Shown here: piece by piece, positions 1 through 37,739 of the stretch
Layout: each line of letters begins with the position of its first letter
How positions within the stretch are numbered: the first letter of the stretch is position 1
Assembly: GCA_903838415.1 (NCBI GenBank)
Contig: CAILYI010000009.1
Span: 1 to 37,739, forward strand
Length of the DNA stretch: 37,739 nt
DNA from: an uncultured Anaerolineae bacterium
Lineage (GTDB): Bacteria > Chloroflexota > Anaerolineae > Anaerolineales > Villigracilaceae
Reading direction: 5' to 3'
The notes under the pieces: model-generated
Told to the model about the DNA's origin: nothing
Seen by the model: only the letters and a program-made list of their open reading frames with translations
Database searches by the model: none
Made by a program: the position numbers and the translations under genes

Positions 1-51
1 CAGCACGTACTTTGCTTTGTTCTCAGCTGTAAATTTCCGTCTCGTTGCCAT
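1..51 (-). CDS. IS3-family transposase OrfA, N-terminus (cut by window edge)
   Basis: Reading leftwards from an ATG at 51, 17 codons give MATRRKFTAENKAKYVL, which runs off the window. This resembles the start of IS3-family OrfA proteins (RRKF(S/T)AEFKA..VL), the helix-turn-helix half of the transposase that binds the element's ends. A GAGG ribosome-binding site lies six bases upstream of the ATG. OrfB should lie further left, outside the window. Identification rests on a short stretch plus the terminal sequence beside it, so the family is likely and the subgroup unknown. Confidence 0.6.
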   Translation of the reverse strand, partial: MATRRKFTAENKAKYVL

Positions 52-113
52 AGCGGACCTCGATTCTGGTTACTAATTCTACCCCTAAGCGGGGTGTCCA
101 GTTTTATGGGTCC
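1..113 (-). mobile_element. End of an IS3-family insertion sequence
   Basis: The stretch between the transposase start and the small secreted-protein gene reads, on the minus strand, TAGTGGACCCATAAAACTGG followed by ACACC. Such TGGACCC...CTGGACAC termini are typical of IS3-family inverted repeats. The terminus coincides with the stop codon of the neighbouring gene (TAG at 115-117). The other end and any target-site duplication are outside the window, so the exact boundary (about 113-118) is uncertain. Confidence 0.55.
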
Positions 114-114
114 A

Positions 115-324
115 CTACACATTGTTGACGTTGTCATAAGACTGGCACTGCGCCAGCACGTCTCCATAGCCTAACTTTAGACCGGGGATGCCGCTGTATT
201 CGTGGAACGGATTGCTGATGACCTGGCGCGGATGCGGACCGCCGGCGGCGGTGACGCTCATAGCCATCGAACCAAGGAGTAAGGTTACAACCAGTAAAGT
301 TAACAAGGCTTTGGTTAGTTTCAT
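115..324 (-). CDS. Small secreted protein, probably truncated by an IS insertion
   Basis: A 69-residue product starts at the ATG at 324, chosen because AAGAGG lies six bases upstream and the N-terminus is a textbook signal peptide (MKLTK, then a Leu/Val-rich core, ending SVTAA). The mature part is about 43 residues, begins GGPHPRQ and has one Cys. I recognise no family. The gene sits behind a long 5' leader holding a c-di-GMP-I riboswitch and a terminator, so its expression should follow cyclic-di-GMP, as for many surface or adhesion proteins. Its stop codon falls in the end of an IS3-family element, so the original protein was probably longer. A longer in-frame reading from 540 is rejected because it would translate the riboswitch. 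Confidence 0.65.
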   Translation of the reverse strand: MKLTKALLTLLVVTLLLGSMAMSVTAAGGPHPRQVISNPFHEYSGIPGLKLGYGDVLAQCQSYDNVNNV

Positions 325-476
325 TTTTCCTCTTGAGTTGAAGAATCGATAAATACTCGAATAGGATTTATGCAGCTGAGCCATAGGTGATTTGCAAATG
401 AAAATTAAGTTCCCAGTTTTTTCCAAACGATAAAGGCACATGATGAATACTTTACTGAACGTGACCTCCTTCCGAT

Positions 477-515
477 AAAAAAAACTGCCAAAAGCAAAAA
501 AACAGCTTTGGCAGT
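477..515 (-). terminator. Riboswitch-controlled intrinsic terminator
   Basis: On the minus strand ACTGCCAAAGC (505-515) pairs with GCTTTTGGCAGT (484-495), with one bulge and a U-rich loop, followed by a run of seven to eight U (477-483). It lies directly after the c-di-GMP aptamer and about 150 bases before the small secreted-protein start. That is the normal place for an expression platform that stops or permits transcription depending on ligand. Confidence 0.8.
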
Positions 516-585
516 CTGGCGGTCTGTTATTCAGACCCATAACTTTGCGTCCCCATCTTACGATGGGTTTGCCTTTCTCTTTATA
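510..585 (-). promoter_or_regulatory. Cyclic-di-GMP-I (GEMM) riboswitch aptamer
   Basis: Read on the minus strand, the segment contains GGCAAACC, then a hairpin CCCATC-GTAA-GATGGG with a GNRA tetraloop, then GGACGCAAAG, then a second hairpin GGGTCT...AGACC. These are the hallmark conserved blocks and order of the class I cyclic-di-GMP aptamer, in which the GNRA loop docks on the second stem. A terminator follows at once. The 5' and 3' ends of the closing stem are approximate. Whether ligand turns the gene on or off cannot be settled by eye. Confidence 0.85.
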
Positions 586-648
586 GATCCGGGTAACTCA
601 TTGTCGATAAGGGTAATGGAGATACGATATGTCCGGATTATTATTTTT

Positions 649-677
649 AGTATACATAATAAATTGCGTGAATGCAA
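649..677 (-). promoter_or_regulatory. Sigma-70-type promoter for riboswitch transcript
   Basis: On the minus strand TTGCAT (672-677) and TATACT (649-654) are separated by exactly 17 bases. Transcription would start near 642, about 60 bases upstream of the riboswitch aptamer. This supports one transcript: leader, riboswitch, terminator, small secreted-protein gene. Confidence 0.7.
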
Positions 678-815
678 GTGGTTAACTATTATTGATTCTT
701 ATAACCTGTCTGAATTCCAATCTTGTTTACCATGCCACGAATTTGCTCTGTGGTAATGGGATAAACAAACGTGTTTCTGTTCTGTTTCCGAAAAAGACAG
801 TCTGTACCAAGATTG

Positions 816-845
816 TTGACATTTCCGACAATAAAGTTATATAAT
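816..845 (+). promoter_or_regulatory. Sigma-70-type promoter for the ABC transporter operon
   Basis: TTGACA (816-821) and TATAAT (840-845) are both perfect consensus hexamers with an 18-base spacer. It is the only strong promoter seen ahead of the four-gene transporter operon and implies a leader of about 160 bases. Confidence 0.75.
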
Positions 846-851
846 CGTTTT

Positions 852-1012
852 AGGAAAGGCGCGAATCGATAAACAGCCTTGAAGCCTGGTCGAATTCATC
901 AGGGAGTCAGCAGCTCACGAAAGGAGGTGAAAGCTACGGGTAGCGCTTTTTGGCGGTTTCATTCCTGAAAGGTATGACGTTAGTTTATTCAAAACCAAAG
1001 CAAGGAGAGAGT
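852..1012 (+). other. Structured 5' leader of the ABC transporter operon
   Basis: The leader contains a strong Shine-Dalgarno-like AAAGGAGGTG at 920-929, with no ATG start just after it. A GCTA-CGGG-TAGC hairpin followed by GCTTTTT (about 932-950) comes next. A 13-codon reading frame could start at GTG 927. This could be an attenuator with a leader peptide or an unassigned regulatory RNA. I could not match it to a known riboswitch class. Confidence 0.35.
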
Positions 1013-2194
1013 ATGAAAACAAAATGGTATTTGACTGTGTCGGTTTTGCTGGTGATTACCAGCCTGGTGCTGACCGCTTGTGGAGGAGCGGGCGGCGCAG
1101 CCAGCAGTATGAAAACCGAAGTTGGAAAGGGCGAAGGCGAGGTCGCCATCGTCGATTGGCCCGGTTATGTTGAACGTGGCGCAAACGATAAGAATTATGA
1201 CTGGGTGACCCAGTTTGAAACTGAAACCGGCTGCAAAGTAACGGTGAAAGATGCCGCCACTTCTGATGAAATGGTGACTCTGATGAACCAGGGTGGATTT
1301 GACCTGGTGACGGCTTCCGGAGATGCCAGCCTGCGTCTGATTGCGGGTGGCACGGTTCAGCCGATCAATATTGCCCTGATTCCATCCTGGAAAAATGTTG
1401 ATCCGCGCCTGCAAAATGCCGCCTGGCATACCGTTGATGGCGTCCATTATGGCGTTCCCTATCAGTGGGGGCCAAATGTGTTGATGTACAACACCACGGT
1501 ATTCTCCGCCGCGCCCAGCTCGTGGGATGTGGTCTTCAATGAACAAAATCTGCCGGATGGCAAGACAAATTCCGGGCGGGTGCAAGCTCCGGATAATCCC
1601 ATTTATATGGCGGATGCCGCCCTGTATCTGAAAGCCACCAAGCCGGAACTGGGGATCAAAGATCCCTACGAATTGACCAAGGCCCAATTCGACGCTGTGG
1701 TTGAACTGCTGCGTCAGCAGCGCAAGCTGGTGCCCAAATACTGGCACGATGCCACCACCCAGGTGGAAGATTTCACCACGGAAGGCATTATCGCCTCCTC
1801 GTCCTGGCCTTACCAGGTCAACCTGCTGATCGCCAATGGACAGTCGATTGCCAGCACTTTCCCGACCGAAGGCGCAACGGGTTGGGCCGATACGACCATG
1901 ATGCACGCCAAGGCGCCGCATCCGAACTGCGCTTACCTGTGGCTTGAGCATTCCATCCAGCCCAAGGTGCAGGGAGACGTGGCGGCCTGGTTTGGCAGTG
2001 TCCCGGCAGTTCCGGCGGGCTGCACCGCCAGCGATTTGCTCGGCGCGGAAGGTTGCAAGACCAACGGTTCCGAGAACTTTGACAAGATTTCCTTCTGGAA
2101 AACGCCCGTTGCCGCTTGCGGCGATGGCAGCAGCAACTGTGTACCGTACAGCGAGTGGGTCAAGTCCTATCTCGCCATTATTGGTGGAAAGTAA
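1013..2194 (+). CDS. ABC transporter substrate-binding lipoprotein, spermidine/putrescine (PotD) type
   Basis: This 393-residue protein captures substrate outside the membrane for the importer encoded by the next three genes. The ATG at 1013 is preferred over the upstream TTG at 950: it has an AAGGAGAG site six bases before it and starts a lipoprotein signal (MKTKW, hydrophobic core, lipobox LTAC). After the anchor Cys comes a Gly/Ser-rich linker and a type II periplasmic-binding fold with segments typical of PotD-like proteins (VPYQWGPNVLMYNT, WPYQVNLLIANG). It has several Cys near the C-terminus that could form disulfides. The operon arrangement supports polyamine or a similar small cationic or organic substrate, but specificity is not proven. 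Confidence 0.85.
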   Translation: MKTKWYLTVSVLLVITSLVLTACGGAGGAASSMKTEVGKGEGEVAIVDWPGYVERGANDKNYDWVTQFETETGCKVTVKDAATSDEMVTLMNQGGFDLVTASGDASLRLIAGGTVQPINIALIPSWKNVDPRLQNAAWHTVDGVHYGVPYQWGPNVLMYNTTVFSAAPSSWDVVFNEQNLPDGKTNSGRVQAPDNPIYMADAALYLKATKPELGIKDPYELTKAQFDAVVELLRQQRKLVPKYWHDATTQVEDFTTEGIIASSSWPYQVNLLIANGQSIASTFPTEGATGWADTTMMHAKAPHPNCAYLWLEHSIQPKVQGDVAAWFGSVPAVPAGCTASDLLGAEGCKTNGSENFDKISFWKTPVAACGDGSSNCVPYSEWVKSYLAIIGGK

Positions 2195-2212
2195 GCCGGG
2201 AGTCTGTTTTTT

Positions 2213-2243
2213 CAGCCGCGCCAGATCGATTCTGGCGCGGCTG
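2213..2243 (+). other. Intercistronic stem-loop
   Basis: A perfect 13-bp GC-rich inverted repeat (CAGCCGCGCCAGA / TCTGGCGCGGCTG) with a five-base loop separates the binding-protein gene from the ATPase gene. It has no good U-tract after it. Such hairpins after solute-binding-protein genes commonly protect the upstream mRNA or partly terminate, so the binding protein is made in excess over the membrane parts. Confidence 0.7.
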
Positions 2244-2266
2244 GATTGTTTCATGATGGGATGCCA

Positions 2267-3307
2267 ATGACCGACCAATCCGCAATTCTTTTTAAGTCCG
2301 TCAGCCGCCATTTTGGCGAGGTCAAGGCCGTTGATCAGGTTGATCTCGATATCCGCGATGGGGAATTTTTCTCGATGCTGGGTCCTTCCGGTTCCGGGAA
2401 GACCACCTGTCTGCGCATGATTGCCGGTTTTGACAGGCCAACCGCCGGGCAGATTTTTCTCTACGGGCAGGATGTCTCGCAGCTTCCACCCTACGAGCGT
2501 TCGGTGAATACGGTTTTTCAAGATTACGCCCTTTTCCCGCACATGACCGTCAGCGAGAATATTGCTTACGGGTTGATGATTCGAAAAATCCCCCCGGCGG
2601 AGCGCAAAAAGCAGACGGATGAGATGCTCGAGTTGGTACAGCTTTCCGGTTTCGGCGATCGAAAACCATCCCAGCTTTCCGGCGGACAGCGTCAGCGCGT
2701 GGCCCTCGGACGCGCTTTGATCAATCATCCCAAGGTTTTGCTCCTGGATGAGCCGCTCGGGGCGCTCGACCTGAAACTGCGCCAGCAGATGCAAGTCGAA
2801 CTCAAAGCCATCCAGCAGCGCGTGGGGATTACGTTTATCTTTGTCACGCACGATCAGGAAGAAGCCCTGACGATGAGCGACCGCATCGCCGTTTTCAATC
2901 TCGGAAAGATTGAGCAGGTTGGCTCGCCCGCCGAGATTTATGAACATCCCGGCAGCGCCTTCGTGGCTGGATTTGTCGGTGTTTCGAATCTGGTCAAAGG
3001 GGAGATGGCGCAGCGCATCACCGGTTCGGGACGGATGTTTTCCATTCGTCCGGAGAAAATCCACCTCGCCGTGCCGGATGCCAGCCAATCTGCCGATGAA
3101 TACGCCGCCGATGGCAAAGTGCGCGACGTGATTTATCTGGGCCTGTACACGCGCTACCTGGTGGAGTTGGGCGATGGCGGCGATTTGGTGGTGGTGGAGC
3201 AAAATCTCAAAACGACCTCGATGGATGTCACCAGGCTGCGCGGTCAGAGTGTGCGCCTGCTCTGGAAAAAGGAACACGTCCGCACGCTGGGAGGCCCGGA
3301 TGCTTAA
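2267..3307 (+). CDS. ABC transporter ATP-binding protein (PotA type)
   Basis: This is the cytoplasmic ATPase that powers the importer. Walker A is GPSGSGKTT, the signature is LSGGQRQRVALGRAL, Walker B is VLLLDEPLGALD and the switch His is in VTHDQEEAL. A C-terminal TOBE-like regulatory region follows (about residues 240-345), as in the PotA/CysA family. Length, 346 residues, is normal. The ATG at 2267 is favoured, with a weak GGGA site; ATG 2261 or TTG 2246 would add two or seven residues. Its stop overlaps the start of the first permease (ATGCTTAA), indicating translational coupling. Confidence 0.92.
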   Translation: MTDQSAILFKSVSRHFGEVKAVDQVDLDIRDGEFFSMLGPSGSGKTTCLRMIAGFDRPTAGQIFLYGQDVSQLPPYERSVNTVFQDYALFPHMTVSENIAYGLMIRKIPPAERKKQTDEMLELVQLSGFGDRKPSQLSGGQRQRVALGRALINHPKVLLLDEPLGALDLKLRQQMQVELKAIQQRVGITFIFVTHDQEEALTMSDRIAVFNLGKIEQVGSPAEIYEHPGSAFVAGFVGVSNLVKGEMAQRITGSGRMFSIRPEKIHLAVPDASQSADEYAADGKVRDVIYLGLYTRYLVELGDGGDLVVVEQNLKTTSMDVTRLRGQSVRLLWKKEHVRTLGGPDA

Positions 3308-4205
3308 TCGCATCTCCACTTATCTTTACCGGCGTCCCACGCTGGTCTTGCTGCTCATGCTGGTGCCGCCGCTGGCGTGGTTTGTGGTGGTTTACCTTGG
3401 TTCGCTGGTCAGCTTGCTGGTCAACAGCTTTTTCTATCTGGATGATTTCACCGGCAAAGTGGTGAATCAGTTTACTTTGCGCACCTATGCCCAGTTGTTT
3501 GAACCGGCCAGCCTGGATATATTTTTCCGCACGGCGCTAATGGCGGCGCTGGTGACGTTGGCTTCGGCGCTGATCGCCTTTCCCCTGGCCTATTACAACG
3601 CGCGTTTCGCCACGCCGCGCTGGAAAACCATCCTGTATATCCTGGTGACGCTGCCGCTCTGGTCGAGCTATCTCGTGCGCGTGTACTCATGGAAGCTGAT
3701 TTTGGCGCAGGAAGGCATCATCTCGTGGTTTGCGCATGTGCTGCGCCTGAACGGCCTGCTCGACTGGTACCTGAGTCTGCCGCTGGTGGGCGGGCCGTCG
3801 CTCTCTGTTTCGACCACCGGCGTTTTCCTGGTATTTGTGTACATCTGGCTGCCCTACATGATCATCCCGATCCAAACGGCGTTGGAGCGAGTGCCCAGGT
3901 CCCTGCTGGAAGCCTCCAGCGATTTGGGCGCGACCCCCAACCAAACCTTCTGGACGGTTTTACTGCCCCTGTCTTTTCCCGGCGTGATCGCTGGTTCCAT
4001 CTTTACCTTTTCGTTGTCCCTCGGTGACTTTATCGTGCCGTCCATGTTTGGCAATTCCAGCTATTACATCGGCAAGGCGGTTTTGTCCTTCCAGGGCACT
4101 TCCGGCAATATTCCGTTGGCGGCGGCCTTTACCATGGGTCCGATTGTCATCATGATCACTTACCTTTTGATTGCGCGCAAACTAGGAGCCTTTGATGCTC
4201 TCTAA
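3300..4205 (+). CDS. ABC transporter permease 1 (PotB type)
   Basis: This 301-residue inner-membrane protein has about six transmembrane helices and the binding-protein-dependent permease motif that contacts the ATPase ([22 protein letters not shown], given here as EAssDLGA...LP near residues 200-222). The start ATG at 3300 overlaps the ATPase stop and has GGGAGG five bases upstream. Earlier in-frame starts would extend into ATPase coding sequence and give a Trp-rich non-protein-like stretch. It forms the heterodimeric channel with the next gene product. Confidence 0.9.
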
Positions 4206-5025
4206 GCCCAAATTGACAGCCACGGATGGCGGTGAACGTGCCTCGCTCTGGTTAAAAGCTTCGGCGCTGGCGGTGTTGGTCTTCCTGCATTTCCCCATCA
4301 TGCTGATTTTTCTGTATGCTTTCAACACGGAAGATTCGGCGTATACCTTCCCTCCGCCAGGATTGACGTTTAAGTGGATTCCGCAAGCCCTGGCCAATCC
4401 TGATTTGTTCAAGGCCCTGCTTTTATCCGTTGAAGTGGCGCTGATCGCCACCTCAATCGCCCTCGTTTTAGGGACTCTGGCGGCGGCCGCCGTCTATCGC
4501 TCGGAATTTTTCGGCCGCGAAGCGATTTCCTTCCTGCTGGTTTTGCCGATTGCGCTCCCCGGCATCGTCACCGGGATAGCTTTGCGCTCGGCCATCGGCG
4601 GGATGGGCATTCCCTTCTCCTTTTGGACGATTGTCATCGGTCATGCCACTTTTTGCGTGGTGACGGTCTATAACAACGTGCTGGCGCGTTTCCGCCGGAC
4701 GGGTGGTTCGATGGTCGAAGCCTCGATGGATTTGGGCGCGAATTCCTTCCAGACCTTCTGGTATATCGTCCTGCCCAATATCGCCACTGCGCTGCTGGCG
4801 GGCGGAATCCTGGCTTTTGCGCTCTCCTTTGACGAAGTCATTGTCACTACGTTTACGGCGGGGCAGCAGGAAACCCTGCCCATCTGGATTTTGGGGCAGA
4901 TGCTCAAGCCGCGTGACCGCCCATTGACCAATGTCGCCGCCATGCTGGTGGTGTTGATCACGACTGTCCCCATTTTGATTGCCCAGCGCCTGAGTTCCCA
5001 GGCGGGGGATACCGGCAATTTTTAA
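4195..5025 (+). CDS. ABC transporter permease 2 (PotC type)
   Basis: This 276-residue permease has about six membrane helices and the EAA-loop motif ([15 protein letters not shown]...LP). It is the partner of the preceding permease. The ATG at 4195 overlaps the end of that gene by 11 bases and has GGAG eight bases upstream. This is the last gene of the transporter operon. I see no convincing terminator before gatB, only a gap of 148 bases. Confidence 0.9.
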
Positions 5026-5173
5026 TTCCACCTTTTTCGCACGGCGCATAATCCATAGGACGGAATGCGCCAACATCCGGCGTTTGTCTGCGGAATAGCC
5101 CTGAGAGCTGCATGGGTCTGGGCGTAACAAGTTGGGTATAATACGGACATCCACAGCTTCAAAAGGAATTTTT

Positions 5174-6622
5174 ATGGAATACGAAGCAGTCATTGGTCTT
5201 GAAACCCACATCCAGCTCAACACGAAATCAAAAATATTCTGTGCCTGCAAGGCAGATTCCTGGTATGACGAGCCTAATACCAATATTTGCCCGGTTTGCT
5301 CGGGCATGCCCGGCGTTCTGCCGGTGCTGAACAAGCGTGCCGTCGAAAAAGGTGTCCTGCTGGCGCGTGCCATGAATGCCGATATTCCTCCGGTTTCGTT
5401 TTTTGATCGCAAAAACTATTTTTATCCCGATCTGCCCAAAGGTTACCAGGTGACGCAGTACGATCAATCCCTGGCGAAGGGCGGCTACCTGGATGTGCCG
5501 CAGGCGGACGGAAGCTCACGGCGCGTCACCATTTGGAAGTTGCACCTGGAAGAAGACGCCGGGAAAACCCGCAACGAGTTGGGGCGTCGCATGATCGATT
5601 TCAACCGCTGCGGTGTGCCGTTGGTGGAAATGGTGACCGGCCCGGATTTGCGCTCGGCTGACGAAGCCGCCAACTACCTGACCCGCCTGCGCCAGCTTTT
5701 GCGCTGGCTTGGCGTCTCGGAAGCGGACATGGAAAAAGGTCACCTGCGCTGTGACGCGAATGTCTCGCTGCGCGTGAAGGGCGAGACCATCCTGAATACC
5801 AAGACCGAGATCAAAAACGTCAACTCGATTGAAGCGGTGCGGACCGCAATTGAAAAGGAAATCATCCGGCAGACGAATGAATATGAAAAGGGGCGGAGAA
5901 TCGAAGCCTGGACGCTGGAATGGGATGAAGATACTCAGACCCTGAAAAAGATGCGTTCGAAAGAAACTGAGGCCGATTATCGCTACTTCCGCGAACCGGA
6001 TTTGCTGCCCATTTACATGGACGAGGCCTGGAAAGCGGCGATTTTGGCTGATTTCCCCGAACTGCCCCTCAGCCGCCGCGCCCGCTTTATGACGGAGTAT
6101 GGCCTGCCAGAGTATGACGCCGATATTTTAACGGGTGAACGCTCGCTGTCCGATTATTTCGAGACGGCGGTCAAAGCCTACGGCGGCGCATCCCCGGCAG
6201 TTGCTGATGTCAAACGCGTTTCCAACTGGTTGATGAACGATGTGCTGCGCATGCTCAACGAGAGCGGCAAAACCGCCGGAGAACTGGCCCTGACGCCCGC
6301 GCACCTGGCCGAAATCATCCGGCTGGTGGATGCGAACAGCATCAATACCAACACCGGCAAAGCGCTGCTGGAAAAAGTCAACGCGACCGGAAAATCTCCG
6401 GCTGAAATCGTGCAGGCCGAAGGGCTGGCCAAAGTCAGCGACGACAGCGCCATCCGAGCCGTGGTGGAGCAGGTGCTGACCGAATCGCCCAATGAAGTGG
6501 CCGCGTACAAGGGCGGTAAAGTGGGTTTGATGGGCTTCTTTGTGGGCCAGGTGATGAAAAAGATGCAGGGCAAGGCCGACGCGCAGAAAGCGCGCGTCAT
6601 CTTTGAAGAACTGCTGAAATGA
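5174..6622 (+). CDS. gatB: Asp-tRNA(Asn)/Glu-tRNA(Gln) amidotransferase subunit B
   Basis: GatB is the kinase/transamidation subunit of GatCAB, which converts misacylated Glu-tRNA(Gln) and Asp-tRNA(Asn) to the correct aminoacyl-tRNAs. The 482-residue length is standard. The N-terminal signature YEAVIGLETHIQL, the Zn-site cysteines (CACK ... CPVC, residues about 29-47), and DFNRCGVPLVEMVTGPD are present. A C-terminal YqeY-like tail domain completes the protein. The start at 5174 has AAAAGGA upstream and matches family N-termini. A TATAAT at 5137-5142 may be its -10 box, with no good -35. The gatA and gatC genes are not nearby. Confidence 0.97.
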   Translation: MEYEAVIGLETHIQLNTKSKIFCACKADSWYDEPNTNICPVCSGMPGVLPVLNKRAVEKGVLLARAMNADIPPVSFFDRKNYFYPDLPKGYQVTQYDQSLAKGGYLDVPQADGSSRRVTIWKLHLEEDAGKTRNELGRRMIDFNRCGVPLVEMVTGPDLRSADEAANYLTRLRQLLRWLGVSEADMEKGHLRCDANVSLRVKGETILNTKTEIKNVNSIEAVRTAIEKEIIRQTNEYEKGRRIEAWTLEWDEDTQTLKKMRSKETEADYRYFREPDLLPIYMDEAWKAAILADFPELPLSRRARFMTEYGLPEYDADILTGERSLSDYFETAVKAYGGASPAVADVKRVSNWLMNDVLRMLNESGKTAGELALTPAHLAEIIRLVDANSINTNTGKALLEKVNATGKSPAEIVQAEGLAKVSDDSAIRAVVEQVLTESPNEVAAYKGGKVGLMGFFVGQVMKKMQGKADAQKARVIFEELLK

Positions 6623-6658
6623 GCCTGCCACAGCGCCAGTCGACACATCTCTCATCCG

Positions 6659-6684
6659 AGCGCGCCTTTCCCGGGCGCGCTTTT
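6659..6684 (+). terminator. Intrinsic terminator after gatB
   Basis: AGCGCGCC (6659-6666) pairs with GGCGCGCT (6674-6681), and four T run from 6681 to 6684. It is 36 bases after the gatB stop. Confidence 0.75.
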
Positions 6685-6695
6685 ACAACCGTGGC

Positions 6696-7316
6696 ATGAA
6701 AAAAATCTTCCAATCCGACCTGCGCTTTGACTGGAAAGTGGTGACGGTGACAGTCGTCAGCACGCTGCTGCTGATCGTTGAACGGTATCACGCATTTACT
6801 GGCTGGAAGCCGCTCGATCGCGCGCTTTTGTACCTGCTGGTTCCACTGGCGTTGATTGTCTTCGTTTTTCGGGAAGACCCGCGCGCCTACGGTTTTCAAT
6901 TGGGTGATTGGAAAGCCGGTTTGGTCATCACCTTCGGGGCGCTCACGCTCATTCTGCCGGTGCTGTGGCTGCTGGTGCATGACGATCCGTCCATGCGTTT
7001 GTATTATCAGCCCTTGCTCGGACCAACGCTCCCGGTTTATACTTTTGTGGATTTGATCGGCTGGGAATTCCTGTTTCGCGGCTGGCTGACGTTTGCCTAC
7101 GTGCGCAAATTCGGCGCGGAGGGACTCTGGCTGCAAGCCGTCCCGTTTGCGATTGCGCACATCACCAAACCGGAACTGGAAACGCTTTCCACTATTTTTG
7201 GCGGATTTGCCTTTGGTTGGGTGGCCTGGCGCACGAAGTCTTTTCTTTATCCCTTTTTGATTCACTGGGCTATTTTTACTTTTGTGGTGCTGGCTGCTGG
7301 AGGTACGTTTGGCTGA
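6696..7316 (+). CDS. CPBP family intramembrane metalloprotease-like protein
   Basis: This 206-residue polytopic membrane protein of the CPBP (type II CAAX protease / bacteriocin-processing) family has about six helices. Motif 1 reads WEFLFRG: it retains the ExxxR glutamate and arginine but has Trp where many members have the first Glu of EExxxR. The histidine motifs FAIAH (residues about 150) and LIHW (about 190) are present. Whether it is an active protease is open. There is no clear ribosome-binding site. The 3' end overlaps the following acetyltransferase gene. Confidence 0.75.
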   Translation: MKKIFQSDLRFDWKVVTVTVVSTLLLIVERYHAFTGWKPLDRALLYLLVPLALIVFVFREDPRAYGFQLGDWKAGLVITFGALTLILPVLWLLVHDDPSMRLYYQPLLGPTLPVYTFVDLIGWEFLFRGWLTFAYVRKFGAEGLWLQAVPFAIAHITKPELETLSTIFGGFAFGWVAWRTKSFLYPFLIHWAIFTFVVLAAGGTFG

Positions 7317-7764
7317 TTTTTCCCTTCGACCTGCTTTGGAAGCAGATTTTCCCGCCATCCAGGTGCTCATCCGCGCTGCCGGGATCAACCCCACCGGGCT
7401 GAATTGGCAGCGTTTCACAGTGGCGGAAACGTCCGATGGTCAGTTTGCAGGCTGCGGGCAGTTAAAACCGCACTCCGATGGGTCGTTGGAGCTGGCCTCC
7501 CTCGCGGTGATTCCTTCGCAGCGCGGCAAAGGCCTGGCGCGTTTACTCATCCACCAACTGGCTGCCACCGCGCCGCGCCCGCTTTACCTGACCTGTCGCT
7601 CACAGTTGGGACCGTTTTATGAGAAATTCGGTTTTCGACCTGTCAGCGGCGATGAATTGCCTAAATATTTTCGCAGGATCAGCCGTTTGGCGGGCTTGAT
7701 CAATGCCTTGCATATAATTCAAGACAGCATGTTGGTGATGCGCCTGGATGAGGAGGCGAGATGA
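7309..7764 (+). CDS. GNAT family N-acetyltransferase
   Basis: This 151-residue protein has the GNAT acetyl-CoA pyrophosphate-binding loop, seen as VIPSQRGKGLARLLI (about residues 65-79), followed by the C-terminal strand region FYEKFGFRPV. I chose the TTG at 7309, overlapping the previous stop, because GGAGGT lies five bases upstream. The acceptor substrate cannot be told. It is translationally coupled on both sides, and its stop overlaps the next ATG (ATGA). Confidence 0.8.
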   Translation: MADFSLRPALEADFPAIQVLIRAAGINPTGLNWQRFTVAETSDGQFAGCGQLKPHSDGSLELASLAVIPSQRGKGLARLLIHQLAATAPRPLYLTCRSQLGPFYEKFGFRPVSGDELPKYFRRISRLAGLINALHIIQDSMLVMRLDEEAR

Positions 7765-8336
7765 GTAAAATTTATGATATTCTCATTGGCTTTTCGATTG
7801 GCTTGATTGCGGCTGGGCTGCTTTTTCTGACGGTGCGTTCGCCGACAGGAAAAGCGGTGGAACTGCTGCCCACGCCCACCCTGGAGCCGATCGTCGTCTA
7901 TGTGACGGGCGCGGTCAACAGTCCGGGGGTTTACCGGTTGCCGGTTGCCAGCAGGCTGGTGGATGCGGTTCAGCAGGCTGGCGGGTTTATGGATGGCGCG
8001 GATCTGACCCAGGTGAATCTGGCCGAGATGTTGGATGATGGCGCCCAGATCGTCATCCCTGGTGTGGAGGATGTTCCCACGCCGCAGCTGACCATCGGCG
8101 GAAGTGGTCTCTTGGAGACGCCCACGCCGCCCGGTGGGGAGCTGGTGGATATCAATACCGCCGATGCGGCCTTGCTTGAACAACTTCCCGGCATCGGCGT
8201 GACCTCGGCGCAGAGTATCATCGATTACCGCACTACGAATGGGCCTTTTACGCAGGCGGAAGATTTACTCAAAATTCCCGGGATTGGCTCGGCCACCCTG
8301 GAAGAAATTCGCGGGTTGATTATCGTGCAGCCCTAA
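7761..8336 (+). CDS. ComEA-like SLBB / helix-hairpin-helix protein
   Basis: The 191 residues contain one N-terminal membrane helix (residues about 7-25), an SLBB domain (about 45-95: VVYVTGAVNSPGVYRLP) and two helix-hairpin-helix motifs (about 128-190: LEQLPGIGVTSAQSIIDYR and LLKIPGIGSATLEEIR). This is the layout of ComEA, the membrane-anchored receptor that pulls in transforming DNA. No comEC follows here, so a competence role is plausible but not shown. Ribosome-binding site GGAGG precedes the ATG at 7761. Confidence 0.85.
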   Translation: MSKIYDILIGFSIGLIAAGLLFLTVRSPTGKAVELLPTPTLEPIVVYVTGAVNSPGVYRLPVASRLVDAVQQAGGFMDGADLTQVNLAEMLDDGAQIVIPGVEDVPTPQLTIGGSGLLETPTPPGGELVDINTADAALLEQLPGIGVTSAQSIIDYRTTNGPFTQAEDLLKIPGIGSATLEEIRGLIIVQP

Positions 8337-8355
8337 CCGGCAGATTGGACTTTTT

Positions 8356-8934
8356 GTGTTTGACCATTTTGACATTCTCGCCCCTATTTATGATCGCGCT
8401 ATCCCATTTTCGCGCCTTGAACTCATGTTGAAAATGGTGGATTTGCCGGTGGATGGAATTTTGCTCGATGCTGGCGGCGGCACCGGACGAGTGGCCTCAG
8501 CCCTGCGCCCTCACGTCCGCGCCGCGTTGGTGGCGGATTTCTCGCCCGGCATGCTGGCGCAAGCGCAGCTGAAAGGGTTGCCGGGAGTGCTCACGCCCGC
8601 CGAACGCCTGCCCTTTGCCGATGGGACCTTTGATCGGATCATCATGGTCGATGCTTTGCACCATGTCCATAATCAGGCCGAGACGATCGCCGAATTATGG
8701 CGGGTGCTGCGCGGCCCCGATCCTGTTTCGGGGAAATCCGGCGGGCGGCTGGTGATCGAGGAACCGGATGTGCGCACTTTCACGGTCAAGCTGGTGGCCA
8801 TCGGCGAAAAACTGGCGCTGATGCGCAGTCACTTCCTCTCGCCGCCGAAAATCGCGGCCTTGTTTCCGCCCGAAGCGCAGGTCAAAATTGAAACAGAAGG
8901 GTACAACGCCTGGGTGATTGTGGAAAGAATTTAG
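8356..8934 (+). CDS. Class I SAM-dependent methyltransferase
   Basis: This 192-residue protein has the SAM-binding motif I LLDAGGGTGRVASAL (residues about 36-50) and the motif near DRIIMVDALHHV. It resembles UbiE/COQ5-type methyltransferases, but nothing beside it names the substrate. The GTG at 8356 is the first start giving the full fold (FDHFDILAPIYDR is a typical N-terminus). No Shine-Dalgarno is evident. Confidence 0.78.
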   Translation: MFDHFDILAPIYDRAIPFSRLELMLKMVDLPVDGILLDAGGGTGRVASALRPHVRAALVADFSPGMLAQAQLKGLPGVLTPAERLPFADGTFDRIIMVDALHHVHNQAETIAELWRVLRGPDPVSGKSGGRLVIEEPDVRTFTVKLVAIGEKLALMRSHFLSPPKIAALFPPEAQVKIETEGYNAWVIVERI

Positions 8935-8964
8935 TCAAAAGGAATGAGAGAAAAGTAATAAGGG

Positions 8965-9003
8965 AAAGGTCGGGAGGCTTGCGGGCTTCCCGACCTTTTT
9001 ACT
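8965..9003 (+). terminator. Intrinsic terminator
   Basis: AAAGGTCGGGA (8965-8975) pairs with TCCCGACCTTT (8988-8998), followed by T-rich sequence. It closes the CPBP-GNAT-ComEA-methyltransferase run. Confidence 0.85.
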
Positions 9004-9009
9004 TTTTTC

Positions 9010-9083
9010 TCGTTCCTTCGCCGATCGTCATCAAGTGTGCGTCCTGGTAGATGCGTTCAGCGGGATATTCGTAGTTGCAAACC
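9010..9083 (-). pseudogene. Fragment of an acyl-CoA dehydrogenase 3' end
   Basis: On the minus strand this stretch encodes NYEYPAERIYQDAHLMTIGE followed by GT. It matches the C-terminal part of the intact acyl-CoA dehydrogenase 1 kb to the right ([20 protein letters not shown]). Nucleotide identity to the bases near 10055-10128 is roughly 80 percent. The rest of the gene is absent and the upstream side ends in unrelated AT-rich sequence. It is a decayed partial duplication. The breakpoint next to CTCGTTCCTT matches a CTCGTGCCTT in the intact gene, suggesting a deletion between short repeats. Confidence 0.75.
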
Positions 9084-9109
9084 CCTTTACGGGATAAATT
9101 TTGTCTTTG

Positions 9110-9130
9110 AGCTTATCACAGCTATAAGCT
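9110..9130 (+). promoter_or_regulatory. Palindrome upstream of the toxin-antitoxin pair
   Basis: AGCTTAT (9110-9116) and ATAAGCT (9124-9130) form an inverted repeat with a seven-base spacer, 24 bases before the UPF0175 start, and include a possible -10 TATAAG. It is a reasonable operator for autoregulation by the antitoxin. Confidence 0.4.
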
Positions 9131-9154
9131 TGTTAGAGAGAAATGAGGTGATAG

Positions 9155-9412
9155 ATGGCAACAGTTAATGTTTCAATTGAGCTTCCCCGCAGCGTCCTCT
9201 CGGCTTTACGCCAGGATCCGGCTACCTTTGGACGTGAAATGCGCCTGGCTGCAGCAGTCAAATGGTACGAGATGAAAATTATCTCCCAATCCAAAGCGGC
9301 TGAAATTGCCGGTCTTTCCAGGGCCGAGTTTATCACTGCTCTGGAAAGATTTTCTGTTTCCCCGTTTCAATATGGTGTTGATGATATTAACGCGGAGAGC
9401 CTGGATGCCTGA
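9155..9412 (+). CDS. UPF0175 family protein, putative antitoxin
   Basis: This 85-residue protein has the UPF0175 pattern: an N-terminal strand (VNVSIELPRSV) followed by helices with KWYEMKIISQSKAAEIAGLSRAEF, which is a helix-turn-helix-like segment. UPF0175 proteins are commonly encoded just before a DUF3368 PIN-like nuclease, as here, and act as the antitoxin/repressor. GAGGTG precedes the ATG. Its stop overlaps the toxin start (ATGCCTGA), as expected for a coupled pair. Confidence 0.8.
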   Translation: MATVNVSIELPRSVLSALRQDPATFGREMRLAAAVKWYEMKIISQSKAAEIAGLSRAEFITALERFSVSPFQYGVDDINAESLDA

Positions 9413-9895
9413 ACGTTGGGTTGTGAATGCCTCACCCTTGATTGTTTTGGGTAAGGTCGGGCAGTTGGATTTGCTCACAAAACTACCGCAACGGATAGTT
9501 GTACCGGATGCGGTAGTTTCTGAAATTATCGCTGGCCCTGAAGGCGATGCGGCGCGCCTCGCTCTTGAGGCAAAGATGTTTACACAGGTAGCTGTCTCTG
9601 GAATTTCGCCAGAACTTGCTGCCTGGACCTAGGTGCAGGGGAGACTTCAGTCCTATCTTATGCGCTTGCTCATTCAGGCTGGACAGTTCTTCTCGATGAT
9701 GGAGCTGCCCGAAAATGTGCCAAAACTTTTGAAATTCCGCTCAAAGGTACGCTGGCGGTGATTATCCTGGCGAAAAAACGTGGGCTTATTCCTTCTGCAT
9801 CCAAGGTTATGCATGCGATCCAGGAAGCTGGTCTGAGATTGGATGAAAGGTTAATTCGGGTCGTCTTGCAACAAACTTTGGGGGAAGATTGGTGA
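9405..9895 (+). pseudogene. DUF3368 PIN-like toxin, frameshifted
   Basis: The first frame (9405-9632) gives VVNASPLIVLGKVGQLDLL...PDAVVSEI, the N-terminal half of a DUF3368 PIN-fold nuclease with the first Asn/Asp-type metal site. It stops at ACC TAG. Moving back one base after TGG continues with LGAGETSVLSYAL, TVLLDDGAARKCA and GTLAVIILAKKRGLIPS to a TGA at 9893-9895. That is the rest of the family. Restoring one lost base would give 163 residues, the usual length. No slippery heptamer is present, so programmed frameshifting is unlikely. It is either an inactivated toxin or a sequencing error. Confidence 0.8.
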
Positions 9896-10008
9896 GCTGG
9901 CCGGTCAATTTGTGCCCTGGCTTACCTGAATAAGAAAAAAATAGGCGGGCCTCCCGAACTTTTCCTTATTACTCGTTCCTTATTTCTCTTTACTCGTATC
10001 ACCACCCA

Positions 10009-11160
10009 TCACAAATTCAACAACAACTGCCTCGCAATCACCATCCGCTGCATTTCGCTCGTGCCTTCGCCGATCGTCATCAGGCGCGCGTCGCGGTAAA
10101 TCCGTTCGACGGGATATTCGCGGCTGTAACCGTATCCGCCATGGATTTGGATGGCGTTGCGGCAGACGCGTTCGGCCATTTCGGTGGCAAAGAGTTTGCC
10201 CATGGCGGCTTCCTTGCTGAAAGGTTTGCCTTCCTGTTTCAGCCAGGCCGCGCGGTAGATCATCAGGCGCGCCGCTTCGATTTCGGTGGCGGCATCCGCC
10301 AGCATGAACTGGATGGCCTGGTGCTCGGCAATTGGTTTGCCGAAAGTAAAGCGTTCCCTGGCGTAGGCAATCGCCGCTTCGTAGGCGGCTTGCGCCAATC
10401 CCACCGAGAGCGCGCCGATGCTGATGCGGCCGCCGTCCAGCGTGGCGAGCGTCTGATGAAGGCCGTGGTCATACTCGCCGATTAAATTTTCCAGCGGCAC
10501 GCGCACATCCTCGTAAGCGACCGCGTGCGTGGGAGAACCTTTCAGCCCCATTTTCTTTTCTGCGGGCGAAATCGTCAGGCCGGGGGTATTGGTCGGGACG
10601 AGGATCATGCTCAGGGAGCGCGATCCGCCCGCCGGGTTGGTGCGGACCAGGGTGATGATATATTCCGCAATGCTGGCGTTGGTACACCACATTTTTGAAC
10701 CGTTGATGGCCCACTCATTCCCCGCTTTTTCAGCCCGGGTGCGCACGCCGCCCTGTAAATCCGATCCAGCGCCAGCCTCGGTCAGCGCCAGGGCGCCCAA
10801 TTTGCCGCGTCCGCTGGCAACCAGTGGTAGCCAGCGTTTTTTGAGTGCTTCAGAGCCATATTGGGCGATGGGCGAGGTGCCCAGGCCGTTATGGGCCGCA
10901 ATTGCCAGGGCCGTGGAGCCGCAGCCCCAGCCGAGTTCCTCGATGGCAAGCGCGGCGCTGATTGCGTCCACGCCGGCACCGCCATAGGTTTCAGGGATGG
11001 AAAGCCCCAGTAACCCGAGCGGCCCCATTTTTCGGGCGGCTTCCCAGTTGAAGCTGGCAGTTTCATCCACTTCACGGGCTTTGGGTTTGACTTCTACCGA
11101 GACGAAGTCATGGACGACTTTTTGCCACATGCTCTGTTCTTCGTTCAGTTCGAAATTCAT
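10009..11160 (-). CDS. Acyl-CoA dehydrogenase
   Basis: This 383-residue FAD enzyme introduces the alpha-beta double bond in acyl-CoA and passes electrons to ETF. The family signatures [13 protein letters not shown] (flavin/substrate region, about residues 130-142) and [20 protein letters not shown] are present. The catalytic Glu is in GEGTSE near the C-terminus. It most resembles short/branched-chain or isovaleryl-CoA types, but chain specificity cannot be read. The start at 11160 has GGGAG upstream. A short GC hairpin and T-run around 9937-9960 may terminate it. No ETF or thiolase gene is adjacent. Confidence 0.93.
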
Positions 11161-11197
11161 AGTTTCTCCCGGTCTTGCGGCTTTTTATCGAGAAAGG

Positions 11198-12208
11198 CTA
11201 ATTTTCGGAAAGACTACGTATATATTCAACCATTTCACCCACCTGCCTGTCATTTAGCGTGTTTTCTTTGAACCAGTTGATGTAACCCGGCACATCTTGC
11301 AGGGGTAGGGCTTTCACGAAACCAACGTTTAGATTATCAGGCAGGCTGCCGCGATAAGCGAGGACACCGCGGACGCTGACTCCGGGAAATTTGGGCTTGA
11401 TCAACTCATAACAAAGCTGGGATGCGTTTTTGATTTGCTGAAACAAATCTGAGTGCGCTTTTTTCTCGACGACTTGTTTGCTCCAGTTTTTGACCTTGAT
11501 GGTAAATAACCCGGACGTGGTGACAACGATGTGGTCGATTTGGGCGTTGATCAGCCAGTTTCCGTCAAACCGGATGCCCCGCTCAACCCTCACCTTGAGA
11601 TTATTTATGACGTGAACGTTATCTGGCAGAGTTTTTAGGTAATCCAGCATCTCTAAATCAGCGAAAGCGCCCGCCAGTTCCTGTGAGCCAGCCAGTCCTT
11701 TGAGGAATTCAACTCTGGCATTGATTTCGCTGCATTGTTCGCGGATGTATTTCTCCTGGTCCCTTTTTTTATCTTCCAGCGCGGTTTCAAGGGAACGGAG
11801 CGGACGCTCGATTTCGTCCTGGTAATCCTGCACAATTTTGCGCAGTCTTTTCAGCCTTTTCGTTTCCCGGCGCACTCTGAAATAGTTGCGAATAAAGTTG
11901 AAAATACTGCGGTCGTGTTTGAAGTAATCCAGCGTTGCCGCGGATTGTTCAATTTCCAGCGCGTACTTTTCTGAGAAGGTCGCCAGCTCGGCCTTGTTTT
12001 TTTCTTTTTCCTGGCTGATTTCCTGTTCTTGCAGCAATATTTCAGACCCCGAGCGGTATTTGGCCTGGCTGATTTGTTCGGCGAGTTCTTTCACACAGCT
12101 CGTCAGCAGAGGTTCAATTTCTGCGGGGTGTTCGGCTTGGAGCTGATTTGCTTCCAATTTAGCGGCAATTGCATCCCAGGCTCCGCTGATTCCATGGATT
12201 TCCGCCAT
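11198..12208 (-). CDS. Coiled-coil protein with degenerate NERD (nuclease-related) domain
   Basis: 336 residues. The N-terminal half is charged and heptad-rich, consistent with a long coiled coil (about residues 40-165). The C-terminal half is a NERD domain: NNLKVRVERG, then INAQIDHIVVTTSGLFTIKVKNW. NERD proteins normally have E-x-K in this place (FVIEVKNW); here the Glu codon is AAG, Lys, so a nuclease active site of the usual type is lost. GGGAGAAG precedes the ATG at 12208. It is transcribed alone on the minus strand, with its 3' end close to the dehydrogenase start. Confidence 0.7.
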   Translation of the reverse strand: MAEIHGISGAWDAIAAKLEANQLQAEHPAEIEPLLTSCVKELAEQISQAKYRSGSEILLQEQEISQEKEKNKAELATFSEKYALEIEQSAATLDYFKHDRSIFNFIRNYFRVRRETKRLKRLRKIVQDYQDEIERPLRSLETALEDKKRDQEKYIREQCSEINARVEFLKGLAGSQELAGAFADLEMLDYLKTLPDNVHVINNLKVRVERGIRFDGNWLINAQIDHIVVTTSGLFTIKVKNWSKQVVEKKAHSDLFQQIKNASQLCYELIKPKFPGVSVRGVLAYRGSLPDNLNVGFVKALPLQDVPGYINWFKENTLNDRQVGEMVEYIRSLSEN

Positions 12209-12350
12209 GACTTCTCCCTAATTGCTGCTGGTTATTTGTAAAAGATGATTACTCAAAAATAACGTGTCACTTCGCGCAAGGGTCCTGTTTACGCGGATAA
12301 AAGTACACCTGTAAAGGTTGCGCCAGTTACGAATTAAGCCGCCAGCTTGG

Positions 12351-13088
12351 CTATTCGACCTGCATCACATAAAAAACGTAACAGTACCATTCTGAATATT
12401 TCTGGTACATGGCGATTTCTTTTTCAGTTGCGTTGAGAATCTCCTTGGCTTCCGCATCGCCCTGATATCTCTGTCTGAGCATGGGCAGCCGCGCCTGGAT
12501 GGGGGTGTAATAATCATCCCACCAGCTGGAAGTTGGCAGGGTAAAGTGGTCGATTTCGCGGTAGCCAGCTGCGCGCAGCCTGCTCAGGTTCGCGTCGATG
12601 CTTTGCATGTCGGGATAGTCTGCCATCCAATACGAAAGCACTTCTTGCGGCGGATTGGGCTTCAGCCATGAAATCTCCGTCACAGCCACATAGCCGCCGG
12701 GTTTGAGCAATGGTCGCCACTCGCGCAGGCCTTTTTCAAAGCCGATGATGTAGATGGCGCCCTCCGACCAGAGCGCGTCGAAGCTGTTGGGCTGATACGT
12801 CAGCGCAAACATGGATGCGTTTTCGAGACTGATACGCTCCGAAAGCCCTGCCGCTTGCGCGCGCTGTTGCAGAGTGTCCAAAAAAGGTTGGTGCGTATCC
12901 ACTGCGACGATTTTACCGGCTGTACGCCGGGCCAGTTCCAACGTTTGCAGGCCAGGGCCGCAGCCGATATCCAAAATCTGCGGGTGGTACGGCAGGTTTT
13001 GCATCAGCGCCAGCGCTTTTTGGGTCGAGCGGTTGTCGCCGGGACCTTCGCGCGGCAGGTCTTTGTGAATCTCGAAGAAAATATCCAT
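12351..13088 (-). CDS. Class I SAM-dependent methyltransferase
   Basis: This 245-residue protein has SAM-binding motif I ILDIGCGPGLQTLELA (residues about 38-53), an acidic residue ending the next strand (IVAVDTHQ), and FDALWSEGAIYIIGFEKGL in the motif II/III region. It starts one base after the YedF-like gene stop and is the last gene of the YwiC-DUF2007-YedF operon, so it is probably co-expressed with them. A link to sulfur, selenium or metalloid methylation is tempting given the neighbour, but it is only an inference. Confidence 0.8.
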   Translation of the reverse strand: MDIFFEIHKDLPREGPGDNRSTQKALALMQNLPYHPQILDIGCGPGLQTLELARRTAGKIVAVDTHQPFLDTLQQRAQAAGLSERISLENASMFALTYQPNSFDALWSEGAIYIIGFEKGLREWRPLLKPGGYVAVTEISWLKPNPPQEVLSYWMADYPDMQSIDANLSRLRAAGYREIDHFTLPTSSWWDDYYTPIQARLPMLRQRYQGDAEAKEILNATEKEIAMYQKYSEWYCYVFYVMQVE

Positions 13089-13089
13089 T

Positions 13090-13434
13090 TTATAGCGTGA
13101 TGACTTTATCCGCCTGGGCTTGGGCTGTGAGAATATCGCCCATACCGCCGACGATGCCCACTTTGGTGGCGCCGGTCAGCCCGAAATAATTCAGGCAGGT
13201 TGAGCAAACCACCAGCCGTGTGCCTTTTTGCTCAAGCGCGGTCAGCTGCGCCAGCACCGGCGAACCTTCCACCACTAACTTGACGCCGTTGGTGTAGAAA
13301 CAGAGCGCGGCGGGCAGGTCGCCGCCAGCCAGTAAAAGCTCAAGATATTTTCCGATCAATGTGTGTTGTAGCGGAATATCCGCCTGGCCCATTCCGTCAT
13401 TCGTGATCACAATCACCGAGTTCTGCATTGTCAT
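13090..13434 (-). CDS. YedF-like DsrE-fold sulfurtransferase protein (TusA domain absent)
   Basis: This 114-residue product matches the C-terminal domain of the selenium/sulfur metabolism protein YedF: FYTNGVKLVVEGSPVLAQL, then EQKGTRLVVCSTCLNYFGL with the two conserved Cys, ending ADKVITL. Full-length YedF usually carries an N-terminal TusA domain, which is missing. Start at ATG 13434, with GGAG nine bases upstream; ATG 13428 would remove two residues. It overlaps the end of the DUF2007 gene by 38 bases in another frame. A persulfide-carrying role is likely for the fold; the partner is unknown. Confidence 0.78.
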   Translation of the reverse strand: MTMQNSVIVITNDGMGQADIPLQHTLIGKYLELLLAGGDLPAALCFYTNGVKLVVEGSPVLAQLTALEQKGTRLVVCSTCLNYFGLTGATKVGIVGGMGDILTAQAQADKVITL

Positions 13435-13672
13435 TGCGAAGTTCTCCGTTGTTGTAAGCTTCCAACCAGGCCTGGGCATTTTCAAACTGAGCATCTGGTA
13501 CGCAAATTTCCACTCTTGAGAGCGGCATGGAGGGCAGCACATACAACTGTCCCACAGCTTCTTGAATCAGCACCACCGAAAAGCCGTCAATTTCGAGAGC
13601 TTCTTTTAATATTTCCGCTTCGAAACGGCCATTTGCTTCCATCAGAGTACTCCAGCCATCATGGTGGGACAT
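13397..13672 (-). CDS. DUF2007 family protein
   Basis: This 91-residue protein has the small ferredoxin-like DUF2007 pattern: EAEILKEALEIDGFSVVLIQEAVGQLY, then VEICVPDAQFENAQAWLEAY. The family is called putative signal-transducing protein, with no firm function. GGAG lies seven bases before the ATG at 13672. It begins two bases after the YwiC-like gene ends and overlaps the following YedF-like gene, so the three are translationally linked. Confidence 0.75.
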   Translation of the reverse strand: MSHHDGWSTLMEANGRFEAEILKEALEIDGFSVVLIQEAVGQLYVLPSMPLSRVEICVPDAQFENAQAWLEAYNNGELRNDNAELGDCDHE

Positions 13673-13674
13673 GT

Positions 13675-14496
13675 TTATCTCCAGGTGAGTATGAATAAAA
13701 TAGTGAATACGGTGCTGACGATCAGCTGCCGCATCCCAACGGCGACTGGCTTCGCACCCGCAGCCGGTTTCACCGTGCCCCAGAGCGTTTCTGCCGCCTG
13801 GACGAGGTACGGGATGCCGATCAGCCCCGGGATCACGTTAAAAGCGCCGAGGGCGAGGGCTAAAGTCAGATTGAAAACGGTATAGGCGATGGCCCGGCGT
13901 CCGGCCTGAAAACGCGCACCCAGCTCCGGGATGGATTTCCATTCCCGTTGTTCCAGCCGCAAATAGGCGTAAACAATGCTGGCTGCCGACTGAAACCAGG
14001 TCAGTACCCACAAGACCCAGCCGAGCGGAAGGTAGTGACCCTGGCAGACCCAGTAGGCGGCGGGAGCGGCCAGCGCCAGCACGCCAGTGGCCAGGATTTC
14101 CACCCCGGCCTGGCGGCGTTCCTCGCGGCGGCTGACCAACCAAAGATGCCAGCCAAAGACCGGCGCGGCCGGGATGGCCAGGAGAAGCACGTAGGTTTCG
14201 CCCAAAATGACTAATTCTGCCACGGAGAGCAGGATCAGGGCGCCGTAAACGATCATCCAGAAGCGCGCGGCGGGCAGGTCGATGCGCGGCCGGCGGCCGG
14301 AATAGGCCTTGATGGCAATGGTTACCGGCTGACGGATGAGAAAGGCGGCGATGGCGGCGACCAGCAACGCGAGTGTGGCGGCGCTGAAGGTTTTCCCGGC
14401 AAACAGGCCGATGCTGAGCGGGCTGAAAAGAAATACCCACGAACCGTGGTCTTGTGGCAGGGCAATCTGGCGTCGAAATACGGATAAAGTTTTCAT
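13675..14496 (-). CDS. YwiC-like integral membrane protein
   Basis: This 273-residue protein has about eight transmembrane helices. The N-terminal LPQDHGSWVFLFSPL and the basic IRQPVTIAIKAYSGRR loop are diagnostic of the YwiC-like family (found beside anaerobic respiration genes in Bacillus), whose function is unknown. A TATAAT (14515-14520 on the minus strand) lies about 20 bases before the start, so this is probably the first gene of a four-gene operon running to 12351. Confidence 0.8.
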   Translation of the reverse strand: MKTLSVFRRQIALPQDHGSWVFLFSPLSIGLFAGKTFSAATLALLVAAIAAFLIRQPVTIAIKAYSGRRPRIDLPAARFWMIVYGALILLSVAELVILGETYVLLLAIPAAPVFGWHLWLVSRREERRQAGVEILATGVLALAAPAAYWVCQGHYLPLGWVLWVLTWFQSAASIVYAYLRLEQREWKSIPELGARFQAGRRAIAYTVFNLTLALALGAFNVIPGLIGIPYLVQAAETLWGTVKPAAGAKPVAVGMRQLIVSTVFTILFILTWR

Positions 14497-14595
14497 GGGT
14501 TGGCTCTTGCTTTTATTATACTCAGCGCGGTCACAATTTGCGCTTATTTGTTATAGCTGAAAGCCGAAATTTGTGTCCGATGGCAGGCTGCATAC

Positions 14596-14622
14596 AAAAA
14601 GCCGCCCAGCGGGCGGCTTTTT
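14596..14622. terminator. Bidirectional-looking terminator
   Basis: AAAAAGCCGCCC (14596-14607) and GGGCGGCTTTTT (14611-14622) form a perfect 12-bp stem with a three-base loop and T-tracts on both strands. It ends the five-gene operon that starts at 19315 and separates it from the YwiC operon. Confidence 0.9.
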
Positions 14623-14640
14623 GAAAAATGAGTGCTTTGA

Positions 14641-15330
14641 TTATTTGCTGGTCTGCGCTGACGGTTGGTGGATTTCTGGCAGATTTGCGCGGAAACTTAG
14701 TGCGAGGCCGCCCACTATTAGCAGCAGGCCGAGCGGAGTGAGGGTGGCATTGAACGCGTCAGCCCAGTTGATGCCGAGTGCCCAGGTATGCGAAGGCCCG
14801 GCCAGGGATGGAATGGCCAGACAAATAATGCCAAAGACGATCGCCGCCGCGCCACCGGCCGTTCTAGCGCTGGTTTTTCCCTGGGTGAAATCGACGCCCG
14901 ACCAGATGCCGGGGATGCGGAAGATCAGAAAAACGATCAGCGTGACGACGGCGGTGTAAGTGACCATGTCGACCGGCATGGAGGCGCCGCGCAGGGCGCG
15001 CGAGACGAAAATGTGAATCACGCCGACCACCACCCCGGCCACGAGCGAGATGAGCGTGTCGCGGTAGGAAGTGGGCGCGGCTTTGATTAGCAAGACGACG
15101 GCGCGGATCATCAGCACGCCGATGGCGATGGTGACGAGCATGAAAATCGTATACAGCCAGCCCCAGCCGAGCAGCTTGGCCATCGATTCGGATTCGGCGG
15201 CGTATTTTTCGGTGAACAGCGCCGCGCAAACGGTGCCGATGCCGCCCATCAAGGTGAAGGCGGCGGTGAGTGACATCAGGACGATGCCGGTGACGCGTAG
15301 AAATTTGGCAAATCCACTGTTGTGTTGCAT
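14641..15330 (-). CDS. Integral membrane protein of unknown function (6 TM)
   Basis: This 229-residue protein has about six predicted helices and no recognised domain. The ATG at 15330 is chosen over the earlier in-frame start because GGAGG lies seven bases upstream. The second and third helices contain RAVVLLIK and VIHIFVSRALRG. It is the last gene of the operon with the oxidase-like protein, the SUMF lipoprotein and heme O synthase, which suggests an accessory or assembly role. That is inference only. Confidence 0.7.
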   Translation of the reverse strand: MQHNSGFAKFLRVTGIVLMSLTAAFTLMGGIGTVCAALFTEKYAAESESMAKLLGWGWLYTIFMLVTIAIGVLMIRAVVLLIKAAPTSYRDTLISLVAGVVVGVIHIFVSRALRGASMPVDMVTYTAVVTLIVFLIFRIPGIWSGVDFTQGKTSARTAGGAAAIVFGIICLAIPSLAGPSHTWALGINWADAFNATLTPLGLLLIVGGLALSFRANLPEIHQPSAQTSK

Positions 15331-15385
15331 AGTTCCTCCGTGGAACAAGAAGATCAGCGAACCATGAACGATTAACCGTGCAGGT

Positions 15386-15994
15386 CTATCGTCCGAGAGT
15401 GAAGCCTGCCACAAAAGCCGTGGTCATGAGCAGCAACAGGGCGGGCAGGATGCGGAAAATGGTTTCTTTGGGCAAGATTGGTTTCCCGGCTTTCAGGAAG
15501 GAGAGCAGCAATCCGCCCAGGCCAATCAGCGCGCCGCCCAGACCGACCAGCGCAAAGCCGGGTCGGGTTACGCCCTGTGCGGCGAGAATGGTCGGGAGCA
15601 GGAAAATCGTCAGCCCGGCGATGCCGTGAATGGATGCCAGGATAATCGTGGGGACTTTCCCCGGCATTGGGAAGGAACGCGTCAACAGAATGGCGAGGAA
15701 GCCCAGGATGGCAAATTCCAGCGCCAGGCTGCGCCACGCTTCCAGGTGTTCCCAGACCAAGCCCAGGGCCAGCGAAAGCGGGATAATCGTCGAGACGATG
15801 ACTACGATCGGGCTTTCGAGCACTTCAAAGCCCAGGATGATCATCAAGAGTCCAGCCACCAGCAGCACCCCAAAGCCAATGGTGTAGGCGGTGATCGGGA
15901 CGGTTCCCAGTCCGTCGATGCCGACGGCCACCTGCCAGGCGGCTAAAAGCCCGGTGATGAGCAGCAGGATTCGGTCGAGTGGAGTCATTTTCAT
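15386..15994 (-). CDS. Integral membrane protein of unknown function (7 TM)
   Basis: This 202-residue, very hydrophobic protein has about seven helices separated by short loops and no Cys. I recognise no family. It lies 16 bases downstream of the heme O synthase gene and 55 bases upstream of another unknown membrane protein, within the same minus-strand operon. It has no strong Shine-Dalgarno (GGACG only), so the start at 15994 rather than the ATG two codons later is uncertain. Confidence 0.65.
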   Translation of the reverse strand: MKMTPLDRILLLITGLLAAWQVAVGIDGLGTVPITAYTIGFGVLLVAGLLMIILGFEVLESPIVVIVSTIIPLSLALGLVWEHLEAWRSLALEFAILGFLAILLTRSFPMPGKVPTIILASIHGIAGLTIFLLPTILAAQGVTRPGFALVGLGGALIGLGGLLLSFLKAGKPILPKETIFRILPALLLLMTTAFVAGFTLGR

Positions 15995-16010
15995 GGTCTA
16001 TCGTCCATCG

Positions 16011-16880
16011 TTAAATTGAAAGCAGAATCATCGAAGCCAGCATATACAGCGAGGCATACTTGAACAGGCTAAAGTTGATCCGTTCCGATGGGCGGAAAAC
16101 GGTGGCGAAGGAGAGCAGCAGCAGTCCGCTGGAGAGCACCACCATCAGGCGCAGGATGCCCGCCTGGACGCCGATCATCACGCCAGCGGTGCCGATGCTG
16201 GCGGCGGCGATGATTGACGAGAGCGCAATCACGGCGCGGGTGGCTTCGAGCCCATAGGTGGAGGGGAAGGTTGGGACGCCCGCCGCCTGGTAGTCGTCGA
16301 AAAACTTGATGCTGAAGGTCAGCGTGTGGGTGGGAATCCAGAACAGCACTGCGGCGGCCAGCAGCAGCCCGATCAGCTCGATTTGGCCGACCGCCAGTAC
16401 GCGCCCGGCCAGGATTGGCATGGCGCCCGAAATGCCGCCCCACAAAATGCCCCAGCAGGTGCGACGCTTCAGCCACATGCTGTAGATGACCACATCAAAG
16501 AACAGCCCGGCGAAAACCACCAATCCATACAGCGGATGAATGGCCAGCGCCCAGCCCACGCCCAACAGCGACATGATCAGCCCCAGCCGCAAGGTTTCCT
16601 GCGCGCTGACTGCGCCCGAAGACGTGGGGCGCTGCTGGGTGCGGCGCATTTTCGCGTCGATGTCGCGATCCCACCACATATTCAAAACGGTCGATCCGCT
16701 GATGGACAGGAACAGGCTGCCAGCCATGGCCAGCATCACCAGCAGGCGCGGCGTGGTGTGGGCGCTCATGTACCCGGCAATCCCGGTGGAAAGCAGCAGC
16801 CCGGTTTGCGTGGCTTTGATCAGCGGAGAGTAGGATTTAATTTTCGATTTTAGATTTTGGATTGTAGATTGGATAAACAT
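16011..16880 (-). CDS. ctaB: Heme O synthase (protoheme IX farnesyltransferase), UbiA family
   Basis: This enzyme adds a farnesyl chain to heme b, making heme O for heme-copper oxidases. The 289-residue membrane protein has the first Asp-rich motif N-x-WWDRDIDAKMRRTQQRP (residues about 66-85) and the second region YSMWLKRRTCWGILWGGISG, plus FFDDYQAAGVPTFP. These are diagnostic of CtaB/CyoE. The first 17 residues (STIQNLKSKIKS) are encoded by a low-complexity repeat and are not conserved family sequence. GGAG precedes the ATG at 16880. Its place next to an oxidase-like gene implies that protein carries an o- or a-type heme. Confidence 0.93.
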   Translation of the reverse strand: MFIQSTIQNLKSKIKSYSPLIKATQTGLLLSTGIAGYMSAHTTPRLLVMLAMAGSLFLSISGSTVLNMWWDRDIDAKMRRTQQRPTSSGAVSAQETLRLGLIMSLLGVGWALAIHPLYGLVVFAGLFFDVVIYSMWLKRRTCWGILWGGISGAMPILAGRVLAVGQIELIGLLLAAAVLFWIPTHTLTFSIKFFDDYQAAGVPTFPSTYGLEATRAVIALSSIIAAASIGTAGVMIGVQAGILRLMVVLSSGLLLLSFATVFRPSERINFSLFKYASLYMLASMILLSI

Positions 16881-16942
16881 GCGTTACTCCAGCAGAATGG
16901 GCGGATGGTCAATCCTAAATCGTCAATCGTAAATCGTCAATC
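16843..16942. repeat. Degenerate AATC-type short repeats
   Basis: Two arrays of short A/T-rich units surround the ctaB start: on the plus strand GATTTTAGATTTTGGATTG within codons 2-17 of ctaB, and AATCGTCAATCGTAAATCGT upstream (16911-16942). Similar small dispersed repeats occur in cyanobacteria and Chloroflexota. Another fragment (TCTATCGTCCATCG) lies near 15998. They supply the first residues of ctaB and the sequence overlapping the end of the SUMF gene. Confidence 0.6.
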
Positions 16943-17846
16943 ACCGCGCACACCGAAACCCGACGCCCGGGCTGAAATAGGTCGGTGTGGCGTTGTTGCG
17001 CACCCAGGCGCGCAAATCCATGTCATACGTATCCTTCGAGCCGCCGCGCAGGAAGCGATAGTGCATCCCTTCATACACGTTGCCCGTCCACTGCCAGACG
17101 TTCCCGGCCATGTCGTACAGGCCGTAGGGGCTGGCGTTGTTCAGCGTGACATAATCACCATAGGTTTGGCCGTTGTAGAATCCCACCGGCGAAGTCCGCG
17201 AGCCAAAACTGGACATATCCTCAAACGGGTCGCGGCTGGAATAGAAATTGGCAACATTCACGGGGATTTCCTCGCCCCACGGGAAGGCCCTGCCATCCGT
17301 GCCGCGCGCCGCTTTTTCCCATTCCAACTCGCTCGGCAGGCGTCCGCTCTGCGCCAGGCAGTAAGCCCGCGCCCCAAACCAGGTTACGTTGGTCATCGGG
17401 TGGTTTTCGTAACCGGGCTTCGGAGTGAAACCGGAACCGTCAAAGCTGAGGCGCGAGGCCGGGTCTTCGAGTGGAATCAAAATCCAGTCACCGGCTTCTA
17501 TTTTTTCTTCATGTTTGACAGCGCGGAACTCGTCACCGGGATAAAAGCCGACGACGGCCCTTTTCCCGTTAAATTCGCCGACTTTGACCTCACCCGAAGC
17601 CAGCGACGCCGATAAATAAGCCGTGTACTGGCTGACAGTGACATCCGTCACCATCAGCTCGTAGTCGTAGTCAATCGTCGCTGATTCCGCTTCCTGCCCG
17701 GATAGGAACTCTCCCGCCGGGACTTTGGCCCAGGCTGATGAGTCGATGTCGGTTTCGAAGGCCGGAATCGGAGCGTTCAAATCAACAGTGGCGCAACCGG
17801 CCAGGAAAACGGTCAGCAGGATGACGGGAATGATGAGCTTTTTCAT
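16941..17846 (-). CDS. SUMF/FGE-fold lipoprotein, probably non-catalytic
   Basis: The 301 residues begin with a lipoprotein signal (lipobox LAGC, Cys 18). They contain a formylglycine-generating-enzyme-like domain: VPAGEFLSG, NHPMTNVTWFGARAYC, LPSELEWEKAARG, YDMAGNVWQWTGN, RFLRGGS and GVGFRCAR at the end. The Cys of catalytic FGE enzymes in the segment after RGGS is replaced (DMDLRAW), so sulfatase activation is unlikely. It is an exported, membrane-anchored C-type-lectin-like domain. AGGAGGTG precedes the start. The start overlaps the stop of the oxidase-like gene (TAATG), so it probably works with that complex. Confidence 0.82.
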   Translation of the reverse strand: MKKLIIPVILLTVFLAGCATVDLNAPIPAFETDIDSSAWAKVPAGEFLSGQEAESATIDYDYELMVTDVTVSQYTAYLSASLASGEVKVGEFNGKRAVVGFYPGDEFRAVKHEEKIEAGDWILIPLEDPASRLSFDGSGFTPKPGYENHPMTNVTWFGARAYCLAQSGRLPSELEWEKAARGTDGRAFPWGEEIPVNVANFYSSRDPFEDMSSFGSRTSPVGFYNGQTYGDYVTLNNASPYGLYDMAGNVWQWTGNVYEGMHYRFLRGGSKDTYDMDLRAWVRNNATPTYFSPGVGFRCAR

Positions 17847-19315
17847 TACTTCACCTCCTGCGAGAGTTCGTGGTCAACTTCTTCCACCCAGCGGCCTTTA
17901 TTCTTGAATAAATCCAGCAAACGCCAGATCAGGGTAATGGCCAACAGCACCAGCAGCATTGCCAGCCCGAAATCCATCAACAGCATGACGGTGTTGACCA
18001 GCGGCTGTTGCGCGGCTTCGCTGACGGAGAGCCGCTTCATCTCGAAGATGGTTACGGCGGCGAAGGCGATGTCGGACAAAATGATGATGCTCCAGCCATA
18101 AAGTTTGCGGATTTTGCCCTTCAGCCCGATCATATCGCCGTAGTAGAGCAGGATGATGGTGGCGACGATGGCTGAAAGCACATGCCAGTGACCGGTCAGT
18201 TCGATGCGTTCCTCGCGGGCAGGCCAGACGCGGAAGATTTCATCCAGTTTGATGGCCATAAAGATGCCGATGCCGCTGGTGGTGAAGTTCATGAACAGCA
18301 TTTGCCAGGTCGGGCCAAACCGCAGCGGGTCGTCGGTCAGGGCGGCGAGTTTTTGGAAGAGGTTCGGTTTCTTGAGCTGCGCCGTGCCCTGCCGGATGAG
18401 TTTGTCCCAGCTCCAGATCAGCAGCAGCAGCGCGGCTACCATGGAGGGCGTCGCGCCGACATAGATGACCATGTGCGCAATCGGCTCCAGTGGCGTAACC
18501 ACGCCCCAGACGCCCAGGCTGAGCACAATGGCGCCCAAAATCATCAGCGGCATGGCGATTTTGTGCATCAAGCCTTTGAAATCGAGCCAGCGGCCAATGA
18601 TGAGCGTGATCATGATGCAAATCAGCGCCAGCATGATGTGCAGGTGGCCGATGACGGCGAATTCCATCAACGATTTTTCGGGCATGCGGATGATGTTTTC
18701 GGCCAGGAAGGTCTCGAAGCCGTTGCCAAAGTAAGAGCCGGGTACCGCGCCAAAGAGCACTGAGAGCAATGTGGCCAGGGATGTGATGAAAAAGGCGGCG
18801 CGTTCCATGTCAAAGCCCTTGATCGAGGCGTATTCGCGGTTGGGCTGGGAATATTCTTTGTTCCAGGGCCACAGGGCAATCGTCAGCAAGGTGCCCGCGA
18901 AGAAGATCAGGCTCAGGCCGGTGATGTAGAGGCCGTGCAGCGCCCAGTTGTGGCCCCAATAGGCGAAGCCCATGCCGAAAATCATGGTCAGGATGTAGCC
19001 GACGGTGATTAGCACGCGCACGGCGCTGACGTAGAAGGGCTTCATCCGTACCAGGCTGGTGATCATGTAGGTTTCAATGGCCACCACGCCCATGGCGATG
19101 GAGTGATACAGGATGATGATGCGGCCTTCGCGCTCGGCCTGGACGATTTGCATGCCCAGATTCTTGATGACCCAGTCGCGCACGCCAAACTCGGCCATGG
19201 GGCCGGAGAGCATGCCGAACAGGGCGGTTTCCAGCCCAATCATCGCAATTGCGACCAGGATGAGGCCTTTGGTCGTTTTGAACAGGTAATTGAATCGACT
19301 TTGGAAAAATTGCAT
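17846..19315 (-). CDS. Divergent heme-copper oxidase subunit I-like protein (12 TM)
   Basis: This 489-residue protein has 12 hydrophobic helices, the number in heme-copper oxidase subunit I. Helix 2 has His71 (LYHSIAM), placed as the low-spin heme ligand. Helix 10 has GHWH (His376, His378), resembling the helix-10 heme ligands GHFH of ba3-type enzymes. Helix 8 HMVIYVGATPSMVAA resembles their helix 8. Helix 6 has GHLH (His224, His226) where GHP...Y is usual. Helix 7 lacks the His-His copper ligands. It may be a new NO- or sulfur-related member rather than a standard oxidase. Start chosen at 19315 (AAAGGAG upstream). Heme O synthase lies in the same operon; no subunit II is present. Confidence 0.65.
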   Translation of the reverse strand: MQFFQSRFNYLFKTTKGLILVAIAMIGLETALFGMLSGPMAEFGVRDWVIKNLGMQIVQAEREGRIIILYHSIAMGVVAIETYMITSLVRMKPFYVSAVRVLITVGYILTMIFGMGFAYWGHNWALHGLYITGLSLIFFAGTLLTIALWPWNKEYSQPNREYASIKGFDMERAAFFITSLATLLSVLFGAVPGSYFGNGFETFLAENIIRMPEKSLMEFAVIGHLHIMLALICIMITLIIGRWLDFKGLMHKIAMPLMILGAIVLSLGVWGVVTPLEPIAHMVIYVGATPSMVAALLLLIWSWDKLIRQGTAQLKKPNLFQKLAALTDDPLRFGPTWQMLFMNFTTSGIGIFMAIKLDEIFRVWPAREERIELTGHWHVLSAIVATIILLYYGDMIGLKGKIRKLYGWSIIILSDIAFAAVTIFEMKRLSVSEAAQQPLVNTVMLLMDFGLAMLLVLLAITLIWRLLDLFKNKGRWVEEVDHELSQEVK

Positions 19316-19396
19316 AAAGGCTCCTTTGCTGCCAGGGACGGAGATATGCCGGACAGATCTGTTTGTATAAAATATCACAAATAAATCAGGCCGTCA

Positions 19397-19410
19397 TTGA
19401 CTTTTGTCAA
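19397..19410 (-). promoter_or_regulatory. FNR/NNR-type operator, class II position
   Basis: TTGACTTTTGTCAA is a perfect TTGAC-N4-GTCAA palindrome, the FixK/NNR/FNR box form. On the minus strand a TATTTT hexamer begins 22 bases after it. This places the box centre at -41.5 relative to the expected start of the oxidase-like operon, the classic class II activator geometry. An FNR-type regulator gene is just upstream. Confidence 0.7.
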
Positions 19411-19412
19411 AT

Positions 19413-19448
19413 CAAAGCGCCTTTCCTGCGAAAAGGAAAGGCGCTTTG
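19413..19448. terminator. Terminator after the Crp/Fnr gene
   Basis: A perfect 15-bp stem, CAAAGCGCCTTTCCT (19413-19427) with AGGAAAGGCGCTTTG (19434-19448) and a six-base loop, lies 21 bases past the regulator stop and right beside the FNR-type box. The T-tract is weak. Confidence 0.75.
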
Positions 19449-19468
19449 AAAAATGGGCAACTCCGTTT

Positions 19469-20170
19469 TTACGGTTTTAGCGCGGGAGCATCCACCTGAG
19501 CCAGACGGGCCAGTTCATCGGAATGCAGGATCAGGATTTGTGTCCGGCTGCACTCGATCAGGCCTTGCGCCTTGAAGGTATTCAGCGAGCGGCTGATGGC
19601 TTCCGGCACGCTGGCGATGCGGCTGGACATTTCGTTAATCGAATGTTCGCGGCGGTTGATGGCTTGTTTGCCGTGCGCGCTCAACTCCAGCAGCAGTTTG
19701 GCCGCCCGCGACAGGACGGAGCGGAAGGAGAGATCCTCGTATTGTTCGATCATTTGCCTGTTGCGCCGGGCCAGCACGCGCAGCAGGCCCAGCCCGATTT
19801 GCGGGTAATGTTTCAGTAGTGCTTGAAACGATTCGGCGTTGATTTGCCAGAGATGCGCATCCTGCACAGCCACCGCGCTGACCGGGTTGGGGCCGCCATC
19901 CAGCACGGCCACTTCGTTGAACATGATGACCGGGTTGATGATGGCCAGGATGTTGACCTGTCCCTGAGGCCCGGTTTTGGTCAAATGAATCTGACCGCGC
20001 ATCAAGACAAACATCCCGGCGCAGGGTTCGCCTTCCGCGAAGACGGTTTGTTCCGGCCGGAAATGGCGGACCTGTCCCGAGCTGACAATTGCCAGCAGAT
20101 CACTCAATCCCAGGTGTTGAAAGTGTTGTACTTTCCGCAGGCTTTCCGCCAGGCTGTGTAATTCATCCAT
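19469..20170 (-). CDS. Crp/Fnr family transcriptional regulator
   Basis: This 233-residue protein has an N-terminal cyclic-nucleotide-binding fold (about residues 15-130) and a C-terminal winged helix. The recognition helix reads PEAISRSLNTF, with the E-x-x-S-R pattern that in FNR-type proteins contacts TTGAT/TTGAC half-sites. This fits the box upstream of the next operon. It lacks the Cys cluster of FNR, so it is not an Fe-S oxygen sensor. DNR/NNR-type NO sensing by heme, or another ligand, is possible. TATAAT ends six bases before the ATG, suggesting a leaderless or very short-leader mRNA. Confidence 0.88.
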   Translation of the reverse strand: MDELHSLAESLRKVQHFQHLGLSDLLAIVSSGQVRHFRPEQTVFAEGEPCAGMFVLMRGQIHLTKTGPQGQVNILAIINPVIMFNEVAVLDGGPNPVSAVAVQDAHLWQINAESFQALLKHYPQIGLGLLRVLARRNRQMIEQYEDLSFRSVLSRAAKLLLELSAHGKQAINRREHSINEMSSRIASVPEAISRSLNTFKAQGLIECSRTQILILHSDELARLAQVDAPALKP

Positions 20171-20259
20171 ATTCAGATTATATAATATTCACGGTCAGAA
20201 ATCGCGGATTTCCGCTTAAGAAAAAAGCCCAATTTTTGACCGCGCTGTGGATAGCCGAG

Positions 20260-20293
20260 AAAAGGCCCCCAAACCGGAGTCTGGAGGCCTTTT
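20260..20293 (-). terminator. Terminator of the ArsR-cytochrome-YeeE operon
   Basis: AAAAGGCC (20260-20267) pairs with GGCCTTTT (20286-20293), with an inner CCA/TGG extension. A T-run follows on the minus strand. It lies 30 bases after the YeeE/YedE-rhodanese stop. Confidence 0.8.
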
Positions 20294-20323
20294 TAGAGAT
20301 TTGCTGAAGTTAATTGGATTGAT

Positions 20324-21601
20324 TTACCCGCAGCCGCCGCCGCTTTTATCGCGCTTCAACTGAAGCTGGATTCTGGCTTCGTACTCGAGTTTCTCATATT
20401 CAATCGGGCTTGGGTCGGCGCACTGATAGCGATCGCCGAGCGCGGACGGGAAGGCGAATTGCAGTTTTTCCGCAATCACCGGCGTCTCGGAGCGGACAAT
20501 TTCAGGGTCGTCCTTGCCAAAGAAGGCGATCCAATTGTTCACGCCACCTTCCAGTAGATACGAATTCGGGATCGATTCGCCCACCAGCAGCTTCCACGCG
20601 TTGGTGGAGACTTCCTCGTCATTGCTGATCACAACGTAGATGGCATTTGGAGCAGAACTGGCCAACAGCTGGGGAATATGGGATTTCAACTGGTCTGCCG
20701 GGATGTTGACGGCGCGGCGGATATGGAACAGGTTGTAATCCGCTTCGGAGCGCACGTCGATCATCGTCAGCTTGAGGGTGTCATCGTTGATGGTCTTGAA
20801 CAATTCCGCCGGGGCGATCTGAACCTGTCGTTTTGCCAGGGCTTCATCCGCGCTCATTTTTACAGCTTGTTCATTGACGGTGCGGTTGAGCTGTACGCGG
20901 GCATACTTGGTTTCAGTTGAAGGCGTGCCGATGAAAAGCACCGCCAGGGCCAGCACAAACAATCCGCCTGCGGCATAGACGCGCTTTTTGGGTTCCTTGG
21001 TCAGGTCTTTTTTGCCAAAGATACGTTCCAACTGTTCGGCGCCCCAAAACATGAAGAGCGCCATCAAAACCACCAGCACCACGATCACGCCAGCCGGAAG
21101 ATGAAAGACATCCATCAGGGTCAGGCGGCCATAGTAACCGGCGTTGTTGTACCATTGGGTGAAATACTGTTCGGTTTCAGCAAACAGGAAGGCGCCGAAA
21201 AAGCCACCACCCACGAAGAACATACCGTCGATTTTGCCGGTCGAGGCTGAGGCCAGCGATGTGGTTGGGCAGAATCCGCCGATGATAAAGCCGACGCCCA
21301 TGATCAGCCCGCCGAGCACCCCGGATGGAACATAGGTCAGGTTGACCCACACCTGGCTGAAATCCAGAATGCCCAGGCCAGCTGCGCCAAAGGTCAAGGT
21401 CATTGCCACGGCAATCGCGGTGAACATGACTTTGAGCACCGTCAGGTCGGTGAAATAGAATTGAGCGGCCAGTTTGCGGCTGTTGCCAAAGCCCGACATT
21501 TCAAGCGTGAAGCCGAAGGCAAAGCCGATCACCGCAAAGAGTACATAGGTCCAGGGGTTCGAGGCGCTGACTGCCAGGAAAGAAGGAAGAGGGAAATTCA
21601 T
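20324..21601 (-). CDS. YeeE/YedE membrane protein fused to a cysteine-less rhodanese domain
   Basis: 425 residues. The N-terminal ~200 residues form a YeeE/YedE (thiosulfate-transporter TsuA-type) unit with GFAFGFTLEMSGFGNSRKL and the Cys motif GGFCPTTSLAS. A further helix (about 210-230) leads to an extracytoplasmic-looking rhodanese domain (about 265-365: MIDVRSEADYNLFHIRRAVNIP). The active-site loop, normally CRxGxRS, reads ISNDEEVST, so the sulfur-carrying Cys is absent. The C-terminal tail ends GGGCG, with another Cys in YQCADP, and might substitute. It is the last gene of the operon with a second YeeE half and sulfur-oxyanion-type cytochromes. AAGGAG precedes the ATG. Confidence 0.85.
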   Translation of the reverse strand: MNFPLPSFLAVSASNPWTYVLFAVIGFAFGFTLEMSGFGNSRKLAAQFYFTDLTVLKVMFTAIAVAMTLTFGAAGLGILDFSQVWVNLTYVPSGVLGGLIMGVGFIIGGFCPTTSLASASTGKIDGMFFVGGGFFGAFLFAETEQYFTQWYNNAGYYGRLTLMDVFHLPAGVIVVLVVLMALFMFWGAEQLERIFGKKDLTKEPKKRVYAAGGLFVLALAVLFIGTPSTETKYARVQLNRTVNEQAVKMSADEALAKRQVQIAPAELFKTINDDTLKLTMIDVRSEADYNLFHIRRAVNIPADQLKSHIPQLLASSAPNAIYVVISNDEEVSTNAWKLLVGESIPNSYLLEGGVNNWIAFFGKDDPEIVRSETPVIAEKLQFAFPSALGDRYQCADPSPIEYEKLEYEARIQLQLKRDKSGGGCG

Positions 21602-21613
21602 TTTATTCTCCTT

Positions 21614-22168
21614 TTACAGCCAAAACTTCCTGACGAAGTAGGCCATGGCGTAGGCGCCGCCAAAAATGGCAAACATGATCAGCCACGATCCGGCTGCCAG
21701 TGTCGCGCCACCGGTCAGCGCCTGGCCGGAGGTGCAGCCGCGCGCCATGCGCGCTCCATACAGGAATAAGACACCGCCCAGGAAAGCCATCGTCCAGCGC
21801 GTCTGATCTGTGATCTTGGGGCCGCGGGTGGTCTCGAGGCGGGTGCGGCCAAAGATCGTTCCGGAGGTAAATCCGCCCAGCAAAGCGCCAAAGAAGACCG
21901 GCACAATCCAGTCATCCAACGGGTTTTTATCGCCGCCCGCCATTTTGAGCAGATAAGGAGTCTTGTCAACATGCGCCGGAGCAATCGCATCTTCCGCGAG
22001 CGCAACCAGGCGGATGGTGGCTCCCGAGGAGCCGAGTCCGTTGCCGGTCAGGAACATCGCCAGGAAGAGTACGATGCCCAGGATCGTGCCGCCAAGATAG
22101 GGATGCACGTAAGGTCTTTCCGGGCGTCCGAACAGGCCTTTCTTTTCAGGGTTTACAGTAGTTGTCAT
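21614..22168 (-). CDS. YeeE/YedE family membrane protein (single unit)
   Basis: This 184-residue, four- to five-helix protein carries the YeeE/YedE signature GARMARGCTSGQALTGGATLAAGSW (Cys in ARGCTSG). The family takes up thiosulfate or related sulfur species in characterised TsuA examples. It is half-size and sits 12 bases before a second YeeE/YedE gene, so the two probably pair to make one transporter. A long N-terminal extracytoplasmic loop (about residues 45-85) is unusual. AGGAG lies seven bases before the ATG at 22168. Confidence 0.85.
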   Translation of the reverse strand: MTTTVNPEKKGLFGRPERPYVHPYLGGTILGIVLFLAMFLTGNGLGSSGATIRLVALAEDAIAPAHVDKTPYLLKMAGGDKNPLDDWIVPVFFGALLGGFTSGTIFGRTRLETTRGPKITDQTRWTMAFLGGVLFLYGARMARGCTSGQALTGGATLAAGSWLIMFAIFGGAYAMAYFVRKFWL

Positions 22169-22222
22169 GATTTTTCTCCTATTTCCCCTCTCTTTTTGGG
22201 GGAGAGGGGCAGGGGGTGAGGA

Positions 22223-24991
22223 CTATTTTTTGCCCTTGGGGGATTTTACTTTCGGTTCCCCGTGGGTTTTGTTGCCACCATGATGTGATTCAAGTTCTTC
22301 CCAACCTGTCACCATGCCGCGCATGGCTTCGAGCGGCGTGGCGCCGGTCGTGGTCAGGTAGACGTGTGCGATCACAAATGCGCCGAACAACCAGGCTACC
22401 AGGCTATGGAAGGGAGCCAGGATTGGCAGTCCGCCCATCCAACTGGTCAGTTGTGGCCACTTTTGCACGCTCCACATCAAAGCGCCGGTGATGATTTGCA
22501 GCGGCAGCAGCACGTTCAGCAATCCAAAGTAAGTTGCCTGCTGGAGCGGATTCATCTTCTGGTCTTTGCGCTTCTCAAATGGATGCGCTTCGCCCTTGAA
22601 AATGCCGCCGATATAGAACTTGGCCTGCACGATGGCGTCATCAAAGAAACCGACCGGGCGTGGAATGAACTGCTTGATCTCACCGGTGGTCAGGTGCCAG
22701 AACAGCGACAGCGCGGCATTGATGACCAGGATGGCTGCCAAAATATTGTGAACGGTCACGATATGGCGGAAGGAGAAGACCCCGAAGACATCCGGCCGGT
22801 GGATGATCAGGCCGGTGAACAACAGGAATACGATCGAGAAGGTCTGCAGCCAGTGCCAGAAGCGCTCGTAGCTCTCGTAAATATAAACTTTTTCAACCTT
22901 CGCCTTGCTTTTTGCCAGTTTCAGCGACGAAATGTAGCGCAGCGTGCCGTGACCGGCCACACCGAACAGCGTAGCCGCGAAAGCCAGCGCGCCGAACCAG
23001 TCAATCCAGTTGATGCGATCGCTGCCGAAGACGTATACGCCCTCTTTCATGGTCGCCGGTTGATATACCAGCGCGCCATTGTTGGATTTGACGATTTCGC
23101 CGCTGGCGTTGACATTGCTGTCAGCGACAAATTTGGGCGTCACGCCAGCCGGAGAGTAGGCAGCCAGTTGAATCGACTTGTTGACGCGCGAATCGCCGGT
23201 GTGACAGGTTTTGCAGTCACTGATGGCATATTCGCCGCGGGCAACATCGTGGTTGATGCTGTAGGGTTGAACCTGCCCTTCGATGTGCGGATTTTTCAGT
23301 CCGAGCGTTTCCAGTCGGGCGGCGACGGCGGCTTGTTTTTCGATGGTGTCGGTTTTCAGTTCGCCGCTGTCAATTTTTCCATCGCCATTTGCGTCGAAAG
23401 CGCTGACGATTTCAGCAGCGTACGCGCCGTTTTCGAGATAAGCTGCTTGCAAATCAGCTTCGCGCACCGGGCGCGGGCCGTTGTTGCCATCGTAGACCCA
23501 GTAGAAGCTGGTTACGAGGTTGTACGGCGCCAGGAGCGTCTTGCCGTCAATGTTGGTGCGCTGCATCAGCACGGGTTTGTAGCCGGTCACCAGGTCGGTG
23601 GTGGTATTGCTGCCACCCTGAATCCCACGGCAAAGATTGGTGGGTGTACCGTCGGCCTGGACCACGGTCCAGTCATAGGATTCGATCGCCGGGGCATACA
23701 TTTGCGGAATGTGGCAGGATTCGCAGGCCACGACCGCCATGTGCTGTTCGCTGTAAGGCAGCCAATCGGCGTGCGATTTCTGCGAGTCGTGGCAGGATTC
23801 GCAGCGGCGCATGGTGCCCTTGTTCTGCGGTGAGACCGTGAACTGGGCGCTCTGTCCGCGCGCAACGTTGTGATCGGGCATTTTCAGGTATTCGCCGATT
23901 TCCAGTTTGCGCGGGTCATACACCAGATGACTCGGGCTGGTTCCGGCGGCTTCCTGTGAATGGATCGGGTTATTGATGGAAAAGTGGCAGTCAGTGCATT
24001 TCAGGGCGCGCTCGGCGTGAATATCCCACGGGCGCGTCAGAGCAGATTTGCCGCTGACATTGACGCCCGATTCGGAGATTTTCTGCGAGGCGATCACCTG
24101 ACCGGTTGTGGCTGTCTGCGGGTAATTCTGGTCACAGGCGGAAATTGTCAGCGGGTCCTGGCCATTGGGGTGGACTTCGCCGTGACAGGCTGCGCAATTC
24201 TCGTTGGTGGGATCCTGGATCAGGACAAATTCCCGTTTCAGCTGGCCGCTCTCGTCGAAAGCGGCGGGATTCCACTGGTAGCTGTCTCCCGTTTTGTCGA
24301 GCAGACCGGTTCCCAGCAGGGTGGCGGTGTTGGCCAGGCCAAATTTGCCAGCCTCAATTTCGGCGGCGCGGGCGGAAGTGTTGGGCTGCTTGAGATGACA
24401 CAGGAAACAGTTCATTTCCATCGTGCCGGATTGTTTCCAATCCCAGGCGACGGGTTGTCCCGTTTTCGGGTCGAGGATGGCGGCTTCCGGGTTGGTGGCG
24501 TCGCCGCTGAGTTCCGTCAGGGCTGTACCGCTGCGGGATTTCGTCGCCGGGCCGCCGCCAGGAATCCGCTCTCCGTATTTCATCAGCCATTCGGCGGTGC
24601 TCATATCCAGGCGGTCGTCACCAGCCTGAGAAAGGAAGCGGTAGGTGAGCGGATCCCACTTTCCGAAGACGCCTGCGCTGGCGTTCATGCTGTCACTGAC
24701 GGGAGCGTAGCTGCTCAGACCCAGGTCGGCGTGGAAGCTGTGGGATTCGATGAAGGTCGTATCGTGGCACTCGCCGCAGGTTTTCATCGTGGAGACTGGC
24801 TGGCTGCTTTTGAGCACATTTTCGCCATTGGCGTCGAGCATGGCAAAGACCGGGTGCATCGGTGAAGGCTGGGCGACTGGAGCGCTGTTTTGTTTGGCCA
24901 GGACTTGTTGAATGCCAAACGCCAGCACGATGATCGATAGGAGCGCCAGGCCGATAAGCCATTTATTGGTGGACAGGATTTTTGTTTTCAT
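22223..24991 (-). CDS. Heptaheme cytochrome c fused to EF-hand and cytochrome b membrane domain
   Basis: 922 residues. A signal anchor (about 10-32) is followed by an exported multiheme part with seven CxxCH sites starting near residues 72, 195, 266, 332, 397, 423 and 593. An EF-hand-like loop DANGDGKIDSGEL (about 533-545) lies between hemes six and seven. A further helix (about 665-685) leads to a C-terminal b-type membrane domain of the Ni/Fe-hydrogenase / thiosulfate-reductase cytochrome b kind, with His in RFWHWLQ, FRHIVTVHN, LFWHL and FVIAHVY. A single polypeptide could thus oxidise quinol and pass electrons outward to the octaheme protein encoded just upstream. The gap to that gene is 14 bases. 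Confidence 0.85.
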   Translation of the reverse strand: MKTKILSTNKWLIGLALLSIIVLAFGIQQVLAKQNSAPVAQPSPMHPVFAMLDANGENVLKSSQPVSTMKTCGECHDTTFIESHSFHADLGLSSYAPVSDSMNASAGVFGKWDPLTYRFLSQAGDDRLDMSTAEWLMKYGERIPGGGPATKSRSGTALTELSGDATNPEAAILDPKTGQPVAWDWKQSGTMEMNCFLCHLKQPNTSARAAEIEAGKFGLANTATLLGTGLLDKTGDSYQWNPAAFDESGQLKREFVLIQDPTNENCAACHGEVHPNGQDPLTISACDQNYPQTATTGQVIASQKISESGVNVSGKSALTRPWDIHAERALKCTDCHFSINNPIHSQEAAGTSPSHLVYDPRKLEIGEYLKMPDHNVARGQSAQFTVSPQNKGTMRRCESCHDSQKSHADWLPYSEQHMAVVACESCHIPQMYAPAIESYDWTVVQADGTPTNLCRGIQGGSNTTTDLVTGYKPVLMQRTNIDGKTLLAPYNLVTSFYWVYDGNNGPRPVREADLQAAYLENGAYAAEIVSAFDANGDGKIDSGELKTDTIEKQAAVAARLETLGLKNPHIEGQVQPYSINHDVARGEYAISDCKTCHTGDSRVNKSIQLAAYSPAGVTPKFVADSNVNASGEIVKSNNGALVYQPATMKEGVYVFGSDRINWIDWFGALAFAATLFGVAGHGTLRYISSLKLAKSKAKVEKVYIYESYERFWHWLQTFSIVFLLFTGLIIHRPDVFGVFSFRHIVTVHNILAAILVINAALSLFWHLTTGEIKQFIPRPVGFFDDAIVQAKFYIGGIFKGEAHPFEKRKDQKMNPLQQATYFGLLNVLLPLQIITGALMWSVQKWPQLTSWMGGLPILAPFHSLVAWLFGAFVIAHVYLTTTGATPLEAMRGMVTGWEELESHHGGNKTHGEPKVKSPKGKK

Positions 24992-25005
24992 GGGTTTTGG
25001 CCTGT

Positions 25006-26454
25006 TTACTTGTTATCGAAACGCCCGCCCCATTTGATGGGGTCGCCGGAGTAGCCCAGGGCTTTCCAGTCCATGCGCCCGTTGTCAGTGTGACAGTCGT
25101 CGCATTGCAGGGCGTTTTCTTTGGGCTGAACCATGTGGGTGGTGGGCCAATACATATAAGTTTGGGCGAAGCCGTAGCTGCCGCTATATTTCAGTCCCAT
25201 GCGTTCCTGTCCCAGTTGGAAGGCGTTATTCCAATCAAAGGTGGTCCAGTAGCCGCCTGGCCCGGAAGTGATGGGTGCCAGCAGATAATTGTTGCCGGTG
25301 TCGTAGGGCTGGTTGGCCACATGCAGTTTGAAGGGGAAAATCTTGGCGCTTTGATCGCTGATATCGCCAGCTGGTTTGTTGATGTAAGTTGGCTGGGTCG
25401 GGTCGATCTTATCGCCGAGCAGGTAGCGGGCCGAAAGATTGCCGTTGAACCACAGGTAGGTGGGCCGGACGTTCTTTTCGTAAACGAAATTACCCTTAAT
25501 TTTCAGATAGGTGTAGTGGTCGTCGCCGATATCCTGGCCAGAAGTAGACCAATCCCAGGAGACTTTTGTGGGATCTTTGAGCGCCATGGCCGGGATGTGG
25601 CAGGTCTGGCAGGCCAGGGATTTGACATGCTGGTTGAGTCGTTCGTCTTTGTGCAGGTTCTCTGCGTGACATTGCGTGCAGGAAACCTGTTCATTTGGAT
25701 CGACGGTAATGTTATCGACAATCAGTCGGCCTTTGACGACGTGGTCTTTGGTCACATGGCAGTCGGTGCAGATGAAGTTGTTCTTGCCCATGTGCACATC
25801 GAGACTCTCGCCGGGGAATTTCAGGCTTTCGTCGAGATCGCCGTGTTTGACGCCGTTGCCGCCGCCGCCGTCAAAATGGCATTTTCCGCAGGTGGCGCGG
25901 TTGGGGGCTGCCACGCTGCGGGCTGCGGCCAGCAGGTCAACTGTATCAGCCGGGTTGCCATAGCTGCCTTTGGCGTATCCGGAAGCGGCATGACACATCA
26001 GGCAGTCCACGTTTTCGCTTTTGGTGAAATCAAAAGCGGGAGTGGTGGCTGTCTTTTCCTTCCAGTCATAGCCGATATGGCAATTCATGCAACTTTTCTG
26101 GTTGCCTTGCGCGCTGATGCAGAAGTTGTTGATCTGGTTGGCTTTGCCAATCGTCACAGGTTCTGAGCGACCAGGCACGGTGAAGGGTTTTGATTCCCAG
26201 GTCCAGTGAGTGGTCATCATGATGTCTTTGGCCGCATCGGGGTGGCAGCGCAGGCAATCACGCGTCACATCCTGACCGGAGGCAAAGGGGCCTTTGATGA
26301 TGTCCGCATGGCTGGTGTGAATGGGATGTTCAGGGACGCCCGCCCAGGGGTCGGTCGTCTGTGCGGCGGTTTTGGGCCAAAAAATAATCGCCGGTACGAT
26401 GATTACTGCCAGGATTCCGATCAGGCCCAAAATCCAATAGGGTTGTTTCTTCAT
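25006..26454 (-). CDS. Octaheme cytochrome c, tetrathionate reductase (OTR) family
   Basis: 482 residues with an N-terminal anchor (about 7-27) and eight CxxCH sites, starting near residues 67, 122, 151, 189, 229, 259, 282 and 451. The order, and segments such as INNFCIS...CMNCHIGYDW, VDCLMCHAASG, CHFDGGGGNGVKHGDLD and ACQTCHIPAMA...WDWSTSG, match the octaheme tetrathionate reductase family. The Shewanella enzyme reduces tetrathionate, and also nitrite and hydroxylamine, in vitro, so the physiological substrate here is open. Neighbouring YeeE/YedE genes favour sulfur oxyanions. It follows arsR by 24 bases and precedes the cytochrome b fusion. Confidence 0.92.
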   Translation of the reverse strand: MKKQPYWILGLIGILAVIIVPAIIFWPKTAAQTTDPWAGVPEHPIHTSHADIIKGPFASGQDVTRDCLRCHPDAAKDIMMTTHWTWESKPFTVPGRSEPVTIGKANQINNFCISAQGNQKSCMNCHIGYDWKEKTATTPAFDFTKSENVDCLMCHAASGYAKGSYGNPADTVDLLAAARSVAAPNRATCGKCHFDGGGGNGVKHGDLDESLKFPGESLDVHMGKNNFICTDCHVTKDHVVKGRLIVDNITVDPNEQVSCTQCHAENLHKDERLNQHVKSLACQTCHIPAMALKDPTKVSWDWSTSGQDIGDDHYTYLKIKGNFVYEKNVRPTYLWFNGNLSARYLLGDKIDPTQPTYINKPAGDISDQSAKIFPFKLHVANQPYDTGNNYLLAPITSGPGGYWTTFDWNNAFQLGQERMGLKYSGSYGFAQTYMYWPTTHMVQPKENALQCDDCHTDNGRMDWKALGYSGDPIKWGGRFDNK

Positions 26455-26478
26455 TGCATACTCCTCAGGGCTGAGAAA

Positions 26479-26826
26479 TTAATCCGCCTGAACCTGAATT
26501 TCTTCCATCAGGTTGGCGCGATAGGCAATTCGGTCGCGCAGTACGCTGCGCAGCAAGTCAAGCGCCTGGATCAATCTCCGGTCACTGAGTTCATACTGGA
26601 TGCTGACACCCTGGCGCTTGGCGCGTACCAGCCCACGATCTCGCAGGATTTTGAGATGCCGCGAGGTGGTGGGCTGGGAGATGTTTAGTTCGGCGGTTAT
26701 CTCTCCAACGTTGCGCACCTGTTCATCCAGCGCATATAAAATCAGGATGCGGGTGGGGTCTGCAAGCGCAAAGCAAAGGTCAGCTTCAAGTTGGGAGATT
26801 TCCTGGGAAAGAGTTTGTGAAATCAT
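26479..26826 (-). CDS. ArsR family transcriptional repressor
   Basis: This 115-residue winged-helix protein has the ArsR pattern: FALADPTRILILYAL, then NVGEITAELNISQPTTSRHLKILRDRGLVRAKRQG as the DNA-binding helices. It has a single Cys (residue 18), so it lacks the Cys pairs of arsenic sensors and of the persulfide sensors SqrR/BigR. It is the first gene of the cytochrome/YeeE operon and lies next to a strong palindrome, so it probably represses this operon and itself. The signal is unknown. Confidence 0.88.
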   Translation of the reverse strand: MISQTLSQEISQLEADLCFALADPTRILILYALDEQVRNVGEITAELNISQPTTSRHLKILRDRGLVRAKRQGVSIQYELSDRRLIQALDLLRSVLRDRIAYRANLMEEIQVQAD

Positions 26827-26844
26827 AGGGGTTCTCTTCTGTCA

Positions 26845-26866
26845 ATATATGCGAATAAGCATATAT
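26845..26866. promoter_or_regulatory. Probable ArsR operator
   Basis: ATATATGC (26845-26852) and GCATATAT (26859-26866) form a perfect inverted repeat with a six-base spacer, 19 bases upstream of the arsR start. Length and AT-richness suit an ArsR-family homodimer site covering the operon promoter. Confidence 0.65.
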
Positions 26867-26917
26867 ATTGATTGTTTCTTATATTAGCACCATTTTTCAC
26901 AATCCTGTAGTGTGCAC

Positions 26918-26985
26918 TGTCACATGGAGTTATGCGGAATGTCACATATGAAACTCACCAAAGATGACCTGATTTGTGGTACACT
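26918..26985 (+). promoter_or_regulatory. XRE-cupin promoter region with repeated TGTCACAT
   Basis: TGTCACAT occurs twice (26918-26925 and 26940-26947), 22 bases apart start to start, about two helical turns. Downstream, TGGTACACT (26977-26985) is an extended -10 box, 25 bases before the ATG of the XRE-cupin gene. The repeats may be operators for that regulator or for a Crp-like protein. Confidence 0.4.
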
Positions 26986-27010
26986 GAAAAAAAATTTACA
27001 GAGGTTTGGT

Positions 27011-27619
27011 ATGACTGCGCTCACAAGACAAGCTGTATCGATCGATGTTGGGAATCGCCTGCGTCAGCTGCGCGAATCTCGTAAGGTTTCCATGCGTAGC
27101 CTGGCAACGATGAGCGGCCTTTCTGCAAATGCTTTGAGCATGATCGAGCGCGGAAAGACGTCTCCTTCTGTTTCCACGCTTTATCGCATTGCGGATGCGC
27201 TCGCTGTTCCGGTGACGGATTTCTTCGGTCCCGAGGAAGTGCGCAAAAAAGTGGTTTTCCTGAAGGCGGAAGAACGCACCCGCTTGCCTTTTATGCGCGG
27301 ATTGTGGGAAGGCCTGGGCGGGGAGATGTTTACCGGTCGTGCCATGCCTTTCCTGCTTACGCTTGAAAATGGTGCCAGCAGCGGGCCAAACCCCATGCTC
27401 CACAGCGGACACGAGTTCGTATATTGCCTGCGTGGACAGTTGGAGTATCAGGTGGAGGCCCAGGTTTATAACATGGAAAGTGGCGACAGCCTGTTATTTG
27501 CGGCGCAGCTCAGACATCGCTGGCGTAATCCGGGTGGGATGGTGACGAATGTCCTGATTTTCATTTCCGATTATGCCGATGGTGATCAGCCCATGCCCCA
27601 TGTTGAGCGAGCCGAATAA
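27011..27619 (+). CDS. XRE-family regulator with C-terminal cupin domain
   Basis: This 202-residue protein has an N-terminal XRE helix-turn-helix (VGNRLRQLRESRKVSMRSLA, SGLSANALSMIERGKTSPS, residues about 15-65). A C-terminal cupin_2 barrel follows (about 125-195: HSGHEFVYCLRGQLEYQV, then DSLLFAAQLRHRWRN). This layout is typical of small-molecule-responsive regulators of the PuuR/SutR kind. The start at 27011 has GAGG six bases upstream; the extra 33 residues from 26912 would cover the promoter. It is divergent from arsR and convergent with the hexaheme cytochrome, so it may control either. Confidence 0.85.
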   Translation: MTALTRQAVSIDVGNRLRQLRESRKVSMRSLATMSGLSANALSMIERGKTSPSVSTLYRIADALAVPVTDFFGPEEVRKKVVFLKAEERTRLPFMRGLWEGLGGEMFTGRAMPFLLTLENGASSGPNPMLHSGHEFVYCLRGQLEYQVEAQVYNMESGDSLLFAAQLRHRWRNPGGMVTNVLIFISDYADGDQPMPHVERAE

Positions 27620-27666
27620 TTCAGTTATTTCACCTGATTTCGTCTCTTGCGCGCAAGATCAATTAG

Positions 27667-27716
27667 AAAAGGATAAGAAAACGGATGCCGTGCGGCATCC
27701 GTTTTCTTATCCTTTT
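27667..27716. terminator. Bidirectional terminator, 24-bp perfect stem
   Basis: AAAAGGATAAGAAAACGGAT...(27667-27690) is perfectly complementary to 27693-27716 with a two-base gap. Both strands end in T-tracts. It lies between the convergent XRE-cupin and hexaheme cytochrome genes. Confidence 0.9.
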
Positions 27717-27737
27717 CTGCCAGGAATAAAAATAGAA

Positions 27738-27766
27738 AAGCGGGGCTGCACATGGCAGCCCCGCTT
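27738..27766 (-). terminator. Terminator of the hexaheme cytochrome gene
   Basis: AAGCGGGGCTGC (27738-27749) pairs with GCAGCCCCGCTT (27755-27766), followed on the minus strand by TTTTCTATTTTT. It is 26 bases past the cytochrome stop. Confidence 0.88.
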
Positions 27767-27792
27767 GTTTTACTCAATTGCGTGTTGCGATA

Positions 27793-28812
27793 TTACTTCA
27801 GAGCTTCGAGGGATGCTTCAATCAAAGCCATGACATAGTTCGGATTGTGAGCGCCCTTGCTAGCGTCTTCTTCGATCGCGCCATAGTTGAAGAGGGCGGA
27901 AGCGGTCTTTTCATCATAGGTGCCGGCAACAGGTGCGCCATTGGCATCAAGCAGACCCTTCTTGGTCAGTGCGTCCTTGAGTTCTGCCATTTTTTCTTCG
28001 AACTTGGTCTCGTAACCGTTGATGTTGAAGTCCTTAGCATCGGCATGGCACTTCACGCAGGTAGCGAGTTGCGGTTCAAAGAGGTGGTTTTTGCCTTCGC
28101 CCAAGTGGCAAGCCACGCAGGAGTCTTCTAGCATGGAATAGTGCGCGCCGGGCTTGCCTTCAACACCAAAGCCGCCGGAGCCCATCATAATGTCGCCCTG
28201 ATCGCTCAGGTGAGTATTGAAGCGGACGGTTGCAGCGTACTTGGTAGGATCGGTCTTGTCCTTGAAGTTCGCCATGTAGCGGCGAGCCTGGTGGCAGTTG
28301 ACGCACAGATTGCTATTGCCTTTATCAAAGGTCAAACCGCTGATGACCATGGTGACAGGGGCAGTGGACTCAAGCGCCCAGTCAGCGCCGGTATAGGTGG
28401 TGTGGATCTGATGGCAGGCGCGGCAATCCTGGCGGGAAGGCTCGGCAGCACCGGCTTTGACTTTGTCAAAGCTCAGGCCAGCAGCCATTCTTTCGCTGAA
28501 GGAGTTACCAGAGTGGCAGCCTGCGCAGCTTGGGTTGCCATATTCTTCAGCCATGGCAGCGCCGTTGCCGTGTTTTTCCAATGACCAAGCGGCCTTCTTG
28601 CTGGAAATCAGGGCAGTGTCATTGTGGCATTCGGTGCAGGACATATCTGTCGCTACGGCAGCCTTGCCATCAGCACCGGCAGGACCGGCAGGGCCAACAG
28701 GACCGGCAGGGCCAGCCGGGCCTGCTGCACCAGCTGCACCGGCACAGGCGGATAAAACGACGGCAGCCAGGATCAGCGTGCCTACTAGAACAAGAATTCG
28801 TTTTGTGGACAT
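27793..28812 (-). CDS. Hexaheme cytochrome c lipoprotein with collagen-like stalk
   Basis: 339 residues from the ATG at 28812, chosen for the AAGGAG site and lipoprotein signal (lipobox LSAC, Cys 23). Directly after the lipid anchor are nine Gly-X-Y triplets (residues 25-51, mostly GPA), a collagen-like stalk. Six CxxCH heme sites follow (CTECH, CAGCH, CRACH, CVNCH, CVACH, CVKCH), and the C-terminal KGAHNPNYVMALI is like multiheme nitrite-reductase-related cytochromes. The design suggests a surface electron carrier held away from the membrane. It is alone in its operon, with a Crp-like site far upstream. The redox partner is probably among the multiheme proteins nearby. Confidence 0.85.
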   Translation of the reverse strand: MSTKRILVLVGTLILAAVVLSACAGAAGAAGPAGPAGPVGPAGPAGADGKAAVATDMSCTECHNDTALISSKKAAWSLEKHGNGAAMAEEYGNPSCAGCHSGNSFSERMAAGLSFDKVKAGAAEPSRQDCRACHQIHTTYTGADWALESTAPVTMVISGLTFDKGNSNLCVNCHQARRYMANFKDKTDPTKYAATVRFNTHLSDQGDIMMGSGGFGVEGKPGAHYSMLEDSCVACHLGEGKNHLFEPQLATCVKCHADAKDFNINGYETKFEEKMAELKDALTKKGLLDANGAPVAGTYDEKTASALFNYGAIEEDASKGAHNPNYVMALIEASLEALK

Positions 28813-28952
28813 TGTTTCATTCTCCTTTTTGGGTTTTGTTGACAAAACTATTGGAAGGTGTTGTCTCTTCGTGTTGGTGAACACAACCTGTAATCCGATA
28901 ATTCTGTCATAAATTGACAAGATTAATCTTACCTTAATTTAGGATTTATGCT

Positions 28953-28968
28953 TGTGTCATTGCTCACA
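28953..28968. promoter_or_regulatory. CRP-like palindrome
   Basis: TGTGTCATTGCTCACA matches TGTGA-N6-TCACA at nine of ten positions. It lies about 140 bases upstream of the hexaheme cytochrome start, in a long AT-rich intergenic region (28813-29065) that holds no gene. No convincing -35/-10 pair was found beside it. Confidence 0.4.
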
Positions 28969-29065
28969 AAGAAATGTGATAAATGTAACAGGTGATAGCT
29001 GATGTTTATTAATATCAGTTAACCTTATTATCATTTCGCGCTCATTATACTACCATTACGCTATC

Positions 29066-29109
29066 TTATAAGGAAAAGACGAGCTAATTAGCTCGTCTTT
29101 TCCTTATAA
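29066..29109. terminator. Bidirectional terminator, 22-bp perfect palindrome
   Basis: TTATAAGGAAAAGACGAGCT... (29066-29087) is the exact reverse complement of 29088-29109, with T-tracts on both strands. It lies about 100 bases beyond the DinG-type helicase stop, so it probably ends that transcript. Confidence 0.85.
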
Positions 29110-29209
29110 AAACCTTGCTTTATGGGATTTTACCGATTTTGCAGGAACCATTCGTTTGGATGATTAGTCCGGCGCCTGGAATTGCATTAAAAAAAGCTGA
29201 GCGCTGTTT

Positions 29210-32032
29210 TTATAAATCCAGCCAGCGCGCGGCCTGTTTTGGCAGGTCATTCAGACTGGCCTGGCGGATGGTGCATTGCGGCAGGCTTTCAATAAATAAA
29301 CGTCCGTATTGCTTGGTTAAAACACGCCGGTCGAGGATGGCGACAATTCCTCGGTCGCTGGCTGAGCGGATCAGACGCCCGAATCCCTGCCGGAATTTGA
29401 GAATCGCCTCCGGGACCTGGTACTCGCTGAAAGGGTCATCAAAGGTCTCGGAGCGGGCCGCCACCAGCGGGTCGGACGGAACTTCAAAGGGGATTTTGGT
29501 GATAAACACCACTGAAAGCGAGTCGCCGGGCACATCCACACCTTCCCAAAAGGAACGGGTGCCCAATAAAACGGCGCGCGGGCTGCTTTTGAAGGCTTCC
29601 AACAAAGCAGCCGGACTGGCGCCTTCGCCCTGTTCATAGACCTGAATGTCGTTCTGGCTCAGCGGACGAATAATGGCGGCTGAGGTGCGTTTTAACTGCG
29701 CATACGAGGTGAACAACACCAGCATCTTGCCGCCGGTGGCTGTGGCGGTCTGAATGATGGCGCGGTTGACGGCACCTTCATAGCCGGGCGCATTCGGCTC
29801 CGGGATGTCATTGGGAATGTACAGCAGGGCCGAATTCTCATAATCAAAAGGCGAGCCGAGCGTCAGTTCATCGGCTTCATCCGCCAGCAGCAGGTTGCGT
29901 AGATAGGTGAAATCTCCGGCGGCCGTCAGCGTGGCGGAGGTCAGGATGACGCTGGATTTTTCATGCCACAGATATTTTTCAATCAACGGCCCAACGCGCA
30001 GAGGCGCGGTGTTCAGCGTCATCCGGTTGTTCATCGGCTGGACTTCGATCCAGTAGATGGTTTCGGGCGAGGGCTTGTGGATCATGCCGCTGATGGCGGC
30101 TTCTGCTTCCATCAAGCGCCGCAGCAGGTTGCTCAGGTTGCCCATCGGGTCTTCGAGCTCTTCCACGCCATCGCTGTATAGCTCGGCGGCGGCTTTGTAA
30201 AGCTCATTGATGCCCTTGATGAGCAGCACCATGGTTTCGCCAGCCGTACCCCAACTGATTTCGACATTATCCCAGCCTGGCAGGCTGCGGCTCGACGGCA
30301 GGATGCGCTCCTGGTAGGCGTACTGGCTCTTGGGGCGGCCTTCGCGCTGAATGCTGATGAACTCGCCCAATGCGTGGAAAAAGTCCCTGGCGTAGCTATC
30401 CAGCCGAAAGGCCGATTCGCTGGCGTGATGCACAATCTGCGTCAGCCGGGCGTAATCGGTCGGGCGCAGCGCGTCGCGCGTGACGCTCAGCAGGTGTCCG
30501 AGGATGCCGCCCGAAGTGCCGCCGGCTTCTTTTAACATGCGTTCAAAATCATTTTGCGAAAGCCGGAAGGACAGCGCGCCGGTGGTCGCTCCTTCCAGGT
30601 GATGCGCTTCATCAATTACGAGATACTGGTATTCGGGCAGCACTTTCGAGCCGGTCGCCACGTCCGAGAGCAGCAGGGCGTGGTTGACAATTAAAATATG
30701 CGCGCTCTGTGCGGCCTGTTTGGCCTTGTAGAACGGACATTCGCCGCCCATGCGCCCGGCGCAGTTCTCGGAGGAACAGGCGTCGTCCTCGGCCGAAAGG
30801 CGCATCCAGGCGTCTTTTTCAGCGGGACGGTTCAGGTTCAAGTCGCTGCGATCGCCGCTGGCCCCGTTCCAACTCCAGACCAAAATTTTGGAAAGCACGC
30901 GCATCTCGTCAACGTGGTTGGGGCCGCTGTGGCGCATGATCTCCAGACGGCGCGGGCACAGATAGTTGGCGCGGCCTTTGAGCACCGAGGCGCGCAAATC
31001 AATACCCAGCGCCTCGCGCACACTCGGAATGTCTTTTTGGATCAGTTGATCTTGCAGGTTGATGGTGTTGGTGGAAATCACCACGCGCGTATTGTTCTGG
31101 ATCGCAAACAACGCCGCCGGGACGAGATACGCAAATGATTTGCCCACGCCCGTGCCCGCTTCGACCAGCAGGTGACCGTCATACGAGAGAGCGTTGGTCA
31201 CGGCGCGCAGCATCTCCACCTGTTCGGGGCGCTGTTCGTAAAATTCAAAATAGTGGGAAAAAGGCCCGCCATATTCGAGGATGGAGGCCACTTCATCCAC
31301 ATCCAGCGCGAGTGGCTCTGTCACCGGTCCCAGGGCTGGAATTTTCGCACCCTTTTCCGGCTGACCGAACAATGGGCCGTCCTCTGCCTGTGGGTTGACT
31401 CGCTTGCCGCGTTTCCCTGCCGGGTTGCCCGGTACCTGTTCACGGGCGCGCTGGCGCAGCGCATTCTGGAAGGCATAATTGCCATCCCAGTCGAGCGGCT
31501 CGCCGTTGCGGACGATTTCCGCCAGCAGTTCGAGCGGCAGTTCGAGCGCCATCTCGTACAGTCGCGCATAAACCGCGTGGGTGACGCGCGCATCGTCGAG
31601 GGCGCGGTGCGAGGCGGGCAACGGAATGCCGAGCAGCTGGCCCAAAGCCCCCAAATTGTAGCGGCTGGCAGTGGGCAGCAGGACGGAAGCCATTTCATAG
31701 GTATCCGCCACAGGATTGAGCAGCAGGATGCGCTGTTTTTGCAAAAAGCCCAGGTCGAAACGGACATTTTGTCCGAGCACCGGCAAATCGCCGACGAACT
31801 CAGCCAGATCCTGGATCACGTCCTGCAGGCGCGGCGACTGGCGCACCATACCGTCGTCGATGCCGGTCAGCGCCGTGATATTCTCGGGGATGTGCCGGTT
31901 GGGATTGATCAGCGTCGACCACTCATCCTCGACGCGATGCCCGTTAAAACGGACCGCGCCAATTTCGATGATGCTGTCTTTGGCATTGTCGAGGCCGGTG
32001 GTTTCAATATCAATGGAAACGATGGAGGTCAT
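29210..32032 (-). CDS. DinG-type ATP-dependent helicase with N-terminal DnaQ-like exonuclease
   Basis: 940 residues. Residues 1-165 are a DEDDh 3'-5' exonuclease (DIETTG at 8-13, GQNVRFD near 87, HRALDDA at 142-148). Residues 250-930 are an XPD/DinG-family superfamily 2 helicase: Walker A EAGTGVGKS (292-299), DEAH box (474-477) and four Cys (359, 419, 424, 432) placed to hold a 4Fe-4S cluster. QGFGRLIRS near the C-terminus is motif VI. This exonuclease-helicase fusion is typical of Firmicutes and Chloroflexota DinG. It acts in DNA repair or R-loop processing in the cytoplasm. No clear ribosome-binding site is seen. Confidence 0.93.
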   Translation of the reverse strand: MTSIVSIDIETTGLDNAKDSIIEIGAVRFNGHRVEDEWSTLINPNRHIPENITALTGIDDGMVRQSPRLQDVIQDLAEFVGDLPVLGQNVRFDLGFLQKQRILLLNPVADTYEMASVLLPTASRYNLGALGQLLGIPLPASHRALDDARVTHAVYARLYEMALELPLELLAEIVRNGEPLDWDGNYAFQNALRQRAREQVPGNPAGKRGKRVNPQAEDGPLFGQPEKGAKIPALGPVTEPLALDVDEVASILEYGGPFSHYFEFYEQRPEQVEMLRAVTNALSYDGHLLVEAGTGVGKSFAYLVPAALFAIQNNTRVVISTNTINLQDQLIQKDIPSVREALGIDLRASVLKGRANYLCPRRLEIMRHSGPNHVDEMRVLSKILVWSWNGASGDRSDLNLNRPAEKDAWMRLSAEDDACSSENCAGRMGGECPFYKAKQAAQSAHILIVNHALLLSDVATGSKVLPEYQYLVIDEAHHLEGATTGALSFRLSQNDFERMLKEAGGTSGGILGHLLSVTRDALRPTDYARLTQIVHHASESAFRLDSYARDFFHALGEFISIQREGRPKSQYAYQERILPSSRSLPGWDNVEISWGTAGETMVLLIKGINELYKAAAELYSDGVEELEDPMGNLSNLLRRLMEAEAAISGMIHKPSPETIYWIEVQPMNNRMTLNTAPLRVGPLIEKYLWHEKSSVILTSATLTAAGDFTYLRNLLLADEADELTLGSPFDYENSALLYIPNDIPEPNAPGYEGAVNRAIIQTATATGGKMLVLFTSYAQLKRTSAAIIRPLSQNDIQVYEQGEGASPAALLEAFKSSPRAVLLGTRSFWEGVDVPGDSLSVVFITKIPFEVPSDPLVAARSETFDDPFSEYQVPEAILKFRQGFGRLIRSASDRGIVAILDRRVLTKQYGRLFIESLPQCTIRQASLNDLPKQAARWLDL

Positions 32033-32082
32033 GTGGCAAGTTTACCATGAAACAGGTGTTCGAAATAAGTCCCCAGAGAAAA

Positions 32083-32112
32083 AAACAGCCTCCTGTTATC
32101 AGGAGGCTGTTT
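32083..32112 (-). terminator. Intrinsic terminator after the frameshifted lipoprotein gene
   Basis: AAACAGCCTCCT (32083-32094) and AGGAGGCTGTTT (32101-32112) make a 12-bp stem with a six-base loop. Seven T follow on the minus strand. Confidence 0.92.
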
Positions 32113-32129
32113 CAACTGGAAACTTAATC

Positions 32130-33291
32130 TTAGCCGATAATGCACATGCAGGCACTGCTGTCCCAGCCGTATGTGCAGCCGCCGGCAGGCGGCAGGCAGA
32201 ATGGATGCAACGGTATGAAGATTGGAGGCGGTGGGTTGGGTGTTCCCGGCCCGGCTGTTGGGGATTCGCCGCCGCCATGCTTTTTGACGGGGGTCGGCTC
32301 GGCATTAGAGCAAAGCAAAGGCTCGGAGCCGGTAGGCGTGAACCCAAAATTGGCGCGGCAACTGTTATCCACCATGTACAAGCCTTTCAGCGGGTAGTTG
32401 GGATTATCCTTGAGGGGCGAACCGGCCTCCAGTATCGTCATCCGGTCGTTGTAGTTGAATTTTGCTGGATCCTTCAAGCCGGCATCCGCCCAGGGATTCC
32501 ACATGAAGGAGGCGCCGCTCAGGCTGCTTTTGAAGGCAAATTCAAGGATGGATGGGTCGTCCGGGTTGCTGCGTACCCAGGCCAGGTCCGGGTCGCTGCC
32601 TTTGCCGTGATCGAACTCAATCGAATCATAGCCATTTCCATTCAGCGGGGCTTCAGAAGCGGAAGCGTTTGCGCCGCCGGTATCCCGGTTTTTATCGAGA
32701 TATACCTGGACATTTTCGGTTGTCCAGGTGCTGCTGTAGGGCGGCTGCGCCCAAATCAGGATGTCACCAAAGCCGTTGCGGTTCTGGTCGATCTCAATTC
32801 CATAGTCGTTTTGGCTGGGGTCGTTGGGATCGCTGCCGATCAGCCCGATAAAGGCATAATTCCAGTCGCCGTTCTGAATCAGTCGAAAAGTGACGATATC
32901 AAGGTTCGAAAAATAAGTCATATCGTTTTGGCTGAAAGGCCTCTCGAAGCGGTTGAATTGATACGCTTCCCCGTATGGGGCGCGATGCTCGGGGCCGGTA
33001 CCGGACGAATCGACATCGTAGAAGGTCGTTCCGGATGGTTTCATATCTGCCGGAGTAAGCAGATGGGCTATGGCGGGGGGCGACTGTGGGCGGCGCGGTT
33101 TCCTGAACGGCGACCGGCGTGGGCGTCTCACTGGCTGCAATCACCGGTACGGATGTCTCACTGGCCGCAATCACCTGCGGCGGCATGGTAGGAGGGTTGG
33201 GCGTTTGCGCTTGCGGCAGGTTGCAGCCACTCAGCAAAAGTAAGATGATGAAGATGTTTGCGAGATGATGGGTTTTTTTGCCTATGAACAT
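32130..33291 (-). pseudogene. Secreted Thr/Pro-rich lipoprotein with a frameshift in a C tract
   Basis: The gene starts at ATG 33291 (GGAGGAGG upstream). It has a lipoprotein signal (lipobox LSGC) and a Thr/Pro linker containing the repeat VIAASET. The frame then shifts at a run of six G on the plus strand (33075-33080). After the shift the second frame encodes a long domain (DVDSSGTGPEHRAPYGEAYQ..., with YGIEIDQNRNGFGD) and a Cys-rich tail CLPPAGGC...ACMC. Removing one base gives a 386-residue protein. I recognise no family for the main domain. It could be phase variation, decay or a base-call error in the homopolymer. Confidence 0.75.
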
Positions 33292-33418
33292 GCGCCTCCT
33301 CCTTATTTGCCGATCAGCCATGCTTTTTGAATTCGAGCGCTGTTATGAATCTGAGAATATTCAGGATTTCAGTGTGTTGGCACTCGTTCGGAAAAGTTCA
33401 ATTTGCCGCTAAATAACA

Positions 33419-33457
33419 CAGAAGGCCTCGGGTTCGGATGAGCACCGGGGCCTTCTG
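33419..33457 (-). terminator. Probable terminator of the NERD-like membrane protein gene
   Basis: CAGAAGGCC (33419-33427) pairs with GGCCTTCTG (33449-33457), extended by CGG/CCG, 21 bases after the gene's stop. The following T-tract is poor (TGTTATTT). Confidence 0.65.
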
Positions 33458-33477
33458 AAATTAACACTGAATGACGA

Positions 33478-34185
33478 CTATTCGATGCTCTCGGTTGGCA
33501 ACATTCCACAGATACGTTTGATTTCCGCGGCCGGGAGCGGGTTTTCCTTGGCACTTTTGCGCAGGAATTCCTTCAATTGCTCTATCTTCATGGCCGGGAT
33601 GGGCGCGCCCTCCGCCTTGATTTCAGCCCGGGTGTCGGTGAAAACCAGCGCGGCGTTGATGGTCGGAATTTCCTGTCCTTCGGGCAAAACCTTCTTGAAA
33701 GAGTCGGTCAAATTATCGATATCGGCCTTCACTTCAAGTTCCGGGCGTCCCAGGCCTTCCTGGGCGAAAATTTTGAGATAACCGAGCAGCAGACCGCCGC
33801 CGCGCTGTTTCCATTTGTTGTTTTCGTAGATGATGGTACCGCGCTGGTAGAAAGGTTCAATAATCCAGACTCCGGCCGGACCGACCAACAGGTGGCTGAC
33901 GGGGGTTAGAAAATTGTACAGGGTGTAGTCCTTGGTCAGTCCTTTAAGTGAAGTCGTGATGCGCTCGTCAACGCGCGGGCGGCGGCCCCAGCGGTTGCCG
34001 AAGTAAATGCCCACCTGTGACAGGATGAAGCCGACCAGCAGCGCGATGAAGGAAATGTAGAGCATCGTGGGATAGATGAAAGAAATGTACATGCCGCCCG
34101 CCAGTATGACCAGGGATGCCAGGCTGGTGTACTGGCCAATCCGGGCGTTGCGGCGGATATTCTTTTGATGAGTAAGTATTTTCAT
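33478..34185 (-). CDS. Membrane-anchored NERD-like protein
   Basis: 235 residues with two adjacent membrane helices (about 20-60). A cytoplasmic domain follows, of which FLTPVSHLLVGPAGVWIIEPFYQRGTI looks like the core of a nuclease-related (NERD-like) domain. The catalytic-type E-x-K is not convincing (IIEPFYQ). The C-terminal part, with LVFTDTRAEI and a helical tail, completes the fold. AGAGG precedes the start at 34185. It lies 65 bases downstream of plsX in the same orientation and may be cotranscribed. Function unknown. Confidence 0.6.
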   Translation of the reverse strand: MKILTHQKNIRRNARIGQYTSLASLVILAGGMYISFIYPTMLYISFIALLVGFILSQVGIYFGNRWGRRPRVDERITTSLKGLTKDYTLYNFLTPVSHLLVGPAGVWIIEPFYQRGTIIYENNKWKQRGGGLLLGYLKIFAQEGLGRPELEVKADIDNLTDSFKKVLPEGQEIPTINAALVFTDTRAEIKAEGAPIPAMKIEQLKEFLRKSAKENPLPAAEIKRICGMLPTESIE

Positions 34186-34250
34186 TGGGCCTCTGTGAAT
34201 TTGGGGTCCCGCAATTATAGACGGAATCGGAGAATGGATTGTGGGGAATA

Positions 34251-35279
34251 TCAGTCAGCCTTGGCTGCGTTCAAGCGTTCCTGCAGGCTGGATTTCATGG
34301 CCTCCAACACGCCAGATTCGACCGCGTTCTTTGCCACGCGGATGGCGTTTTTGATGGCGATTTCATCCGAGCGACCGTGACCGATAAATACCAATCCATT
34401 GACGCCCAACAGCGGCGCGGCGCCTTCTTCGCTGGGGTCGAGCAGCTTCTTGATTTGTCCAAGCGCGGGTTTGACGAGCAGTCCGCCCAGCATGACCAGT
34501 GGGCCGCCGCTTTTGATGGCGGCTTTGATTTTATCGACAATCAACTTGGCCACCGCTTCAGACGTTTTCAGCATCACGTTCCCGGTGAAGCCATCCGTGA
34601 CAGCCACATCCACCACGCCGCCGATGACTTCCTTGCCCTCCACGTTGCCATAAAAATTCAGGCCGGAGTTTTTCAAGAGGGGCGTGGCTTCTTTGACAAG
34701 GTGGTTGCCTTTGCCTTCTTCTTCGCCATTGGAGAGCAAGCCAATCGACGGATTCTTGATGCCGCGCACTTTTTCAGCGTAGATGCTGCCCATGATGGCA
34801 AACTGGAGCAGATTCTGCGGCTCGCAATCGGGATTTGCGCCGATATCGAGCACCACGCACGACCCTTTGGAGGTGGGGAAGGCCGGGGCCAGGGCGGGTT
34901 TATCCACGCCGCGGATGCGTCCCAGGCGAAAAAGCGCCGTCAGCCAGGCCGCGCCGGTGTTCCCGGCTGTGACAAAGGCGTCCGCCTCGCCCCTTTTGAC
35001 CAGGTCAATGCCGACCGCCATCGAGTTCTTGGAGTCCTTGTGTCTTGCTTTGAAGGCCAAAGCCTCGCCTTTATCTTCCATTGACAGCATGTCGGGCGCG
35101 TGAACAATGCGGATGGGCAGGTTGCCGGGATTTTGGGCCGCAAGCACCGGTTTGATGAGCGCTTCATCGCCGACGAGGATAATCTCCACGCCGTATTCAC
35201 GGGCGGCCATCACTGCGCCAATCACGTCGGGGACCGGATTGGTGTCACTTCCCATGGCATCTAGAACTATTCTGGTCAT
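34251..35279 (-). CDS. plsX: Phosphate acyltransferase PlsX
   Basis: PlsX makes acyl-phosphate from acyl-ACP at the inner face of the membrane for phospholipid synthesis. The 342-residue sequence has the family N-terminus TRIVLDAMGSDTNPVPDVIGA, the central SVAVGI/VSAGNTGA-type segment (here MAVGIDLVKRGEADAFVTAG), IGLLSNGEEEGKGN and the C-terminal LLGVNGLVFIGHGRSD. I use the ATG at 35279 with CAGGAG upstream; the ORF could begin six codons earlier. The usual fabH or acpP neighbours are absent. Confidence 0.96.
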   Translation of the reverse strand: MTRIVLDAMGSDTNPVPDVIGAVMAAREYGVEIILVGDEALIKPVLAAQNPGNLPIRIVHAPDMLSMEDKGEALAFKARHKDSKNSMAVGIDLVKRGEADAFVTAGNTGAAWLTALFRLGRIRGVDKPALAPAFPTSKGSCVVLDIGANPDCEPQNLLQFAIMGSIYAEKVRGIKNPSIGLLSNGEEEGKGNHLVKEATPLLKNSGLNFYGNVEGKEVIGGVVDVAVTDGFTGNVMLKTSEAVAKLIVDKIKAAIKSGGPLVMLGGLLVKPALGQIKKLLDPSEEGAAPLLGVNGLVFIGHGRSDEIAIKNAIRVAKNAVESGVLEAMKSSLQERLNAAKAD

Positions 35280-35497
35280 AGTGAGCTCCTGTTTCAAGAA
35301 AAAGGGATATTTTTGGGAAAATGGAACGATTTGCGCTGGTCAGTCTTGGAACCCGGGCAAAAAAGGGCCTTGCAATGTAGTGGATGCTGAAATTAAAAAA
35401 ACGCTGCCGCCAAACCAAACCTGATGATAAGTGCGATCACGATGCGCTTGGTCTTGCGCTGCATGGTTTCCGGGTTGAAACGGATTTCATGGATAGC

Positions 35498-35525
35498 TTG
35501 ACAGGCGAACGAAGGTGATTATAAT
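35498..35525 (+). promoter_or_regulatory. Promoter of tRNA-Leu
   Basis: TTGACA (35498-35503) and TATAAT (35520-35525), both perfect consensus, are separated by 16 bases. Transcription would start about six bases before the tRNA. Confidence 0.85.
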
Positions 35526-35537
35526 ACGTCCTTGCCC

Positions 35538-35619
35538 GCGCTGGTGCTGGAATTGGCAGACAGGCATGGTTGAGGGCCATGTGCCGCAAGGCGTGAGGGT
35601 TCAAGTCCCTCTCAGCGCA
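35538..35619 (+). tRNA. tRNA-Leu (anticodon GAG)
   Basis: A type II tRNA of 82 bases: acceptor GCGCTGG pairs with TCAGCGC; the anticodon stem CATGG/CCATG holds the loop TTGAGGG (anticodon GAG, reads CTC); the long variable arm has stem GCC/GGC; and the T-arm is GAGGGTTCAAGTCCCTC. The CCA end is not encoded. Its 3' 54-base segment (with one extra base) is duplicated at the window end, so it serves as the attachment site for the adjoining element. Confidence 0.97.
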
Positions 35620-35620
35620 C
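35567..35620 (+). repeat. attL: tRNA-Leu half, direct repeat copy 1
   Basis: These 54 bases run from the anticodon stem to the tRNA 3' end. They are identical to 37686-37739. Exact duplication of a tRNA 3' segment flanking a tyrosine-recombinase gene is the standard mark of site-specific integration. Confidence 0.9.
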
Positions 35621-35628
35621 TAAAAGAG

Positions 35629-35671
35629 AGCCGCGTCCTACCTTTTATCTCAGGGAAGGACGCGGCTTTTA
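35629..35671 (+). terminator. Terminator downstream of tRNA-Leu
   Basis: AGCCGCGTCCT (35629-35639) pairs with AGGACGCGGCT (35657-35667), followed by TTTT. It lies inside the integrated element, which therefore supplies the terminator for the tRNA transcript. Confidence 0.85.
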
Positions 35672-35699
35672 TGGGATGACAAACGGGGGTTCTGCAAAG

Positions 35700-35733
35700 T
35701 ACCATCAAGCACACGGTTTTCATAAGGTACATT
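35700..35733 (+). repeat. Element-end repeat, left copy
   Basis: TACCATCAAGCACACGGTTT... and AAGGTACATT here correspond to the block at 37594-37632 near the other end. The block has imperfect inverted ends (TACC / GGTA). It lies 80 bases inside the left attachment repeat and could be a recombinase arm-binding site. Confidence 0.5.
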
Positions 35734-35824
35734 CTGGAGCACAGAGAAAAAAACGTTGCGGGTTTGTTATCGCAACTAAAATGTTGTTATCACAACAATC
35801 TTTCTCACACCAGGAGGCACATGT

Positions 35825-36750
35825 ATGAAGACCTTTTCTTTTTCCCAGGCGACAGTCGGTTTTGAACTTTCTTGCCGCGCCCGCCATCTTAGCCCAACAC
35901 GATTGAAGATTACACCCGCACACTGCGGAAGTTCTCTGTTTATCTGAAAGATGATTTACCTGTCGATCAGATAAATTCACAGCATATCGAAGGATTTTTG
36001 GCTAACCAAAAGGTTTCCAAGAAATCCCTGTTGAATTATTTTATCGGCATGTCCGCTTTGTGGACGTGGTGTTTACGTGAAAATCTTGTTGAAAAGAATG
36101 TTGTCAAGGTTCTTACTCCGCCCAAACCGGAAAAGCGCAAGGTCGATCCGTACGCGGAAGAGCAGGTACGCGCATTGCTTGCCGCGCTTGGGCGTTCCAA
36201 GGTTTACACACGTGCTGGTGGCAAAAGCCTGGATCACGAACTGGGTCATGAAGACCGTAATCGAGCAATCATCATGGTCTTGCTGGATACCGGTTTGCGC
36301 GCCACAGAGTTATGTGATTTGCTGATGGAAGATCTGGATGTGAAAGCCGGGCGGCTACGTGTAAAACATGGAAAAGGTGATAAAGAACGTTATGTACCGT
36401 TTTCGCCACGTACTGGGCAAACGTTGTGGAAATACCTGGCGCGCCGAAAAGACACTCGCCCCGATGATCCGGTGTTTATCACACGCAACGATCGCCCGTT
36501 GACCCGCACAGAGCTTGCACACACGCTAGCAATCGTTGGCACTCGAGCGAAGGTCACAGATGTACACCCCCACAGATTCAGGCTTACCTTTGCAATCAAT
36601 TTCTTGCGGAATGGTGGCGATGCATACTCATTGCAAGAAATTTTGGGTCATTCTACAATGGAAATGGTCAAGCTTTATCTAAAACTGGCCGAGTCTGATA
36701 TCGCAGCTTCTCACCGTCGTGCATCGCCAGTGGATCATTGGCGCCTATAA
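35825..36750 (+). pseudogene. Tyrosine recombinase/integrase, frameshifted near the N-terminus
   Basis: GGAGG precedes ATG 35825, which opens MKTFSFSQATVGFELSC... The frame breaks near 35896 (CCCAACACG, one A apparently lost) and continues in another frame as NTIEDYTRTLRKFSVYL, the SAM-like DNA-binding domain. The catalytic domain follows, with Arg in GLRATEL, Lys in HGKGDKERYVP, His/Arg in HRFRLTF, GHS, and the nucleophile Tyr in KLYLKL. The second His of the usual RHT box is Leu. Repaired length is 308 residues, normal for the family. Two small hairpins (35755-35776, 35782-35797) precede the gene. The truncated part from TTG 35998 alone would lack the core-binding domain. Confidence 0.85.
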
Positions 36751-36879
36751 AATTTGACGATCAGGATTGAAAAAGGTTTTGGGCATAACACCCTTGGTGC
36801 GCAGGGCAGCTCGCCCCAGTTGTAAATCAGAGCGGGCGCGTTGTAACCAGGCCAAAGTCACATCAGATGGCGCGTTCAT
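36745..36879 (-). pseudogene. Truncated HEPN-domain gene (MNT partner)
   Basis: From ATG 36879, overlapping the MNT gene by 17 bases, the frame reads LAWLQRARSDLQLGRAALRT and then diverges to a stop at 36745-36747. W-L-x-R-A-x-S-D-L-x-x-A is the first helix of HEPN proteins, the RNase toxins that pair with MNT antitoxins. Only 44 residues remain and the R-x4-6-H catalytic motif is absent. The gene is cut where it meets the convergent integrase 3' end. Confidence 0.65.
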
Positions 36880-37183
36880 AAAGCACTTTTCCCTCGCTCA
36901 AAGCGGACTGGTACATTAATCCAGCTTCATTTCGGAGCCTGGTAATTTGTTCGGGAGTGGCAACTACAATATCTACCGGGGCTAACAGGCCTCGCAGGGC
37001 GCGGCGCACTCGAATACTTTCCTGCCGGAGGTGCTTGACACCCGGTACTATAATCAATATGTCCAGGTCGCTGTCTGCCCCAAAATCGCCGCGAGCATAC
37101 GAGCCAAATAGGATAATTTTTTCCGGATTGCTGGTTTGAATAATCCTCTGTGTAATTTCAGGTATTCGGTTTGTCAAGTTCAT
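36863..37183 (-). CDS. MNT-type minimal nucleotidyltransferase (MntA-like antitoxin)
   Basis: This 106-residue protein has the nucleotidyltransferase motif GSYARGDFGADSDLDILII (residues about 27-45), with the two metal-binding Asp residues in SDLD, and a third acidic residue in PVDIVVA. MNT proteins neutralise HEPN toxins by AMPylation in characterised MntA-HepT systems. GAGGTG precedes the ATG at 37183. Its partner gene downstream is truncated, so this may be an orphan antitoxin. Confidence 0.88.
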   Translation of the reverse strand: MNLTNRIPEITQRIIQTSNPEKIILFGSYARGDFGADSDLDILIIVPGVKHLRQESIRVRRALRGLLAPVDIVVATPEQITRLRNEAGLMYQSALSEGKVLYERAI

Positions 37184-37593
37184 GGCTCACCTCTGGTTGG
37201 ATTATAACAAATGAAACCCAAATTTATATTCCAAGAACTCTTGTCGCTATCGGCATCCAGCACTTCCTGTTTTGCCACCTGCAGCGAGCGCTGATCCATC
37301 CCGAGCGCTTGTGGCTATTGCCCGGTGATTGGGGCCGTTCCTTTCAACACTGGTGGTCATAATCGTAGTTGTGAAACCGTACATCCTGCGGCGAAGCAAG
37401 CTTTATTGTTATGGTTAACGATAACTATCCGAGATTCGTGCCTTTTGGTAAAATTAGAGAGTAGTTTCTTGTTTGGTCAACAACAATGACGACTTTCTAC
37501 TGGAACTCGTTGATTGACCTGAAGAGTTGTAAATAAAAAAACGGTGATTCTATAAATCCAATCGACACATGGTTGGACAATGAAATTCATCGT
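37184..37593. other. Intergenic part of the element, no gene recognised
   Basis: Short open frames exist on both strands (for example plus-strand 37171-37362) but lack a ribosome-binding site, family resemblance or sensible composition. The right half becomes AT-rich. I see no RNA gene or promoter I would defend. Confidence 0.5.
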
Positions 37594-37632
37594 TACCATA
37601 AGGCACACAGTTTTTCTTACCTTATGGTACAT
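37594..37632 (+). repeat. Element-end repeat, right copy
   Basis: TACCATAAGG (37594-37603) and CCTTATGGTA are perfect inverted arms around a 16-base centre beginning CACACAGTTTTT. The block shares TACCAT-x-A-x-GCACAC-x-GTTTT and GGTACAT with 35700-35733. It lies about 50 bases inside the right attachment repeat. Confidence 0.55.
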
Positions 37633-37685
37633 CGTTAGCCAGAAATTGAAAACCATGTGCTCTTTTTTGTCATTTCCGGCCTTCT

Positions 37686-37739
37686 TGGTTGAGGGCCATG
37701 TGCCGCAAGGCGTGAGGGTTCAAGTCCCTCTCAGCGCAC
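37686..37739 (+). repeat. attR: tRNA-Leu 3' segment, direct repeat copy 2
   Basis: This is identical over 54 bases to 35567-35620. It begins at the anticodon stem and lacks the tRNA 5' half, so it is not a functional tRNA. The window ends at its last base, so the repeat could be longer. Confidence 0.9.

Follow-up and report, generated by a model that had tools for sequence, protein, structure and literature searches.

The window, the whole stretch of 37,739 nucleotides analysed here, comes from an uncultured Anaerolineae bacterium. On its minus strand lies a run of genes in the order target, lipoprotein with the fold of formylglycine-generating enzymes (FGE), CtaB, 202-residue membrane protein and a further membrane protein, preceded by a palindrome and a regulator gene. 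The target is a predicted relative of heme-copper oxidases (HCOs). The features, in the direction of transcription, are as follows.

19469-20170, minus strand: Crp/Fnr-family regulator, Pro-Glu in the recognition helix, HcpR/DNR-like
19397-19410, minus strand: FNR/HcpR-type palindrome TTGACAAAAGTCAA, its 5' end 95 bp before the target ATG
17846-19315, minus strand: target, a predicted HCO-fold protein of 489 residues with 12 transmembrane helices (open reading frame, structure model, profile alignment)
16941-17846, minus strand: FGE-sulfatase-fold lipoprotein, its start overlapping the target's stop
16011-16880, minus strand: CtaB/CyoE heme O synthase (TIGR01473, 213.9 bits against a cut-off of 210.3)
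15386-15994, minus strand: membrane protein of 202 residues with seven long helices predicted and a single invariant His, no Pfam match
14641-15330, minus strand: membrane protein, start set at the ATG common to its relatives

Translation of the target from the ATG at 19315 yields 489 residues and reproduces the residue numbering of the initial annotation. Relatives were found in Anaerolineae/Chloroflexota bins in one genome-collection scan, from which 80 loci were kept. The family is present in 45 of 101 close genomes, the window's own genome counted, and a sample of 400 genomes from the phylum yielded 17 carriers. Bins named Cloacimonadota, WOR-3 and Desulfuromusa contain scattered members, for which transfer and mis-binning are both possible; in the phylum of the Desulfuromusa bin, two of 297 genomes carry the target, one being that bin itself. 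The large family and its invariant histidines show that the open reading frame does not exist by chance.

The predicted structure of the target contains 12 long membrane helices. In structure searches with this model, 50 of 50 VIA rows were HCOs or nitric oxide reductases (NORs), and Foldseek ranks 1-38 were all HCOs, with E values never below 0.001; the closest structures were cbb3, ba3 and aa3 oxidases. Judging from the model, the target is near certain to have the fold of HCO subunit I, as had been proposed from its helix count and His positions. Sequence models did not recognise it. The single protein was matched by none of the Pfam, NCBIfam and PDB sequence models, the 62-row family profile gave no HCO match in Pfam or PDB, and COX1 (PF00115) was found for none of the 62 members (0/62) among the 25 families listed at E values up to 1. 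The same model does find two COX1 genes in the genome that carries the target. These results support an HCO-fold branch invisible to the Pfam COX1 model, and to that extent the earlier suggestion of a new branch of the superfamily was borne out. Among the titles and abstract openings listed for literature on divergent HCOs, NORs, Chloroflexi nirS and FGE proteins with heme-copper proteins, none describes the family.

The structure model places H71 in TM2, H224 and H226 in TM6, and H376 and H378 in TM10; two further invariant histidines, missed by the initial annotation, lie at the starts of TM4 (H127) and TM8 (H281). None of the seven (71, 127, 224, 226, 281, 376 and 378) varies among 62 aligned members, whose identity goes down to 35%, and in 119 members they are conserved at 99-100%. 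M228, four residues after H224, is likewise invariant in the 62. From the helix limits and the usual HCO topology, all seven histidines would lie in the membrane half that holds the HCO hemes. The motifs read GHLH at 223-226 and GHWH at 375-378; residues 266-280 read LSLGVWGVVTPLEPI, without a His pair, and HH occurs nowhere in the target protein.

A profile search was one of the two checks named in the initial annotation. Compared with 48 HCOs, the best of four alternative alignments of the target profile spans residues 12-489 (score 26.8, E = 0.024, probability 2%). In this register, whose statistics are weak, the helix-II heme ligand corresponds to H71, the helix-X pair to H376/H378 and the helix-VI metal-B ligand to H224 (GHLH opposite GHP), and the helix-VII His-His of the HCOs falls opposite a gap after G271 of the target. 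A second register, offset by roughly the length of one internal repeat, comes close at 25.8 compared to 26.8, and scores of 14.5-21.6 were obtained when five control membrane families were compared with that HCO profile. With 15 HCOs only TM10-12 aligned (E = 0.0025, probability 12%), so that helix X was matched in both comparisons; global mode gave no usable alignment of target and HCOs. Placement of H71 and GHWH on heme positions, as first claimed, agrees with this register, and the claimed absence of the helix-7 His-His was confirmed. Four residues past the helix-VI His, ba3-like proteins have Tyr, the eNORs read here Gln and the target Met228; cNOR has Glu there. Because it has the HCO fold but lacks one defining set of ligands, the target was not filed as an ordinary HCO or NOR.

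The ordinary HCO fold has pseudo-threefold symmetry. In the target, TM4-6 align with TM8-10 as an apparent internal repeat (E = 1.7e-4, probability 49%), in which H127 has its counterpart in H281 and GHLH in GHWH. The idea that the helix-6 GHLH copies the helix-10 motif is consistent with this repeat; however, its first His aligns with the canonical helix-VI CuB His of GHP, and GHLH is therefore more than a copy. Read from the sequence, the pseudo-symmetry would also allow an additional heme or metal to sit near H127 and H226.

The operon is conserved beyond the window. In tblastn searches of the fetched flanks of 80 loci, the FGE-fold protein was found at 77, CtaB at 71, the 202-residue protein at 53 and the last membrane protein at 48; order and spacing are mostly kept, and some of the missing genes reflect contig ends. 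Two loci (L105 and L110) encode the target and the FGE-fold protein as one fused protein. The FGE-fold lipoprotein carries a lipobox Cys, and its only cysteines are C18, C163 and C299. Formylglycine-generating enzymes have a catalytic Cys pair shortly after a GGS motif; in the window's protein, GGS lies at 268-270 and no such pair follows shortly after it, before the C-terminal C299. A lipobox Cys without a catalytic pair points to a structural or electron-transfer role. No electron-donor subunit (cytochrome c, cupredoxin or other) was seen in the conserved operon.

The 202-213-residue membrane family is conserved with one invariant His. A model of the 202-residue protein (pTM 0.91) has a rhodopsin-like helix arrangement, which is perhaps only a common one. 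A paralogue lies at L178:3554-4195, minus strand; such paralogues were matched in 49 of 81 sequences, some of them not upstream of the target. Genes upstream of the target vary between loci, a paralogue of the 202-residue protein and a 266-residue membrane protein (38 loci) being common there. Downstream of the operon, the window encodes a YwiC-like membrane protein and a YedF/DsrE-like protein (13090-14496, minus strand), neither matched in the flanks of the 80 relatives.

Upstream, the window holds a separate cluster. Positions 22223-28920 (minus strand) encode an octaheme cytochrome of the tetrathionate reductase family (TIGR04315, 552 bits), together with a multiheme/b561 fusion, a further multiheme protein and an ArsR regulator, and YeeE/TsuA-like and rhodanese genes at 20324-22168 adjoin them; sulfur or nitrite reduction is possible for the cluster. 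The initial annotation had offered NO, nitrous-oxide or sulfur chemistry for the target. A role in tetrathionate, thiosulfate or sulfite chemistry would draw on these upstream YeeE/TsuA-like, rhodanese and octaheme cytochrome genes, together with a thiosulfate-reductase-like cytochrome b, yet the window's sulfur and multiheme genes had no match in the fetched flanks of 80 of 80 relatives, and the nearest sulfur genes begin about 1 kb past the target, beyond the regulator. Such a role is highly improbable, and of the chemistries first offered NO best fits the genomic context.

The presence of CtaB bears on the cofactor. COX1 is also found in 31 of the 45 target carriers; the other 14 have no strong COX1 match, one of them (G047) having a weak partial hit. 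In 13 of these 14, exactly one CtaB scores over the family cut-off, and it lies within 2 kb of the target; the target-linked CtaB of G024 contains an in-frame stop, and in the fourteenth genome, G060, the target is at a contig end. Among genomes with neither target nor COX1 match, of which 10 of 14 were used for the comparison, an over-cut-off CtaB was found in two of ten (p = 5e-4 compared to the carriers). In the COX1-poor carriers the target is the only apparent user of heme O, no other having been seen. Heme O is otherwise employed at HCO active sites. This association also weighs on the reading of the target as an HCO-fold relative without catalytic activity, a membrane protein for electron transfer, heme relay or NO sensing in the service of the Nir system. 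The loss of the helix-VII metal-B ligands is in keeping with such a protein, and the paired GHxH motifs of the internal repeat could offer sites for at least two six-coordinate hemes. However, H376 and H224 are retained at catalytic positions, invariant in the 62 members, and a dedicated heme O synthase accompanies the target where the genome has no strong COX1. A non-catalytic role is rather unlikely.

The promoter region suggests how the operon is controlled. Apart from the palindrome TTGACAAAAGTCAA, the window contains no site of this form. Sites of the form TTGA[CT]N4[AG]TCAA were found within 300 bp upstream of the target in 13 of 78 loci, as compared to 0.15 expected from shuffles; the flanks of the target loci contain 21 such sites in 1.05 Mb, and among the 53 loci with 2.5 kb on both sides a site lies upstream in nine and downstream in one. 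TTGACnnnnGTCAA has been reported for candidate HcpR sites in front of the hcp and norB genes of two cyanobacteria (PMC1274295). Ten regulators adjacent to the target were compared at the two presumed specificity positions: Pro-Glu was read in eight and Arg-Glu in one, and each of these nine loci has the site; the regulator of L100 has Pro-Val, and its locus has no site. The window's regulator, which has no N-terminal Cys within the aligned stretch, appears to be of the HcpR kind.

Genomes were grouped by nitrite reductase. Strong NirS matches (PF02239, E < 1e-40) were found in 22 of the 101 genomes, out of 44 with matches at E values up to 0.001; the 22 genomes dropped include a terminal fragment in G035 (a target carrier), and weak propeller-like hits, those of the window's own genome among them. 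The target is present in 18 of the 22 strong-NirS genomes as compared to 27 of the 79 others (p = 8e-5) and, within the family of the window's genome, in 15 of 16 as compared to 22 of 45 (p = 0.002), p values that ignore shared ancestry. An eNOR was found in three of the 22 (G012, G018 and G040), all of which carry the target. Fifteen have the target and no recognised NOR, and four (G048, G065, G072 and G095) have neither target nor eNOR. The remaining COX1-family hits in strong-NirS genomes, among the matches listed, were ba3-like with Tyr or A-type, types being assigned by motif where the sequence was fetched and otherwise by score and length for the A-type, with weak partial hits left unread. 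PF00115 presumably also covers NorB.

No association with NirK was seen: the target is present in 15 of 27 NirK genomes (those over the curated cut-off, of 53 with hits) and in 30 of the 74 others (p = 0.26). Six of eight eNOR genomes carry the target (p = 0.13). Neither strong NirS nor over-cut-off NirK was found in 17 of the 45 carriers, the window's genome included, and 17 divergent carriers divide into six with strong NirS and 11 without. Thermanaerothrix daxensis (L087) is a cultured carrier, and its genome has strong NirS. The nos_propeller model (PF18764) matched in five of 101 genomes, which says little, and NnrS in two of 101, weakly and below cut-off.

In L107, NirS and a gene of the 202-residue family lie directly upstream of the target, and L108 and L111 have the same arrangement by positions and strands; these three targets are 84-90% identical and may represent one lineage. 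In G010, narG, narH, narJ, narI, two MFS (narK-like) genes and nirS share a stretch of about 30 kb with the target operon. G054 likewise has narG, narH, narI and nirS together with the target; in G018, assembled as a single contig, about 10 kb separate nirS from the target. Next to one divergent homologue (L195) are genes for a DUF438-hemerythrin protein and for a flavodiiron protein that is a relative of NorV but scores under the cut-off of the NorV model.

Several other genes were observed in these neighbourhoods. A COX1-family protein of 221 bits at L194:7319-8944 (minus strand) adjoins a divergent target homologue; its His-His is kept, and its helix-VI GHP is replaced, reading LDMVADGNVLIY by eye. 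Two further families, membrane proteins of 370-390 residues, occur beside nirS and near the target (L178:15574-16752, plus strand; L179:6399-7514, minus strand; L181:3169-4338, plus strand). Pfam and NCBIfam searches gave no match for them, and weak partial PF00115 hits fall in the nirS neighbourhoods of such proteins. FmdE-domain or FmdE-like genes lie near nirS or the target in three genomes (L178:8037-9566; L179:7565-8182; L212:4672-5481 and 7340-8545), one of them from the phylum of the Desulfuromusa bin.

The occurrence of the target alongside NirS, nar genes and HcpR-type sites speaks against an unusual low-oxygen terminal oxidase. Its closest structures are oxidases and the 31 carriers with COX1 encounter oxygen, but both the helix-VI Tyr and the helix-VII His pair are missing and the target occurs in carriers without strong COX1; an oxidase is improbable. 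NO dismutation, N2O chemistry or some other reaction of nitrogen oxides would fit this context as NO reduction does, and the altered site might favour another product. Known NO dismutases are, however, qNOR-like proteins. These reactions, which the present data do not tell apart from NO reduction, are quite improbable.

The target is most likely an NO sink of the HCO fold that uses heme O and has a non-canonical metal-B site. Judging from the genes around it, it would clear NO in bacteria that otherwise seem to have no enzyme for this, and on balance it probably works like an NO reductase, a function read from genomic context. It would be the core subunit of a membrane heme complex. Going by computed positions, H71 and H378 may hold a low-spin heme; H376 would hold the second heme, probably heme O from the neighbouring CtaB, and H224 would keep the role of helix-VI metal-B ligand. 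As the helix-VII His pair and the helix-VI Tyr, Gln or Glu are gone, a metal B, if there is one, would need new ligands, for which H226, H281 and M228, all invariant, are candidates, or the second heme would act alone. NO would be removed at the second heme, most likely by reduction to N2O, in respiration or detoxification; the latter, if assumed, would account for carriers without Nir. Electrons may come from quinol or through the FGE-fold lipoprotein, the putative extracytoplasmic subunit, and an NO-responsive Crp/Fnr-type regulator of the HcpR/DNR kind probably turns on the operon. The complete proposal is that an unrecognised HCO-fold branch, with two pseudo-symmetric GHxH sites and a metal B that is either absent or rebuilt from helices VI and VIII (H224, H226, H281), serves as NO reductase in those nirS Chloroflexota that seemingly lack one; it is plausible at somewhat less than an even chance.

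The family is invisible to COX1/NorB models, and surveys built on those models would therefore miss it. A published survey states that most Chloroflexi with C1-C2-NirS seem to have no nor gene (PMC8756737, section 3.3). The target operon is a concrete candidate for the NO reductase missing from nirS Chloroflexota. If so, predictions of N2O makers among Anaerolineae would change, the HCO scaffold could function with a different metal-B site, and the canonical helix-VII ligands would be dispensable for NO reduction.

Compared to subunit I of cbb3, ba3 and aa3 oxidases, the target is about 7-14% identical and unmatched by the COX1 model; it lacks the helix-VII His-His and the helix-VI Tyr and has the extra invariant H127, H226 and H281. 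The FeB ligands of NorB (cNOR/qNOR) are three His and a Glu. They are not conserved in the target, where the fourth residue after the helix-VI His is Met and the helix-VII pair is gone, and no NorC-like gene was found in its conserved operon. NnrS is a multi-TM heme protein tied to NO, and its model (PF05940) did not match the target or the 62 members. With the eNOR of Chloroflexi the target shares the HCO fold, the denitrification setting and the phylum, and eNOR has Gln at the position of the helix-VI Tyr (PMC8756737). The target lacks this Gln and has the invariant Met228; eNOR keeps GHPAQQ and His-His and matches COX1, whereas the target has GHLHIM, no pair and no COX1 match. NirV, an FGE-like protein, occurs beside NirK, and the target's partner lipoprotein has the FGE-sulfatase domain. 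Unlike NirV and other FGE-like partners of nitrite reductases, the FGE-fold protein described here shares an operon with an HCO-fold protein or forms a fusion with it.
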